Below the pieces are notes generated by a model that was not told where the DNA came from, made no database searches, and saw only the letters and a program-made list of their open reading frames with translations. Below, piece after piece: positions 1 through 64,000 of a stretch of 64,000 nt of DNA (its first letter is position 1; every line of letters begins with the position of its first letter). This stretch comes from Luteibacter jiangsuensis (GTDB taxonomy: Bacteria; Pseudomonadota; Gammaproteobacteria; Xanthomonadales; Rhodanobacteraceae). The DNA lies in contig NZ_JAUSSK010000004.1 in NCBI RefSeq assembly GCF_030812295.1, forward strand, positions 248,001-312,000, given 5' to 3'. The position numbers were made by a program, and so were the translations under genes.

Positions 1-1
1 T

Positions 2-67
2 CGCAAGTGGTTTTGGGACCTGGCCTCGGGCCAGCGTGACAAGACCACCCCCAGGAAGCATCCGTGA
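2..67 (+). CDS. C-terminal end of probable formate dehydrogenase membrane (cytochrome b) subunit, partial
   Basis: Only the last 21 codons are in the window. The frame starting at base 2 reads RKWFWDLASGQRDKTTPRKHP and stops at TGA 65-67, overlapping the GTG start of fdhE in a GTGA arrangement typical of translational coupling. The tail is basic and begins with aromatic residues, as expected for the cytoplasmic end of a membrane subunit. fdhE normally follows the three structural genes of a respiratory formate dehydrogenase, so this is most likely the gamma (cytochrome b556) subunit. The identity is inferred from context and the overlap, because the fragment is too short to recognise by sequence. 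Confidence 0.5.
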   Translation, partial: RKWFWDLASGQRDKTTPRKHP

Positions 68-1008
68 AGCAAGCCGAGGCACCACCGAACGCCAAGTGGA
101 GCGGACCCTCCCACGCCGGCGTGAAGGCTCCCGACCCGATCCTGCTCGCCGATCCATCGCGCCGCTTCGCGGCGACCGCGAAGCGGCTGGACGACCTGGC
201 GGCCGGCCATCCGATGGAAGCATGGCTGCGTTTCATGGCGGGACTGGCACGCGCGCAGCATGCCGTCGCGACGACGCTCGGCCCCGCAGGCACGCTGGGA
301 GCCGATGCCGTGGCCCTGGCGACGGAAGCGCGATTGCCGCCATTGGCCGCGGACGGCCATCGGCGTGACGCTTCATGGCGCGATGGGTTGATGCTGCTGC
401 TCGATCGCATCGACGTCGCAGGTTTACCACCTCCCGCCCTCGACGCCATGGAAGCGTTGCGACGCGGCGACGACGCCACACTGGACCGGCTGGCCGACAA
501 CTTCCTGCGCGGCCGCGTGACCACCGCCGACGCGGGCGCCGCTGTCTTCGTCGCGGCGGCCTTGCAGGTGTATTTCACCTGTTCCGCCGCGCGCTTGAAC
601 GTCGACGAACTTCGCCTTCTCGAAGAACGCGGCCTTTGCCCGTGCTGCGGTTCACCGCCGGTGGCTGGCGTGATCACGGCAAGCGGCACCACGCCCGGCA
701 CGCGCTACCTGTACTGCTCGATGTGCTCCACCGCGTGGAACCATGTGCGCGCCGTATGCATCACCTGCGGCGGCACGCGCCATCTTTCCCTGCAATCCAT
801 CGAAGGCGACAGCGGCCTGGTCAAGGCGGAGACCTGCGCCGACTGCCACACGTATTCCAAGCTGTTCTTCCAGGTGCACGACATGCAGTCCGACCCGTTC
901 GCGGACGACCTCGCATCGCTGGGGCTGGACCTGTTGGTCGCCGAGGCCGGCTTCGCGCGGCATGCGCCGAACCCATTGCTGCTGTCCGGCGAGGACGGAG
1001 ATCGATAA
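64..1008 (+). CDS. fdhE: Formate dehydrogenase accessory protein FdhE
   Basis: FdhE is a cytoplasmic rubredoxin-like protein needed for maturation of respiratory formate dehydrogenase. The 314-residue product has the family's four CxxC pairs: CPCC at 192-195, CSMC at 218-221, CITC at 232-235 and CADC at 258-261, which would bind iron. Its length matches the usual 300-310 residues. The GTG start at 64 overlaps the stop of the preceding gene by four bases, and AGGAAG lies a few bases upstream. It closes a formate dehydrogenase operon whose structural genes lie off the left edge. The selenocysteine genes beginning at 4929 fit a selenoprotein catalytic subunit there, but that subunit is not visible. 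Confidence 0.93.
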   Translation: MKQAEAPPNAKWSGPSHAGVKAPDPILLADPSRRFAATAKRLDDLAAGHPMEAWLRFMAGLARAQHAVATTLGPAGTLGADAVALATEARLPPLAADGHRRDASWRDGLMLLLDRIDVAGLPPPALDAMEALRRGDDATLDRLADNFLRGRVTTADAGAAVFVAAALQVYFTCSAARLNVDELRLLEERGLCPCCGSPPVAGVITASGTTPGTRYLYCSMCSTAWNHVRAVCITCGGTRHLSLQSIEGDSGLVKAETCADCHTYSKLFFQVHDMQSDPFADDLASLGLDLLVAEAGFARHAPNPLLLSGEDGDR

Positions 1009-1054
1009 TTCCGACCGATGCCGGGCCGCGCTGGCGATTCGATGCGCCCGGCGT

Positions 1055-1558
1055 TCATCGTTTTTTACCGGCTGCGCTTCCTCCGTCGACGACGGCGTAT
1101 TCGGCATTTCCGCTCTTCCATATCGGCGTCCGCCGGTCGATGCGAATGCAGGGTCGCCCGCCGCAGGAGACGATATCCACATGGCGAAGCGCTTCCTGCA
1201 CATCAGCGCGAATCTCGGCGGCACCGGCTCGAATCTCGGCGGCTTTCAATCGGGTGTTGGCGCGGTTCAACAGAAGCAGGAAGCCGGTGAAGAGCAGGAT
1301 ACCCAGGCCGGCCAACGCAGCGACCATCTGCCATGCCCGGACGATTCTTGGCCGCAGTGCCGCCTCGATACGCCGTTGCTGCCCTTCGTGCATGGCCAGG
1401 ATGTCTTGCATGAAGCGCGCCTCCTCGCGTTCCCGGGTGGCCCGAATCGCAGCCTGCGTGTCTTCCGATTGCTTGTGCAGCTTGCTGCTCCACTCCTCCA
1501 GGCGACCCGATATCACCAGCATGGCCTTGAGCGCGTCCGTCGTGTGTTCGTAGTTCAA
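1055..1558 (-). CDS. Single-pass membrane protein with coiled coil, linked to DUF2235 lipase
   Basis: The 167-residue product has a helical, charged N-terminal half (about residues 8-75, likely coiled coil), one strongly hydrophobic segment around residues 80-100, a second Ala/Glu/Arg-rich helix, and a small C-terminal module with SCGGRPCIRID. I chose the TTG start at 1558 because GGGAG precedes it at good spacing and it lies 17 bases after the lipase stop; a longer upstream reading would overlap the lipase. I do not recognise a named family. Its place directly behind a DUF2235 effector-like gene suggests a membrane-bound immunity or accessory protein, which is inference. It converges on fdhE. 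Confidence 0.7.
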   Translation of the reverse strand: MNYEHTTDALKAMLVISGRLEEWSSKLHKQSEDTQAAIRATREREEARFMQDILAMHEGQQRRIEAALRPRIVRAWQMVAALAGLGILLFTGFLLLLNRANTRLKAAEIRAGAAEIRADVQEALRHVDIVSCGGRPCIRIDRRTPIWKSGNAEYAVVDGGSAAGKKR

Positions 1559-1575
1559 TGTTTCTCTCCCTGAAA

Positions 1576-3249
1576 TCAGCGTGACATGCCGATGCTTTGT
1601 TGCTGATCGCGTTGCAACGCCTGGATCTGACTCATCTGTTCCTGTCGTTGCGCTTCCTCGGCAAGGCCTTGCAGGCTCTGCTCCAACGGCTGTGCCATCG
1701 CCTGCATCTTGTCCACGATGACGAAGCTGTCGAGGACGGTGTTGCTCGGATGCTTCCATATGGCGGCGAGCCCTTCCCCACCACGGACGGGATACAGTTC
1801 ATCGATGGCGGGCATGCGCCGATGCTGCGCCTCGTAGGAGATGCTGCCTGCCATTTGTTCCATTTCGGTTCGGTTCCAATACCCCGCGTCGTCCGGCCCA
1901 AGCCGTTCCAGATGGTGTAACGCCTGTTCGAACAACGGATTGTCGCGACCTGGAATGCGTTGGAGCATCTCCAACTCCCATTGTTCGGCTTCGTCGACGC
2001 GTTGCCGGCCATAGTCGGATTTAGCCATCGCGGAAGCTGCCGCGCTCATGCCTTGCTCGTCGCCCGCTCTGAGGGCGGCGAGATAGTCGTCGAGGATGAG
2101 GTCCGAAGGCGATTTCCGTCCGGGCAAGGCCGGTGTCGGCTCGGCAATTGCCGGTGTCACCTCGTGCCATGGGAACTGCCGGGCCAACGACACATCGATG
2201 GGATCCGCATCGTGGCAGAGGTCGACGATCTTGCAGTTCGCCAGTTCATCCCGAAAATTGCGCTGCCCGTCATCGTCCATGCGTAGGCCGAAAGCGGCCG
2301 TCGCCCCTCTGGCCTGGAAGATCGTGTATTGGGACGGGTCGTCGGGCACCGGGCGATGTTCGAACAGCGGTCGATCGGTCAAAGCATTGAGATAGTCGGC
2401 CATGCCGTTGAAGGCCATGGATTCGAGGCCAGCCTCACGATTGCCACCGCCGACGTTGGAATGCCCGCCCGGCACCGGCACGCTGAGGAAGCGCCCGTCG
2501 TCGGACCAGTCCGGATCGAGGATGGTCTGGTGCGGAAACAGTTCGCGTCGTTCATCGCGGGCGATCTGCGAGAAACCCGACAGTACCGATTTCGGCAGGC
2601 GCGCGTCGTAGTTGCGTGGCATGTTGGTCGCCACGGGGTCGAACAGGCCGACGGCTTGGGCGACTTGGCCGGGGGGAATCAGCGTACGGGAAGCTCTTAC
2701 CGTGAGGTTGCCGTCGGCATCGCGGCCGAAACGCATATGTTCAGGGTCTGCTATTCCGTACCGGTCCACCAGGCGGGCGAGCCCAGGGACCAGGACGGCG
2801 CCTCGGCTATAGCCAACTCCGACCAGGCGAATTTTCGCCTGCGGGTCTTCTTCCTGCCACTGATACGCCTGTTCCGCCAAGGCGTGATACATCTCCTTGA
2901 TACGGTCGTCCCAGGTATAAGCCAAAGCGCCGTCGGCCAGTCGTGCCATCGGATTCTTCTGGGTCCCTATGCCAGGAACATAGTGTGTCCCGATATTGTT
3001 GGCTCGGTCCCTTTCCAGCAAATTTGCACGCTTGGAAAGAACACCGACATTGGTCGGCAACTGTGCAGGGTCGTCAACGTCCTGCCCGGTCCCATCGAAC
3101 AGTGCGATGAACAGGTACTCATGCGGGTCCTGGCGATGCTGCATCATGGGGACTGGCTGGTGCGCCAGCTGCTGGCGCATCCGTTCGTACAGTTCCATAT
3201 CCTGCGAAGTAGCGGGACGCGATGCGCCGCCGGAAACAAGTTGCCCCAT
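1576..3249 (-). CDS. DUF2235 (Tle1-like) alpha/beta-hydrolase, probable type VI lipase effector
   Basis: The 557-residue protein belongs by motif to the DUF2235 family, which includes Tle1 phospholipase effectors delivered by type VI secretion. Visible are the FDGT signature near residue 50, the nucleophile elbow GYSRG with Ser148, a candidate catalytic Asp204 in GLFDP, and a catalytic His263 in GGHSNVGGG. The C-terminal third (about 330-557) has no motif I know and may bind a VgrG carrier or adaptor. There is no signal peptide, as expected for a type VI cargo. The start at 3249 has AGGGAG upstream. No VgrG, PAAR or other secretion gene is in the window, so this is an orphan module. It follows a lipoprotein gene by 19 bases, probably in one transcript. 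Confidence 0.85.
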   Translation of the reverse strand: MGQLVSGGASRPATSQDMELYERMRQQLAHQPVPMMQHRQDPHEYLFIALFDGTGQDVDDPAQLPTNVGVLSKRANLLERDRANNIGTHYVPGIGTQKNPMARLADGALAYTWDDRIKEMYHALAEQAYQWQEEDPQAKIRLVGVGYSRGAVLVPGLARLVDRYGIADPEHMRFGRDADGNLTVRASRTLIPPGQVAQAVGLFDPVATNMPRNYDARLPKSVLSGFSQIARDERRELFPHQTILDPDWSDDGRFLSVPVPGGHSNVGGGNREAGLESMAFNGMADYLNALTDRPLFEHRPVPDDPSQYTIFQARGATAAFGLRMDDDGQRNFRDELANCKIVDLCHDADPIDVSLARQFPWHEVTPAIAEPTPALPGRKSPSDLILDDYLAALRAGDEQGMSAAASAMAKSDYGRQRVDEAEQWELEMLQRIPGRDNPLFEQALHHLERLGPDDAGYWNRTEMEQMAGSISYEAQHRRMPAIDELYPVRGGEGLAAIWKHPSNTVLDSFVIVDKMQAMAQPLEQSLQGLAEEAQRQEQMSQIQALQRDQQQSIGMSR

Positions 3250-3268
3250 GGGCCGACACTCCCTGTGT

Positions 3269-3895
3269 TCAGTAGTTATAGGTCTTGACCAGGATCAGGT
3301 CGTAGCGGACGTCGCTATACGGGTTACCTGGAATCTGCAGGCGCTTGGTCGGAATGCGAGCGCGCATGTAGATTCGGATAGTGCGGTCGTTGACTTCCAA
3401 CAGGATGGAGGGGTTCGTGCGTAGCCTGCCGTCCGGCACGTCACTAATTTCCTCGCGTGGAACGTTGTGCAGCATCAACTCATCCCGGAAAATCGCCGCG
3501 ACATCGATATCGGTCTTATGCGTCAACCCATCCCTGGAGCGCCAAGTCACTTCGGCCGGTGGCGGAAAGTTGTCGAACGACATACCTCCATTCCAGTTGT
3601 CGAGATAGTCAATGCCATAGGTCGACGACGGAACCGACGGACGTTCGTCACCACTCTCCATGCCGCCGTACCAGATGCTGCAGTACAGCGTGTCATAGCA
3701 GCGAGCGCCGAAATTGTGCCGCTTGAACTTCAACGGCCACTTCACGGGCCGGTAGTTCATCTCCGCGCGAATCGCCGCTTCGTCCCGCTCCGTCTCCGTC
3801 ACGGCAATCTCCTTTTGCAACGACGGTGCGGCCGTGGGCTGGGCACAGGCCGCCAGGCCCAGGCTTAACCACGCGCTCAATCGAGTCCATTTCAT
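3269..3895 (-). CDS. Secreted lipoprotein, candidate immunity protein of the adjacent lipase
   Basis: The 208-residue product starts MKWTRLSAWLSLGLAAC, a signal peptide ending in a lipobox (LAAC, Cys17). The mature part has paired cysteines in GARCYDTLYC and a conserved-looking segment WRSRDGLTHKTDIDVAAIF. I do not assign a family. I chose ATG 3895 over the upstream ATG 3919 because AAGGAG sits just before it and the signal peptide then begins correctly. It is first in a three-gene minus-strand unit with the DUF2235 lipase. Tle-type lipases are commonly neutralised by a periplasmic lipoprotein encoded next door, so immunity is the best guess; this is inference. Confidence 0.75.
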   Translation of the reverse strand: MKWTRLSAWLSLGLAACAQPTAAPSLQKEIAVTETERDEAAIRAEMNYRPVKWPLKFKRHNFGARCYDTLYCSIWYGGMESGDERPSVPSSTYGIDYLDNWNGGMSFDNFPPPAEVTWRSRDGLTHKTDIDVAAIFRDELMLHNVPREEISDVPDGRLRTNPSILLEVNDRTIRIYMRARIPTKRLQIPGNPYSDVRYDLILVKTYNY

Positions 3896-4318
3896 CGCCG
3901 CTCCTTGCATGTCACCCATGCGCGTCCTTCACCTGCTCGCAGAACCAGTCGTGTCGCCGACATGCATTCGCGATCCGCAGAGTCTATCGACCACTCCATG
4001 CATTAGCAAATAAGTATCTGAATCTATTCATATTTAGTGAGAACATTCTCACTCCGATCTTTTTCCTCCCGAATCAACCACCGTCCGGGCGCCCAGCTTC
4101 GCCGCGAACACGGGAGCAGCCCATTCGACGCGACGTCCAAGCAGCCCGTGGATAAACCACTCGACGGATGTGACACCGGTCACGGAGAACGGAAGACGTC
4201 GACTTTCTCAGAATCCTTCCATGTGTTCGCCTCATTCCTCGGCGTAGTTTCGGCGGTCGCCCAAAAGGTGACGGGTGCGTGTCGACGCTCCGGGGAACGA
4301 TCAAGATAGGGATAGAGC
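3896..4318. other. Gene-free AT-richer gap between divergent lipoprotein and propeptide-like genes
   Basis: This 423-base gap separates two divergent genes and should hold both promoters. Around 4005-4080 it is clearly more AT-rich than the flanks. The one distinct structure is the perfect dyad at 4036-4053, listed separately. I see no credible small gene, tRNA or strong terminator in it. Confidence 0.6.
4036..4053. promoter_or_regulatory. Perfect 18-bp dyad, candidate operator
   Basis: AGTGAGAA-CA-TTCTCACT is a perfect inverted repeat of 8-base arms around two bases. It lies in the divergent promoter region of the lipase module and the propeptide-like gene. The two-base centre is too tight for a terminator hairpin but typical of a dimeric repressor site. 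The regulator is unknown. Confidence 0.5.
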
Positions 4319-4867
4319 ATGAAGTGGAAACGTGTGTTGGTTTTGCTCGGCTGGAGCGTGGGAGCATTAGCGACAAGCCCTGTCACCTTGGCCGAGCAAC
4401 GCCTGACAGCGAAACTGGAGACGCCTTATGCCTCGGATAGCCGACGCTCGGCCATCGTGAAACTGACCTTGCACAACGTGGGGGACGAACCAGTCGCCAT
4501 CATGAAATGGGACACTCCATTCGTCATGTCCGGTGGACGCCTTCCGAAATCCCAGTACGAAGTAAAGAACGGCGCGGGCGAGGTCTCCCGATACATCGGC
4601 CGTTCCGTCAACATCGGACGACTTCTCTCCGGCTATTTCATCATCCTGCAAAGCGGGGAAAGCATTGAAAAGGAAGTAGACCTCACCCCCGAATACGACT
4701 ACGGAGCGGGCGGCGCCTTCTCGGTGAAGTTCACTTTGTCGTTGGATCGCGAACCCGATCGGTTTGTCGTGACCGACAAGGAATTCCAAGACTTCAAGAG
4801 AAATACGCTCAAGTACGTCGAATCCAACGAAACGACCATCTACTTACCGGGGCCGGTGCCGCCATGA
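4319..4867 (+). CDS. Secreted stand-alone protein resembling the propeptide of M35 metalloproteases
   Basis: The 182-residue protein has a Sec signal peptide (cleavage probably after TLA, about residue 25). The mature part, with VKLTLHNVGDEPVAIMKWDTPF followed by a YIGR-containing strand, GES and VDLTPEYDY, resembles the N-terminal domain found in front of the catalytic domain of deuterolysin/peptidyl-Lys M35 proteases. No zinc-binding HExxH or downstream catalytic domain follows; the next gene is selA. It could be a protease inhibitor, the remnant of a broken protease, or a small secreted domain in its own right. The family resemblance is from memory and has not been searched. Confidence 0.65.
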   Translation: MKWKRVLVLLGWSVGALATSPVTLAEQRLTAKLETPYASDSRRSAIVKLTLHNVGDEPVAIMKWDTPFVMSGGRLPKSQYEVKNGAGEVSRYIGRSVNIGRLLSGYFIILQSGESIEKEVDLTPEYDYGAGGAFSVKFTLSLDREPDRFVVTDKEFQDFKRNTLKYVESNETTIYLPGPVPP

Positions 4868-4928
4868 TCTTGGGGCAAGCGGGTGGTTTTTCTTGACCGC
4901 GCACGGGCGGCACCTCAGCATACGAGGC

Positions 4929-6335
4929 ATGTCCGGGCCTGACGCAACCTCGCTGCGAAACCTGCCTGCGGTAGCCGCCGTGCTGGCGACCGCGGAGGTG
5001 GCCTCGTTGTTGGAGCGCCATGGACGCGCCGCCACCACCGAGGCCATCCGTCAGGTCATCGACGATGCACGGGATGCCCTTCGCCTTTCTCCCATGGAGG
5101 CACCCAGCGCGACTGACATCGCGCAGCGGGCGCGCGGCCTGCTCGAAGCGAGGATGCCGGGCCTGCGCCCGCTGTTCAATCTCACCGGCACCGTGCTGCA
5201 CACCAACCTCGGCCGCGCGGTACTTGCCGAAGCCGCGGTCGAGGCGGCGGTGGAAGCGATGCGCCACGCGGTGGCGCTGGAGTACGACCTCGCCAGCGGC
5301 GTACGTGGCGAGCGCGACAATCACCTGCGCTCCCTGCTCTGCGAATTGACCGGCGCGGAAGATGCCACCGTGGTCAACAACAACGCCGCGGCCGTCTTGC
5401 TCTGTCTGAACACGTTCGCCCTCGGCCGCGAGGCGGTGGTGTCGCGCGGCGAGCTGATCGAAATCGGTGGCGCGTTCCGCATGCCCGACATCATGGCGCG
5501 TGCCGGCGCGAAGATGATCGAGGTGGGCACCACCAACCGCACCCACCCGGCGGACTACCGCGACGCGCTCAACGAGCGCAGCGGGCTCGTTCTGAAGGTG
5601 CATACCTCGAACTATCGCATCCAGGGCTTCACCGCCGAGGTCGGGGCACGCGAGTTGGCGGCGATCGCCGACGAGGCCGGCGTGCCGCTGCTCAACGACC
5701 TGGGCTCGGGCAGCCTCGTCGATCTCTCCCGCCATGGTCTCGCCAGGGAACCGACGGTGCGCGAAGCGGTGGCCGAGGGCGCGCGGCTTGTCACGTTCTC
5801 CGGCGACAAGCTGCTGGGGGGGCCGCAGGCGGGATTCATCGTCGGCGACCGCGACCTGATCGCCTGCATCAATCGCAATCCGCTGAAACGCGCCTTGCGC
5901 GTGGACAAGATCCGGCTTGCCGCCATCGAAGCCACGCTGAACCTGTATCGCGATCCCGACCGTCTCGCCGAACGGCTGCCGACCCTGCGCTTCCTGTCCC
6001 GCTCCCATGCGGACATCGAGGCACAGGCACGCCGTCTGCGAGCGGCGGTCGCGGAGCGGATCGGCGACGGCTTCCTCGTCGATGTCGGGGATTGCCATAG
6101 CCAGATAGGTTCCGGCGCGCTGCCGCTGGATACGCTCGCCAGCGCCGCGCTGTCGATCCGCCCGCTCGGCAGCCAGCGCACCCTGGAACACCTGGCGGCC
6201 GCACTCCGCGCATTGCCACGCCCCGTCGTGGGCCGTGTCGGCGATGGCGCGCTGCAGCTGGATCTGCGCTGCCTCGCCGACGCCGACGAAGACGCCTTCC
6301 TGGCCACCCTCGCCCACCTCGCCCGCACGCCATGA
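4929..6335 (+). CDS. selA: L-seryl-tRNA(Sec) selenium transferase
   Basis: SelA is the PLP enzyme that converts seryl-tRNA(Sec) to selenocysteyl-tRNA(Sec) using selenophosphate. The 468-residue product shows the N-terminal tRNA-binding helices, [13 protein letters not shown], and the PLP lysine in [12 protein letters not shown] (Lys294 with this start, equivalent to Lys295 of E. coli). The length equals the usual 460-470. The start is uncertain: ATG 4929 gives the expected length, while an in-frame TTG at 4893 would add 12 residues; neither has a strong ribosome site. It overlaps selB by four bases (ATGA), so the two are coupled. Confidence 0.95.
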
Positions 6336-8266
6336 TCATCGGCACGGCCGGGCATATCGACCACGGCAAGACGTCCCTGGTCAGGGCCTTGACGGGTGTC
6401 GACGGTGATCGCCTGAAGGAAGAAAAGGCACGCGGCATCACCATCGACCTGGGCTTCGCCTACCTGCCGCTGGACGAGGGTTTCACCCTCGGTTTCGTCG
6501 ACGTGCCAGGCCATGAACGCTTCGTGCACACCATGGCCGCGGGTGCGAGCGGCATCGACATCGCCCTGCTGGTGGTGGCGGCCGACGATGGCGTCATGCC
6601 GCAGACGCTGGAACACCTGGCGATCCTCGACCTGCTGCGCATCGGGCGCGGAATGGTCGCGCTGACCAAATCCGACCTGGTGCCGCCGGAACGGCTGGCG
6701 GAGGTGACCGCGCAGATCCGCGAGGCGACCGCAGGCACGATGCTCGAAAAGGCGGACATCCTGCCGGTATCCTCGACGACGGGCACGGGCGTCGACGCGC
6801 TGCGCGACCGGCTCGCCGTGGAGGCGCGTGCGCTCGGTGAACGCCGTGCGGACGGACGTTTCCGGCTCGCGGTGGACCGGGTGTTCACCCTGCCCGGCAT
6901 CGGCGTGGTGGTGACCGGCACCGTGTTGTCCGGCACCGTGCAGGTAAAGGACCAGGTCATGCTCAGCCCCTCGGGACTGACCGCGCGCGTGCGTTCGCTG
7001 CATGCGCAGAACCGCCAGGTGGAGACGGGCCGCGCAGGCGACCGCTGCGCCCTGAACCTCGCTGGCGATGGCATCGCCAAGGACGCGATCCAGCGCGGCG
7101 ACATGCTCGTCGATCCTCTTCTGCACGCGCCGACCGATCGCATCGATGCGAGCCTGCATATCCTGGCCAGCGAGCCCAAGCCCGTCGGTGCCTGGTTCCC
7201 TGCCCGGTTGCATCACGGCGCGGCCGACGTCGGCGTACGCGTCGTGCCGTTGGAAGGCGAGCAGTTGCTTCCGGGACGGACGGCCGATGTGCAGCTGGTG
7301 TTGAGCCAGCCGATCGCCGCGGCGGCGCTCGACCGCTTCGTGCTGCGCGATGTATCCGCGCGGCGAACCATCGGCGGCGGCCGTTTCCTCGACCTCCGTG
7401 CGCCGTCGCGACAGCGCCGGACGCCCGAGCGACAGGCACAACGCGCCGCGCTGGCGATCGACGATCCAAGGAAGGCGCTCGCGGCGCTGCTCGATGCGCC
7501 GCCATTCACGTGGGACGTGCTCGCGTTCGCGCGCGATCGCGCCCTGGCAGCGGCCGTGCTGGACGACACGGTCACCGCGCTCGCGCCGCTGGTGCTCGAC
7601 ACAGGTGACGAGCGCGTGGCGATCGACCGGGCGCACTGGCAAGGCTTCGCCGACGCCCTGGTCGAACGCCTGGAGACCTTCCATGCAGCCAATCCGGATG
7701 TGCAGGGCATGGGCCGGGAAAAACTGCGGCTGGCCTTGCGCCCGCGGCTGTCGCCCGCCGCGTTCGCATTGGCCCTGCAACACGAGGACGTCGCCCGACG
7801 CGTGGTTCGCGACGGCGCGTTCGTACGCCTGGCCTCGCACACCCTGCAGCTGAGTCCGGACCGCGTGGCCGCATGGCGGGCGGTCGAGCCCTTGCTTGGC
7901 GGCGAGGTCCGCTTCCGGCCTCCGCGAGTGCGCGACATCGCCGCGGTGGTCGGACGCCCGGAGGCGGAGGTCCGCCAGCTGATGAAATCCGCGGCGCGCG
8001 TCGGACTCGTCGACGAAGTGGCGCACGACCATTTCTTCCTGCGTGCGACCGTGCATGAGATGCTGCTGATCGCCGCCGACGTCGCGTCGCACGCCGCGGA
8101 CGGCCGCTTCACCGCGGCGCAGTTTCGCGATCGACTCGACAACGGGCGGAAGGTGGCGATCCAGATCCTCGAGTTCTTCGACCGCCAGGGTGTTACGCTA
8201 AATCACGGCACGCTGCGCCGGATACAGGCGCGTTACCTCGACCTGTTCGGATCGGCGCCGGCGTGA
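6332..8266 (+). CDS. selB: Selenocysteine-specific elongation factor SelB
   Basis: SelB is the GTPase that brings selenocysteyl-tRNA to UGA codons marked by a SECIS hairpin. The 644-residue product has the GTPase motifs GHIDHGKT (7-14), DVPGH (57-61) and TKSD (112-115), then translation-factor beta barrels and a long C-terminal region of winged helices (from about residue 380) that binds the SECIS. E. coli SelB is 614 residues. The ATG overlaps the selA stop. tRNA-Sec begins 11 bases after its stop. Confidence 0.96.
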
Positions 8267-8277
8267 CAGACATCCAT

Positions 8278-8373
8278 GGAAGAGCATCGTTCCCGGTGGG
8301 ACGTCCGGACTTCAAATCCGGGTGAGGCAGCCAGACTGCCTCGGGTGGGTTCGACTCCCATGCTCTTCCGCCA
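8278..8373 (+). tRNA. selC: tRNA-Sec (anticodon UCA)
   Basis: The 96-base gene folds as a selenocysteine tRNA: an 8-bp acceptor stem (GGAAGAGC pairing with GCTCTTCC), a 5-bp anticodon stem around loop CTTCAAA with anticodon TCA at 8312-8314, a long variable arm GAGGCAG-CCAGA-CTGCCTC, a TTCGACT T-loop, and an encoded CCA end. The extended acceptor stem and long variable arm separate it from other UGA-reading tRNAs. It lies between selB and convergent selD. Confidence 0.96.
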
Positions 8374-8386
8374 TCCTGGCGCCTTT

Positions 8387-9427
8387 TCAGACCACATCGA
8401 CACCCGGCACGCCTGCCATCGCCGTGCCGACGATGCGCGCGCGGGGATAGCCCGCCGCCTCGATCCTCGCCAGGATCGCCTGGGCCCGCTCCGCCTTGCA
8501 TGCCACCAGCAACCCGCCGGACGTCTGCGGGTCGGTCAGCAAGGCACGGCGCCAGTCCGGCAGGCCGGCGGGCAGAACGACGCCATCGCCGTAGCTGCTC
8601 CAGTTCCGCTTCGATGCGCCGGTGACGAAACCAGCCTGGGCGAGTCGCTCGGCCTGGTCGAGGAAGGGGACGTGGTCTCCGTCGATCCGGACCCGCAGGC
8701 CACTCCCTCGCGCCAGTTCCAGCGCGTGTCCCAGCAGGCCGAAGCCGGTGACGTCGGTGATCGCATGCACGTCGCCGTCCTGCGCCAGCTCATGACCGAC
8801 GCGATTGAGCAGCGTGGTGGATGCGAGCATCTCCGCATAGGCGTCTTCCGGCAGCGCCTGCTTCTTGAACGCCGCCGAATAGATGCCGACGCCGATGCCC
8901 TTGGTCAGGATCAGCACGTCGCCCGCTTGCGCGCCCGTGTTGCGGCGTACGTTGGCGGGCGTGCACAACCCGATCGCCGCGAGGCCGTAGATCGGCTCGG
9001 CCGAGTCGATCGAATGACCGCCCGCGACAGGGATACCCGCTTCGGCGCAGATGGATTCGCCGCCCGCGAGGATGGCGCGCACGGTGTCGATGTCCAGCTT
9101 GTCCAAGGGCATGCCGAGGATGGCCAGCGCCATGATCGGCTTGCCACCCATCGCATACACGTCGGAGAGCGCATTGGCCGCGGCGATGCGGCCGAAATCG
9201 TAGGGATCGTCGACCACCGGCATGAAGAAATCGGTGGTGGCGATCACGCAGGTGCGTTCGTCCACTTGCCACACCGCGGCATCGTCGCTGGACTCGGTGC
9301 CGACCAGCAGTTGCGCGAACGGCATCGCCGACGGCTTGTCGGCCAGCAATTGTCGAAGCACGGATGGCGCGAGCTTGCAGCCGCAGCCGCCACCGTGGGC
9401 GAGTTCGGTCAATCGGACGGAGGTCAT
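8387..9427 (-). CDS. selD: Selenide, water dikinase (selenophosphate synthetase)
   Basis: SelD makes monoselenophosphate from selenide and ATP, the selenium donor for SelA. The 346-residue product has the glycine-rich N-terminal motif GGGCGCK with the catalytic cysteine pair Cys15/Cys17 and Lys18, the ATP-binding DDAAV segment and the [10 protein letters not shown] motif. The catalytic residue is Cys, not selenocysteine. The stop lies only 13 bases from the 3' end of the converging tRNA-Sec gene. It is the fourth member of the selenium cassette. Confidence 0.96.
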
Positions 9428-9494
9428 GGCGGATCCTGCGAAAGTCCCGTTGGTGCAAACGTGAAGTCACGTAGAGCATAGCGAAGCCACCGGA

Positions 9495-9513
9495 GCTTGA
9501 AGTATCTTCAAGC
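9495..9513. promoter_or_regulatory. Perfect 19-bp palindrome upstream of ArsP-type permease
   Basis: GCTTGAAG-TAT-CTTCAAGC has perfect 8-base arms around a 3-base centre. It lies 67 bases upstream of selD (minus) and 99 bases upstream of the permease (plus), so it could serve either promoter. The form resembles operators of ArsR- or MerR-type metal sensors, which would suit the permease; this is inference. Confidence 0.5.
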
Positions 9514-9612
9514 GAAAGTCTTGCCCCTCCGCAGCGCATCGGGCCTGCGGCTCCCGGCCGGCAACGTCGTGCCCTGTAGGGCCGTCATGTCACATCCTGT
9601 TCGGAGGGGTCT

Positions 9613-10665
9613 ATGAACGTCGCTTTGCAGAAAGCGCGCACCATGCGCTGGTCGGTATTGCTCTTGCTGGCCGTGGCCGGCCTGTTCTATGTGAAGTGGT
9701 ACCCGTACTACGGGCGCGCATTCATGGCCGCGGATCAGCATTCCATCGGCCATTCGATCCTCATGGGCGACCAGGCCAGCGCACCGGCGCCTTCCTGGAA
9801 TGCCGCGCTGGACTATGCGCTGGCCTACGGCAAGGCCATCTGGAAGGCGATGGTGCTGGGCTTGCTGCTGGGGTCGGGTGTCCAGGCGCTGCTGCCGGTG
9901 AACTGGGTGCGGCGCACGCTGGGTAAACGTGGCTTCCGCAGCACCCTCGCGGGTGGCCTGCTGGGCGTGCCGGGCATGATGTGCACCTGCTGCGCGGCAC
10001 CGGTGGTGGTGGGCCTGCGCAAGCACCAGGCCTCGCCGGGCGCCTCTATCGCGTTCTGGCTGGGCAATACGATGCTGAATCCGGCAACCCTGGTCTTTAC
10101 CGGCTTCGTCCTCGGCTGGCACTGGACCGCGCTACGCATGGTGCTGGGCGTGCCGATGGTCTTCGGGCTCGGCTATCTCGCCAACCGCATGTCCGGCCTG
10201 GAACCGTCCTCGGCGGCCGTCGCGCCGATCGCCGAGGCCGAGCCGCAGTCCCTGGTCGAGGTCGGCAGGCGTTGGGCGCGGATCTTCACCGGCATGACGC
10301 TGCGGCTCATCCCGGAATACCTCGTGATCGTCCTGCTGCTGGGTGCGGCGCGCGCATGGATGTTCCCCCACATCGGACCGGACATCGGCGAGCACTGGTT
10401 CTGGATCGCCGCTTTCGCCGTGGCCGGGATGCTGTTCGTGATTCCCACCGCGGGCGAGGTTCCCATCGTGCAGGCCATGTTGGCGCTGGGCATGGGAGGC
10501 GGCCCGGCCGCCGCCCTGCTGATGACCCTCCCCCCGGTGAGCCTGCCCTCGCTGGCGATGCTGGGCCGGTCCCTACCCGTGCGCTTGCTGGCAACGGTCG
10601 CCGTGGCGGTGGTCGGCTTCGGCATTCTCGCCGGCGTGCTGGCGGTCATGCTCGGGATGCATTGA
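9613..10665 (+). CDS. Permease of the ArsP/DUF318 (UPF0718) family
   Basis: The 350-residue product is an integral membrane protein with about eight hydrophobic segments in two repeated halves. The first half contains MCTCCAAPV (Cys124, Cys126, Cys127), the cysteine motif seen in ArsP-type permeases; the second has FVIPTAGEVPIVQ in the matching place. Some family members export trivalent organoarsenicals, but many are uncharacterised, so the substrate is open. GGAGGGGT precedes the ATG. It stands alone between selD and dusB, and a palindrome at 9495-9513 lies in its upstream region. Confidence 0.85.
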   Translation: MNVALQKARTMRWSVLLLLAVAGLFYVKWYPYYGRAFMAADQHSIGHSILMGDQASAPAPSWNAALDYALAYGKAIWKAMVLGLLLGSGVQALLPVNWVRRTLGKRGFRSTLAGGLLGVPGMMCTCCAAPVVVGLRKHQASPGASIAFWLGNTMLNPATLVFTGFVLGWHWTALRMVLGVPMVFGLGYLANRMSGLEPSSAAVAPIAEAEPQSLVEVGRRWARIFTGMTLRLIPEYLVIVLLLGAARAWMFPHIGPDIGEHWFWIAAFAVAGMLFVIPTAGEVPIVQAMLALGMGGGPAAALLMTLPPVSLPSLAMLGRSLPVRLLATVAVAVVGFGILAGVLAVMLGMH

Positions 10666-10688
10666 GCGAATCGTGTAAAATCAATGCC

Positions 10689-11675
10689 ATGCGCATCGGT
10701 CCCTATACCATCGCACCGGCCGTGGTGCTCGCGCCCATGGCCGGCGTGACCGACAAACCCTTTCGCCTCCTGTGCAAACGCCTGGGGGCTGGCTTGGCCG
10801 TGTCTGAAATGACCACCGCCGATCCGCGCCTGTGGAACACGACCAAGTCACTGCGCCGGATGGATCACGAGGGCGAACCGGAGCCGGTGAGCGTGCAGAT
10901 CGCGGGCTACGACCCCGGCATGTTGGCCGAGGCGGCGAAGTACAACGCCGATAACGGTGCGCAAATCGTCGACATCAACATGGGCTGCCCGGCGAAGAAG
11001 GTCTGCAACGTCTGGTCGGGCTCCGCGCTGCTCCAGGACGAACCGCTGGTCGCGCGCATCGTGCAGGCCGTGGTGAAGGCGGTGGATGTACCGGTCACGC
11101 TGAAGATCCGCACCGGCTGGGACCGCGAACACCGCAACGCGCTGAACATCGCCCGCATCGCCGAGGACGCCGGCATCGCCGCGCTGGCCGTGCACGGCCG
11201 CACGCGCGCGGACAAATACGAGGGCGACGCCGAATACGCCACTATCGCCGCCGTGAAGGCAAGCGTATCGATCCCCGTCTTCGCCAACGGCGACATCGTC
11301 GACCCGGTGAAGGCGCGCGAGGTGCTGCGCATCACCGGCGCGGACGCCGTGATGATCGGCCGTGGCGCGCAAGGGCGCCCGTGGATCTTCCGCGAGATCG
11401 CGCACCATCTCGACACCGGCGGCTTCCTGCCCGAGCCGACGCCCGGCGAGGTGCGCGACATCCTCGTCGGCCACCTGGAACATCTCTACGCGTTCTATGG
11501 CGAGCGGATGGGCGTGCGCATCGCGCGCAAGCACCTGGGCTGGTACGCCAAGGACCGTCCGGAAAACGCCGCCTTCCGCCATGTCGTCAACCAGGCGGAA
11601 GACGCCGCCACCCAACTGCGCCTGACGCGCGAGTACTTCGACACCCTGGAAGCCGGCGTGTCGCTCGCCGCCTAA
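10689..11675 (+). CDS. dusB: tRNA-dihydrouridine synthase B
   Basis: DusB is the FMN enzyme that reduces specific uridines in the D-loop of tRNA. The 328-residue product has APMAGVTDKPFR (FMN site), the catalytic Cys100 in NMGCPAKKV, the HGRTR motif, and ANGDI and IGRGAQGRPW for FMN phosphate binding. This matches DusB more closely than DusA or DusC. In many gammaproteobacteria dusB is followed by fis; here the next gene is convergent dctA, so that pairing is absent. Its start lies 23 bases after the permease stop. Confidence 0.93.
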   Translation: MRIGPYTIAPAVVLAPMAGVTDKPFRLLCKRLGAGLAVSEMTTADPRLWNTTKSLRRMDHEGEPEPVSVQIAGYDPGMLAEAAKYNADNGAQIVDINMGCPAKKVCNVWSGSALLQDEPLVARIVQAVVKAVDVPVTLKIRTGWDREHRNALNIARIAEDAGIAALAVHGRTRADKYEGDAEYATIAAVKASVSIPVFANGDIVDPVKAREVLRITGADAVMIGRGAQGRPWIFREIAHHLDTGGFLPEPTPGEVRDILVGHLEHLYAFYGERMGVRIARKHLGWYAKDRPENAAFRHVVNQAEDAATQLRLTREYFDTLEAGVSLAA

Positions 11676-11692
11676 GGGCAGTCGTTGCCCCG

Positions 11693-11776
11693 GCGGGAGC
11701 CGACCTTGTCGGCGATTGGGTCTTGCCACGACCTGGCCCGCCGCCGCGGGATCGCCGACAGGGTCGGCTCCCACCA
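11693..11776. repeat. REP doublet (inverted pair)
   Basis: Two inverted copies of a unit reading GGGAGCCGACC...GTCGGCGAT flank a GC-rich spacer. The same unit occurs at 21808-21906, 32427-32527, 42177-42259 and 44369-44453. It sits between the convergent genes dusB and dctA, where it may act as a transcript-end hairpin. Confidence 0.85.
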
Positions 11777-11795
11777 GGTCGGCTCGCACCAGGGC

Positions 11796-13088
11796 TCAGG
11801 CGGCCTTCAACACCGCCGCCATCTTCGTCCGGTCCAGCTCCTTCTCCCACGCACACACCACGATCGCCGCCACGCCATTGCCGACCAGGTTGGTCATCGC
11901 CAGGCCGGTGCCGAGAAAACGGTGGATGCCCAGGATCAGGACCATGCCCGCCACCGGAACCACCGGCACGACGCTCAACGTCGATGCGAGCATGACCAGT
12001 GCCGCTCCGGCCACGCCACTGGCGCCCTTGGACGTGAGCATGCCCACGATGGCCACGGTGATCTGCTGCTCGATGGTGAGGTCGATGTTCAACGCCTGGG
12101 CGATGAACAGGATCGCCATGGTCAGGTAGATGTTGGTGCCATCCAGGTTGAACGAGTAGCCGGTGGGCACCACCAGCCCGACGGTCTCCTTCGGGCAACC
12201 GAGCTCTTCCATCTTGCGCATCAGCGGCGCCAGCACGACCTCCGATGAACTGGTGCCGAGCACGATCAACAGTTCCTCCCTTATGTAGGCGCAGAAACGA
12301 AGGATGCTGAAGCCGGCGATGCGCGCGACGATACCGAGGATCACCACGACGAAGACGACGCAGACGAGGTAGAAACTGCCGATCAGTTCCATCAGCGGCA
12401 CCAGCGACACCACGCCGTATTTTCCGATGGTGAAGGCCATCGCGCCGAACGCACCGATGGACGATACCGCGGTGATGTAGTGCACGATCTTGAAGAACAC
12501 TTGCGCGCCTGCCTCGATCACGTCGTAGACGGGCTTGCCACGCTCACCGACCGCCGCGAGCGCGCAACCGAACAGCACCGAGATCAATAGGATCGATAGC
12601 ACGTCGCCCTTGGCGAAGGCACTGACGAAGGTGCTGGGGATGATCGAGAGCAGGAAGCCGATGGACTCGATGTTGTGGCCCTGGGCAACGAGGTTGCCGA
12701 CCTCGCCCGCCTTCAGCGTGGCCGGGTCCACGTTGAAACCGGTGCCGGGATGAAAGACGTGCCCCGCGACGAGGCCGAAGAGCAGCGCGATCGTGGAGAT
12801 CAGCTCGAAGTAGAGAAGCGCCTTGCCACCGACCCGGCCGACCTTGCGCATGTCGCGCATGCCGGCGATACCCGTCACCACGGTGCAGAAGATGATCGGC
12901 CCAATCACCATCTTGATCAGGGCGATGAAGCCATCGCCCAGCGGCTTCATCGCTTCGGCGTATTTCGGCGACAGGTAGCCCAGGATCACGCCCAGGATCA
13001 CCGCCACCAGGACCTGGATATACAGCTGCCGGTAGAAGGGCTTGTGCGGCTTCTGCGACGAGGAAACAGTGGTGGCGATATCGGACAT
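11796..13088 (-). CDS. dctA: DctA-type C4-dicarboxylate/proton symporter
   Basis: This 430-residue inner-membrane protein belongs to the dicarboxylate/amino acid:cation symporter family. It shows the eight-helix pattern, a serine-rich re-entrant loop ([13 protein letters not shown]) and the substrate-site motif [16 protein letters not shown], all typical of DctA. It is the last gene of a same-strand series galD-galB-galC-ligI-dctA, starting 23 bases after ligI. That placement suggests its substrate may be an acid fed into this pathway, such as oxalomesaconate or 2-pyrone-4,6-dicarboxylate, rather than plain succinate; this is inference. Confidence 0.92.
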
Positions 13089-13111
13089 GGGTTTCTCGTA
13101 TCGTGGGTCGA

Positions 13112-13981
13112 TCAGGCGAAGTCGTACAGACGCGCCGGGTTGTCGACGAGGAGTCGCTTGCGCAGGTCCTCGTCGGGACAGAAACGGAACATCAGGTCGA
13201 CCAGCCCACCGTCATTGGGCATGTCCCTGGAGATATTCGGGTGTGGAAAGTCCGTACCCCATAGCACGCGGTCCGGCGCCGTCTCGATCAGGGTGCGCGC
13301 GAACGGGATGGCGTCGTCGAACGGCCGCTTGCCGACCGAGACACGCTCCGCCCCGCAGACCTTCACCCAGGCAAGCGGATTGTCGCGCATGAGCGCTACC
13401 AACAGGCGGAATGGTTCCTGCCCCAGGCCCTGGGCTGCCTGCACGCGCCCCATGTGGTCGATGACGAACGGCACGCGGATCTTCGCCAATACATCCTGGA
13501 GCTCGACGATGTCGTTGGCGTCGAGGTGCAACACCACGTGCCAGCCCATCTCGGCCACGCGGTCGAGCACGCGCCAGAACACGTCCATGTCGGGCCGGCC
13601 GCCCAGGTGCTGGACGAAGTTGAAACGCACGGCGCGCACACCGCCACGATCAAGTTCCTCCAGGCCGGCCTCGTCGATGCCGTCGTCGACGATGGCCACC
13701 CCACGATAGCGCCCGTTGCCGCGCGCGATGGCGTCGAGCATGGCGGTGTTGTCGGTGCCGTGGCAGCTGGCCTGGACGATCACGCCGCGCTCGAAGCCGA
13801 GGAAATCGTGCAGGCCCACGAGGTGTTCATAAGGTGCGTCCGGCGGCGTGTAGCTGCGGTCCGGCGCGTAGGGAAACGTGTCCGCGGGGCCGAACACGTG
13901 GCAGTGCGCGTCGCAGGAAAGCGCGGGCATCGCCTGCAACGGCTTCGTCGGATTCGGGTCGGGGGGAAGGCAGGACTTCAT
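13112..13981 (-). CDS. ligI: 2-pyrone-4,6-dicarboxylate hydrolase (LigI-type amidohydrolase)
   Basis: LigI opens the lactone of 2-pyrone-4,6-dicarboxylate (PDC) to 4-oxalomesaconate. The 289-residue product fits the known Sphingobium enzyme closely by motif: DAHCHVFGP (His26, His28), [19 protein letters not shown] and WGTDFPHPN with the active-site Asp. ATG 13981 lies four bases after the galC stop. The enzyme acts in the cytoplasm, just before GalD and GalB. A related sulfomuconolactone hydrolase is the main alternative, but the gal neighbours favour PDC. Confidence 0.86.
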
Positions 13982-13985
13982 CGGG

Positions 13986-14678
13986 TCACTCGTTGGGAAG
14001 GTCGTCGACATAACGCAGGCCTGCTTCGGCCAGCTTCGGGCGCATGTCGTAGATATCGAGGCCAAGCTCGCCCGCGGCCAGCCGCGCGCGCTTGGCCTCT
14101 TCGTTGAGCACGCGCTTGCGCGCTGCGGCGATGGCGCTCTCCACGGTGGCATGCGGCACCACCACCACGCCATCGTCGTCGGCGACGATCGCGTCGCCCG
14201 GTTTCACGTACTGTCCGCCGATCACCACCGGCACGTTCACCGAGCCGAGCGTGGCCTTGACCGTACCGCGTGCATGCACCGCGCGCGCCCATACGGCAAA
14301 GCCCATGCGGCGCAGTTCCGCGCTGTCGCGCACGCCGGCGTCGATAACGAGGCCAGCGACGCCGCGTGACATCAGTGACGTGGCGAGCAGGTCGCCGAAC
14401 ATGCCGTCGGTATTCTCCGTCGTGCAGGCCACGACCAGGATATCGCCGGGACGGCATTGCTCCACCGCGACGTGGAGCATCCAGTTGTCGCCCGGCTGCG
14501 CCAGCACGGTGACCGCCGACCCCGCGATCGACGCGTCGCGCTGGATGGGCGCGATCGGCGGCAGGAACAGGCCCGTGCGGCCCTGCGCCTCGTGCACCGT
14601 GGCGACACCCATGGCGGCGAGCGACCGGGCCTGGTCGGCCGTAATGGATGGGCGGTTGCGGACGACCACGCCGATCAT
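13986..14678 (-). CDS. galC: 4-carboxy-4-hydroxy-2-oxoadipate aldolase (RraA-like fold)
   Basis: This aldolase splits 4-carboxy-4-hydroxy-2-oxoadipate into pyruvate and oxaloacetate. The 230-residue product has the RraA/HMG-CHA aldolase core: a glycine-rich loop (GMFGDLLATS), VIDAGVRD with Arg117 and Asp118, and GDAIVADDDGVVVVP (161-175) near the metal site. RraA itself is about 160 residues, whereas class II CHA aldolases are about 230, so length supports the aldolase. The ATG overlaps the galB stop by four bases. Confidence 0.9.
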   Translation of the reverse strand: MIGVVVRNRPSITADQARSLAAMGVATVHEAQGRTGLFLPPIAPIQRDASIAGSAVTVLAQPGDNWMLHVAVEQCRPGDILVVACTTENTDGMFGDLLATSLMSRGVAGLVIDAGVRDSAELRRMGFAVWARAVHARGTVKATLGSVNVPVVIGGQYVKPGDAIVADDDGVVVVPHATVESAIAAARKRVLNEEAKRARLAAGELGLDIYDMRPKLAEAGLRYVDDLPNE

Positions 14679-15397
14679 GCGAGCATGCCCTGGGTCACAT
14701 GCGGGAACACGCGCTGGAATGCCTCGGCATAGGTGATCCTGAAGTCGGAGTTGCGCGTGGCCTGTGCACCGCGTTGCAGGCCGACACGGGTGTAGTACTC
14801 CCACAGGTGCTCCTGCGCTCGCATGGTCTCGAACGCCGCGCGCTTCTTCTCCCACACCGGCGTGATGTCGAGGAACAGTTCGGGTTTCCACTCGCACTGC
14901 TCCGGCTGGTGCGGTTCGAACAGGTAGACCGGCGGCGCGCCTATCACGGGCACGTCCGGCTCATGGCCATGCGCCTGTGCCACCACGCGCGCTTCCTGGG
15001 CCAGGTGGGTCGCCAGCGGATGGTCGAAGTTGTAAGGGTCTTTCAGCGAATGGCTGAGCACGAAGGAAGGGCGCAACTCGCGGTAGACCTTGGCCAGGTG
15101 GAAGACCACGTCCAGGTCGACCCGCATGGGGTAATCGCCGATGTCGAGGAACTCGACACTGGCACCGAGGATGTCCGCGGCCTCCTGGGCCTCGGCCCGG
15201 CGGTCGGTCTTCACCTTCTCCATCGTCATGCCGGGCTGACGCCACAGCTTGGCGGATTCGCCGCGTTCGCCGAACGAGAGGCAGACGATATGCACCCGCC
15301 AGCCCTGCGCCGCATGCAGCGCGATGGCACCGCCGGCGCGCCAGACGAAGTCGGCGGAGTGGGCGCTCACGACGAGCGCGGTTTTGGGTTCGGACAT
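14675..15397 (-). CDS. galB: 4-oxalomesaconate hydratase (LmbE/PIG-L fold)
   Basis: GalB hydrates 4-oxalomesaconate to 4-carboxy-4-hydroxy-2-oxoadipate. The 240-residue product has the LmbE/PIG-L zinc fold with AHSADFVWRAGG at residues 12-23 (His13, Asp16), a variant of the AHxDD motif that is characteristic of GalB, and SHSLKDPYNFDHPLAT further on. GGAG lies eight bases before the ATG at 15397. It sits 23 bases behind galD and overlaps galC. Confidence 0.9.
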   Translation of the reverse strand: MSEPKTALVVSAHSADFVWRAGGAIALHAAQGWRVHIVCLSFGERGESAKLWRQPGMTMEKVKTDRRAEAQEAADILGASVEFLDIGDYPMRVDLDVVFHLAKVYRELRPSFVLSHSLKDPYNFDHPLATHLAQEARVVAQAHGHEPDVPVIGAPPVYLFEPHQPEQCEWKPELFLDITPVWEKKRAAFETMRAQEHLWEYYTRVGLQRGAQATRNSDFRITYAEAFQRVFPHVTQGMLA

Positions 15398-15420
15398 CTT
15401 GAGTGCTCCAGGGGGAAGGA

Positions 15421-16503
15421 TCAGGCGGTGGGGCCGCGCCAGATCGAGGGAGAAACGGGAACGCTGCCGCGCATCAGCAACCGGGCCGTGCGCAGCAAGG
15501 CCGCGCGGACGACGCGTGTGCCCTCCAGCCCGATCTCCACGCTGAATTCGCCGGTGGGGTGTTCGATGGAAAGCGTGCGGACGTCGCCCTGCCCCGGCGT
15601 CGCGACGTCGTAGGCGACGGAGCCGGGAAGCACGGCCGCCGTGGCGACGGTGACGGCACCCAGGACGCCGATCGACGTGTGGCAATCGTGGGGGATGAAG
15701 GTACGCGTACCGATGGCACCGCCGGCGCGCGGCGGCGACACGAGCGTGATCTTCGGTACCGGCTTCCTGGACACGTCACCGAGGTTCATGAGCGGCGCGG
15801 CCTTGAGGCGCAACGACTCGATGCGCGCCTTGAGCTCCACGTTGGCATCCAGCTCCTCCGGGCGCTCGTCGCCGCGCACACCCAGCGCGGCGGCGGCGAT
15901 GACCATCACCGGCATGCCGTTGTCGATGAGGGTCATTTCGACACCATCGATCGTGTCACGCACGTTGCCGGTGGGCAGAAGGCTGCCCGTGAGCGAACCT
16001 TCCGTATCGAGGAAACGGCAACGCACTGGGGCGGCCGTGCGCGGCACGCCGTCGATGCGCGCGTCGCCGTCGTAATCGGGCAGGCCCGTCGGCGTGTCGA
16101 TGGTGATTTCGGCGATCACGCCGGTGTTGATCGTACGCACGCGGCGCGTGGTGGTGCCGCGGTCGCCGGCGAGCAGGCCGGCTTCGATCGCCGCCGGCAG
16201 GGCCGCCGCGAGCATGTTGCCGCAGTTGGGCGTGGTATCCACCGTGGCTTCGGCGATGCCGACCTGGCCGAACAGGAAATCGAGGTCGGCGGCACCGTCG
16301 GCCGGCACCGAGAGGATGCCGGTCTTGCTCGTGAGCGGCCGGGCACCGCCGAGGCCGTCGATCTGGCGCTCGTCCGGCGAACCCATGGCCGCGAGGATGA
16401 CCGCGTCGCGGGTCGCGATGTCACCGGGCAGGTCACGAGCCAGGAAGAAAGGTCCCTTGGACGTGCCGCCGCGCATGTACCAGCAGGGAATCTCGTGTGC
16501 CAT
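15421..16503 (-). CDS. galD: 4-oxalomesaconate tautomerase (PrpF family)
   Basis: GalD interconverts the keto and enol tautomers of 4-oxalomesaconate before hydration. The 360-residue product starts IPCWYMRGGTSKGPFF, the PrpF-family signature, and has TTPNCGNM and GTRTFIPHDCHTSIGVLGA, each holding a probable catalytic cysteine. Length matches the 361 residues of the Pseudomonas enzyme. ATG 16503 begins directly before the signature. It is first in the catabolic operon; the candidate operator at 16615-16640 lies 112 bases upstream. Confidence 0.9.
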   Translation of the reverse strand: MAHEIPCWYMRGGTSKGPFFLARDLPGDIATRDAVILAAMGSPDERQIDGLGGARPLTSKTGILSVPADGAADLDFLFGQVGIAEATVDTTPNCGNMLAAALPAAIEAGLLAGDRGTTTRRVRTINTGVIAEITIDTPTGLPDYDGDARIDGVPRTAAPVRCRFLDTEGSLTGSLLPTGNVRDTIDGVEMTLIDNGMPVMVIAAAALGVRGDERPEELDANVELKARIESLRLKAAPLMNLGDVSRKPVPKITLVSPPRAGGAIGTRTFIPHDCHTSIGVLGAVTVATAAVLPGSVAYDVATPGQGDVRTLSIEHPTGEFSVEIGLEGTRVVRAALLRTARLLMRGSVPVSPSIWRGPTA

Positions 16504-16614
16504 GGTATGCCGCCCATCGTCTGAAACAACCGGCACGATGGTCGTCCTGCCGCGACAAGCGAACAACGCGATGCCGCGCCTATCTGTTATGCACGATCGG
16601 CATAGCTAGCTGCA

Positions 16615-16640
16615 CATCATGCAATTGATGCAATGCATCA
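16615..16640. promoter_or_regulatory. Candidate LysR-type operator of the galDBC-ligI operon
   Basis: Two overlapping dyads lie between the end of the LysR gene and galD. One is CATCA-N6-TGATG (16615-16630); the other is the perfect TGATGCA-A-TGCATCA (16626-16640). The size and place fit a LysR-type binding region controlling galD. The half-site GATGCA recurs upstream of the porin at 19086-19123. Confidence 0.55.
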
Positions 16641-16644
16641 TCAT

Positions 16645-17553
16645 TCAGTCCCGCGGGTCCAGCTTGCCTTCCGCGATCAGTTCATCCACGAGGATCAGCG
16701 CCTGCTCGGTGATGGCGCTCATGGGCCGCTGCGTGGGTGTCGCCACGACGAGGCGCGTCACGATGTTCGGCATGACGATCGGGACCGCCCGCAACCCGTG
16801 TGGACCGCGGCGGGCCAGGACGGCATTGCGCGAGAGGATGCCGTAGCCCACGCCGCGCTCGACGAGATCCAGCAGCGAGCGTACGGAATCGATCTCCAGG
16901 CGGATGTCCAGCGACACGCCATATCGTGCGGTGTCGGCCTCGATCAGCTGGCGCACGGAGTGCAGCGGCGAGGGAATGATGAGCGGATATTTGCCGAGAG
17001 TGGCCAAGGGAACGCTGTCGGGCAACTCGCGGCCGTCCTTCGCGCTCCCGATGAGGTAGAGCTCTTCGGTGTGCACGTGGCGAAAACGCATGTTCGCGTT
17101 GACCGACGGGTTGTACAGCAGCGCGCAATCGAGCCGGCCCAGCTGCAGCCATTCGAGCAGGCTGGCGCTCAGGGCTTCCGCCACGCTGATCTGCGCGGCT
17201 GGAAAGCGCTCGCGGAAGCGCATCACCAGATCCACCGTGAGCAAGCCTCCCACGCTGGGCGGGAGGCCGATTGCCAGCTTGCCGGCGTAGACCCCACGCG
17301 CCTGGCCCAACTGCATGCGTGCGACTTCGACCTGGCGCAGGATGCCACGGCCATGTTCGACCAGCTCGCGGCCCGCGTCGGTAGCAACCACGCCGCGACC
17401 ATTGCGTTCGAGCAGGTGGGTGCCCAACTCCATTTCCAGCTGGCGCACCTGCCGGCTGAGCAACGATTGGGAGACATCGAGCGTTGCCGCGGCGCGCGTG
17501 AGGCTGCCGAACTCGACGATGCGGATGAAGCTTTGCAGGTGTTTCAGGTCCAC
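16645..17553 (-). CDS. LysR-type regulator, probable activator of the gal/lig operon
   Basis: The 302-residue product has the LysR plan: an N-terminal winged helix-turn-helix (residues 1-60, with AAATLDVSQSLLSRQVRQLE) and a periplasmic-binding-protein-like effector domain (about 90-295). It lies directly upstream of galD on the same strand, and its stop is next to the candidate operator. By analogy with GalR of Pseudomonas it may respond to gallate, PDC or a tautomer of oxalomesaconate. The regulatory role is inferred from position. Confidence 0.88.
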   Translation of the reverse strand: MDLKHLQSFIRIVEFGSLTRAAATLDVSQSLLSRQVRQLEMELGTHLLERNGRGVVATDAGRELVEHGRGILRQVEVARMQLGQARGVYAGKLAIGLPPSVGGLLTVDLVMRFRERFPAAQISVAEALSASLLEWLQLGRLDCALLYNPSVNANMRFRHVHTEELYLIGSAKDGRELPDSVPLATLGKYPLIIPSPLHSVRQLIEADTARYGVSLDIRLEIDSVRSLLDLVERGVGYGILSRNAVLARRGPHGLRAVPIVMPNIVTRLVVATPTQRPMSAITEQALILVDELIAEGKLDPRD

Positions 17554-17617
17554 GGGAAGATCACGCGCCAGCCGGCCAGGATGTCCCGATTATGTGCCCA
17601 ATGCCGGCGCCCCCGCC

Positions 17618-18979
17618 TCATTGGCTACCGGGGCCGCCCATGTTCACCATCACCCGCAGCCCGATCACGATCGCGTTGGCCGGAACCCGCTTCACACCCA
17701 CCGTGTTGCCGAGGATGTCCGGGTGCACGATGTATTGCAGGTTGGGCACCAGGCTGACCACGGGGAAGAGCTTGTAGCTGTAGTTGAGTTCGGTCATCCA
17801 TTCGTTGCGGTCGAAATGGTCGTTGGTGCCGCTGTTCTTGTGGATGAGGTCGTCTTCGAACCCCGTGGCCTTCCGGCTGAAACGGAACAGGGTGGCCTGG
17901 AAGCCGAGGGAGTCGTTCGGCCGCGCGGCGGACAAGCCTGTCCAGAGCGCGCCGAAGGTGGATTGCAGCGTGTAGTTCTCGGCATTGTCGAGCGGGCCGG
18001 TGACCGAGCCGAAGACGGCGAGGTTACGCGTGTTCGAGTTGGCGTCCGGTTTCCACACCACCTTGTCGGCCAGTACATAGAGACCGTAGCGGCCACCGTC
18101 GTAGCTGCGCGCGGTACCGCCGACGAGGCCGCGATGGAGACCGCGCGTGTTGAGTTCGGGATCGGTGAACGGGGCGGAGTTATACCAGCCGCCGATCTTC
18201 AGGTGCTTCGGATAAGGATCGTTCGCGAAGCTGGTCTCATAGCCCACCTCGACGGGAATCATCACGCCGGTGGCGTTGTTGAGGCCCCAGTTCAGGCCAT
18301 TGTTGTTGCGCCGGTCCGGATTGATCTCGAACGCGCCGATCGACACATAGCGCGCATCGGGCTGGTACTTCACACGCGCGCCCCAGTTCACGTAGGGAAA
18401 GCCGCTGAAACCGCCGGACGTGTTGGTGAGCTGGTAGGGGCAATCCGGTGCGCTGACGAAACGGCAGCCGTACGTCGAGCGGGCGAATTGCCAGGTGGCG
18501 TTGAGGCGGCCGGCCAGCACGTTGACATGACTGTCGGTGAACTGTTGCTCCCAACTCAACTGGGCAAGCTCCCATTGGCGCTTCGGATACCAGTAGCCCT
18601 GGATCTTCTGGATCACGCCGATGTCGTCCGCGGCGACGCTATGGCCGTAGTAGCGGGCGAAAGTGATATGCATCTTGCCGCCGTCGATGCCTGCGAGCTT
18701 GCCCATGTCCAGGTCGGCGCCGCCGACGGCGCCGCCACCGTTCGTCGCGCCCAGGCGTTCGCCGCCACGCACGCTGGCCGCCCAGTCGTTAGCCCATACG
18801 AAACGCAGCGAGACACCCTCCTCGCGCAGGCGGTCGACCGGCCCCTTGCTGTCCTGCGGTTGGGCCGGCGTGGCCTGGCGCGGCTGTTGCGCATCCGGCG
18901 CGGCCTGTGCGGCCGCGGCCGATGCGGCTAGGACGGCGAGTGCGACGAGTGCGGCCATGGCGAAGCGACGGAACATCAT
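17618..18979 (-). CDS. OprB-type carbohydrate-selective outer-membrane porin
   Basis: The 453-residue product has a Sec signal (MMFRRFAMAALVALAVLAASAAAAQA) and a beta-strand-rich mature part ending in an amphipathic strand, with the OprB pattern (GLNWGLNNATGVMIPVEVGYE, YPKHLKIGGWY, then ELNYSYKLFPVVSLVPNLQYI). The family forms 16-strand barrels, often for sugars. Its place upstream of the LysR regulator and the gal/lig operon, on the same strand, suggests uptake of the same acids, but a sugar substrate is equally possible. The start is the first of two consecutive ATG codons. Confidence 0.87.
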   Translation of the reverse strand: MMFRRFAMAALVALAVLAASAAAAQAAPDAQQPRQATPAQPQDSKGPVDRLREEGVSLRFVWANDWAASVRGGERLGATNGGGAVGGADLDMGKLAGIDGGKMHITFARYYGHSVAADDIGVIQKIQGYWYPKRQWELAQLSWEQQFTDSHVNVLAGRLNATWQFARSTYGCRFVSAPDCPYQLTNTSGGFSGFPYVNWGARVKYQPDARYVSIGAFEINPDRRNNNGLNWGLNNATGVMIPVEVGYETSFANDPYPKHLKIGGWYNSAPFTDPELNTRGLHRGLVGGTARSYDGGRYGLYVLADKVVWKPDANSNTRNLAVFGSVTGPLDNAENYTLQSTFGALWTGLSAARPNDSLGFQATLFRFSRKATGFEDDLIHKNSGTNDHFDRNEWMTELNYSYKLFPVVSLVPNLQYIVHPDILGNTVGVKRVPANAIVIGLRVMVNMGGPGSQ

Positions 18980-19085
18980 GTGCTTTGGAACCCCCGATCC
19001 CGTCGAATGGCGACGGTGCGGGGCGATCCTCGCCGCAGGGCGGGGCATGGAACAACGCGATGACGAAACTATCAGGTATGCGAAA

Positions 19086-19123
19086 GATGCATGACTTGCG
19101 TTACGTCATGACTATTGTGCATC
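19086..19123. promoter_or_regulatory. Candidate operator between porin and fdhF-like gene
   Basis: The inner dyad CATGAC-N9-GTCATG (19090-19110) is flanked by GATGCA (19086-19091) and TGCATC (19118-19123), the half-site of the palindrome upstream of galD. It lies about 107 bases from the porin start and 73 from the molybdoenzyme start. The shared half-site suggests common LysR control of porin and operon, but six-base matches are weak evidence. Confidence 0.4.
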
Positions 19124-19195
19124 GCAACAAGAGACGGGATCGCCCCGTACCTTGGTTTTATTGCTCCTTTTGGTGCGGCGTAGAATGATGCGTCC

Positions 19196-21532
19196 ATGAG
19201 TGAAAACACTATCCCCGGTGTCGACGACTACGATGGCCCCGCCGGCGGTTGGGGCGCGCTCGGTGCCGTGGCCCGCGCACTGAGCGGACAGATGGCCATC
19301 GCCCGCGAGTCCATCGCCCTGCACAAGGTGAACCAGCCGCAAGGCTTCGACTGTCCGGGCTGCGCCTGGCCGGACCCTAAGGAAACCTCCTCGTTCGAGT
19401 TCTGCGAGAACGGCGCGAAGGCGGTGTCCTGGGAGGCCACCGCCAAGCGGGTCCGGCCGGAGTTCTTCGCGAAGAACACGGTTGCCGACCTGTGGAACCT
19501 GTCCGACTACACGCTCGAGGGGCTGGGGCGGATCACCTATCCCATGGCGTACGACCGCACGAGCGACACCTACCGCCCGATCGCGTGGGAAGAGGCGTTC
19601 CGCCGTATCGGTACGGCGCTGCGTGCGCTGCCGGACCCGGACATGGCCGAGTTCTACACCTCGGGCCGCGCCTCCAACGAAGCCGCTTTCCTGTACCAGC
19701 TGTTCGTCCGCGAGTTCGGCACGAACAATTTCCCCGACTGCTCGAACATGTGCCACGAGGCCACCAGCGTAGGCCTGCCGCAGTCGATCGGCGTCGGCAA
19801 GGGTACGGTGGTGCTCGAGGATTTCGAACACTGCGACGCGATCTTCTGCATCGGCCACAACCCCGGCACCAACCACCCGCGCATGCTTTCGACCTTGCGC
19901 GAGGCTTCGCTGCGCGGCGTGCCCATCGTGGTGCTCAATCCCCTGCCCGAGCGAGGCCTGGAACGGTTCACGTCACCCCAGCATCCGGTGGAAATGCTCA
20001 CCGGCAAGTCCACGCGCATCGCGTCCACCTATTACAAGCTGAAGATCGGCGGCGATGTCGCCGTGCTGAAGGGCATGATGAAGGCCGTGCTCACGGCCGA
20101 CGAACGCGCCGTCGCGGCTGGCATGCCCCGCGTTATCGACCATGCGTTCATCGAGGCCCACACGAGCGGTTTCGAGGCACTCGTGGAGGATGTCGCGAAC
20201 ACTTCCTGGGCGGCGATCGAGCGTGCCTCGGGACTCACCCGCGCGCAGGTCGAGGACGCGGCCGACATCTACGCCAAGGCGAAGAACGTCATCGTCTGCT
20301 ACGGCATGGGTATCACCCAGCACGTGCACGGCACCGAGAACGTGCAGCAGATCGCCAACCTGTTGCTCCTGCGCGGCAACATCGGCCGCCGCGGCGCGGG
20401 AATCTGCCCGCTGCGCGGCCATAGCAACGTGCAGGGCGACCGCACGGTGGGCATCACCGAGAAGCCCACCGACGCGCTGAACGACGGCATCCGCGCCACC
20501 TACGGTTTCGAACCACCCGCGGCGCATGGACACGACGCCGTCGCCGCCGTCATCGCGATCCGCGAAGGCCGCTCCCGGGCCTTGGTCGCCCTCGGTGGCA
20601 ACCTCGCCGTGGCGATGCCGGACACGACGGAGACCTTCGAGGCGATGGCGAAGCTGGACCTCGCGGTGCATATCGCCACGAAACTCAACCGGTCGCACCT
20701 CATCCTGGCGAAGGAATCGTTCATCCTGCCCTGTCTGGGCAGGACCGAACTGGACGTGCAGGCCACCGGCCCGCAATCGGTGACCGTGGAGGATTCGATG
20801 TCGATGGTGCATGCCTCGGCCGGTACGCTCACCCCGGCGTCGGAGCATCTACGCTCCGAGCCGTGGATCATCGGCGGCATCGCCAAGGCCACCCTGCCTG
20901 CCACGCGCGTGGACTGGGACCGGCTCGTGGGTGACTACAACCTCATCCGCGACGACATCGAGAAGGTCTTTCCGATCTTCCGCGACTTCAACAGGCGTGT
21001 GAACGTGCCCGGCGGATTTCGCCTGCCGGTGGCGGCGAGCGAGCGTGAATGGGCGACGCCCGACAGGCGCGCCCGCTTCCTCGTCGCGCCTGGCCTCGAC
21101 GAAGATCCACCGTTGGAAACGGGTGGCCTCATGCTGACCACCCTCCGTTCGCACGACCAGTACAACACGACGATCTACGGCCTCAACGACCGTTACCGTG
21201 GCGTCAGCGGACGGCGCGACGTCGTCTTCATGCACGCCAACGATCTCTCCGCACGCGGCCTAAAGCATGGCGACCGCATCGACATCTTCGCCACCGGCGC
21301 CAATGTCGCCGACGGCAAGGAGCGCGCGGTGCGTGGCTTCGTCGCCGTCGCCTACGACATCGCCGAGGGGTCGGTCGCGATGTACTACCCCGAGGGCAAC
21401 GCGCTCATCGCGCTGGAAAGCCACGACCGCCGCTCGGGTACCCCGGCCTATAAATCGGTGCCGGTAAACATCGAAGCCTCGACCGTGCGCACCGCCGCCC
21501 CGGCACGGCCGAAGGCCGAACATGCCGCCTGA
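19196..21532 (+). CDS. FdhF/YdeP-type molybdopterin oxidoreductase (no selenocysteine)
   Basis: This 778-residue cytoplasmic protein belongs to the molybdopterin oxidoreductase superfamily in its FdhF/YdeP branch. DCPGCAWP (Cys53, Cys56) near the N-terminus fits the reduced cysteine motif of YdeP-like proteins; SNMCHEATSVGL, GHNPGTNHPRM and GMGITQHVHGTENV are cofactor-domain motifs, and the C-terminal dinucleotide-binding domain starts near residue 640. No in-frame UGA is present, so it is not a selenoprotein. The physiological substrate of this branch is uncertain. It overlaps fdhD by 11 bases, and fdhD, mobA and moeA downstream supply its cofactor. Confidence 0.88.
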   Translation: MSENTIPGVDDYDGPAGGWGALGAVARALSGQMAIARESIALHKVNQPQGFDCPGCAWPDPKETSSFEFCENGAKAVSWEATAKRVRPEFFAKNTVADLWNLSDYTLEGLGRITYPMAYDRTSDTYRPIAWEEAFRRIGTALRALPDPDMAEFYTSGRASNEAAFLYQLFVREFGTNNFPDCSNMCHEATSVGLPQSIGVGKGTVVLEDFEHCDAIFCIGHNPGTNHPRMLSTLREASLRGVPIVVLNPLPERGLERFTSPQHPVEMLTGKSTRIASTYYKLKIGGDVAVLKGMMKAVLTADERAVAAGMPRVIDHAFIEAHTSGFEALVEDVANTSWAAIERASGLTRAQVEDAADIYAKAKNVIVCYGMGITQHVHGTENVQQIANLLLLRGNIGRRGAGICPLRGHSNVQGDRTVGITEKPTDALNDGIRATYGFEPPAAHGHDAVAAVIAIREGRSRALVALGGNLAVAMPDTTETFEAMAKLDLAVHIATKLNRSHLILAKESFILPCLGRTELDVQATGPQSVTVEDSMSMVHASAGTLTPASEHLRSEPWIIGGIAKATLPATRVDWDRLVGDYNLIRDDIEKVFPIFRDFNRRVNVPGGFRLPVAASEREWATPDRRARFLVAPGLDEDPPLETGGLMLTTLRSHDQYNTTIYGLNDRYRGVSGRRDVVFMHANDLSARGLKHGDRIDIFATGANVADGKERAVRGFVAVAYDIAEGSVAMYYPEGNALIALESHDRRSGTPAYKSVPVNIEASTVRTAAPARPKAEHAA

Positions 21533-22412
21533 GCGCCGCCACCCTAGCGGTTGCGCCACGCGGCCGGTGACGCGAGTCGACCGTGGCCTGCACGTGGCCG
21601 ACGACGACCGGCTCGCGGAAGAGGTTCCGGTGGCGATGCATTTCGATGGCTCGCCGTTCGCGGTGATGATGGCGACGCCGGACGACCTCGATGATTTCGC
21701 GCGGGGTTTCGCGTTGACGGAAGGCAAGGTGGAGACCGTGCTGGAGATCGTCGATATCGATGTACGCGAGGTGTTGGAGGGCATCACGGTGGATGTGCGC
21801 ACGGCCTCCGGGATATCGCGGACGGGGTCCGCTCCCAGGCCGGTGCCCACCGACCCCATCGGCGATGCCGGCTGTCTGGTGGGAGCCGACCCTGTCGGCG
21901 ATTCGGCCCCGATGGCCCGGCAACTTCCCGGCCGCAGCGGCTGCGGCATCTGCGGCAGCCGTGAACTCGAGGATGTCGTCCGCCACCCACCGCCAGTGGC
22001 GGCGGGTCCGGTCGTCGGTTCCGATGCGATCGAGCGCGCCCTCGAATCGCTACGTGGCATGCAACCCATCAACGCCTTCACCGGCTCCGTGCACGCCGCC
22101 GCCTGGGCCACGCCGGATGGCACGATCGTGAAAGTGCGCGAGGACGTCGGCCGGCACAACGCGCTCGACAAACTGATTGGCGCGATGCTCGTCGACGGCA
22201 GCGATCCGCGCGACGGTTTCCTCGTGATCACCAGCCGCGCCAGCTACGAAATGGTGACCAAGGCCGCTGTCGCCGGCATGACCCTCGTGGTGGCGATCTC
22301 CGCGCCCACGGCGCTCGCCGTGCACCTGGCCGAGGACTGCGGCCTGACCTTGCTGGGCTTCGCCCGCCCCGGCCGCTTCAACATCTACAGCCGCCCGGAA
22401 CGCATCGCCTGA
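21522..22412 (+). CDS. fdhD: Formate dehydrogenase sulfurtransferase FdhD with REP-derived insert
   Basis: FdhD passes sulfur from a cysteine desulfurase to the bis-MGD cofactor of formate dehydrogenases. The 296-residue product has the N-terminal EEVPVAMHFDGSPFAVMM region, the sulfur-carrying loop CGICG (141-145) and EDVGRHNALDKLIG for nucleotide binding. It is about 20-30 residues longer than usual because residues 97-130 are encoded by REP sequence, with two degenerate copies of the peptide ADPVGD (TDPIGD, then GADPVGD). The insert lies just before the CGICG loop and keeps the frame. The gene overlaps the molybdoenzyme stop by 11 bases. Confidence 0.9.
   Translation: MPPERRHPSGCATRPVTRVDRGLHVADDDRLAEEVPVAMHFDGSPFAVMMATPDDLDDFARGFALTEGKVETVLEIVDIDVREVLEGITVDVRTASGISRTGSAPRPVPTDPIGDAGCLVGADPVGDSAPMARQLPGRSGCGICGSRELEDVVRHPPPVAAGPVVGSDAIERALESLRGMQPINAFTGSVHAAAWATPDGTIVKVREDVGRHNALDKLIGAMLVDGSDPRDGFLVITSRASYEMVTKAAVAGMTLVVAISAPTALAVHLAEDCGLTLLGFARPGRFNIYSRPERIA
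21808..21906. repeat. REP element inside fdhD
   Basis: The segment holds a right-hand REP half (GGGATATCGCGGACGGGG region), a degenerate left-hand unit at about 21844-21866 and a well-preserved left-hand unit at about 21878-21902. The last matches the intergenic copies at 32427-32527 and 44369-44453. Its length keeps the fdhD frame open. Confidence 0.8.
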
Positions 22413-22414
22413 GT

Positions 22415-22753
22415 TCAGCCCTTGCGCCGGCGCAGGCTGTCCTTCACGTCCACATCGAAGCGCACGGTGGTAGCCACCGTGTCGTAGCCAGGGATGTCGA
22501 AGACCAGGCCATCCTTGCTCGGCAGGCGCGACAGCAGGTCGCGCAGCGCCATGCGTGGCACGCCCATGCGCCATTCGTGGGCATTGCCGGAAAGCGTGCA
22601 TACGGGCCCATCGGTGGCGTCGATCGAGTAGCGCATGGTGAATGCCTTGCCGAATGCCGTCGAGCCCAACAGGGCGATGTCGTCGAGCAACTCACCCAGT
22701 TCATCCTCGTCGATGCGGACGCGGACGGTGTCGTCTTCCAGCTGCACTCTCAT
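22415..22753 (-). CDS. Small conserved protein beside mobA (DUF7009-like)
   Basis: The 112-residue product begins MRVQLEDDTVRVRIDEDEL and reads as a mainly beta protein with a basic tail (DSLRRRKG). There is no signal peptide or membrane segment. I believe it resembles DUF7009, but this is from memory and unverified. Its ATG at 22753 overlaps the mobA stop by four bases (ATGA), so it is translated with the moeA-mobA pair and may take part in molybdenum cofactor or formate dehydrogenase handling. It converges on fdhD. Confidence 0.75.
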   Translation of the reverse strand: MRVQLEDDTVRVRIDEDELGELLDDIALLGSTAFGKAFTMRYSIDATDGPVCTLSGNAHEWRMGVPRMALRDLLSRLPSKDGLVFDIPGYDTVATTVRFDVDVKDSLRRRKG

Positions 22754-23283
22754 GCGTTGACCTCTCGCCATTCCTGGGGGGTGTTGCAGTTCAACAGGTA
22801 TCGTGGATCGATGCCATCGAGCGGCAGTCTCGTCGTACCGAGCCGCTCCTGCAAGGCGAAGACCGACCGTTCGCGTCCGGCGAGCGCCATGACACCGGCG
22901 AGCACCTCGCGCGTGGCCGCGTTCATCGTCAGGCGCATCGGCAACGGGTGGCCCTGCCAACTGACCGCCGCCGGCGAGGAGGTGGCAAGCAATGGCCGGA
23001 GCACGTCCTCGTGCAACCGCGGCATGTCCACGGGAATCACCAGCCACTCGCCATCCGGAAGTCCGCCGGCCGCGCTCGCGATGCCGCCGACGGGACCGGC
23101 CTCTGGCCAGCGGTCGGGAATCCCGCCCGCGCGTGCGCCGCTGATCGCCACCCGTTCCGCACCCGCGGCACGCAATACCGCGAGGCTGCGTTCGAGCAAC
23201 GTGTGGCCGCCGATGCGCATGAGCGCCTTGTCTTCACCCATGCGGGACGACCGGCCGCCGGCGAGGACGAGTCCGACGATCAC
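22750..23283 (-). CDS. mobA: Molybdenum cofactor guanylyltransferase
   Basis: MobA attaches GMP from GTP to molybdopterin to form the guanine-dinucleotide cofactor. The 177-residue product starts with the nucleotidyltransferase motif LAGGRSSRMGEDKAL and has VIPVDMPRL with the metal-binding Asp and NCNTPQEW near the end. I prefer GTG 23283, which overlaps the moeA stop as GTGA and has GGCGGA upstream; an in-frame ATG at 23310 would add nine residues. It lies in a minus-strand unit moeA-mobA-small protein. Confidence 0.92.
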   Translation of the reverse strand: MIVGLVLAGGRSSRMGEDKALMRIGGHTLLERSLAVLRAAGAERVAISGARAGGIPDRWPEAGPVGGIASAAGGLPDGEWLVIPVDMPRLHEDVLRPLLATSSPAAVSWQGHPLPMRLTMNAATREVLAGVMALAGRERSVFALQERLGTTRLPLDGIDPRYLLNCNTPQEWREVNA

Positions 23284-24470
23284 GTGGCGTCCGCCGGATC
23301 GATCGGCCACGCCTCGGCATCGCCGTCGGCGCCAGTGGTCAGCCAGGTGTTCGCCTGCGTATAGGGAAGGATGCGATACGCCGCCTGGGCGTCCGCGAGA
23401 TGCGCGACCTGCCTTCCTTGCGCATCGTTCCCGACGCGTCCCAACGCGAAATGCCGCATGCCTTCGCGTCCGGTGAATGGCGTCGCCAGTGTCACGCGCG
23501 TGGGGCGCTCGGCGGGAAGACCCGCCATGGCGCGCAGAACGGGAGCGACGAAGAAACGATAGCCCACCGCGACCGCGATCGGATTGCCGGGCAAGGCGAG
23601 TACCAGCGGGCCACCATCGAAACGCGCGGCAAGCAACGGCTTGCCCGGCCGGATCGCGACCTTGTGAAAGAGTTCCCGCGCACCGAGCGAAGCCAGTGCC
23701 GAAGGCACGAAATCGAAGCGTCCCGCGGACACGGCGCCCGTGGTGACGATGAGGTCCGCACCGGCGTCCCGTGCGTCGCGTACCGCGACATGGAACGCAT
23801 CGCCCACGTCCGGCACCCGCGCACGCCCCGCCGGCTCGACACCCCAGGACGCGAGGCTCGCGGCGAGGAACGGTCCATTGGAGTCGTGGATGCCTCCCGG
23901 TGGCAAGGGACCGGTGGGGTTGAGTTCGCTACCGGTCGCGATCACCGCCACGCGCGGCTGGCGCACGGCGTCGACGCGATCGATACCCAGCGCCGCGAGC
24001 AACATGATCGCCGCGGCATCGATGCGCCGTCCTCGTGCGAGCGCCAGTGCTCCTTCGCCGATGTCCGTACCGGCGTGGCGCACATTCTGCCCCCGGCGCT
24101 CATCGGCAAGGAAACGGACCTCCCCTCCCCGCCGTTCGCAGCGTTCCACGGGGACGACGGTGTCGAAGCCCACCGGCATGCGCGCACCGGTGGCGATCTC
24201 GCAGGCTTCGGCTTCCGGATACGTGTCGATCGTGTCGCCGGCCGCATGCATCGCGGCCACGGCACGAACGGTTCCGGCAGGGATGGCGTCGCCTTCGGCA
24301 CGAACGGCATAGCCATCCATCGCCGCGTTGTCGAACGAGGGCAGCGCCAGCGGACTGGCCATGTCGGCGGCGAGGAACCGCAGCCTGGCGGCGCCGAGGG
24401 CGACCTGCTCCACATCGAGCGGCCGGACTTCAGCAAGCAGGAGTGCCAGCGCTTCGGGATAGGAAATCAT
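23280..24470 (-). CDS. moeA: Molybdopterin molybdenumtransferase
   Basis: MoeA inserts molybdate into adenylylated molybdopterin. The 396-residue product has the substrate region PSFDNAAMDGYAVR, GGIHDSNGPFL with the conserved Asp, TTGAVSAGRFDFV (the usual TTGGVSxGxxD with Ala in place of one Gly) and LALPGNPIAVAVGYRFF. Length matches the usual 400-410. The start is ATG 24470; a TTG at 24491 is less likely. It heads the moeA-mobA unit that serves the molybdoenzyme at 19196. Confidence 0.94.
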   Translation of the reverse strand: MISYPEALALLLAEVRPLDVEQVALGAARLRFLAADMASPLALPSFDNAAMDGYAVRAEGDAIPAGTVRAVAAMHAAGDTIDTYPEAEACEIATGARMPVGFDTVVPVERCERRGGEVRFLADERRGQNVRHAGTDIGEGALALARGRRIDAAAIMLLAALGIDRVDAVRQPRVAVIATGSELNPTGPLPPGGIHDSNGPFLAASLASWGVEPAGRARVPDVGDAFHVAVRDARDAGADLIVTTGAVSAGRFDFVPSALASLGARELFHKVAIRPGKPLLAARFDGGPLVLALPGNPIAVAVGYRFFVAPVLRAMAGLPAERPTRVTLATPFTGREGMRHFALGRVGNDAQGRQVAHLADAQAAYRILPYTQANTWLTTGADGDAEAWPIDPADAT

Positions 24471-24510
24471 GGGTGAAGCGTAACCCGCCAACAGGCGGCC
24501 GTGTAGGAAC

Positions 24511-24534
24511 GAGGGCGGCCATCCGGCCGCCCTC
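24511..24534 (-). terminator. Hairpin after the EF-G paralogue gene
   Basis: A 10-bp stem (GAGGGCGGCC with its complement) around a 4-base loop begins eight bases after the stop of the minus-strand EF-G-like gene. The T-run is weak, so it is a probable but not classic intrinsic terminator; it also separates this gene from moeA. Confidence 0.6.
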
Positions 24535-24542
24535 GCTTCATG

Positions 24543-26615
24543 TCACGCCGAACGGCGCGACTGTTCCTGCATCGCCGCCGGCCGGTAGGCATGGAACGCC
24601 ACCGTGGCCGACGCCCGCCCCTGGCTCAGCGAACGCAAGGCGGTACTGTAGCCGTCGAGCTGCGCCAGGGGCACGTCGGCGTCGATCTCGGTGCGTTCCT
24701 GGCGGTCGACGAGGTTGACGATCTGCCCGCCGCGGCGTTGCAGGTCGCCCAACACATCGCCCACCGCCGAACCCGGCGCGCTCACCGACACGCGCATCAC
24801 CGGCTCCAGCAGCACCGTGCCCGTGGCTTCCAGCGCCGATTTCACCGCGATCTGAGCCGCGCGATGGAAGGCGGCCTCGTTCGAGTCCACGGCATGGGCC
24901 TGTCCGTCCAGCACGGCGACCGCCGCGCCCACCACCGGATAGCCACGCGGCCCTTCCACCAGCGCCGAGGCGACGCCTTTCTCCACCGCCGCCTGGAACT
25001 GCTTGGGAATGACGCCGCCCGTGGTGCGGTCCTCGAACCGGTTGGTCTCCTCGCCGGTCGGGGTGACCGACAGCACCACGCGCGCGAACTGGCCGCTGCC
25101 GCCGGTCTGCTTGGCGAGCTTGCCCTCCACGGCACCGGACGCGGCCGCCGGGGTCTCCTGGTAAGCCACGCGCGGCGAACCCGTGCGCACCTGCACACCC
25201 CATTCGCGACGCAGGCGCTCCACCATCACTTCCAGGTGAAGTTCGCCCATGCCCCAGACCAGGGTTTCGCCGGTGTCCGGATCGGTGCCGACGCGGAACG
25301 ACGGGTCCTCCTGCGCGAGGCGGGCGAGACCGTTGCCCAGCTTGAGCAGGTCGGCCGAACGCTCGGGCGACAGCCGCCACGACAGCACGGCCGGCTGCGC
25401 CTGGATGGTCTCCAGCCGCACGCGGCGGTGCGTATCGGACAAGGTCTCGCCCGTGGCCACGTCTTTCCAGCCCGCGATGGCGACGATGTCTCCCGCCTCG
25501 GCGGCATCCACCGCCTCGGTGTCTTCGGCACGCACGACGGCAAGCCGGCCGATGCGCTGTACGCGATCGGTACCACTGCGCCACACGGCGTCACCGACGC
25601 TCAACCGGCCCGAGTACACGCGGATGAAGGCCAGCGGACCGTGCGCCTGGTTGACGACCTTGAAGACGAGCGCCGCCAACGGCGCGTCCGCATCGGGCGC
25701 GACCGTCACGTCGCCATCATCGGTATGCCCGACCACGGCAGGACGATCCAGCGGCGACGGCAGGTACGCGACGAGCGCATCCAGCAGCGGCTCGATGCCG
25801 ACGTTGCGGAACGCCGAGCCCGGCAGTACCGGCGAGCCGGCACCCGCGAGCGTGCCGCGTCGAAGCGCCGCCGTGAGCGCCGCCGCGTCGATCGGCTGTT
25901 CGGCGAGCCAGAGTTCGGCCAGCGTATCGTCACGATCGGCCACGGCGGCCACGAGTTCGGCACGCGCATCCGCATGCGTCGCGCGCTCGCCGTCCGTCCA
26001 CGGCTGGACCGTAGGCGTGCCGGCCTCGTCGAAACGCCAGGTGCGTTCCGCCACGAGGTCGACGAGACCCGTCATGTGTTCGCCTTCGACGATCGGGCGC
26101 GCCACCACCCACGGGTTCGCACCGAGCTTGTCGCGCATCTGCCCGACCACCGCGTCGAAGTCCGCTCCCGGGCGGTCCATCTTGTTGACGAACGCCATCA
26201 ACGGCACGCCATGCCGGCGCGCCTGGTGCCAGACGGTTTCGGATTGCGGCTGCACGCCGGCCACGCCGGAGAACACGGTGACGGCACCGTCGAGCACGCG
26301 CAGGGAGCGCTCGACCTCGATCGCGAAGTCGATGTGCCCCGGCGTGTCGATCAGGGTCAGGCGATGCGGCTGGCCGCCTTCCGGCGTCCAGTTCGCGCGC
26401 ACGGCGGCGGCGCCGATCGTGATGCCACGCTCACGTTCGAGTTCCATATGGTCGGTGGTGGTGGCGCCGTCGTGCACCTCACCGGTACGGTGGATCGTGC
26501 CGGTCTTGTAGAGCAGGCGTTCGGTGAGCGTGGTCTTGCCCGCGTCGACGTGCGCGATGATGCCGAGGTTGCGCCAACGGCCGACGGGGATCTGGGTTTC
26601 GCGGGTGGTACTCAT
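24543..26615 (-). CDS. Elongation factor G paralogue (EF-G-like GTPase)
   Basis: The 690-residue product has a complete EF-G plan: the GTPase domain with [23 protein letters not shown] and NKMDRPG, domain II, and domains III-V with GGVIPKQF and [10 protein letters not shown] at the domain IV tip. It diverges from canonical FusA in switch I (GAAAV instead of TSAA) and in domain IV, and it lies outside the str operon, so it is a second EF-G. Such paralogues may act in recycling, in stress or as GTPase variants. A tetracycline-resistance (TetM) identity is less likely because the N-terminal motif [16 protein letters not shown] is EF-G-like. AGGA lies upstream of ATG 26615. Confidence 0.87.
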
Positions 26616-26786
26616 GGCTAACGGTTCCTGATGGGGATCGCCAGGGGCTCGGATGCGTCTCGAGCGAGGCACTCCCCGATCCGTTTACCGCCGCCCCTGG
26701 CTGAGCGGGACGGTCAGGATCGGGGGTCGCGGCAGTTCTTCATGGCACGCTGCTCCAAAGGTGGGTTCGCAAGGAAAATTCGGGAC

Positions 26787-26813
26787 AAAAAAAAGCACCC
26801 TTGCGGGTGCTTT
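26787..26813 (-). terminator. Strong intrinsic terminator (minus strand)
   Basis: Read on the minus strand, AAAGCACCC-GCAA-GGGTGCTTT forms a 9-bp stem with a tetraloop and is followed by eight T. It is one of the clearest intrinsic terminators in the window, yet it lies upstream of the EF-G-like gene and not behind a known gene. Confidence 0.8.
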
Positions 26814-27102
26814 CGATGTTCCTGGCAACCGGCGCGCCGTCTTACGACGAAGCTCCGCCAAGCATGGAACGCGCGCACCCGCGACGCGCCCATGGGGCGA
26901 TCGGTGGGACGTGCATCAAATCGTGCTTGCAGCGGAACATGGCTTGGCTCTCGTGACAGGAGGCGAATGCTACGCCCGGGCCGGCTGACCGGCAAGGTGC
27001 GCCGTCTTCGCGTTGGGCTCCTAGTTAGGGACGCCTGGGCCGGTTTCAAGGGGAGGGGGCATAGATGTCTTCGATACCGTGTCGGTGGCGCCCGCATGTC
27101 AC

Positions 27103-27120
27103 ATGACGCGATTGTCATGA
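27103..27120. promoter_or_regulatory. Dyad upstream of aldo/keto reductase
   Basis: CATGAC-N6-GTCATG lies 92 bases before the aldo/keto reductase start. The arms are identical to those at 19090-19110, but the spacer is 6 instead of 9. A regulator site is possible; the difference in spacing argues against one shared regulator. Confidence 0.3.
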
Positions 27121-27211
27121 TCGACGAACGCTCCCGAGATTTACAGTATGTGGTGACAGGTGTATCCCGGTCCGGATATCGCCCCCATCCATACGTGCCT
27201 CGGAGTCCCCC

Positions 27212-28192
27212 ATGCGCTACGTCAAACTCGGCCGTACCGGCCTGGACATCTCTCCCCTGGTCCTTGGCTGCATGACCTACGGCGTGCCCGGTCGCGGCAA
27301 CCACGCCTGGACGCTCGACGAGGAACAAAGCCGCCCCTTCATTCGCAAGGCGCTCGATCTCGGGATCAATTTCTTCGATACCGCGAATGCGTATTCCGAC
27401 GGCACCTCCGAGGAAATCGTCGGGCGTGCGCTGAAGGATTTCGCGAGACGCGACGAAGTCGTGATCGCCACGAAGACCTACTTCCATTGGCGCAAAGGCC
27501 CCAATGGCGGCGGTCTTTCGCGCAAGGCCATCTTCCATTCCGTCGACGACAGCCTTCAGCGCCTGGGCACCGACTACATCGACCTGCTGCAGATTCATCG
27601 CGCGGATCACACCACGCCGATCGAAGAGACGCTCGAAGCGCTGCACGACCTGGTGAAGGCGGGAAAGGTGCGCTACCTCGGCGCGTCGTCGATGTATGCA
27701 TGGCAGTTCGCGAAGATGGTCTATACCTCGCGCCTCCATGGCTGGACCGAATTCGTGAGCATGCAGGACCACTACAACCTGCTGCAGCGGGAGGAAGAGC
27801 GCGAGATGATTCCGTTCTGCATCGACCAGGACATCGCGGTCATCCCATGGAGCCCACTGGCACGCGGCCGCCTCACGCGCGACTGGGACGAAACCAGCAC
27901 CCGCCAGGAGAGCGACGTCTTCGGTAGCACGCTATACAACGCGACCGTCGAGTCGGACAAGGCGATCGTCGCCGCGGTGAAAAAAGTCGCCGAAGGGCGC
28001 GGCGTACCGCGTGCGCAGGTGGCCTTGTCCTGGGTGGCCCACCGCAAGGGCGTCACCGCGCCGATCGTGGGAGCATCGAAGCCGCATCATCTCGATGACG
28101 CCGTGGCGGCGATCGATCTCGTGTTGAGCCCGGAGGAGACGGCGATGCTCGAAGCCGCTTACGGCCCTCATCCCATCGCAGGCTTCGAGTAG
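27212..28192 (+). CDS. Aldo/keto reductase
   Basis: The 326-residue product is an NADPH-dependent (beta/alpha)8 oxidoreductase. The catalytic tetrad is visible as Asp56 and Tyr61 (FDTANAYSDG), Lys88 (ATKTYFH) and His129 (QIHRAD). WSPLARGRLTRDW and a C-terminal VGASKPHHLDD segment fit the nucleotide-binding part. It resembles the YajO/Tas-like group that acts on sugar aldehydes or methylglyoxal, but I cannot fix the substrate. It is monocistronic, followed by the metE riboswitch. Confidence 0.88.
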   Translation: MRYVKLGRTGLDISPLVLGCMTYGVPGRGNHAWTLDEEQSRPFIRKALDLGINFFDTANAYSDGTSEEIVGRALKDFARRDEVVIATKTYFHWRKGPNGGGLSRKAIFHSVDDSLQRLGTDYIDLLQIHRADHTTPIEETLEALHDLVKAGKVRYLGASSMYAWQFAKMVYTSRLHGWTEFVSMQDHYNLLQREEEREMIPFCIDQDIAVIPWSPLARGRLTRDWDETSTRQESDVFGSTLYNATVESDKAIVAAVKKVAEGRGVPRAQVALSWVAHRKGVTAPIVGASKPHHLDDAVAAIDLVLSPEETAMLEAAYGPHPIAGFE

Positions 28193-28274
28193 ACATCCGC
28201 GGCTCCCGCACGGGCACCTCGGGCGATGGCTGAGCAGGCGCCCCCTCCTTCGCATTGACTTTGGACGTCCAGAG

Positions 28275-28487
28275 GGCTAACTTCCCGCTCGTTAGCGGTC
28301 TTTATCTTTCTATTCGAATAGGAAGATAAAGCTAAGAGGGAAGCCGGTGGGAATCCGGCGCTGCCCCGCAGCGGTATGTGGAGACGAACCCGTCACAGGC
28401 ACTGGATCGATGGCGATCCGGGAAGCGACGGGGGAGGAGACGTCCTGGCGTCACATCCACGAGCCCGAAGACCTGCCGCCAGCCGGA
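28275..28487 (+). promoter_or_regulatory. Cobalamin (B12) riboswitch upstream of metE
   Basis: The conserved core is clear: AGAGGGAAGCCGGTGGGAA followed by TCCGGCGCTGCCCCGC (about 28335-28370) and the B12 box GCCCGAAGACCTGCC (28463-28477). A following hairpin, about 28482-28524, may be the expression platform. Adenosyl- or methylcobalamin would be expected to switch off metE. The metE ATG lies 200 bases further on. The 495-base gap 28193-28687 holds nothing else that I recognise. Confidence 0.9.
28300..28331. promoter_or_regulatory. Long AT-rich dyad within the metE leader
   Basis: CTTTATCTT and CTATTCG are mirrored by CGAATAG and AAGATAAAG, giving 16-base arms with one mismatch and no loop to spare. 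It lies just before the riboswitch core and may be one of its peripheral helices. It also shares the ATCTTT/AAGAT pattern found upstream of metK and metF. Confidence 0.5.
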
Positions 28488-28687
28488 GCGAACGCACCGT
28501 CATGGGTGCGTCGTTCCGTCCGGCCTGGGCCGTCTCCTCCTCCCGAGGCGGCCCGGTTCGCCCGCGGGGGCGAAGGTCGACGGCAAACCCTCATGACCCA
28601 GGCATCGCCCAAGGGATTCACCCCGGCGACGTCCGTGTCATGCGACGCGCCGCCCTTCCCTCCTCTTTCTTGCGAAGAGGAACACTC

Positions 28688-30979
28688 ATGCCACACGTCA
28701 CCTACCCCGGCTTTCCCCGTATCGGCCGCCGCCGCGAGTTGAAGCGCGCGCTCGAAGGTCATTGGAAGGGGAACATCGGCACCGAAGAACTGCTCGATAT
28801 CGCCCGTGAATTGCGCTCGCGGCACTGGGCGCTCGCCCGGGACGCGGGTGCCGACAGCGTTACGGTGAATGATTTTTCGCTCTACGACCACGTGCTCGAT
28901 GCCGCGGTCATGGTGGACGCCATTCCCGAACGCTACCGACCGCTTTACGAGGTCGATCCGCTGGCCGGCTACTTCGCCATGGCACGCGGCAGGCAGGACG
29001 ATCACATCGACCTGCCCGCGCTGGAAATGACCAAGTGGTTCGACACCAACTACCACTACATCGTCCCCGAGGTATCGGCGGGCCAGACGTTCGCCGCCCG
29101 GCCCGACAAGGTCGTGCGCGAATACCGCGAAGCGGTCGCGGCGGGATACGTCGCACGTCCGGTGTTGCTCGGCCCGATCACCTTCCTGTGCCTCGCCAAG
29201 GCGGTCGATGGCAGCGACCCGCTGGCACGGCTCGATGCACTTCTTCCCGCCTGGGGCGGCGTGCTCGATGCCCTTGCCGACGCGGGCGCCGAGTGGGTGC
29301 AGGTGGACGAGCCCGTGTTGGCGCTCGATCTCGACGATGCGACGCGCGAAGCCTTTCGCCTTGCCTATGCGTGGATCGCCACGCGGTCGCGGGTACGGGT
29401 GCTGGTCGCGACCTACTTCGGTTCACTCGACGGCAATCTCGAGCTTGCCATGTCGCTTCCCATCGCCGGCCTGCACGTCGACCTCGCGCGTGCGCCGGAG
29501 CAACTCGACGCCGTGCTCGACGCGCTGCCGGCAGGCCGCGTCCTCTCGGCAGGTGTTCTCGATGGACGCAACATCTGGCTGAGCGATCCTTCGGCCATCC
29601 TCCCTCGCGTGCGGAAGCTACGTGATCGCCTTGGCGACGGGCGCTTGTGGCTGTCGACATCCTGCTCCTTGTTGCACGTGCCCTTGGACGCAGGCGACGA
29701 AATGCGCCTGCCGGGAAATCTCGCGACGTGGTTGTCGTTCGCCCGGCAGAAAATCGCCGAACTACGCCGCTACGCCGACGCCGCCCAGGGCGACGAAGAC
29801 GCCCGCGAGGCGCTCGCGCGCCAGCGCGTGCTGGTTGCCGGACGACAGGCCGCTCCCGGGGTCGTGCGTGACGAGGTACGCAAACGCGTTCGCCAGCTTA
29901 CGGCGCAGTTCGGCCGCCGCCGCTCGGCGTACCCGTTCCGCGCGGCCGTACAGCGTGAACGGTTCGGCTTGCCCGACCTGCCGACGACGACCATCGGTTC
30001 GTTCCCGCAGACGGCGACCCTCCGCGTCGCCCGCGCCGCGCATCGCGCGGGCAAGCTGGACGACGAGGCGTATACCGCCGTCGTGCGCGATGAAGTACGG
30101 CGCGCCGTGGCGTTCCAGGAAGAAGCCGGTATCGACGTGCTCGTCCATGGCGAGCCCGAACGCAACGACATGGTCGAGTATTTCGGCGAACAGCTCGACG
30201 GCTACGCCTTTACGTCGTTCGGCTGGGTGCAGAGCTACGGCTCCCGCTGCGTGAAGCCACCGATCGTCTACGGCGACGTGGCACGGCCCGCGCCGATGAC
30301 CGTGGCCTGGTCCGCGTTCGCGCAATCGCTGACGAAAAAGCCGATGAAGGGCATGCTCACCGGTCCGGTGACGATGCTGCAATGGTCGTTCGTGCGCGAC
30401 GACCTGCCCCGTGCGGACGTCTGCCGGCAGATCGCGCTCGCCTTGCGCGACGAGGTGCGCGATCTCGAAAGAGCGGGTATCGGCATCGTGCAGATCGACG
30501 AACCCGCCTTGCGCGAAGGCCTGCCGCTGCGTCGTGCCGAGTGGAACGGCTATCTCGCGTGGGCGGTGGAGGCGTTCCGCATCACCGCCGGTGGCGTCAG
30601 TGACGCGACCCAGGTGCATACCCACATGTGCTATTCGGAGTTCAACGACATCATCGAGGCGGTCGCGGCCATGGATGCCGACGTGATTTCCATCGAAACC
30701 AGCCGCTCGCGGATGGCGTTGCTCGATGCCTTCGCACGGTTCCGGTACCCGAACGGCATCGGCCCCGGGGTCTACGACATCCACTCCCCCCGCGTTCCCG
30801 CCGAGGGCGAGATGGCCAGCCTGCTTGCCCGCGCGTTGCAGGTATTGCGTCCCGACCAGCTCTGGGTGAACCCCGATTGCGGTCTGAAGACCCGTGACTG
30901 GCCCGAGGTCGCCGCGGCGCTGACGGCCATGGTCGCGGTGGCGAAGGCGGCGCGCCAGCGGCTGGGGGCGGCGGCCTGA
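28688..30979 (+). CDS. metE: Cobalamin-independent methionine synthase
   Basis: MetE transfers a methyl group from methyltetrahydrofolate (triglutamate) to homocysteine without B12. The 763-residue product has the two-barrel layout of the family (E. coli 753): the N-terminal [20 protein letters not shown], then in the catalytic barrel [25 protein letters not shown] and the zinc ligands in [11 protein letters not shown] and [12 protein letters not shown] 28688 starts directly before the family's first motif, with GAGG upstream. Control by the cobalamin riboswitch fits an organism that prefers MetH when B12 is available; metH is not in the window. Confidence 0.97.
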
Positions 30980-30998
30980 CCCACCGCGGGCCGGTGGG
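30980..30998 (+). terminator. Hairpin directly after metE
   Basis: CCCACCG-CGGGC-CGGTGGG forms a 7-bp stem starting at the base after the metE stop. There is no T-run, so it may only protect the 3' end or attenuate read-through into metK. Confidence 0.4.
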
Positions 30999-31092
30999 CG
31001 CGCCCTGCTGAACATCCATGCAATCGTCACTCCCGGGCGCTACCCTTCCCCCTGCAAACCGGCCCGGAGGCGTGTATCATGGCGCGCCCTTT

Positions 31093-31116
31093 ATCTCTTT
31101 ATCCGTAAAGAAGGAT
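31093..31116. promoter_or_regulatory. Dyad upstream of metK
   Basis: TCTTTA-TCCG-TAAAGA forms a perfect 6-base dyad inside ATCTCTTTATCC and its continuation to AAGGAT. Its length and its ATCT...GAT ends match the metF dyad at 62392-62415, which suggests a shared regulator of SAM-cycle genes. It lies 11-35 bases before the metK start. Confidence 0.45.
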
Positions 31117-31127
31117 ATATCCCCGCG

Positions 31128-32348
31128 ATGAGCAACTACCTCTTCACCTCCGAGTCGGTCTCCGAAGGCCATCCGGACAAAATCGCCGACCAGATCTCCG
31201 ACGCCGTTCTGGACGCCATCCTGGCCCAGGACCCGCGCGCTCGCGTGGCCTGCGAGACGCTGGTGAAGACCGGCGTCGCCATCGTCGCGGGCGAGATCAC
31301 CACCAGCGCGTGGATCGACCTCGAGGCGCTGACCCGCAAGGTCATCCTCGACATCGGCTACGACAGCTCCGAAGTCGGGTTCGACGGCGAGACCTGCGGC
31401 GTGCTGAACCTGATCGGCAAGCAGTCCCCGGACATCAACCAGGGCGTCGACCGCAAGAAGCCGGAAGAACAGGGCGCGGGCGACCAGGGCCTGATGTTCG
31501 GCTACGCCACGAACGAAACCAGCGAATACATGCCGGCGGCGATCCACTACGCCCACCGCCTCGTCGAGCAGCAGACCAAGGTCCGCAAGAAGAAGAACTC
31601 GCCGTTGCCGTGGCTGCGCCCGGATGCCAAGAGCCAGGTCACCCTGCGCTACGAGAACGGCGAAGCCGTCGCCATCGACGCCGTCGTGCTGTCGACCCAG
31701 CACGATCCGGACGTGAAGCAGAAGGATCTGATCGAAGGCGTGCGCGAGCTGATCCTGAAGCCCGTGCTGCCGGCGAAGCTCCTGCACAAGGGCACCAAGT
31801 TCCACATCAACCCGACCGGCAAGTTCGTCATCGGTGGCCCGGTGGGCGACTGCGGCCTGACCGGCCGCAAGATCATCGTCGACACCTACGGCGGCTGGGC
31901 CCGTCACGGCGGTGGCGCGTTCTCGGGCAAGGATCCGTCCAAGGTCGACCGTTCGGCCGCCTATGCGGCTCGCTACGTCGCCAAGAACATCGTCGCCGCC
32001 GGCCTCGCCGACCGTTGCGAGATCCAGGTCAGCTACGCCATCGGCGTGGCCGAGCCGACCTCGATCTCGGTGACCACCTTCGGCACCGGCAAGATTCCCG
32101 ACGAGAAGATCGAGAAGCTGATCCGCAAGCACTTCGACCTGCGTCCATACGGCATCATCAAGATGCTCGACCTGGTCCACCCGATGTACCAGCCGACTGC
32201 GTCGAACGGTCACTTCGGCCGCAAGCCCTACGAGATCACCGACAAGAACGGCAACACGTTCACGGCGTTCTCCTGGGAGAAGACCGACAAGGCCGACGTC
32301 CTGCGCGATGCCGCCGGACTCGGCGCGACGGTCGCCCGCCGCAAGTAA
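31128..32348 (+). CDS. metK: S-adenosylmethionine synthetase
   Basis: MetK makes SAM from methionine and ATP. The 406-residue product has the family signatures [37 protein letters not shown] (the GAGDQG loop) and [23 protein letters not shown]. It starts at ATG 31128 with AAGG upstream and ends before a strong terminator. It follows metE by 148 bases and appears to have its own promoter and dyad. Confidence 0.98.
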
Positions 32349-32368
32349 GCGGGCTTTCGTAACGCATG

Positions 32369-32399
32369 AAAACGGGCGCCACGGCGCCCGTTTTCTTTT
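32369..32399 (+). terminator. Intrinsic terminator of metK
   Basis: AAAACGGGCGCC pairs with GGCGCCCGTTTT around a very small loop and is followed by CTTTT. The strong GC stem flanked by A and T runs works on both strands. Confidence 0.85.
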
Positions 32400-32426
32400 G
32401 TGAAGCCACCCCAGTGAGTCCGCCTT

Positions 32427-32527
32427 TGTGGGAGCCGACCTTTGGTGGGAACCGACCCTGTCGGCGATTCCGCGGCAGCGAGCAGGGTTCGGCAAGCACC
32501 CATCGCCGACAGGGTCGGCTCCCACCA
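32427..32527. repeat. REP doublet with a partly duplicated left unit
   Basis: The left part carries two unit starts, GTGGGAGCCGACC and then TGGGAACCGACCCTGTCGG, and the right part the inverted copy CGCCGACAGGGTCGGCTCC. The truncated first copy suggests a local duplication. It lies between the metK terminator and the 3' end of the TIGR03067 gene. Confidence 0.8.
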
Positions 32528-32572
32528 GGCATTGCACCCCGCTGGCTGCTGGAGATGTGCACAGGGGAGACT

Positions 32573-32947
32573 CTACGCGCGGTGCCTGACGAAGCCGCGG
32601 AGGGTCAGCCCAGGCGAGGTGACAAATACAGGCGAACGGGGCATGTCCTCGTCCGATGCGATGAAGATGAATTCGTCATTGCTCAGCTTGTACGTGGCAG
32701 GGAGCAACTTCCCCGCGTCATCGCCCATGCTGTCGATCCAGGTGATCGATTTCGGGTGCGCCATCGGATCGAGGATAAAACGACCGGCAAGGAGGAGTTC
32801 GCCAGTGGGCGACCTGACCGCAAAGCGGTCTCCGTCGATGGTGGTAATGGTGCCGGTGCCGCCGTGGATATCGGGCGGTTCGATGACGCCGTTCTCTTCG
32901 AAGCGGACCTGTCTCCACGCGCCCTGGAGCATTTGCAGGTCGTCCAT
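32573..32947 (-). CDS. TIGR03067-like domain protein
   Basis: The 124-residue product has LQMLQGAWRQVRFEENGVIEPPD at its N-terminus, GRFILDPMAHPKSITWID in the middle and SPGLTLRGFVRHR at the end. This pattern matches the TIGR03067 type, a small beta-barrel domain common in Planctomycetes and scattered in proteobacteria, with no known function. There is no signal peptide. ATG 32947 has AAGGA upstream; the longer open frame to 33028 runs into REP sequence and is not used. It stands alone between REP elements. Confidence 0.75.
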   Translation of the reverse strand: MDDLQMLQGAWRQVRFEENGVIEPPDIHGGTGTITTIDGDRFAVRSPTGELLLAGRFILDPMAHPKSITWIDSMGDDAGKLLPATYKLSNDEFIFIASDEDMPRSPVFVTSPGLTLRGFVRHRA

Positions 32948-32985
32948 GATCTTCCTTTCCGTTCGTTTGAACTCTATCGCGAGCA

Positions 32986-33066
32986 CCCATCGCCGGCAAA
33001 GCCGGCTCCCACAACGGGCGACAAGCAACCTCGCCCTCCTGTGTGGGAGCCGCTTCAGCGGCGATA
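32986..33066. repeat. REP variant pair
   Basis: Two units of a second REP type, CGCCGGCAAAGCCGGCTCCCA and, inverted, TGGGAGCCGCTTCAGCGGCGA, flank a short spacer. The stems differ from the main family in the window (GCCGGC and CCGCTTCAGCGG instead of CCGACC...GTCGG). The pair lies between the TIGR03067 gene and the 3' end of xylH. Confidence 0.7.
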
Positions 33067-33073
33067 CCTTGGA

Positions 33074-34219
33074 TCAGCCGTTGCGGTTGGAACCGGAGAG
33101 GACATCCACCCAGACGGCCAGGGCCAGGATCACGCCCTTGATGATCATCTGCCATGAATTGTCGACGTCCATCAGCTGCATGCCGCTGTCGAGGCTGGCC
33201 ATCACCAGGGCACCGATCAGCGCGCCGTAGACGGTGCCCGAGCCGCCGCGCATGGACGTGCCGCCGATGAAACAGGCCGAGATGGCATCCAGTTCGCCGC
33301 CGGTACCGGCGGAGGGCGAGCCCGAGCCGGTGCGGGCCACGGTGATGATGCCGGCGAAGGCGCACATCAGGCCCATCAGGGCGAACACCACCAGCTTCAC
33401 CCGCGCCACGTTCACGCCGGACAGGCGGGTGGCTTCCATGTTGCCGCCGACGGCGTAGATGTGCCGACCGAAGACGGTCTGCGTCGACACGTAGGTGAAC
33501 ACGGCGAGCAGGCCGAGAAGGATCATCACCGGGATGGGGATGCCGTTGGCGTCGTTGAGGATGCGTACGAAGCCGAAGATGAACACACCGATGGCCACCA
33601 GGCGGGCAATATCGATCCACAAGGCGCCTTGCTGCAGACCGAGCTTGCCGCGGCGAAGACGGCGGCGCACCGTCAAGGCGACCATGGCGAGGAAGATGAG
33701 GGCTCCGATCCAGCGCGACAGTGCCACCGGGACGAAACCCTGGCCCAGCGCGATGAGGTCGTCCGGCGCGGGAGCGATCGTCGAGCTACCCGTGATGTAG
33801 AGCACGATGCCACGGAAGGCCAGCATGCCGCCCAGGCCCACGATGAACGATGGCACCCGCATCTTGGTGACGACGAAACCGTTGAAGGCACCGATGACGA
33901 GGCCGAGCGCGAGCACGGCGAAAATCGCCGGCCACGTGCCCCAGCCCTGGTTCACCGTGAGGATCGCCACCACGCCACCGAGCAAGCCGAGTTGCGAGCC
34001 GATGGAAAGGTCGATCTCACCGGCGATGATGATGAACACCATGCCGCAGGCGAGCATGCCGGTGATCGCCATCTGCCGGAACAGGTTGGACAGGTTGCCC
34101 GGCGTGATGAAGGCCGAGTCGGTCTTCAGGTGGAAGAACACCCAGATGATCGCCACCGCGATGAGCAGGGCGAGGATCTTGTAGCGTACGAACAGTTGCT
34201 GGACTTTCTGGGCCTGCAT
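33074..34219 (-). CDS. xylH: Xylose ABC transporter permease
   Basis: This 381-residue inner-membrane protein has about ten hydrophobic segments and belongs to the ribose/xylose permease family (BPD_transp_2), with AGEIDLSIGSQLGLLGGVVAI and GGNMEATRLSGVNVARVK, both typical. It forms the channel with XylG as ATPase and XylF as binding protein. It is last in the minus-strand operon xylA-xylB-xylF-xylG-xylH, 39 bases after xylG. Confidence 0.93.
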   Translation of the reverse strand: MQAQKVQQLFVRYKILALLIAVAIIWVFFHLKTDSAFITPGNLSNLFRQMAITGMLACGMVFIIIAGEIDLSIGSQLGLLGGVVAILTVNQGWGTWPAIFAVLALGLVIGAFNGFVVTKMRVPSFIVGLGGMLAFRGIVLYITGSSTIAPAPDDLIALGQGFVPVALSRWIGALIFLAMVALTVRRRLRRGKLGLQQGALWIDIARLVAIGVFIFGFVRILNDANGIPIPVMILLGLLAVFTYVSTQTVFGRHIYAVGGNMEATRLSGVNVARVKLVVFALMGLMCAFAGIITVARTGSGSPSAGTGGELDAISACFIGGTSMRGGSGTVYGALIGALVMASLDSGMQLMDVDNSWQMIIKGVILALAVWVDVLSGSNRNG

Positions 34220-34258
34220 GAAGGCTTCCCTGGTAACGCGTGAATGGTTTTCGGAGGA

Positions 34259-35806
34259 TCAGGCCGCGTGCGCGGGCTCTTCGGCGGCATGCGAGATCGC
34301 CGCGGCGAGCACCTGCTCCTGGGTAAGGTCGACGTTCTGGAAATCGCCGCGTAGCTTACCCTCGCCAACGACGAGGACACGATCGCTGACCCCGAGCACT
34401 TCGGGCATCTCCGAGGAGACCATGATGATGGCCACGCCCTTGGCGGCGAGTTCGAACATCAGTTTGTAGATGTCGTACTTGGAGCCGACGTCGACGCCAC
34501 GGGTGGGCTCGTCGAGGATCAGCACCTTCGGCTTGGGCAGCAGCATCTTGGTCAGCACCGCTTTCTGCTGGTTGCCGCCGGACAGGCCGACGATGGCCAG
34601 CTCGGGGCTCGCCGTCTTCACGCGCAGGCGCTTGATCTCGGCTTCCACGGTCCGCAGCTCGGCCTGTCGATCGATCTGGCCTGCGCGGGCGTAGTGCGAA
34701 AGCGTCGCCAGCGTGATGTTGTCGCCCACGCCCAGCAAGGGAACGATGCCCTGCCGCTTGCGATCCTCGGGTACCAGCGACAGCCCGGCCTTGATCGCCT
34801 GTTCGGGCGACTTGACCTTGATCGGCTTGCCCTCCAGCAGCAGCTCCGCCTCGTAGCGCCCCGGGTACGCACCGAAGATCGCCGATACCAGCTCGGTGCG
34901 GCCGGCACCGACGAGTCCGGCGACGCCGAGGATCTCGCCGCGGCGGATCTGGAACGACACATCGTCGACGCGCTTGCGATTCGGATTGGCGACATCCCAG
35001 CAGGTGACATGCCTCGCCTCGAAGATGACCTCGCCGATGTCGTGCTCGACCTTCGGGAACAGGTTTTCGATGTCGCGGCCGACCATGGCGGTGATGATCG
35101 AATGGGTGGTCATCTCGCTCATCGGCTTGGTGACGATGTGCTTGCCGTCACGGATGACGGTGACCGTGTCGCATACCCGCGCCACTTCCTCGAGCTTGTG
35201 CGAGATGTAGACGCAGGCCACGCCGTCACGCTTGAGGTCTTCGATGATCGACAACAAGGTGTCGGTCTCGGACGAGGTCAGCGAGGAAGACGGTTCGTCG
35301 AGGATCAGCAGGCGGGCGTTCTTCGCCAGCGCCTTGGCGATCTCGAACAACTGCTGGTAGCCGCCGCCATAGTTCATCACGGGAGCCGCCACGTTCACGT
35401 CCTTGAGCTTCAGGCGGGCGAGCAACGCCTCGGCCTTGGCATACATGGTGTCGTAGTCCATCACACCGCCGAACTTGCGGACCTCGTTGCCGAGGAAGAT
35501 GTTCTCGGCGACGGAGAGCTGCGGTACCAGCATCAGCTCCTGGTGGATGATCACGATGCCGGCATCCTCGCTGTCGCGTACCGAGTACGCCTTCAGCGGC
35601 TTGCCGTCGAACAGGATCTCGCCTTCCCACGTGCCGTACGGGTACACGCCGGACAGGACTTTCATGAGGGTGGACTTGCCTGCGCCATTTTCGCCGCAAA
35701 GCCCAACGCACTCACCGGGCCGCACGGCCAGGTCGATGCCATTGAGCGCGCGCACGCCGGAAAACTCCTTGACGATCTGGCGCATCTCGAACAGGTATTC
35801 GCTCAC
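34259..35806 (-). CDS. xylG: Xylose ABC transporter ATP-binding protein
   Basis: The 515-residue product carries two fused ABC domains, as in the RbsA/XylG family. The first has [13 protein letters not shown] (Walker A) and [11 protein letters not shown] (Walker B); the second has a degenerate Walker A ([10 protein letters not shown]), the LSGGNQQK signature and [12 protein letters not shown]. It powers sugar import through XylH. It follows xylF by 58 bases, with a stable hairpin between them. Confidence 0.95.
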
Positions 35807-35825
35807 CGGTACTCCTTTCGCTGGA

Positions 35826-35852
35826 CGATGCCCCGCACCGGGCGGGGCATCG
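35826..35852 (-). terminator. Intercistronic hairpin between xylF and xylG
   Basis: CGATGCCCCGC pairs with GCGGGGCATCG across a 5-base loop, an 11-bp stem 12 bases after the xylF stop. There is no T-run, so it more likely protects the 3' end of xylF mRNA or attenuates, giving more binding protein than ATPase and permease. Confidence 0.65.
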
Positions 35853-35864
35853 CCGATCTTACGC

Positions 35865-36878
35865 TTACGGGCCGACCTGGGCCTGGGTGTAGAAGCCGTC
35901 CTTCACCACGAGATCCACGTTCTTCTTGGTCAGCATGGTCGGGGTGAGCAGGATGGTATCCACATCCTTCTTGCCGTTGTTCATCGTCGAGGTGAACTTC
36001 GGCGCGGTGCCCTGGACCAGGCTCACCGCCAGGTTCGCCGCTTCCGTGGCGATTTCCTTGATCGGCTTGTAGACCGTCATGGTCTGCGTGCCGGCCTTGA
36101 TCCGCTTGATCGCGGCGAGGTCGGCATCCTGGCCCGACACGGCCACCTTGCCTGCCAGCTTCTGGCCATTCAGGGCGGCGATGGCGCCACCGGCCGTGCC
36201 GTCGTTGGAGGCGACGATGCCCTGGATGTTGTTCTTGTTGGCGGTCAGCGCGTTCTCGATGATCGACTGCGCGTTCGAGGCCAGCCATTCGTTGGTCCAC
36301 TGCTGGCCGACGATCTTGATGTCGCCCTTGTCGACCAGCGGCTTCAGGACCTTCATCTGGCCTTCGCGAAGGATCTTCGCGTTGTTGTCGGTCGGAGCGC
36401 CGCCGAGCAGGAAGTAATTGCCCTTCGGTGCCGCGTCGACGACGCCCTGCGCTTGCATCTGGCCGACCTTGTCGTTATCGAACGAGATGTAGGCGTCGAC
36501 GTCGGCATTCAGGATGAGTCGGTCGTAGGAAATCACCTTGATACCCGCCTTCTTCGCCTCGGCGACGACCGTGGTCAGCGTCTTGGCATTGAACGGCACG
36601 ATGACGATGACATCGACCTTGCGCGAGATCAGGTTCTCGATCTGCTGGATCTGCTTCTGCTCGTTGGCGTCGGCGGACTGCACCGACACGGTGGCGCCCT
36701 TGGCTTCCGCCGCGGCCTTGAAGTAGTCGCGGTCGCGCGTCCAGCGCTCCACGCGTAGGTCGTCGATGGAGAAGCCGATCACCGGCTTTTCCTTGCTGGC
36801 GTGCGCCTGCGGTGCCGCGAACAGGCCGGCACCGATCATCGATACGGCCAGCAACGTATATAGGGCCTTCTGCTTCAT
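35865..36878 (-). CDS. xylF: Xylose-binding periplasmic protein
   Basis: The 337-residue product has a Sec signal peptide ([27 protein letters not shown]) and a periplasmic-binding fold with [45 protein letters not shown] and [12 protein letters not shown], all close to E. coli XylF (330 residues). I chose ATG 36878 because GGAG lies six bases upstream; two in-frame ATGs just before it lack such a site. It is the third gene of the operon. Confidence 0.95.
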
Positions 36879-36907
36879 GCTCATCTCCATGCTTATGGGA
36901 TCGCCCT

Positions 36908-38425
36908 TCAGGAGGGGCGGAAATCGTCGCCGCGAGCGGCGTCGGAATACAGCGGCTTCAACTGCTCGTAAGAGCGGCGGAACAAAGGGTGGCGCGTTTG
37001 CAGGAAATAAGCATGACGCGCTGCATCGGGCTCGCGCACGGCGGTGACCGCCGGCATCGGGCAAACGGCATCGAGGGAAGCGCCCGGCTCGATGGCCAGC
37101 CGCGCGAGGCGTGCCGCCCCGAGCGCGGGTCCCACTTCGCCGCCACTGCGCAGGACCAGCCGCTTGCCAAGGATATCGGCGAGCATCTGGGTCCAATAGG
37201 CACTGCGCGAGCCACCACCGATCACGGTGATTTCATCGGCCACGAGGCCCGTCGACTCCACCGCCAGCAAGCCGTCGAGCAGACCCAGCCCGACACCTTC
37301 CAGCGTGGCATTGGCGAGATCGGCGCGATCCGTGCCGGGACCCAGGTTCGTGAACGAGCCGCGCGCGTGCGCGTCGTTGTGCGGCGTGCGCTCGCCCGTG
37401 AGGTAGGGCAGGAACAGCGAACCATTTTCCCGAAGGCCCTTGGCCTCGGCCTCGGCAAGCAGGGCAGGCACATCCTTCTGGCCGGTGAGCTTCGCGGTGA
37501 AATCGAGGCAGCTCGCTGCGTTCAACATCACCGACATCAGGTGCCAGGTATCGGGCAAGGCATGGCAGAAACTGTGCACCGCCTGCTCGGGACTCGAGCG
37601 GAAGCCGTCGGACACGGCGAAATAGACACCCGACGTGCCCAGAGAAAGCATGGCCTGCCCATGGCGCACGATACCCACGCCCACCGCGCCGGCCGCGTTG
37701 TCGCCGCCACCGGCCGCTACCGGAACGGTATCCATGCCCCAGCGTTCGGCCAGTTCCTTGCGCAGGCGCCCCGCGGGCTGGCTTCCCTCGAACACCTGCG
37801 GCATGTGCGACCGGTCGAGGCCCGTCGCGGCGAGCATGGCGTCGCTCCACCGGCGCTTCTCGACGTCGAGCCAGAGGGTGCCGGCCGCGTCGGAAGCATC
37901 GGTCATGTATTCGCCGGTGAGGCGCAGGCGCAGGTAGTCCTTCGGCAGGAGCACCTTGGCGATGCGATCGAACACCTCGCGCTCATGCTTACGCACCCAG
38001 GCGAGTTTCGGCGCCGTGAACCCGGGCATGGCGAGGTTGCCCGTGATCGAGCGAAACCCCGGCACCCGCTCCAGTTCCGCGCATTCGATATCCGAGCGGC
38101 CGTCGTTCCAGAGAATGGCAGGCCGCAGGATAGCGTCGGACTTGTCCAGCAGCGTGGCGCCATGCATCTGCCCGGAAAGGCCGATGGCCGCCACGCGGCG
38201 GGCATCGGCTCCCTTCAGGACATCCGCAACGGCCGCCTCCGTGGCGCTCCACCACGTGGCCGGGTCCTGCTCCGACCAGCGCGGCTTCGGATGGGAGACT
38301 TCCAGCGGGCTGGTCGCGCTGGCACGTACCTCGCCGGCCTCATCCACGAGGACAGCCTTCACCGAGGACGTGCCCAGGTCGATACCGAGGTACATGCGTG
38401 CCGAAGCGTCCATGTCGGGGGTCAT
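36908..38425 (-). CDS. xylB: Xylulokinase
   Basis: XylB phosphorylates D-xylulose to xylulose 5-phosphate. The 505-residue product is a FGGY-family kinase with YLGIDLGTSSVKA, GLSGQMHGATLLD, WNDGRSD, and SLGTSGVYFA with LPYLTGERTPHND. ATG 38425 lies one base after the xylA stop (TGATATG); a later ATG at 38395 would give a product nearer to the usual 485-495 residues. Coupling to xylA favours the longer form. Confidence 0.95.
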   Translation of the reverse strand: MTPDMDASARMYLGIDLGTSSVKAVLVDEAGEVRASATSPLEVSHPKPRWSEQDPATWWSATEAAVADVLKGADARRVAAIGLSGQMHGATLLDKSDAILRPAILWNDGRSDIECAELERVPGFRSITGNLAMPGFTAPKLAWVRKHEREVFDRIAKVLLPKDYLRLRLTGEYMTDASDAAGTLWLDVEKRRWSDAMLAATGLDRSHMPQVFEGSQPAGRLRKELAERWGMDTVPVAAGGGDNAAGAVGVGIVRHGQAMLSLGTSGVYFAVSDGFRSSPEQAVHSFCHALPDTWHLMSVMLNAASCLDFTAKLTGQKDVPALLAEAEAKGLRENGSLFLPYLTGERTPHNDAHARGSFTNLGPGTDRADLANATLEGVGLGLLDGLLAVESTGLVADEITVIGGGSRSAYWTQMLADILGKRLVLRSGGEVGPALGAARLARLAIEPGASLDAVCPMPAVTAVREPDAARHAYFLQTRHPLFRRSYEQLKPLYSDAARGDDFRPS

Positions 38426-38426
38426 A

Positions 38427-39743
38427 TCACCCATAGATATAGCGGTTGACGATGTTTTCGAGCAACTCCTGTCCACCCGAGACGTGCTTGGGATGGATGT
38501 CGCGGGCCATCGCCTCGTCCGCCAGCGAGGCCAGCGTGAAGCCGCCCTGCAGGATCTTCTTGCCGAAATCGGCATCCCAGCCGGCGTAGCGCTTCGCCTT
38601 GAAGTCGGCCAGCGCGTCGCGCTCGATCATCTTCGCCGCGCGTTCCAGGCTGAGGGCCAATGCGTCGATCGCGCCGATGTGGCCGTGGAAGAGATCTTCC
38701 GGCGCGTTGCTCTGGCGGCGCACCTTGGTGTCGAAGTTGAAGCCACCCGTGGTGAAACCGCCGGCCTTCAGGATCTCGTAGGTGACCAGGGTCAACTCTT
38801 CCACGCTGTTCGGGAACTGGTCCGTATCCCAGCCGTTCTGCGGGTCGCCGCGATTGGCGTCGATCGAACCGAACACGCCCAGCGCGATCGAGGTCGCGAC
38901 CTCGTGATGGAACGAGTGGCCGGCCAGGGTGGCGTGGTTGGCTTCGAGATTGGTCTTGACCTCGTTCTCCAGGCCGAACTCCTTCAGGAAGCCGTAGACC
39001 GTGGCGGTGTCGTAGTCGTACTGGTGCTTGGTCGGCTCTTGCGGCTTGGGCTCGATCAGGATCGTCCCCTTGAAACCGATCTTGTGCTTGTGTTCGATCA
39101 CCATCTGGAAGAAGCGGCCGAGCTGTTCGCGCTCACGCTTCAGGTCGGTGTTGAGCAGGGTGTCGTAGCCTTCGCGGCCGCCCCACAGCACGTAGTTGGC
39201 GCCGCCCAGGCGGTGCGTGGCTTCCATCGCGTGGCGCACCTGCGTGGCCGCATAGGCGAACACTTCCGGCTGCGGATTGGTCGCGGCGCCGGCAGCGTAG
39301 CGCGGGTTGCTGAACACGTTGGCGGTGCCCCACAGGAGCTTCACGCCGGTCTCGGCCTGCTTCTTCTCGAGCACGTCGACCATGGCCGCGAAGTTTTTCT
39401 TGTATTCGGCGAGGCTGTCGCCTTCCGGGGCCACGTCGGTATCGTGGAAGGTGTAGTAAGGCGTGCCCAGGCGGGAGAAGAAGTCGAACGCCGCGTCGGC
39501 CTTCTCACGGGCCTTGGCCATCGGCTCACCCGCCGCCTGCCAGGGGCGCTCGAAGGTGCCCGCGCCGAATACATCGGAACCCGGCCAGACGAAGGTATGC
39601 CAGTAGCAGGTGGCGAGACGGAGGTGCTCGGCCATGCTCTTGCCGAGCACCTGCTTGTTCGGGTCGTAGTGGTGGAACGCCAGCGGATTGTCGCTGCCGG
39701 TGCCTTCGTAGCTGATTTTGGGGACGCTGGAAAAGTACGACAT
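38427..39743 (-). CDS. xylA: Xylose isomerase
   Basis: XylA interconverts D-xylose and D-xylulose, using two divalent metal ions. The 438-residue product is a class II enzyme with [12 protein letters not shown] (catalytic His100, Asp103), [32 protein letters not shown] and [20 protein letters not shown] with the metal ligands. ATG 39743 has AAGGAA at the right distance. It heads the operon and is divergent from xylR. Confidence 0.98.
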
Positions 39744-39899
39744 AACAATTCCTTGACAAACGTGGGGACGAATCCCGACGATCCTGACGAGCGGTGCCCA
39801 TGGCGCGCAATTGCGATTTCCGACGGGGCCCGGCTCTTTTTCGATGCCGCGCTGCGTCATGGTCAGATAACGCAAACCCTGATAGTTTTCGACGGGCCC
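39744..39899. promoter_or_regulatory. Divergent xylA/xylR promoter region
   Basis: The 156 bases between xylA and xylR must hold both promoters and the XylR site. AT-rich stretches occur near 39824-39845 and 39868-39890. I do not see a clear direct repeat that I could name as the XylR box. Confidence 0.5.
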
Positions 39900-41078
39900 A
39901 TGTCTCCCCACAGAATCGCTCTGCTGTTCAATGCCAACAAGGTGTACGACCGCCAGGTCATCGCCGGCATCGGGCATTACCTCAACAGTACGCGCGTGGA
40001 ATGGGATCTCTTCATGGAGGAGGATTTCCGCAGCCGCATGCGCGACATCCACCAGTTTCGCGGCGACGGCGTCATCGCCGACTTCGACGATCCGGAAGCA
40101 CCCGATGCGCTGCGCGACCTGCCTATCCCGGTTGTCGCGATAGGCGGCTCGTATCACGATCCCGCCGCTTACCCCCCCGGTGTGCCTTATATCGCCACGG
40201 ACAACGCCCGGCTCATCCGGCTCGCGTACGACCACCTGATCGAACAAGGCCTCGGCCGCTTCGCGTTCTACGGCATACCGCCCCACCCCGGCAGCCGCTG
40301 GGCGCAGGAACGCGAGCATGCCTTCCAAGCGATCGTGGACGAGGAATCGGTCGAGGGCGTGGTCTACCAGGGCTCGCCGACCAGCGCGGGCGGCTGGGGG
40401 ACGGCGGTGGAGGAACTGGTCACCTGGTTGGCCGAACTGCCCAAGCCGATCGGCATCATCGCCGTGACCGACGCTCGTGCCCGGCAGTTGCTGCAGGCCT
40501 GTGTGATCGGCGGGTTCGCGGTACCCGAGCAGATCGCCATCGTCGGCATCGACAACGACCCGATGGCGCAGTTGCTCACCCGCATCCCGCTCACCTCCGT
40601 GATCCAGGGCGCGGAGGAAATGGGCCGCACAGCCGCCCACCTGCTGCACCAGATGCTGCGCGGCATGGATTGTTCGGGCACGCGCGTGCTGGTGCCGCCG
40701 GTCGGCATCAACGTGCAGGTGTCGAGCAAGTACCAGCCGATGCGCAGCCCGCATGTGATGCGGGCGAGTCACTACATTCGTCAGTACGGTTGCCTGGGCA
40801 TCAAGACCGAACAGGTGGCCGACTACGTGGGGGTGTCGCGCACGGTGCTGGAAGAACACTTCAAGCGCGAATTGAAGCAGACCGTGCACCAGGTGATCCT
40901 GAAGCATAAGCTCGACACCGCTTGCGAGCTCATGACGAATTCCGACACGCCGCTCGCCGACATCGCGCTGCGCTGTGGTTTCACCTCGCTCCAGTACATG
41001 TATGCGGTGTTCCGTCGCGAATACGATTGCACGCCGCGCCAATACCTCGACCTCCATCGCAAGACGGCGGCGACCTGA
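39900..41078 (+). CDS. xylR: Xylose operon activator XylR (AraC type)
   Basis: The 392-residue product equals E. coli XylR in length. Residues 1-275 form a LacI-like sugar-binding domain ([46 protein letters not shown]), and residues 290-390 an AraC-type double helix-turn-helix ([19 protein letters not shown], then [22 protein letters not shown]). It would bind xylose and activate xylA onward. The start lacks a strong ribosome site. Confidence 0.94.
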
Positions 41079-41106
41079 TCGCCTTCCCCAGGGAAACGCT
41101 TCACCC

Positions 41107-42150
41107 ATGCCCGTATCCAACGCCACCGCCTGGGGCCAACTCCCCGACGGCCGCCCGCTCCACCGCTGGACCCTGCGCAACGCGCGAGACACCCAGGTCG
41201 AGATATCCAACCTCGGTGGCACCCTGCTCTCCTGGCAGACCCCGGACCGCCAGGGTCGCGTGGGCGAGGTCTTGCTCGGTCACGCCGACGCGGGGCAATA
41301 CATCGATTCCAATGCGTACATGGGCGCGATCGTCGGCCGTTGGGCGAATCGCATCCGCGGCGGGCGCTTCCGGCTCGATGGCATCGACTACAAGGTCGAC
41401 CGCAACGACGGCGGCAACCACCTGCATGGCGGCAACTACGGGTTTCACCTGCAGCGCTGGGACGTGGAAACGGATGGCGACGACCTTGTGCTGCGGCTGG
41501 TGTCGCCCGAGGGCGATGGCGGGTTTCCTGGCGAGGTGAGCGTCGAGTTGCGTGTGCGGCTCGACGACGACGGCACGCTGGACCTGCGCTATACCGCCAC
41601 GAGCGACGCGCCCACGCCGCTCAGCCTGACCGCGCATCCGTACTTCAACCTCAACGACCGGCGGCCGGATATCCGCGATCACGTGATCCGGATCGACGCG
41701 GACGAATTCCTGGCCATCGATGCGGGGGCGATACCGGTGGGGCGCCAGCAGGTGGCTGGCTCCGCCTTCGATTTCCGCGAAGCGGCGCCGATCGGTTCGC
41801 GCCTGCACTGGCCCGATCCGCAATTGCAGCTGGTGGGCGGCTTCGACCATTGCTATATCCCGCGCCAACCGGCGGCCCAGGCGCCACGCGTGGTCGCGGA
41901 AGTCGTGGAACCCTCGAGCGGACGCCGTCTCACCGTCGAGAGCGACCGCCCCGGCCTGCAGTTCTACAGCGGGCAGAAACTCACCGGGCAACCGTCGCGA
42001 CATGGCGACGCCTACGGACCCTTCGCCGGCTTCGCGCTGGAGACCCAGGCCTTTCCCGATCAGGTCAATGGCCCCGAGGCGGAAGGCGCGATCCTTCGCC
42101 CCGGCGTGGTATGGCGCCAGCACACGCGCTACCGGGTGGATACGCTGTAG
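41107..42150 (+). CDS. galM: Aldose 1-epimerase (mutarotase)
   Basis: The 347-residue product is a galactose-mutarotase-family protein with [37 protein letters not shown] (catalytic His), LTAHPYFNL (second catalytic His) and QFYSGQKL. It equilibrates alpha and beta forms of aldoses, probably xylose here, because it lies 28 bases after xylR on the same strand. Xylose rather than galactose as substrate is inference from context. Confidence 0.93.
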
Positions 42151-42176
42151 CGCGGTGTGCCGCCAGACACGCCCTG

Positions 42177-42259
42177 GTGGGAACCGACCTTGTCGGCGAT
42201 GGGTGTTTGCCTCGACCTGGCCCGCTGCCGCGGGATCGCCGACAAGGTCGGCTCCCACC
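42177..42259. repeat. REP doublet
   Basis: A left unit (GTGGGAACCGACCTTGTCGG...) and its inverted partner (CGCCGACAAGGTCGGCTCC...) flank a GC-rich spacer nearly the same as in the copy at 11693-11776. It lies between galM and uup. Confidence 0.85.
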
Positions 42260-42379
42260 AAAGCCTCCCAGCAGGGCCTCCCACCGGAGCCTGCCATCTC
42301 GGCCTGCCGCCTGAGTGGGCCAGCCCACCAGACGGGCGATGTCATGAGGTGACGAGGCGCCACCGGGTACACTATCCGG

Positions 42380-44311
42380 ATGTCCCTTATCCAACTCCTC
42401 AACGTCGACTTCAGCGTCGGCGGCCCGCTCCTGCTCGAACAGGTCGACCTTTCCCTCGATGCCGGCGAACGTGTCTGCGTCGTCGGGCGCAATGGCGCCG
42501 GCAAATCGACGCTGATGAAGCTCATTGCCGGGGAACTGCACCCGGACGACGGCGAGATCCGCCTGCAAGGCGGCACGCGCATCGCGCGCCTCACGCAGGA
42601 AGTGCCGCAGGACACCTCGGGCAGCGTCTTCGATGTGGTGGCCGACGGCCTGGGCGAACTGGGCCACCTGCTCGCGCGCTACCATCACCTGCTCGAGACG
42701 GGCGACATGGACGCGCTCGGCGAGGTGCAGTCGCAGATCGAGGCCCACAACGCATGGGATCTCGATTCACGCGTACAGCAAGTGATCGAACGCCTGGAAT
42801 TGCCAGCGGACACCGATTTCTCCGAGTTGTCCGGCGGCATGAAGCGCCGCGTCCTGCTTGGCCAGGCGCTTGTGCGCGATCCCAACCTGCTCCTGCTCGA
42901 CGAGCCGACCAACCACCTCGACATCGAGGCCATCGCCTGGCTCGAAACCTTCCTCAAGGGCTTCGCCGGCAGCATCGTCTTCATCACCCATGACCGCAGC
43001 TTCCTGCGTGCCCTGGCCACGCGCATCGTCGAGATCGACCGCGGCCAGGTCACCAGCTGGCCCGGCGACTACGACAACTACCTGCGCCGCCGCGAGGAAC
43101 GCCTGCATGCCGAAGCCCAGGCCCAGGCACATTTCGACCGTAAGCTGGCCCAGGAAGAAGTCTGGATCCGCCAGGGTATCAAGGCGCGGCGCACGCGAAA
43201 CGAAGGCCGCGTGCGCGCACTGAAAGCGATGCGCAACGAGCGCGCCCAGCGCCGCGAGCAAGCCGGTAACGCCAGGATCACCCTCGCCACCGCCCAATCC
43301 TCGGGACGCAAGGTGATCGACGCCAAGCACGTCACCCAGGCTTATGGCGGCCGTACCCTGCTGCGCGACATCTCCACCACGATCATGCGAGGCGACCGCG
43401 TCGGCATCATGGGGCCGAACGGCGCGGGCAAGTCCACCTTGCTGAAGATCCTGCTGGGCGAACTCAAGCCGCAGGAAGGCGAGGTCACGCTGGGCACGGG
43501 GCTGGAGGTGGCGTACTTCGACCAGCACCGCTCCACGCTCGACGACCGGTTGAATGCCCTCGACAACGTGGCCCAGGGCCGCGAATACATCGAGCTCAAC
43601 GGCCAGCGCAAGCACATCGTGGGCTACCTGCAGGACTTCCTGTTTTCGCCCGAACGATCGCGCGCGCCGATCACGCGGCTATCGGGCGGCGAACGCAATC
43701 GCCTGCTCCTCGCGAAGCTGTTCGCCCAGCCATCGAACCTGCTGGTGATGGACGAACCGACCAACGACCTCGACGTCGAGACACTCGAACTGCTCGAGGA
43801 ACTGCTCAACGAATACACCGGCACGCTGTTGCTGGTGTCGCACGACCGCGACTTCATCGACAACGTGGTGACCAGTACCCTGGTGCTCGAAGGCGATGGC
43901 GTGGTCGGCGAATACATCGGTGGCTACAGCGACTGGTTGCGGCAGAGGCCCGCCCCGGCCGCGAAACCTGCCGGGTCGAAGGCCGCCTGGTCTTCTTCGA
44001 CGGCCGAAGCATCGTCCGCGTCGGGGTCGGCGCAAGCCTCCACTTCTGCGTCGGCACCGGCGGCCGTGGCCGCGCCCGTCGCAGTTACGCCAAAGAAAAA
44101 GCTCTCCTTCAAAGAGCAGCGCGAACTTGAATCGCTGCCGGCGAAGCTGGAGGAACTCGAGGCCGAGATCGCCCGCCGTACCGCTGCGATGAACGACCCG
44201 AAGTACTTCCAGCAGGATGCCGCGACGATCACGCGCGGCAACGAGGAACTCGCCAGGTTGCAGGCGGAACTGGACGTGGCGTTCGCGCGCTGGGAAGAGC
44301 TGGAAGGCTGA
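42380..44311 (+). CDS. uup: ABC-F ATPase Uup
   Basis: The 643-residue soluble product has two ABC domains without membrane segments. The first has [13 protein letters not shown] and LLLDEPTNHLDIEAI, the second [13 protein letters not shown] and LVMDEPTNDLDVETL, with signature motifs LSGGMKRR and LSGGERNR. A low-complexity Ala/Ser linker (about 515-565) joins a C-terminal coiled coil (about 570-640), the Uup hallmark. ABC-F proteins act on ribosomes; Uup also affects transposon excision. E. coli Uup is 635 residues. Confidence 0.92.
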   Translation: MSLIQLLNVDFSVGGPLLLEQVDLSLDAGERVCVVGRNGAGKSTLMKLIAGELHPDDGEIRLQGGTRIARLTQEVPQDTSGSVFDVVADGLGELGHLLARYHHLLETGDMDALGEVQSQIEAHNAWDLDSRVQQVIERLELPADTDFSELSGGMKRRVLLGQALVRDPNLLLLDEPTNHLDIEAIAWLETFLKGFAGSIVFITHDRSFLRALATRIVEIDRGQVTSWPGDYDNYLRRREERLHAEAQAQAHFDRKLAQEEVWIRQGIKARRTRNEGRVRALKAMRNERAQRREQAGNARITLATAQSSGRKVIDAKHVTQAYGGRTLLRDISTTIMRGDRVGIMGPNGAGKSTLLKILLGELKPQEGEVTLGTGLEVAYFDQHRSTLDDRLNALDNVAQGREYIELNGQRKHIVGYLQDFLFSPERSRAPITRLSGGERNRLLLAKLFAQPSNLLVMDEPTNDLDVETLELLEELLNEYTGTLLLVSHDRDFIDNVVTSTLVLEGDGVVGEYIGGYSDWLRQRPAPAAKPAGSKAAWSSSTAEASSASGSAQASTSASAPAAVAAPVAVTPKKKLSFKEQRELESLPAKLEELEAEIARRTAAMNDPKYFQQDAATITRGNEELARLQAELDVAFARWEELEG

Positions 44312-44368
44312 GTCCGCCCCCACCGGCAAGCACCCCATGAGTGCGGACCGGGAAGGGCCCCTCATCCT

Positions 44369-44453
44369 GGTGGGAGCCGACCTTGTCGGCGATCCCGTGG
44401 CAGCGAGCCAGGCTGCAGCAAGCACCCATCGCCGACAAGGTCGGCTCCCACCA
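44369..44453. repeat. REP doublet
   Basis: A left unit (TGGGAGCCGACCTTGTCGG...) and an inverted partner flank a spacer that shares GGCAGCGAGC with the copy at 32427-32527. It lies between the convergent genes uup and the chemoreceptor. Confidence 0.85.
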
Positions 44454-44471
44454 GAGGCTCGGGGTCGGCGT

Positions 44472-46454
44472 TCACAGCCGGAACACCTCGACCACGCGGG
44501 CCAGTTCGGCGGCCTGGTCTTCCAGGCTCTTCGCGGCGGCCGCCGCTTCCTCGACCAGGGCCGAGTTCTGCTGGGTCGAGTCATCCATCCGCGAGACGGC
44601 GTGGTTGATCCGGCCGATCTGTTCGGACTGTTCGCTCGAGGCCTGGCTGATGTTGCCCATCAGGTCCGCCACGGCGCGGATGCGGCCCAGCACCGTCTCC
44701 ATGTTGCGCCCCGCGTCCGTGACCAGGCCATGCCCCGCGTCGACCTGGGCCACCGATTCGGTGATCAGCGATTCGATTTCCTTCGCCGCCGACGCGCTGC
44801 GTTGGGCGAGATGACGCACCTCTTCCGCCACCACGGCGAAGCCCTTGCCCTGCTCACCCGCCCGCGCCGCCTCCACCGCGGCATTGAGTGCGAGGATATT
44901 CGTCTGGAAGGCGATGCCGTTGATGATGCCGATGACGTCGGCGATACGCTGCGCCGAGGCCTGGATGCCGTTCATCGCTTCCACCGCCTCCTGCATCGCG
45001 CCGGCCTCCTGTTGCACCGCCACGCTCGCGTCGGCCGCCAGCGCGCTCGCCCTCGCCGAGTGGCCCGCGTTGTCGCGGACCGTGCGCGTGAGCAGGTCGA
45101 GACTGGATGCCGTCAGCTGAAGCTCGTGCGCCTGGGTTTCCGTACGCGAAGACAGATCGGTATTGCCCGCCGCGATCTCCGAGGTGCTGCCCGCCATGCT
45201 GGCCGCGGCCTTGCGCACGGAGCGCGCGATGTCGCCAAGACCGTCGCCGATGCCGTCGATGGAACGCATCAACTGGCCGATCTCGTCGCCGCGCGCGGAA
45301 GCGAGCCGCGCCGTGAGGTCGCCCTCGGCGAGACGCCGCGCCGCCTCGACGGCGTCGGCAAGCGGCCGGGTGATACGCATGCGTATCGCGAGGAACAGGA
45401 ACACGCACAACGCGGCGACCAGTGCGATGCTGGTCGCCGCCGCGATGAGGCGCATGTGCCGGACCGGACCGAAAAGCTCGTCCATGTCCACCGTGCCCGC
45501 GACGAGCCAGTTCCACGCCGGATCGGTCGCATAGACGGCCAGCCGGTCCACCGATCGGCCGTCCACGTCGACGCGATAGCGCAACTCGCCCTTACCGCCC
45601 GACAACATGCGGCCGAAGATCGGCTGGCCATCCACGTCGAGCATCTTGAGCGCCGCGCCAGGTGCCTTCGCGGCCTCGCTCTTCATCGCCGGATCGACGA
45701 TGAGGGTGCCATAGCGCTTTCCCGCGCTGGCATCGACGACGGAGTAATAGCCACTCTGTCCCATGTGGATCGCGGCGATCTCGTCCTGCAGCGACTTCAT
45801 CTCCTTGCCGATCTCCACCCCCACGAAAAAGACGCCTAGCACGTTACCCGCGTCGTCCTTGATCGGCTCGTAGCGCGTGATGTACGGGCGATCGAACAAC
45901 ACGGCCGGGCCGCCGTACGACTTGCCCGTGAGCAGCAAGGGAAACGCCGGATGGGCATGATCGATGGAGGTTCCGACGGCACGCGAGCCGTCTTCCTTCT
46001 TGAGCGATGTCGTAACGCGGACGAAATCGGGTCCGTCGCGGACGAACAGCGTCGCCACCACATGCGCCCGCGCGGAGAATTCGTCGGTCAGCGAAAAATC
46101 GTTGTTCAACGGCTTGCCGTCATGCAGCAGCAAGGGCACCGTGTGCCCGGCCATCATCACGCGGTGCTTGTCGTCGACGGTGAACTTTCCGGGGAAGTAA
46201 CTCCTGTACACGTCGAGGAAGCGGTCGGACTCGGCCAGCAGCGCACCGCTGAACGTGTTTACCGTGCCGATGATCGCCCGGTTGCCACGGGCGAGGTCCT
46301 CGCGGGCCCTGGCCTCCAGCTCCCGCGAGGCCATGGTCGTGACGACGACGGTGAGCAAGGCGATGCCGAGGGCGACGATGCCGACGACGAGCAGGGTCAA
46401 TCGCGCACCGACACTCATCCCGCGCCGGCCGGCGCGGTCGCTGTTCTGGTTCAT
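44472..46454 (-). CDS. Methyl-accepting chemotaxis protein with Cache-type sensor
   Basis: The 660-residue product has an N-terminal membrane segment (about 18-40), a periplasmic part to about 335 that fits a Cache_3/Cache_2 sensor ([43 protein letters not shown]), a second membrane segment (about 340-360), a HAMP domain, and a long cytoplasmic signalling domain with the conserved hairpin tip [36 protein letters not shown]. The ligand is unknown. TAGGA precedes the ATG. No other chemotaxis gene is nearby. Confidence 0.92.
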
Positions 46455-46535
46455 GGAGTCCTACCGAAGTGGTGGAGCACCCCGAACGGGTGCCCATGGC
46501 CGTTATGTCGGCAGGCCCGGGCAGGCCTTTAGCCC

Positions 46536-49241
46536 TCAACCCGTATTCTGAAGCCCTTGTGAGACGCCGTTCACACAAGCGACCAGGGCTTTGAGAAGGG
46601 CGTCGTCTTGCCCACCGGTGGCGCGCCAGCGCCGCAGGAGGTCGACCTGGAGCAGGCTCATCGGGTCCACGTACGGATTGCGCAGGCGGATCGAGGTGGC
46701 CAGCCGTGGTTCGGCGGCCAGCAGTTCCTTCGCGCCCTTGAGTTTCAGCAGCCAGGCGACGGTTCGCTCGAACTCCTCGCGGATCATCGGGAAGAAGCGC
46801 TCGTGCAAGGGCCCCGCCAGACGGGAGAAGGCCTCGGCGATGTCGATATCCGCCTTGGCCAGCACCATTTCCACGTCGTCCAGCATCGTGGAAAAGAAGG
46901 GCCAGTCGCGTGCCATGCGCACCAGCGATGCCTCGCCGCATTCCCGCGCCACCGTGTCCAGCGCGGCGCCAAGCCCATACCAGCCGGTGAGCACCGCGCG
47001 GCATTGGGTCCAGGAAAACACCCATGGAATCGCGCGCAGGTCCTCCACGCCTTTCATGCTGCGCCGGCGCGCAGGGCGCGAACCGAGCGTCATGCGCTCG
47101 ATCACGTCGATGGGCGTGGCGCCGCGGAAGTACTCCACGAAGCCCTCGGTGTCGACGAACGCGCGATAGGCCTTGCGGCTTTCTTCGGAAAGCCGCGCCA
47201 TGGTCTCCTTCCACGCCACCTCGCGGGACTCGACCTCGCGCGGCCGCAGCGAGGCGCGCATCACCGCGCCCAATGTCTGTTCGAGGTTGCGCACGGCGAG
47301 GGCGCGGATGCCGTACTTGCGATGGATCACCTCGCCCTGCTCGGTGACGCGCAGCACGCCGCCGACGGAGCCGCGCGGGGAGGCCATCAAGGCCGGCGTG
47401 ATGCGCGATCCACCGCGGCTCGCCGAGCCACCGCGGCCGTGGAAGAAGGCCACGCGGACACCCGCCTTCGAGGCCACGTCGAGCAATTCCACCTGCGCGC
47501 GCTGCAGGCTCCACTTGGAGGCGACGGTTCCGCCGTCCTTGCCGCTATCGGAATAACCCAGCATCACCCACTGCCGGTCGCCACGCGCCTTGAGGTGGGC
47601 ACGATAGACAGGGTCGTCGAGCAACGCCTGGAGCGTTTCCGCACCGCCGGCGAGGTCGTCGATGGTCTCGAACAGCGGCGCGACATCGAGTGGCACGCGG
47701 CCGTCCTCCAGCAGGCCGCCCCGCCGCGCGAGCGCCAGCACGGCGAGCACGTCCGCGGCGGTCTCGGCCATGCTGATGATGTAGAGCCCGGTGGCTTCCG
47801 GGCCATAGCGCTTGCGCGAATCGGCCAAGGTGGCAAATACCGCGCGCAGCATCCCGGCGGCCTCGTGATCGTCGCCCGCGACGAAACTGCGCTCGCCCGC
47901 CGCATAGGGCCGCAGCGTCTTCACGCGCGCCGCCGTGTCGCGGTTGGCCCAGTCGCCGTCCCCGAGCAACGCGGCCAGAGCCTCGTCATGGACGCGCGCG
48001 TCCTGGCGCACGTCCAGGCGCGCGAGATGGAATCCGAACGTACGCGCGCGCCACAGGAGGCGGTTCACCGCATACGCACCGGCATGCGCGCCACCGTGCT
48101 CGACAAGACTCTTCTCGACCAGCGCGATGTCACCGATGAACTCGTCCGCCGACGCATAGGCCTCGGGGCCTTCATGTAACGTGGCGTCGAGGCGCGCGGC
48201 GACGAAGGTGAGGAAGCGCCGGTAGGGCATGTCCGCATGTCGTGGCCGGATACGCTCCGCGGCATCCGGAAGGCGCTCGCCGTAGTTCTCGATGCGCCGC
48301 TGCAAGGTGTCGTCCAGCGTCACGCGGTCTTCGGTCTGGCTGAGCAGGCGGCCGAGGCCCGCGACCTCCTCCATGTAACGCTCGAGCACCAGCGTCCGTT
48401 GCGCCGCGAGGGTGGCGGCGATGGTGTCCGCATTGACGTTGGGATTGCCGTCCATGTCGCCGCCCACCCAGGTGGCGAAGCGAAGCAGGCGCGGGATCGT
48501 CACGCCCTCGCCGTAGGTTTCCGTGATGGCCTGCTGCAACGACTCATAGAGGGCGGGCAGCACGCGATAGATCGGCCGGGAGATATAGAAGCCGACATGG
48601 TCGAATTCATCCTGCACGCTGGGCCGCACCGGCGAGGCTTCCGCGGTCTGCCATCCGGCGGAAAGCGCCATGAGGATGCGCGCGTCATCGTCGCGCAACT
48701 CCTGCGGCGTGCGCGTGGGATCGAACTCGTCGACCAGCGCCCGGACGATTTCCTGCTCTTTCTCAAGCAGTGAACGGCGCACGGCTTCCGTCGGGTGGGC
48801 GGTGAATACCGGCTCCACGTCCAACCGTTCGAGCAGCCGGACCAGTTCGTCCCGGCCAACGCCGTCTTTCCTCAGCAGGGCGAGCACCGCCGCCAGTGAT
48901 TCCGGCTGCGGTGCCCTGCCCTCACGCTGGTAGTCGCGGCGGCGGCGGATGCGATGGACCCGCTCGGCGGTGTTCACCGCCTGGAAATAAGTGGCGAAGG
49001 CGCGGGCCAGCGCCTCGGCATCCGCCGCGTCCAGGCCCGTGAGCGACTCGGCCAGCGCATCCACGGCCGCCCCGCTGCGCCGGCGGTGGATCGCCGCCGT
49101 GCGCACCTGCTCCACGCGCTCGAAGAAGGCATGGCCGCCTTGCTCCGCCAGCATCTGGCCGACCAGGGCGCCGAGGCGGCGCACGTCCTCGCGCAGGGGG
49201 CCATCATGGGGCAGGAACTCGGGATCGCGTGCGGCTTCCAT
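46536..49241 (-). CDS. ppc: Phosphoenolpyruvate carboxylase
   Basis: Ppc carboxylates PEP to oxaloacetate, refilling the TCA cycle. The 901-residue product has [12 protein letters not shown] (catalytic His149), [10 protein letters not shown], the glycine-rich loop [12 protein letters not shown] and the invariant C-terminal QNTG. Length agrees with the usual 880-930. ATG 49241 has GAGAG upstream; the open frame reaches 49373, but only this start fits the family's N-terminus. It is divergent from ahcY. Confidence 0.97.
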
Positions 49242-49337
49242 CGGACTCTCGGTTGGCGTCGAAACCCTGAGAGTACCGAAAAAAATGTGTTCATCCCTGC
49301 ATCCGGATTCCGCGATACAATCCCGGGACCGTTTTGC

Positions 49338-49413
49338 CCGCCGAGGGGCGCTGCGACCATGGGAACATCCCATAGGCCAGGCTCGGCGCGGCGTCCCACC
49401 AAACGGCGCCCCC
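49338..49413 (+). promoter_or_regulatory. S-adenosylhomocysteine (SAH) riboswitch upstream of ahcY
   Basis: The leader contains CCGAGGGGCGCTGCGACC (49341-49358), CCAGGCTCGGC (49377-49387) and AAACGGCGCCC (49401-49411), the conserved blocks of the SAH riboswitch in order. GGGGCGC can pair with GCGCCCC as the closing stem, and CCGAG with CTCGG. A TACAAT box at 49316-49321 is a likely -10 element just upstream. SAH binding would be expected to turn on ahcY. Confidence 0.92.
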
Positions 49414-49436
49414 GTGAATCTCCGGAGCTACGCCAG

Positions 49437-50864
<1,428 letters not shown>

Positions 50865-50890
50865 TCGAACGATCCATCGCGGTCACGAGG

Positions 50891-50912
50891 AGGCGCCTTC
50901 GGGCGCCTTCTT
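50891..50912 (+). terminator. Intrinsic terminator of ahcY
   Basis: GGCGCC-TTCG-GGCGCC with its UUCG tetraloop is followed by TTCTT, 27 bases after the ahcY stop. Confidence 0.8.
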
Positions 50913-50970
50913 GCGTTGTCGACTACGGTTTAGTATTGACGGTCGCACCGTACTGGGGTTTACGCAGCGC

Positions 50971-52554
50971 ATGACGGACGAATCGAAGATCGAGAAAGAT
51001 GAGCTGATCCACGGCGCGGGGGAGACGCCCGAGGATGCGCAGGCCGACCTCAAGATCTCACGCCGTAACTTCATCGCGGGCACGGCCCTCGCCGCGACCG
51101 GGTTGATGATCGTGCCCCGCCATGTCCTGGGCGGGCCCGGGCATACGCCACCCAGCGATCGGTTGAACATCGCCGGCATCGGCGTCGGCGGTATGGGCGC
51201 GCACAACATCCGCGCCCTGGCCGGCGAGAACATCGTCGCCCTGTGCGACGTGGATTGGCGCTATACGGAGGAGTCCTTTCGCAGGATGTTCGGCGACCTG
51301 GGGAACACGCAGGCACGCCTCGACAAGGCGCGAACCGCGGTGGAGCGCCGGGATCTGCAGGATGAGATCGAGCATACGAAGCTGCTTTCCCGCAAGTTCG
51401 GTTCGATCAAGCGCCATACCGATTACCGCAGGATGCTCGAGCAGCAAAAGGACATCGACGCGGTGGTCATCGCGACGCCGGACCACCTGCACGCGACGAT
51501 CGCCAGCGCGGCGATGGGCCTTGGCAAGCACGTCTACGTGCAGAAGCCCCTTACCTGGTCGATTCACGAAGCCCGGGAACTGGCCCGGAAGGCAAAGGAG
51601 AATCCCCGGATCGTCACGCAGATGGGAAACCAGGGGCATTCGACCGACGATGCCCGGTTGATCAACGAGTACATCGCGGCCGGGGCGATCGGCGATGTGC
51701 GCGAAGTCCACGTATGGACGAATCGCCCGCTTGCCTACTGGCCGCAAGGCATTCCACGCCCGCAAGCCAGACCTGACCCGGGGGACGCGAACTGGGACAT
51801 GCACGCGGTGACGGATCGGCTCGCCAATGCCATGGCCGGCAACTATCCGGTGCCGCAGGGGCTCGCGTGGGATCTCTTCCTCGGTCCCGGCCCCGTCGTC
51901 GAATACCACCCTCTCTATCACCCGTTCAACTGGCGCGGGTGGGTGGATTGGGGCGTGGGTGCCATCGGCGACATGGGCGCCCATCTGATCGATTCGCCGT
52001 TCTGGTCGCTGGACCTGGGTTTACCGACGTCCGTGGAGACCGTGTCGACGCCGTTCGACAAGGCGTCCTATCCCATGGCGACGATGACCTACTACGACTT
52101 TCCGGCGCGCGGCGGCATGCCGCCGGTGAGGCTCACCTGGTACGACGGCGCGTTGCTTCCGCCCGGGCTGGAGGCGCTCGGAGCCGGGCAGATGAGCAAG
52201 GACGGCGGCGTGCTCTATATCGGTGACAAGGGCAAGCTGATCCACGAGACATACGGTGCGAACCCGCGGCTGCTGCCGCAATCGTTGCATGATTCGGTGG
52301 GTACGCCTCCCCGGACATTCGCACGCATCGAGACCTCGCACGAGATGAACTGGGTGGATGCCTGCAAGGGGAAGGGTCAGGCATCGTCGCCATTCGCGTA
52401 CGCCGCGCGGCTGACGGAAGTCATGCTGCTAGGCGTCGTATCTCTTCGGGCGGGTGGCAGGATCGAATACGACGCGCAGAACATGCGCATCGCCAATCTG
52501 CCGGGAGCCGACGAATTCCTGCGTCGTGAGTACCGCGAGGGCTGGTTCCTCTAG
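50971..52554 (+). CDS. Tat-exported Gfo/Idh/MocA family oxidoreductase
   Basis: The 527-residue product starts with a long charged leader and a twin-arginine signal (SRRNFIAGTALAATG, about residues 35-50), then a dinucleotide-binding fold (LNIAGIGVGGMGAHNIRAL, ALCDVDW, TPDHLHA) with the family EKP replaced by QKP (YVQKPL), and a C-terminal sheet domain with GDMGAHLIDSPFW. Export in a folded state with its bound nucleotide resembles glucose-fructose oxidoreductase. The substrate is unknown; the neighbours suggest a keto-sugar or glycoside. It converges on the LacI-type regulator gene with a four-base overlap and is the island's first gene after ahcY. Confidence 0.87.
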   Translation: MTDESKIEKDELIHGAGETPEDAQADLKISRRNFIAGTALAATGLMIVPRHVLGGPGHTPPSDRLNIAGIGVGGMGAHNIRALAGENIVALCDVDWRYTEESFRRMFGDLGNTQARLDKARTAVERRDLQDEIEHTKLLSRKFGSIKRHTDYRRMLEQQKDIDAVVIATPDHLHATIASAAMGLGKHVYVQKPLTWSIHEARELARKAKENPRIVTQMGNQGHSTDDARLINEYIAAGAIGDVREVHVWTNRPLAYWPQGIPRPQARPDPGDANWDMHAVTDRLANAMAGNYPVPQGLAWDLFLGPGPVVEYHPLYHPFNWRGWVDWGVGAIGDMGAHLIDSPFWSLDLGLPTSVETVSTPFDKASYPMATMTYYDFPARGGMPPVRLTWYDGALLPPGLEALGAGQMSKDGGVLYIGDKGKLIHETYGANPRLLPQSLHDSVGTPPRTFARIETSHEMNWVDACKGKGQASSPFAYAARLTEVMLLGVVSLRAGGRIEYDAQNMRIANLPGADEFLRREYREGWFL

Positions 52555-53648
52555 GGCTGGTCGGCGCCAGCCGGCCGCGTGCGCCGACAAGGCCCGGTCG
52601 ATCCCCGCAGTACCAGTTCGGCGGACAACACCCGCTTGCGCGTTGGCACCTCCGGGTCGTTGAGTATCTCGATCAGCATCATCATGGCTTCCCGTCCCAG
52701 CGCGTTCTTCGGCTGGGAAACGGTGGTCAACGGTGGCGAGGTGTAACGGGCGAAGCGGATGTCGTCGAAGCCGACGACGGAGACGTCTTCCGGGATGCGC
52801 AAGCCACGGGAGATCAGGGCGCGCATCGCGCCGATGGCCATTTCGTCGTTGGAGCAGAAAACCGCGCTGAAGAACAGGCCCTGCGAAAGGAACAACTCGA
52901 CGGCGCGTTCGCCGGCTTCGATGGAGAAATCCCCGGCGGCGGTAAGGGCGGAGTCGACGGCGATGTTCGCTCGTTGTAACGCAAGGTGGTAACCCTGCTC
53001 GCGATCGACGCAGATCGGGCTCGACGAGGGGCCGGCGATGAAGGCGATCTCGCGGTGCCCCAGGGTCACGAGGTAGTCGACGGCTGCCGCGGCCGCCGCG
53101 ACGTTATCGACGTACACGCTCGATATGGCGCTGTCCTTGACGTATTCGCAGGCGTTGACGAGCGGCAGACGGCCCTCGATAGGGATCGCCGGCACGCGAT
53201 GGAACATGGTGATGATGCCGTCGGCCTGCCGGGCCGCGACCATGTCGGCATAGGCCTGTTCGCGCACGAGACTGCTCTGCGTCTCGCCTAGAAGCACGGA
53301 GTACCCATTCTCGTAAGCGACCTGCTCGATACCTCGGATCACTTCCGAGAAGAACGGGTTGGCGATGTCGGGAAGCAGGGCGACGATCAGCCGCGTCCGC
53401 GCGGTCCGCAGGTTGCGCGCAAGCGCGTTGGGCGTATAGCCGAGGCGTTTGACGACCTCATGGATACGCTGACGCGTTTCCTCGCTCACGATTTCAGGGC
53501 GTTGCAACGCGCGCGAAACGGTTGCCACTGAAACCTTTGCGATGGCGGCGATTTCCTTCACCGTTCGCACGCGAACGGGCTGCGGCGCAACATCGGTGTG
53601 CTGGCCCTTGCCGCCTTTCCGCTTTCGCCTGGATTCCTCTGTACTCAC
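52551..53648 (-). CDS. LacI-family transcriptional regulator
   Basis: The 365-residue product has a LacI helix-turn-helix (TVKEIAAIAKVSVATVSRALQRP) preceded by a basic 30-residue extension, then a sugar-binding domain with NPFFSEVIRGIEQVAYENGYSVLL, GPSSSPICVDREQGY and VVGFDDIRFARYTSPPLTTV. I chose GTG 53648, with AGGGATGG upstream; an ATG at 53726 would begin inside a dyad. The dyads at 53726-53741 and 53871-53886 are probable operators, so it likely represses the sugar genes to its right. Confidence 0.9.
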   Translation of the reverse strand: MSTEESRRKRKGGKGQHTDVAPQPVRVRTVKEIAAIAKVSVATVSRALQRPEIVSEETRQRIHEVVKRLGYTPNALARNLRTARTRLIVALLPDIANPFFSEVIRGIEQVAYENGYSVLLGETQSSLVREQAYADMVAARQADGIITMFHRVPAIPIEGRLPLVNACEYVKDSAISSVYVDNVAAAAAAVDYLVTLGHREIAFIAGPSSSPICVDREQGYHLALQRANIAVDSALTAAGDFSIEAGERAVELFLSQGLFFSAVFCSNDEMAIGAMRALISRGLRIPEDVSVVGFDDIRFARYTSPPLTTVSQPKNALGREAMMMLIEILNDPEVPTRKRVLSAELVLRGSTGPCRRTRPAGADQP

Positions 53649-53725
53649 GCGTTTTCCATCCCTTTGCCTGCCCGAGGCGTTCCGCACGATAGCAGCCGGC
53701 GGCGCGTTCAATATGCTGCATTGCA

Positions 53726-53741
53726 ATGTAATGGATTACAT
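53726..53741. promoter_or_regulatory. LacI-type operator 1
   Basis: ATGTAATGGATTACAT is perfect in its 7-base arms. It lies 78 bases upstream of the LacI-gene GTG start, suited to autoregulation. Confidence 0.65.
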
Positions 53742-53870
53742 AAAACCGTTGCAGGCTTCTTCACCCGTCTGATACATATCTTGGCATGTTCAGGGCTCTC
53801 GACAGTGGATAGCCCGGGGAAATCACGGACTCCAAGCAGGCGAAGGCCTCCTGGTCCATATGCCACATGG

Positions 53871-53886
53871 ATGTAATCGAATACAT
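53871..53886. promoter_or_regulatory. LacI-type operator 2
   Basis: ATGTAATCGAATACAT resembles the first site and has the central CG typical of LacI-family operators. It lies 73 bases before the Gfo/Idh start and 145 bases from site 1, a distance that would allow looping. Confidence 0.65.
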
Positions 53887-53959
53887 TTTGGCGGCAAGAG
53901 GTCGCCGGGGAACCCATGGCAAGCCAGTCGATATCGAACAGCGGCAGGACCACCGACCG

Positions 53960-55150
53960 ATGAGGCTCGGCATGGGACTCGTCGGCCCCGGCTTCATCGC
54001 CGCGCATCATCTCGATGCCGTACGGCGCCTGGGCGATGTCGAGGTGGTCGGCATCGCCGGCTCCAGCTTCGAATCCGCGAAAAAGCGGGCGCGCGAGTTG
54101 AATGCCGGCCAGGCTTATGCGAGTTACCGCGAACTGCTGGCCGATCCCGCTGTGCACGTGGTGCACAACACCACGCCCAATCACCTGCACCGCGAAGTCT
54201 CCCTGGCGTCGCTGCGCGCCGGCAAGCACGTGATCTCCGACAAGCCCCTCGCCGCCACGATGCAGGAAGCGCGAGAACTTTACGAGGCCGCACGCGACGC
54301 GAATCTCGCTCATGTCGTCACGTTCAACTACCGAGGCTACCCGCTCGTGCAGCAGGCACGCGCGATGATCGCCAAGGGCGAGATCGGCAAGAGCGTGTTC
54401 GTGCACGGTTGCTACCTGCAGGACTGGCTCACCGATGAGCGCGCTTACACGTGGCGCCTGGACCCCAAGCTGGGTGGTGCCAGTTCCGCGCTCGGGGATA
54501 TCGGCTCGCACTGGTGCGACCTGGCCGAGCACGTGACGGGCGCGCGCATCGTCGCCGTACTGGCCGACCTGCACACGGTGGTACCCGTGCGCGAAGCACC
54601 GGACGCCTCGGCGAAAGCCTTCGCGGGCGCGGCGGCGACCGCCGGGAAACCACGCAGGATCACCAGCGAAGACCTGGCCAGCGTGCTGCTTCGTTTCGGC
54701 AACGGTGCGCGCGGTTGCGTCACCGTCGGCCAGGTGCTCCCCGGCCACAAGAACGATCTCCGCCTGGAGGTCAACGGACGCGAAGGCTCGGTAGCGTGGC
54801 GCCAGGAACAACCCAACGAACTCTGGATCGGGCATCACGCGAAGGCGAATACGACGCTCACGCGCGATCCCGCGCTCCTGGACCCTTCCGCCCGGAGTTA
54901 CGCGCACCTGCCCGCCGGTCATCCCGAGGCCTGGGCGGACGCGTTCCGCAACGTGATCTCCGACGCCTACGCGTGGGTCCGCCAGGGTGCCGCGCCGGAA
55001 GCGAAACCCGTCGCGCTGCCCACGTTCGCCGACGGCTACCGCAATAGCCTCCTGGTGGACGCCATGCTCAAGAGCCATGCCGCCGGGGGCGTATGGCAGT
55101 CGATCGACGACCCTTTCGAACCCACACGTACAACGAGGAAACGCGGATGA
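53960..55150 (+). CDS. Gfo/Idh/MocA family oxidoreductase (cytoplasmic)
   Basis: The 396-residue product has an N-terminal NAD(P)-binding fold (GMGLVGPGFIAAHHLDAVRRLGDVEVVGIAGSS), TTPNHLHREVSLASLRAGKHVISDKPLA with the catalytic Lys of the EKP-type motif (here DKP), and a C-terminal domain with LGDIGSHWCDLAEHVTGA. No signal peptide is present with ATG 53960. It is first in the plus-strand operon, its stop overlapping the permease start as ATGA. The substrate is probably a keto-sugar; this is inference. Confidence 0.88.
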   Translation: MRLGMGLVGPGFIAAHHLDAVRRLGDVEVVGIAGSSFESAKKRARELNAGQAYASYRELLADPAVHVVHNTTPNHLHREVSLASLRAGKHVISDKPLAATMQEARELYEAARDANLAHVVTFNYRGYPLVQQARAMIAKGEIGKSVFVHGCYLQDWLTDERAYTWRLDPKLGGASSALGDIGSHWCDLAEHVTGARIVAVLADLHTVVPVREAPDASAKAFAGAAATAGKPRRITSEDLASVLLRFGNGARGCVTVGQVLPGHKNDLRLEVNGREGSVAWRQEQPNELWIGHHAKANTTLTRDPALLDPSARSYAHLPAGHPEAWADAFRNVISDAYAWVRQGAAPEAKPVALPTFADGYRNSLLVDAMLKSHAAGGVWQSIDDPFEPTRTTRKRG

Positions 55151-56352
55151 AATGGCGCCTTAGAGTGATGATGCTGTTCGAATTCGGGATCTGGGGCGCG
55201 TGGTACGTCACCGTCGGCACCTGGCTCGGCAAGACACTGCATTTCACCGGCACGGAAATCGGTGCCGTCGCGGGCACCACCGCCATCGGCGCGATCATCT
55301 CGCCGCTGTTCGTGGGGCTGCTCGCCGACCGTCTCTTCGACACGCGCCGGGTGCTCACCCTGTTGCACCTCCTTGGCGCCGTCCTGCTCGCGGTCGCCGC
55401 GCAACAGACCACGTTCGCGCTGGTATACGCTCCCCTGCTGGCTTACAGCCTCTGTTACATGCCGACCCTGGCCCTCACCGCCTCGCTCGCCATGCGGCAC
55501 ATCAAGGACCCGCAGGAAGAATTCGGCGCCATCCGGGTGTTCGGCAGCATCGGCTGGATCGTGGTGGGCCTGGTCGTCGGTGCGTGGGGCGTGGAAGCCA
55601 CGGCATCTCCCCTTCTCCTGGCGGCCGGCCTTTCGGTCGTGATGGCGGGCTACTGTTTCACCCTGCCTCCGACGCCGCCGCTGGCGCGCCATACGCGCTT
55701 CGAGATGCGCCATGCGCTGCCGCTCGAATCACTGCACCTGCTCCGTGGGCGCTCGATGGCGGTGTTCGCCCTCGCCTCGTTCCTCATCTGCATCCCGCTG
55801 CAGTTCTACTACGCGTTCACCAACCTGTTCCTCAACGAGGTGGGCGTGGTCAACGCCGCCGGCAAGATGACCGGCGGGCAGATGTCGGAGCTGTTCTTCA
55901 TGCTCCTCATTCCGTGGTTCTTCCGGCGCCTGGGCGTGAAGTGGATGCTCGCCGTCGGCATGCTCGCCTGGGTGCTGCGTTATGCCATGTTCGCCTTTGG
56001 CGGCACCGGAGAGCTGATGTGGATGCTCTGGCTGGGCATCATCCTGCACGGCGTCTGCTTCGACTTCTTCTTCGTGGTGGGCCAGATCTACATCGACCGT
56101 GAAGCCCCGCCCGCGCTGCGCGCGGCAACCCAGGGGCTGATCACCTTCCTGACCTACGGCCTGGGCATGTTCGTCGGTTCATGGCTGTCCGGCGTGGCGG
56201 TCCAAACCTATACGCGAAGCGACGCGACGCACGACTGGCACGCCATCTGGCTCATCGCCGGTGCCTTCGCCGCATTCGTTTTCGCCCTCTTCGTCGTGCT
56301 CTTCAAAGATCGCAAGGCCACCGCGGACGCCGCCGTCGCCGCCACCCCCTGA
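55147..56352 (+). CDS. Nucleoside:H+ symporter-family (NHS, MFS) permease
   Basis: The 401-residue product has twelve hydrophobic segments and begins MKWRLRVMMLFEFGIWGAWYVTVGTWL, typical of the NHS/NupG branch of the major facilitator superfamily. FGAIRVFGSIGWIVVGLVVG, GIILHGVCFDFFFVVGQIYID and TQGLITFLTYGLGMFVGSWLSG are further family motifs. In sugar gene clusters such permeases probably import the pathway's sugar rather than nucleosides. It is coupled to the preceding oxidoreductase by a four-base overlap. Confidence 0.88.
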   Translation: MKWRLRVMMLFEFGIWGAWYVTVGTWLGKTLHFTGTEIGAVAGTTAIGAIISPLFVGLLADRLFDTRRVLTLLHLLGAVLLAVAAQQTTFALVYAPLLAYSLCYMPTLALTASLAMRHIKDPQEEFGAIRVFGSIGWIVVGLVVGAWGVEATASPLLLAAGLSVVMAGYCFTLPPTPPLARHTRFEMRHALPLESLHLLRGRSMAVFALASFLICIPLQFYYAFTNLFLNEVGVVNAAGKMTGGQMSELFFMLLIPWFFRRLGVKWMLAVGMLAWVLRYAMFAFGGTGELMWMLWLGIILHGVCFDFFFVVGQIYIDREAPPALRAATQGLITFLTYGLGMFVGSWLSGVAVQTYTRSDATHDWHAIWLIAGAFAAFVFALFVVLFKDRKATADAAVAATP

Positions 56353-56368
56353 TTCGGGAGAACCGTTC

Positions 56369-57244
56369 ATGATGAATCGCAGGCAGTTCCTCGCGCATTC
56401 CGCGCTGTGCGGCACGGCGCTGGGGCTTGGCCTCGGCGCACCGGGAAAGCTACTTGCCGCCGCGTCGAAGGGCAAAGGACTGGGCATCCAGCTCTACATG
56501 GTGCTCGACGCCTACAAGAACGACCCCGTCGGTACGCTCCAGACCCTGAAGTCGATCGGCTATACGGAGATCGAAGCCATCGTCACCGGCACGGCCGGGA
56601 CACTGCGCGATCAACTGAAGGAAGCCGGCCTGGGCTGTCCGAGCATGCACTTCGACAGCCTCGGTTTCGAGGCGGGTATCGAAGCCGCGCATACGCTCGG
56701 TGCCCGGTACATCGTCAGCAGCATGTTGCCCTCGATCATGCAGAAGGAAGCGAACAAGCCGGGCGAACCGGCTTATTCGCTCGACGACGCCAAGCGCACG
56801 GCGGAGTATGCGAACCGCCTGGGTGAGAAGGCCAACAAGGCCGGCCTCCAGTACGCATATCACAACCACCACGCCGAATTCACCGACGTGGGCGGTGGGC
56901 AGGTGTTCTACGACGTACTGCTGAAGGAAACGGACAAGAAACTCGTGCAGTTCGAACTCGACTGTGGCTGGGTCGCCGCTGGCGGCAAGAATCCGGCCGA
57001 CTACTTCAAAGCCAACCCGGGTCGCATCCCGCTGATGCATGCGAAGGATTTCCTGCGCGGCGATCACAAGGATTACCCGGGCGCCGAACTCGGCCGTGGC
57101 AAGCTCGACTACAAACCGATCATGGCGGCAGCGGATACATCCGGACTGAAGCATTGCTTCGTCGAACAGGAGGGCCCGTACGCCCGCATGAGCCCGCTCG
57201 ACGCCGCGCGCGTCGATTACGACTACCTGCGCCCGTTGCGCTGA
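56369..57244 (+). CDS. Exported sugar isomerase/epimerase-like TIM barrel
   Basis: The 291-residue product has a twin-arginine-like signal (NRRQFLAHSALCGTALGLGLGAPGKLLAA), then a xylose-isomerase-like barrel (AP endonuclease 2 fold) with GIQLYMVLDAYKNDPVGTLQTLKSIGYTEIEA, YHNHHAEF, ELDCGWV, LMHAKDF and VEQEGP, which supply metal ligands (Glu, Asp, His, Glu). GGGAGAA lies before the start (first of two ATGs). It probably isomerises or epimerises a keto-sugar in the periplasm; the exact reaction is unknown. Confidence 0.85.
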   Translation: MMNRRQFLAHSALCGTALGLGLGAPGKLLAAASKGKGLGIQLYMVLDAYKNDPVGTLQTLKSIGYTEIEAIVTGTAGTLRDQLKEAGLGCPSMHFDSLGFEAGIEAAHTLGARYIVSSMLPSIMQKEANKPGEPAYSLDDAKRTAEYANRLGEKANKAGLQYAYHNHHAEFTDVGGGQVFYDVLLKETDKKLVQFELDCGWVAAGGKNPADYFKANPGRIPLMHAKDFLRGDHKDYPGAELGRGKLDYKPIMAAADTSGLKHCFVEQEGPYARMSPLDAARVDYDYLRPLR

Positions 57245-57254
57245 AGGGAAAGGC

Positions 57255-58946
57255 ATGGGAACGAACACATTCGACGCCATCGTCGTCGGCACCGGCGTAA
57301 GCGGCGGCTGGGCCGCCAAGGAACTCACCGAGAAGGGCCTCAAGACGCTCGTGCTCGACCGCGGCCCGATGGTCAAGCACGGCGATTACCCCACGGCCAT
57401 GAAGGCACCGTGGGAGCTGCCCTACGGCGACGAGCCGACGCAGGAAGACCTCGCCCGGTGGCCCAAGCATACGCGCCCATCGTTCTACGGCATCACCCAG
57501 TCCACCAAGCACTGGTTCGCCGACGACATCGACAACCCGTACGAGGAAACCAAGCCGTTCGACTGGTTCCGCGGCTACCACGTCGGTGGACGTTCGCTGA
57601 TGTGGGGCCGGCAGAGCTATCGCTTCAGCCCGATGGACTTCGAGGCGAACGGCAAGGAAGGCGTGGGCGTGGATTGGCCGATCCGCTATGAAGATCTCGC
57701 TCCGTGGTACGACCACGTCGAGCATTTCATCGGGGTCAGCGGCAATGCCGATCACCTGGCCCAGCTGCCGGATGGCGATTTCCTGCCCCCCATGGAGCTC
57801 AACTGCGTCGAAAAGGACTTCCAGGCCAAGCTGGACGACAAGCTCGACCGCAAGCTCATCATCGGCCGCACCGCCAATCTCTCCGCACCGCTGAAACACA
57901 ACCAGAGCCCGCAACGCGCGACCTGCCAGTATCGCAACCTGTGCATGCGTGGATGTCCGTTCGGCGGCTACTTCAGCAGCAACTCGTCTACCCTGCCTTC
58001 CGCCGAACGCACGGGCAACATGACGATGGTGACCAACGCCATCGTCTACGAGTTGATCTACGACAACGACAAGGGCAAGGCCACCGGCGTGCGCGTGCTG
58101 GATGCGGAGACCGGCCACCAGACCGAATACTTCGCCCGGGTGATCTTCATGTGCGCGTCCACCTTCGGCACCTCGCACATCCTGTTGAACTCGAGATCGA
58201 GCCGCTTCCCCAACGGCTTCGGCAACGACAGCGGCGAACTCGGCCACAACATCATGGACCACCTGTTCGGCACCGGCGCACGCGCCATGGTCGACGGCCA
58301 TGAGGACCGCTATTACTCCGGCCGACGCCCCAACGGTTTCTACATTCCCCGTTATCGCAACATCGGCACGGACAAGCAGAAGTACCTGCGCGGTTTCGGC
58401 TTCCAGGGTGGTGCGGGCCGCCAGGACTGGACTCGCCTCGTCGACCAGCAGGCACTGGGTGAGGAGCTCAAGCGCGCCGCCCAATCCCCCGGCCCCTGGT
58501 ACGTCTCGATGATGGGCTTCGGCGAAATGCTGCCCTCCCACAAGAACTTCGTGACGCTCGACCGCGACCGCAAGGACAAGTACGGCCTGCCCGTCCTCAA
58601 TTTCGATGCCGCGCACCAGGAAAATGAAATCATGCTCGGCAAGGCGATCATCGACGACGCGATGGAGATGCTCACCGCCGCGGGCTATCGCGACGTGAAT
58701 TCCTTCAAGATGAAGGCCAACGTCGGCGCCGGCATCCATGAAATGGGCACCGCACGCATGGGCCGGGATCCGAAGACCTCGGTGCTCAATGGCTGGAACC
58801 AGATGCACGCCTGCAAGAACGTCTTCGTGACCGACGGCTCGGCCATGACCTCGTCCGCCTGCCAGAACCCGTCCCTCACTTACATGGCGCTGACCGCACG
58901 CGCGGCCAACCACGCCGTGGAAGAACTCAAGCGCGGCAATCTCTGA
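57255..58946 (+). CDS. GMC oxidoreductase, probable glucoside 3-dehydrogenase large subunit
   Basis: The 563-residue FAD protein has the nucleotide motif DAIVVGTGVSGGWAAKEL, WFRGYHVGGRSLMWGRQSYRFSPMDFEAN, and the C-terminal GMC domain with GAGIHEMGTARMG and NVFVTDGSAMTSSACQNPSLTYMALTARAA. A cysteine cluster CQYRNLCMRGC (Cys224, Cys230, Cys234) may hold an iron-sulfur centre, as in multisubunit sugar dehydrogenases. It has no signal of its own; the next gene's Tat-bearing small subunit could carry it out. AAGGGAAA precedes the ATG. No cytochrome subunit is in the island. Confidence 0.88.
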   Translation: MGTNTFDAIVVGTGVSGGWAAKELTEKGLKTLVLDRGPMVKHGDYPTAMKAPWELPYGDEPTQEDLARWPKHTRPSFYGITQSTKHWFADDIDNPYEETKPFDWFRGYHVGGRSLMWGRQSYRFSPMDFEANGKEGVGVDWPIRYEDLAPWYDHVEHFIGVSGNADHLAQLPDGDFLPPMELNCVEKDFQAKLDDKLDRKLIIGRTANLSAPLKHNQSPQRATCQYRNLCMRGCPFGGYFSSNSSTLPSAERTGNMTMVTNAIVYELIYDNDKGKATGVRVLDAETGHQTEYFARVIFMCASTFGTSHILLNSRSSRFPNGFGNDSGELGHNIMDHLFGTGARAMVDGHEDRYYSGRRPNGFYIPRYRNIGTDKQKYLRGFGFQGGAGRQDWTRLVDQQALGEELKRAAQSPGPWYVSMMGFGEMLPSHKNFVTLDRDRKDKYGLPVLNFDAAHQENEIMLGKAIIDDAMEMLTAAGYRDVNSFKMKANVGAGIHEMGTARMGRDPKTSVLNGWNQMHACKNVFVTDGSAMTSSACQNPSLTYMALTARAANHAVEELKRGNL

Positions 58947-58956
58947 GGATCTCGTC

Positions 58957-59547
58957 ATGAATCGTCGCGAATGGTTGAGAAGTATGTCCGCGCTGGCCGT
59001 CGGCGCCATCGCGGGCCCGTCCTTGCTGGCGGTGTTCGACGCGCACGCCACATCGCGGAAGCCGGATGCGAAGCCGCAATTCCTCGATCCGGCGCGGTAC
59101 AGCCTGGTCGGTGCCGTGTCGGACATCGTGATTCCGCGTACCGATACTCCCGGAGCGGTCGATGTGGGCGTGCCGTTGTTCATCGACCAGATGTTCGTGG
59201 CCGTCTACACCAAGGCCGACCGGACGCGTTACCTCACCGCCATGGCCGCCTTCGAGAAAGCGGCCGGCAAGCCCTTCCTCCAGCTCGACGACGCCCAGCG
59301 CAAGGCATTGGTGACCAGGCTGCATACCGAAGCGTTGGCCGTGCCCAGGGGCGGTAAGCTGGCGCCGGCGGCCGATTTCGTGCTGATGAGCAAGAAGCTC
59401 GCGATGCTGGGCTTCTTCCTGTCGCAGCCGGGTTGCACCCAGGTGCTCCAGTACGCCCCCGTCCCCGGCGCGTGGAAGGGCGATATCCCGTTGGCCGAAG
59501 CGGGCAACGGCAGGGCCTGGGCCGTCGAGACCGAACTGAAGATCTGA
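58957..59547 (+). CDS. Gluconate 2-dehydrogenase subunit 3-like small subunit (Tat-exported)
   Basis: The 196-residue product has a Tat signal (MNRREWLRSMSALAVGAIAGPSLLAVFDAHA) and the small-subunit domain with LVGAVSDIVIPRTDTPGAVDVGVPLFIDQMF and FFLSQPGCTQVLQYAPVPGAWKGDIPL. In the family this subunit is the Tat carrier for the FAD subunit, which here lies 10 bases upstream. Together they should form a periplasmic sugar or glycoside dehydrogenase. Confidence 0.88.
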   Translation: MNRREWLRSMSALAVGAIAGPSLLAVFDAHATSRKPDAKPQFLDPARYSLVGAVSDIVIPRTDTPGAVDVGVPLFIDQMFVAVYTKADRTRYLTAMAAFEKAAGKPFLQLDDAQRKALVTRLHTEALAVPRGGKLAPAADFVLMSKKLAMLGFFLSQPGCTQVLQYAPVPGAWKGDIPLAEAGNGRAWAVETELKI

Positions 59548-59548
59548 C

Positions 59549-60600
59549 ATGAAGACACTCAAGGGTCCAGGCATCTTCCTCGCCCAGTACGCATCGGACG
59601 AGGCGCCGTTCAACACGCTGCCCGACATCGCCCGCTGGGCGTCGTCGCTCTCTTTCATCGGGGTCCAGATTCCATCCAACGACCGCCGCCTGTTCGACCT
59701 GGAGCAGGCGGCGGCGAGCAAGACGTACTGCGACGACATCACAGGCATGCTTGCCGAACACGGCCTGGCGGTGACCGAACTGTCCACGCACCTGCAAGGG
59801 CAACTGGTGGCGTCGCATCCCGCGTACGACCGTCTGTTCGACGGTTTCGCGCCCCCCGCACTGCGTGGTCATCCGCGGCAGCGCCAGGAGTGGGCGGTGC
59901 GGCAACTCAAGCTTGCGGCCACGGCAAGCAGGAACCTCGGCCTGACGGCGCATGCGACCTTCTCCGGCGCGCTGGCCTGGCACCTGTTCTATCCATGGCC
60001 GCAGCGCCCGGCAGGGCTCGTCGACGAAGCCTTCGCGGAACTCGGCAAGCGTTGGAAACCGATTCTCGATGCCTTCGACGAGGCCGGCGTCGACGTCTGC
60101 TATGAACTCCATCCCGGCGAGGACTTGCACGACGGCGCCACCTTCGAGCGATTCCTCGACGCGGTCGACCACCATCCGCGCGCCAACATCCTCTTCGATC
60201 CAAGCCACATGGTCCTGCAGCAGATGGACTATCTGCGGTTCATCGACCATTACCACGAGCGCATTCGCGCCTTCCACGTCAAGGACGCCGAGTTCCGGCC
60301 CAGCGGACGCTCCGGCGTCTATGGCGGCTACCAGAACTGGATCGACCGCCCCGGGCGTTTCCGTTCGCTTGGCGACGGGCAGATCGATTTCGGCGCGATC
60401 TTCAGCAAGCTCGCGCAATACGACTATCCGGGCTGGGCGGTGCTCGAATGGGAGTGCTGCATCAAGGACGCGCAGCAGGGCGCGAAGGAAGGTGCCCCCT
60501 TCATCCGCGACCACATCATCAAGGTGACCGAGCGCGCCTTTGACGATTTCGCCTCGACAGGCAGCGACGTTGCGTTCAACCGCCAGATCCTGGGGCTCGA

Positions 60601-60604
<4 letters not shown>
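59549..60604 (+). CDS. Sugar isomerase/epimerase-like TIM barrel (cytoplasmic)
   Basis: The 351-residue product has no signal peptide. Barrel motifs supply likely metal ligands: CYELHPGED (Glu), LFDPSHMVLQQMD (Asp, His), AFHVKDAEF (His) and AVLEWECC (Glu). It resembles the YcjR-like 3-keto-sugar epimerases more than classical isomerases, by length and ligand pattern; that comparison is from memory. It starts one base after the small-subunit stop and overlaps the next gene as ATGA. Confidence 0.85.
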
Positions 60605-61512
<908 letters not shown>

Positions 61513-61532
61513 CATCTTTCCCGGGAATGCCC

Positions 61533-62309
61533 ATGAAACGCTTCGGCTCGACAACCCTCACCCTCTTCACCCTCGCGCTCATCGGCTCGCCGTGCGCATG
61601 GGCGCAGGACGATCCGAAGGCGACGGAGCAATGGGAGCCGGTGCCCAGGCTCGTCACCCCGGGGGCGAAGAAAGACATGCCGCCTGCCGATGCGGTCGTG
61701 CTCTTCGATGGTCGTGACCTTGCCGGTTGGGAAACGTCGAAGGATCACTCTCCCGCCCACTGGAAAGTGCACGACGGCGTGGTCACCGTCGACAAGACCA
61801 CCGGCAACATCCAGACGCGGCGACGTTTCCGCAATTACCAGCTGCACCTGGAATGGCGGATACCGAAGGACATCACCGGTGAAGGCCAGGCGCGCGGTAA
61901 CAGCGGGCTCTTTCTCGCCTCCACCGGCCCCGGCGACGAGGGCTATGAAATCCAGATCATGGATTCGTGGGAAAACAAGACCTACGTCAACGGACAGGCC
62001 GCGAGCGTATACAAGCAGACGGCGCCCCTCGTAAACGCGGCGCGGCGCCCCGGCGAATGGCAGAGCTATGACGTCGTCTGGACGGCGCCGGTCTTCGCCG
62101 CCGATGGCTCGGTGAAATCGCCGGCGTACGTCACGCTGTTCCATAACGGCGTGCTCGTGCAAAACCACACCGAGCTTTCCGGCGAGACCTTCTACATCGG
62201 CAAACCCAGGTACAAGGCTTATACCGATGCGCCAATCAAGCTACAGGCGCACGGTGACCACTCCCAGCCCATCAGCTTCCGGAACATCTGGGTGAGGCCG
62301 CTGGACTGA
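61533..62309 (+). CDS. Secreted DUF1080 protein (3-keto-disaccharide hydrolase/lyase family)
   Basis: The 258-residue product has a Sec signal (MKRFGSTTLTLFTLALIGSPCAWA) and one DUF1080 (PF06439) domain, a concanavalin-like jelly roll, with VVLFDGRDLAGWE, FRNYQLHLEWRIP, GNSGLFLASTGPGDEGYEIQIMDSW and PISFRNIWVRPLD. Members of the family cleave 3-keto-glycosides, which fits the dehydrogenase upstream. I chose ATG 61533, with GGGA upstream; ATG 61509, overlapping the previous stop, would give an N-terminal extension before the signal. It is the last gene of the island. Confidence 0.87.
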   Translation: MKRFGSTTLTLFTLALIGSPCAWAQDDPKATEQWEPVPRLVTPGAKKDMPPADAVVLFDGRDLAGWETSKDHSPAHWKVHDGVVTVDKTTGNIQTRRRFRNYQLHLEWRIPKDITGEGQARGNSGLFLASTGPGDEGYEIQIMDSWENKTYVNGQAASVYKQTAPLVNAARRPGEWQSYDVVWTAPVFAADGSVKSPAYVTLFHNGVLVQNHTELSGETFYIGKPRYKAYTDAPIKLQAHGDHSQPISFRNIWVRPLD

Positions 62310-62391
62310 ATCGGTGACCCCTCGAATGTCACGATGAGCCTGAAGGCGATGGCCCCGTCTGGCCAGCAGGTCTCGTCAAAAGCATACGGAC

Positions 62392-62415
62392 ATCTTTCCA
62401 TCTGGATGGAAAGAT
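62392..62415. promoter_or_regulatory. Perfect dyad upstream of metF
   Basis: Arms ATCTTTCCAT and ATGGAAAGAT are perfect 10-base complements around CTGG. The site ends 33 bases before the metF ATG and matches the metK dyad at 31093-31116 in length and end sequences. It is probably the operator of a methionine or SAM-cycle regulator; SahR or MetR are candidates I cannot verify. Confidence 0.6.
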
Positions 62416-62448
62416 ATTTATACTGCGGGCATCCACGCGAGATCGCCC

Positions 62449-63279
62449 ATGCCCGCCATCAGCTTCGAATTCTTCCCGCCCAAGACCGACGAGCAGCGCG
62501 AGCAGCTCGATGCGGCGGTCGTCCGCCTCAAGGCGCACGCGCCGGACTATGTCTCGGTGACCTTCGGCGCGGGCGGGTCGACGCTCAGCTACACGGACGA
62601 CACCGTAAAGCGCCTGCGTGCCGAACACGGTCTTTCGGTGGCGCCACACCTGTCCTGCATGGGTGGCACGAAGGCCGAGATCGCCGCGTTGCTGGACACC
62701 TACAAGGCCACCGGCTGTCGCCGCATCGTCGCCCTGCGCGGTGACCTCCCTTCCGGCATGGCCACCCCTGGCGACTTCCGCTACGCGGCGGAACTGGTCG
62801 CCTTCATCCGTGAGCACAGCGGCGACCATTTCCACATCGAGGTCGCGGCCTATCCGGAAACCCATCCCCAGGCCGAGAACGCGCTGACCGACCTCAGGCA
62901 CTTCAAGGCCAAGGTCGATGCGGGCGCCAATGGCGCGATCACCCAGTACTTCTTCAACGCGGACGCCTACTTCCGTTTCGTGGACGACGTGGCGAAGCTG
63001 GGCGTGCAGGTGCCGATCGTGCCGGGCATCATGCCGATCGCCAATTTCAGCCAGTTGCGCCGGTTCTCCGAGCAGTGTGGCGCGGAAATCCCCCGCTGGA
63101 TCGTGAAGCGCATGCAAGCCCACGGCGACGACGCGGCCGCGGTGCGCGACCTGGGTGCCGAGGTGGTGGCGGAACTGTGCCAGCGCCTGCTCGACGGCGG
63201 CGCACCCGGGTTGCACTTCTACACGATCAACCGCGCGCGGGCGACGACCTCCGTGCTGGAGCGGCTCGCCGCGCGATAA
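62449..63279 (+). CDS. metF: 5,10-methylenetetrahydrofolate reductase
   Basis: MetF reduces methylene-THF to methyl-THF, the methyl donor for MetE. The 276-residue FAD barrel has ISFEFFPPKTDEQREQL, VSVTFGAGGSTLSYT, APHLSCMGGTKAEI, ALRGDLPSG, AAYPETHPQAEN and TQYFFNADAYFRFVDD, all conserved. ATG 62449 starts directly before the first motif. Control by the dyad upstream would link it to metK and metE. Confidence 0.97.
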   Translation: MPAISFEFFPPKTDEQREQLDAAVVRLKAHAPDYVSVTFGAGGSTLSYTDDTVKRLRAEHGLSVAPHLSCMGGTKAEIAALLDTYKATGCRRIVALRGDLPSGMATPGDFRYAAELVAFIREHSGDHFHIEVAAYPETHPQAENALTDLRHFKAKVDAGANGAITQYFFNADAYFRFVDDVAKLGVQVPIVPGIMPIANFSQLRRFSEQCGAEIPRWIVKRMQAHGDDAAAVRDLGAEVVAELCQRLLDGGAPGLHFYTINRARATTSVLERLAAR

Positions 63280-63341
63280 ACGTGCGCTTCATCACCCTTT
63301 GCCGAGGCGCCCCCGGGGATGATGGCGCACCGCTCGCCACC

Positions 63342-63854
63342 GTGTTCCGCTCCGTGATCCGCGCCACCGCCCTGCTCCTGCTTCTCTTCCTCGCCCTGCC
63401 CGCCGCCGCGCAGACCGCGATCCATCGCTGTGTCGGACCCGATGGCCGCCCGGTCTTCAGCGACCAGCCATGCACCAGCGTCGGTGCCACGTCCGTCATG
63501 CCCGCGGCGGCGTCCTCCACGTTGACGGCCGCGGCGGATGGCCCCTCCGCCGGCCTGCTCTGCGCGAAGGATCTCACCGAGTTACGCGACGGCGTGGCGC
63601 AAGCCTTCGCCTCCCGCAGCGCCAATCGCATCGGGGGGTTGATCCTGTGGAACGGCTACGGCAGCGGCGGCACGGTCGACAGCCTGCGCTCCATGGAACT
63701 GTTGGTACGGCAACCCCTGGTCTCGCTCGAAGGCAGCGAAGGCGGGGGGCTCGACGCGGTGACCGCGGGCCCGGGCGGCGACGGATCGACCCGTCGCGCG
63801 CATTTTGGCGTGGTGAGGGACTCCGGCTGCCTGTGGCTGCGGCCGCCGGGCTGA
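63342..63854 (+). CDS. Secreted DUF4124 domain protein
   Basis: The 170-residue product has a Sec signal (VFRSVIRATALLLLLFLALPAAAQ) and a short DUF4124 module (IHRCVGPDGRPVFSDQPC, residues about 25-43), then a segment without recognised motifs and a Gly-rich tail. The start is uncertain: GTG 63342 gives the correct signal peptide but lacks a clear ribosome site; GTG 63282 is an alternative. DUF4124 proteins are periplasmic and of unknown function. Confidence 0.75.
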   Translation: MFRSVIRATALLLLLFLALPAAAQTAIHRCVGPDGRPVFSDQPCTSVGATSVMPAAASSTLTAAADGPSAGLLCAKDLTELRDGVAQAFASRSANRIGGLILWNGYGSGGTVDSLRSMELLVRQPLVSLEGSEGGGLDAVTAGPGGDGSTRRAHFGVVRDSGCLWLRPPG

Positions 63855-63948
63855 GACGGAAGCGCCATCCGCCGCCGCACTGACGCGACGCGCCATGTGG
63901 GCGGCGGCCGTACCCGTTATCATGGGCGGTCCCCTCCGGAGCGTACCC

Positions 63949-64000
63949 ATGTCGCAGAACTACCCCGAATGGATCTGGCAGAACGGGCAGATCAAGCCCT
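63949..64000 (+). CDS. ilvE: Branched-chain amino acid aminotransferase, start only
   Basis: Seventeen codons are present, MSQNYPEWIWQNGQIKP, with CCGGAG upstream of the ATG. This opening is the characteristic start of class IV branched-chain aminotransferases in Xanthomonadales. The rest lies beyond the window, so the call rests on these residues. Confidence 0.75.
   Translation, partial: MSQNYPEWIWQNGQIKP

What the first reader, a model, noticed from the sequence alone, without database searches (positions are those of the whole stretch)
50971..62309. Periplasmic 3-keto-glycoside pathway island with several exported enzymes
Seen: a GMC dehydrogenase with cysteine cluster and Tat-carried small subunit, two Gfo/Idh oxidoreductases (one Tat-exported), three isomerase-like TIM barrels (two with export signals), a secreted DUF1080 protein, an NHS-type permease and a LacI regulator with paired operators. 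Known: glucoside 3-dehydrogenases of this two-subunit type oxidise C3 of glycosides, and DUF1080 enzymes split 3-keto-glycosides. Inference: glycosides are oxidised, cleaved and partly rearranged in the periplasm, and the keto-sugar is imported by the permease and reduced inside. No glycoside hydrolase is present, so this would be a hydrolase-free route. Three TIM barrels and two oxidoreductases leave at least two steps unassigned.
Basis: partly seen in the sequence, partly recalled or inferred. Interest (0 to 1): 0.85.

Follow-up and report, generated by a model that had tools for sequence, protein, structure and literature searches.

The report
Hydrolase-free glycoside breakdown cassette
A bacterium related to Luteibacter carries a compact gene cassette that looks built to take glycosides apart by oxidation, elimination, hydration and reduction instead of ordinary hydrolysis; the chemistry is already known from other bacteria, but here the steps seem to be split across the inner membrane and one exported enzyme is still unexplained.

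Summary
TIM2 (59549-60604) matches the solved 2-hydroxy-3-keto-glucal hydratase over its full length (606 bits). TIM1 (56369-57244) resembles the lyases AL1, BT1 and AtOGE in fold and keeps the AtOGE active-site residues. The first Gfo/Idh resembles the periplasmic glycoside 3-dehydrogenase BT2158; the second sits where a 3-keto-glucose reductase would.

The likely pathway is oxidation, beta-elimination, hydration, reduction, as reported for Agrobacterium and Bacteroides: a new variant, not a new kind. Two features stand out. The lyase carries an export signal (Tat or Sec) in 34 of 34 relatives seen, while the hydratase shows none in 80 of 80, so an unsaturated keto-sugar is probably what the permease imports. 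TIM3, a Tat-exported barrel of the ketose-epimerase type, lies beside the GMC gene in 51 of 51 genomes (of 299 sampled) that have it; its reaction is unknown.

The cassette (nine core genes, two operators, a short leader cistron) recurs in Luteibacter, Dyella, Pinirhizobacter and Rhodanobacter; the flanks differ in the eight relatives compared. No activity has been shown for any of these proteins.

The parts
50971..52554 (+). oxr1: Tat-exported Gfo/Idh protein, BT2158-like (probable second, NAD-type glycoside 3-dehydrogenase); accessory gene
   Evidence: PDB 8tdf 305 bits; NCBIfam BT_2158_fam 464 bits, below its cut-off of 750; orthologue in 14 of 23 genus genomes
52551..53648 (-). LacI-family regulator (GTG start chosen; longer starts possible)
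   Evidence: PF00356 and PF13377
53727..53740 (.). operator O1, TGTAATGGATTACA
   Evidence: invariant 16-bp block in the alignment of 12 sequences
53872..53885 (.). operator O2, TGTAATCGAATACA
53916..53963 (+). short leader cistron (15 codons) whose TGA overlaps the oxr2 ATG; frame conserved in 16 of 16 sequences
53960..55150 (+). oxr2: Gfo/Idh without export signal, probable 3-keto-glucose reductase
   Evidence: PF01408/PF22725; levoglucosan-dehydrogenase model 190 bits, below cut-off 650; role inferred from gene context
55147..56352 (+). NHS/MFS permease, probable importer of the cleaved keto-sugar (cargo inferred)
   Evidence: PF03825 381 bits
56369..57244 (+). TIM1: Tat-exported 3-keto-beta-glycoside 1,2-lyase (beta-eliminase) candidate
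57255..58946 (+). GMC dehydrogenase large subunit, no signal of its own; cysteines 224/230/234, His495, Asn538
58957..59547 (+). Gluconate_2-dh3-type small subunit with Tat signal
   Evidence: PF13618 92 bits; the only match to that family in the genome
59549..60604 (+). TIM2: 2-hydroxy-3-keto-glucal hydratase, no export signal
   Evidence: PDB 8ro4 606.5 bits, query residues 1-350 against 1-349
60601..61512 (+). TIM3: Tat-exported TIM barrel of the ketose-epimerase / hydroxypyruvate-isomerase type; reaction unknown
   Evidence: next to GMC in 51 of 51 genomes that have it, of 299 sampled
61533..62309 (+). DUF1080 / PF06439 protein with Sec-type signal; second candidate 3-keto-glycoside cleaving enzyme
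   Evidence: PF06439 153 bits; PDB 4qhz 270 bits, 8tda 28 bits

Best explanation
This is a catabolic cassette that breaks glycosides by oxidation, elimination, hydration and reduction, with the steps split across the inner membrane. (1) In the periplasm the GMC dehydrogenase, carried out by its Tat-bearing small subunit, oxidises C3 of a glycoside; in strains that have it, the BT2158-like Gfo/Idh protein does the same by another cofactor. (2) Still in the periplasm, TIM1 removes the aglycone or second sugar by beta-elimination, leaving 2-hydroxy-3-keto-glucal; the DUF1080 protein is a second cleaving enzyme, perhaps for alpha-linkages or for direct hydration. (3) TIM3 acts on keto-sugars in the periplasm, probably as an epimerase or carbonyl-shifting isomerase. 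(4) The NHS permease imports the cleaved keto-sugar. (5) In the cytoplasm TIM2 adds water to give 3-keto-glucose and oxr2 reduces it to glucose. LacI controls the unit through two conserved operators. Rests on sequence: gene content, families, export signals, full-length match of TIM2 to a solved hydratase, conserved lyase residues in TIM1, operators. Inferred: substrates, permease cargo, direction of oxr2, the binding of LacI to the operators, the roles of TIM3 and DUF1080.
For: TIM2 matches 8ro4, named 2-hydroxy-3-keto-glucal hydratase, over its full length at 606.5 bits. The model of TIM1 (mean pLDDT 88.6) has as its best matches of named function the 3-keto-beta-glucopyranoside 1,2-lyases AL1 (8tcd) and BT1 (8tct), ranks 3-6, with AtOGE (8bvk) at rank 9. 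The AtOGE metal and catalytic residues His132, Asp163, His189, Glu233 and His134 (PMC10628242, section 8) align with TIM1 His165, Asp198, His224, Glu266 and His167. The GMC protein keeps three cysteines aligned with those of the fructose dehydrogenase large subunit. Caulobacter and Phenylobacterium loci carry a similar module, with a cytochrome c near GMC in 8 of the 10 such loci looked at. In C. [quoted passage not shown] In B. thetaiotaomicron isothiocyanate release in vitro needs BT2158 with either BT2156 or BT2157 (PMC12385236, passages). Export signal on TIM1-like proteins 34 of 34 (31 by the heuristic, three by eye); TIM2 starts at its barrel in 80 of 80. TIM3 beside GMC in 51 of 51 genomes.
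Against: No enzyme of this cassette has been assayed. TIM1 is only 22-27% identical to the solved lyases, and its two best structure matches (3obe) have no known function. oxr1 and oxr2 both score below the curated cut-offs of the closest NCBIfam models. The DUF1080 protein is far from the other solved members and close only to 4qhz, named putative glycosyl hydrolase. The export calls are a simple heuristic that also labels 36 of 80 TIM2, 30 of 69 oxr2-type and 25 of 39 GMC proteins as exported, so the contrast rests on N-terminal extensions, not on a trained predictor; start codons were chosen near the start of the window protein, and 11 of 80 TIM2 genes have another possible start 15-75 codons upstream, none of them giving a twin-arginine leader by my rule. 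No cytochrome was found near GMC in the 16 Rhodanobacteraceae loci, so the electron acceptor is unknown. DUF1080 could complete cleavage and hydration outside, in which case the permease would carry 3-keto-glucose and TIM2 would matter less. Deletions of BT2157 or BT2158 gave no growth defect on raffinose-family sugars in B. thetaiotaomicron (PMC11501099, passages).
Confidence: 0.72

Rival explanations
1. One reading: the DUF1080 protein splits the 3-keto-glycoside by net hydrolysis in the periplasm, 3-keto-glucose is imported and reduced by oxr2, and the TIM barrels are side isomerases.
For: PF06439 is named 3-keto-disaccharide hydrolase; the DUF1080 gene CCNA_01705 is needed for lactose in C. 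crescentus; a DUF1080 gene (72-86% identical) is present in 16 of 16 Rhodanobacteraceae loci.
Against: TIM2 is a full-length match to a solved glycal hydratase and TIM1 has the lyase site; a cytoplasmic hydratase would have little to do if hydration were finished outside.
Confidence: 0.2
2. The cassette serves one special substrate such as an anhydrosugar, a C-glycoside or an inositol derivative, not a range of glycosides.
For: oxr2 is closest to levoglucosan dehydrogenase among NCBIfam models (190 bits); the levoglucosan pathway uses the same four steps (PMC7676230, abstract); the TIM barrels also hit myo-inosose dehydratase weakly.
Against: oxr2 is far below the levoglucosan model cut-off of 650; in Caulobacter, where a similar module occurs, the reported phenotypes are lactose, salicin and raffinose.
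Confidence: 0.12
3. The exported part works mainly as a respiratory oxidation of sugars, releasing keto-sugars, and the import part is a salvage route.
For: The dehydrogenase is periplasmic and its relatives are membrane-bound respiratory enzymes (recalled); in xanthomonad loci the exported and the import genes are separate runs.
Against: In 15 of 16 Rhodanobacteraceae loci all nine core genes lie together under one operator pair, and in the xanthomonad loci L050 and L073 both runs have the same operator-like motif upstream.
Confidence: 0.06

Closest known systems
Agrobacterium tumefaciens GlycDH-AtOGE-AtHYD-Gfo operon (Bitter et al. 2023, PMC10628242, sections 7 and 8 read)
   Same: GlycDH, TIM-barrel beta-eliminase, TIM-barrel glycal hydratase and Gfo reductase; TIM2 matches AtHYD (8ro4) at 606 bits
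   Different: The solved AtOGE chain (259 residues) lacks the roughly 30-residue N-terminal extension of TIM1, so cleavage is presumably cytoplasmic there; here the lyase is Tat-exported, and an NHS permease, a DUF1080 protein, TIM3 and oxr1 are added
Bacteroides thetaiotaomicron BT2156-BT2160 (PMC11300592, PMC12385236 and PMC11501099, passages read; Nasseri et al. 2024 not held, recalled)
   Same: BT2158-like exported Gfo/Idh, a TIM lyase (that BT2156 is the solved lyase BT1 is recalled), a DUF1080 protein
   Different: No GMC/Gluconate_2-dh3 pair, NHS permease or AtHYD-type hydratase is recalled for that operon; oxr1 is below the family cut-off and the DUF1080 protein is distant from 8tda
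Caulobacter lacABC lactose locus (Price et al. 2022, PMC9007349, section 10 read)
   Same: GMC dehydrogenase, DUF1080, transporter, two TIM proteins and a reductase; loci of other Caulobacter species show NHS-TIM(Tat)-Gfo-TIM2 order
   Different: A cytochrome c lies near GMC in 8 of 10 Caulobacter/Phenylobacterium loci and no TIM3 homologue was found in their fetched flanks; the window cassette has no cytochrome. The strain of the paper itself was not among my loci
Bacillus smithii levoglucosan pathway LgdA/B1/B2/C (PMC7676230, abstract read)
   Same: Oxidation, elimination, hydration, reduction
   Different: Single anhydrosugar substrate; no GMC dehydrogenase or DUF1080 protein named in the abstract
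E. coli YcjQRS (3-keto-D-glucoside 4-epimerase YcjR, PDB 6wn6; its pathway recalled)
   Same: TIM3 shares the fold (36.6 bits; Foldseek rank 14)
   Different: TIM3 is Tat-exported and is nearer in sequence to 3ngf and to psicose 3-epimerases

Membership tests
2-hydroxy-3-keto-glucal hydratase (AtHYD type), TIM2 | Full-length sequence match to the characterised enzyme | tested here: met
   8ro4, E 1.5e-181, residues 1-350
2-hydroxy-3-keto-glucal hydratase (AtHYD type), TIM2 | Hydrates 2-hydroxy-3-keto-glucal | not testable with these tools
   needs an assay
3-keto-beta-glycoside 1,2-lyase (AtOGE / AL1 / BT1), TIM1 | TIM barrel closest to the lyases | tested here: met
   Foldseek ranks 3-6 are AL1 and BT1 chains, rank 9 AtOGE; ranks 1-2 are 3obe, function unknown
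3-keto-beta-glycoside 1,2-lyase (AtOGE / AL1 / BT1), TIM1 | Metal ligands and catalytic His of AtOGE | tested here: met
   His165, His167, Asp198, His224, Glu266 align; His165, His167 and His224 invariant and Asp198 and Glu266 in 90% or more of 23 of the 34 TIM1-like sequences or window
BT2158 glycoside 3-dehydrogenase (NCBIfam NF058561), oxr1 | Score above the curated cut-off of 750 bits | tested here: not met
   464 bits; BT2158-like, not filed as a member
Levoglucosan dehydrogenase (NF052479), oxr2 | Score above the curated cut-off of 650 bits | tested here: not met
   190 bits
PF06439 3-keto-disaccharide hydrolase | Score above the gathering cut-off of 26.8 | tested here: met
   153 bits
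PF06439 3-keto-disaccharide hydrolase | Close to a member with shown 3-keto-glycoside activity | tested here: inconclusive
   8tda 27.7 bits, 8rr2 27.6 bits; best 4qhz 269.5 bits, named only putative glycosyl hydrolase
Two-subunit GMC glycoside 3-dehydrogenase (LacA/LacC, GlycDH) | GMC large subunit without signal, cysteine cluster, Gluconate_2-dh3 partner with Tat signal | tested here: met
Two-subunit GMC glycoside 3-dehydrogenase (LacA/LacC, GlycDH) | Dedicated cytochrome c (LacB) nearby | tested here: not met
   none within 6 kb of GMC in 16 Rhodanobacteraceae loci (one antisense CxxCH frame in L014 over oxr2 set aside) or in the window cluster; a 42% identical cytochrome lies about 60 kb upstream
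Two-subunit GMC glycoside 3-dehydrogenase (LacA/LacC, GlycDH) | Oxidation at C3 of glycosides | not testable with these tools
   needs an assay
3-keto-glycoside 4-epimerase (YcjR), TIM3 | Closest relative by sequence or fold | tested here: not met
   3ngf 60 bits and psicose 3-epimerase 59 bits precede YcjR 36.6 bits; Foldseek rank 14

The most novel reading that the evidence does not exclude
TIM3 is a periplasmic 3-keto-hexoside epimerase (C4) or carbonyl-shift isomerase that feeds galacto-configured or wrongly isomerised keto-glycosides into a single gluco-type lyase, hydratase and reductase, and the NHS permease is a carrier for the unsaturated 2-hydroxy-3-keto-glucal. I know of no exported epimerase described for the 3-keto route (searches listed none); it would offer, in the lineages that have TIM3, an answer to the open question of what happens to the 3-keto-galactose half of lactose.
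Probability: 0.25. Interest if true: 0.65.

Novelty: new variant of a known kind. Interest (0 to 1): 0.45.

Why it matters
It joins parts of two known systems (the Agrobacterium GlycDH/hydratase route and the Bacteroides BT2156-2158 route) in one regulated cassette of Xanthomonadales. By homology it suggests specific functions for the 'two sugar epimerases' reported as important for lactose growth in Caulobacter: an exported lyase and a cytoplasmic hydratase. It also makes one open point directly testable: the fate of the 3-keto-galactose, which Price et al. call unknown, with TIM3 as a candidate enzyme in the lineages that have it (no TIM3 was seen in the Caulobacter loci).

Tried and rejected
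Recent transfer by base composition: GC of the 2-kb bins over the cluster (0.630-0.665) is within the range of the window (0.608-0.708). A wider LacI regulon: the third genomic site at one mismatch (C1:470611) lies inside a histidine kinase gene, so the regulon appears local. A second DUF1080 cluster: the other PF06439 gene in the genome (L087:7449-8216) has a CHAD-domain frame and a frame with a weak carbohydrate-binding hit next to it and a TonB receptor about 4.5 kb away, but no 3-keto pathway gene that I could recognise. Helical phasing of the operators: spacing runs from 131 to 148 bases in relatives, so no fixed phase. Class-wide survey of TIM3 and GMC: too sparse to use, 1 and 2 of 229 genomes; the order-wide survey was used instead. 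A conserved outer-membrane or hydrolase partner: not found as a shared feature, but flanks were looked at in only 8 of 16 relatives and only 11 flanking frames were scanned against Pfam. One of these relatives, L009, does have a PNGaseA-like protein right after the cassette and a TonB receptor further on. A general conclusion about flanks is therefore limited; the window gene list also missed ahcY and TIM1, though looked for ahcY and metF and found neither in the 16 loci.

Papers: PMC10628242 sections 7 and 8 plus passages; PMC9007349 section 10 plus passages; PMC7676230 outline and abstract; PMC11300592, PMC12385236, PMC11501099, PMC11003636 and PMC13273386 passages; PMC11543891, PMC11239390 and PMC10066097 search listings only. 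Nasseri et al. 2024, Kastner et al. 2024 and Arellano et al. 2010 were not read; the first two are known to me from recall and from a reference list, the third from PMC9007349. I found no paper on this cassette in Luteibacter or Dyella in the ten searches made, of which only named those genera; its 12 listed papers (of 2,948) were on other subjects.


Full report
WHAT IS THERE. The window belongs to a Luteibacter-like genome: the closest named loci are Luteibacter jiangsuensis and Luteibacter sp. SG786, 92% and 91% identical in TIM2. Between an S-adenosylhomocysteinase gene (ends 50864) and a methylenetetrahydrofolate reductase gene (starts 62449; both by Pfam) lie ten genes: oxr1 (+), lacI (-), then one run of eight + strand genes, oxr2, NHS permease, TIM1, GMC, small subunit, TIM2, TIM3 and DUF1080, with gaps of 20 bases or less or small overlaps. 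oxr1 and lacI overlap tail to tail by four bases.

ASSIGNING THE ENZYMES. TIM2: phmmer against the PDB gives 8ro4, '2-hydroxy-3-keto-glucal hydratase', 606.5 bits over the whole length; the next hit has 144 bits. TIM1: best PDB sequence hits include 8tcd, 8tcs, 8tct and AtOGE 8bvk at 58-72 bits; in the structure search of its model (pLDDT 88.6) the first two rows are 3obe (function unknown) and the next four are the 3-keto-beta-glucopyranoside 1,2-lyases AL1 and BT1, with AtOGE at rank 9. The AtOGE residues His132, Asp163, His189, Glu233 (metal) and His134 (catalytic; its alanine variant is inactive, PMC10628242) fall on TIM1 His165, Asp198, His224, Glu266 and His167. TIM3: no chain named lyase or hydratase is among the 50 structure hits listed; they are mainly psicose/tagatose/allulose and other ketose 3-epimerases, with 3ngf, 1k77, 5hmq and YcjR. 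Its best model has mean pLDDT 80.2, the other four 63-69, and residues 1-49 are below 50, so this placing is weaker than for TIM1. Glu183, Asp219, His243 and Glu282 are invariant in 18 sequences and align with psicose 3-epimerases; that such positions are catalytic or metal-binding in those enzymes is recalled. GMC: Cys224, Cys230, Cys234 and His495, Asn538 align with the fructose dehydrogenase large subunit; that these cysteines hold an iron-sulphur cluster there is recalled. oxr1: 8tdf and 8tdh at 305 and 290 bits; NCBIfam BT_2158_fam 464 bits, under its cut-off of 750. oxr2: general Gfo/Idh relatives, best named NCBIfam model levoglucosan dehydrogenase at 190 of 650 bits. DUF1080: 4qhz 269.5 bits, all others 31.1 bits or less. 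Small subunit: no PDB hit.

COMPARATIVE CONTEXT. Of the 16 Rhodanobacteraceae loci (L003-L018), 15 carry all nine core genes and the sixteenth (L016) is cut by its contig end; oxr1 is in 2 of 16 within the held flanks. In the genus, a TIM3 orthologue (78% identity or more) is in 19 of 23 genomes (a twentieth has only a 33% match) and an oxr1 orthologue (75% or more) in 14 of 23, the window's genome counted. In the eight of these 16 loci compared, no frame outside the cassette matches a window frame of the list used above 40% identity, and neither ahcY nor metF was found in any of the 16, so the cassette appears to sit in different places. In Caulobacter and Phenylobacterium loci the order is NHS-TIM(Tat)-Gfo-TIM2 followed by GMC and small subunit, with a DUF1080 gene in several (61-67% identical in L026, L046, L051, L054 and L055) and a second, weak DUF1080 hit. 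A cytochrome c frame lies near GMC in 8 of 10 of these loci and in 3 of 3 xanthomonad loci (L050, L073, L080), but in none of the 16 Rhodanobacteraceae, apart from one antisense frame over oxr2 that I set aside (frames of 80-499 residues within 6 kb, third-position GC above 0.7). In xanthomonads L050 and L073, TIM2-NHS-Gfo-TIM and a second run TIM3-GMC-small-DUF1080 each have TGCAATCGATTGCA upstream (two mismatches from the window motif; no chance estimate was made for these loci). In 299 genomes of the order, TIM3 is found in 51 (E 1e-30 or better) and GMC in 62 (E 1e-60 or better); 51 of 51 TIM3 genomes have GMC on the same contig, 30-46 bases away in 29 and 1.7-3.4 kb away in 22. The genomes are related, so these are not 51 independent events, but there are two different gene orders.

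COMPARTMENTS. Of 34 TIM1-like proteins in the 80 loci, a heuristic called 25 Tat and 6 Sec; the three it missed (L004, L011, L055) show a twin-arginine leader by eye. So an export leader is present in all 34, of two different kinds. All 80 TIM2 proteins start directly at the barrel (76 with Met, 4 with a V or L start codon), with start codons picked near the window protein's start. As a check, 69 of 80 TIM2 genes have no other start codon 15-75 codons upstream, and none of the other 11 gives a twin-arginine leader followed by a hydrophobic stretch; Sec leaders were not tested there. The heuristic is unspecific: it also marks 36 of 80 TIM2, 30 of 69 oxr2-type and 25 of 39 GMC proteins as exported, so only N-terminal extensions are relied on. 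TIM3-like proteins are Tat in 19 of 20 and small subunits in 34 of 35. From this I infer that the elimination product, not the intact glycoside, crosses the membrane. In A. tumefaciens the solved AtOGE chain is 259 residues long and lacks the roughly 30-residue N-terminal extension of TIM1.

REGULATION. Both operators are identical in 15 of 15 relatives that hold the region and form invariant 16-base blocks in an alignment of the window with 11 of them. O1 is followed by TTGCA and TACAT boxes that look like a promoter (by eye). A short leader cistron (15 codons in the window) after a purine-rich ribosome-site-like run lies in another frame than oxr2, and its stop overlaps the oxr2 start in 16 of 16 sequences, the window included; its length varies from 12 to 47 codons while the frame relation is kept. 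That suggests translational coupling.

WHAT WAS KNOWN. The four-step chemistry is established for levoglucosan (PMC7676230, abstract) and for A. tumefaciens (PMC10628242, sections 7 and 8; the hydratase evidence is called preliminary there, and 8ro4 was released later under the hydratase name). BT2158 is described as a periplasmic glycoside 3-dehydrogenase (PMC11300592, passages). The Caulobacter lactose cluster has genetic data (PMC9007349, section 10). What is added here: the assignment of TIM1 and TIM2, and so by inference of the two 'epimerases' of the Caulobacter cluster (from Caulobacter loci other than the strain studied); the apparent split across the membrane; both dehydrogenase types in one cassette; the constant company of TIM3 with GMC; the conserved operators and leader.

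VERDICT. A real, conserved cassette; a new variant of a known kind of pathway. TIM3 is the part most worth testing.

Noticed in passing
window 53916-53963 and homologous sites in L003-L015, L017, L018: Leader cistron of 12-47 codons, never in frame with oxr2, whose stop codon overlaps the oxr2 start in 16 of 16 sequences.
   Followed up: partly
L009 (Dyella marensis) 12853-19238: Right after the cassette: a PNGaseA-like protein (PF12222, 32.5 bits), a phosphoinositide phospholipase C-like protein and a TonB-dependent receptor.
   Followed up: partly
L087:7449-8216 (own genome C1, about 242.4-243.2 kb): Second DUF1080 protein (PF06439, 140 bits) without recognised 3-keto pathway neighbours; a TonB receptor lies about 4.5 kb away.
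   Followed up: partly
L097:8551-8949 (own genome C4:238550-238948): Small cytochrome c, 42% identical to the cytochrome near GMC in Caulobacter sp. Root655; possible electron acceptor, but about 60 kb from the cassette and, by eye, not among sugar genes.
   Followed up: partly
window 4893-9427: Selenocysteine locus: SelA, SelB and an AIR-synthase-type protein (SelD-like) around tRNA-SeC at 8278-8373.
   Followed up: partly
window 33074-41222 (minus strand): Sugar-type ABC importer (permease, ATPase, binding protein) followed by a long frame holding a xylose-isomerase-like TIM barrel hit.
   Followed up: partly
L081 (Luteibacter sp. UNC138MFCol5.1) 9971-13422: Another TIM2-NHS-Gfo unit, 74% identical in TIM2, with the operator-like site TGAAATCGATTTCA and no GMC gene found within the fetched flank.
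   Followed up: no
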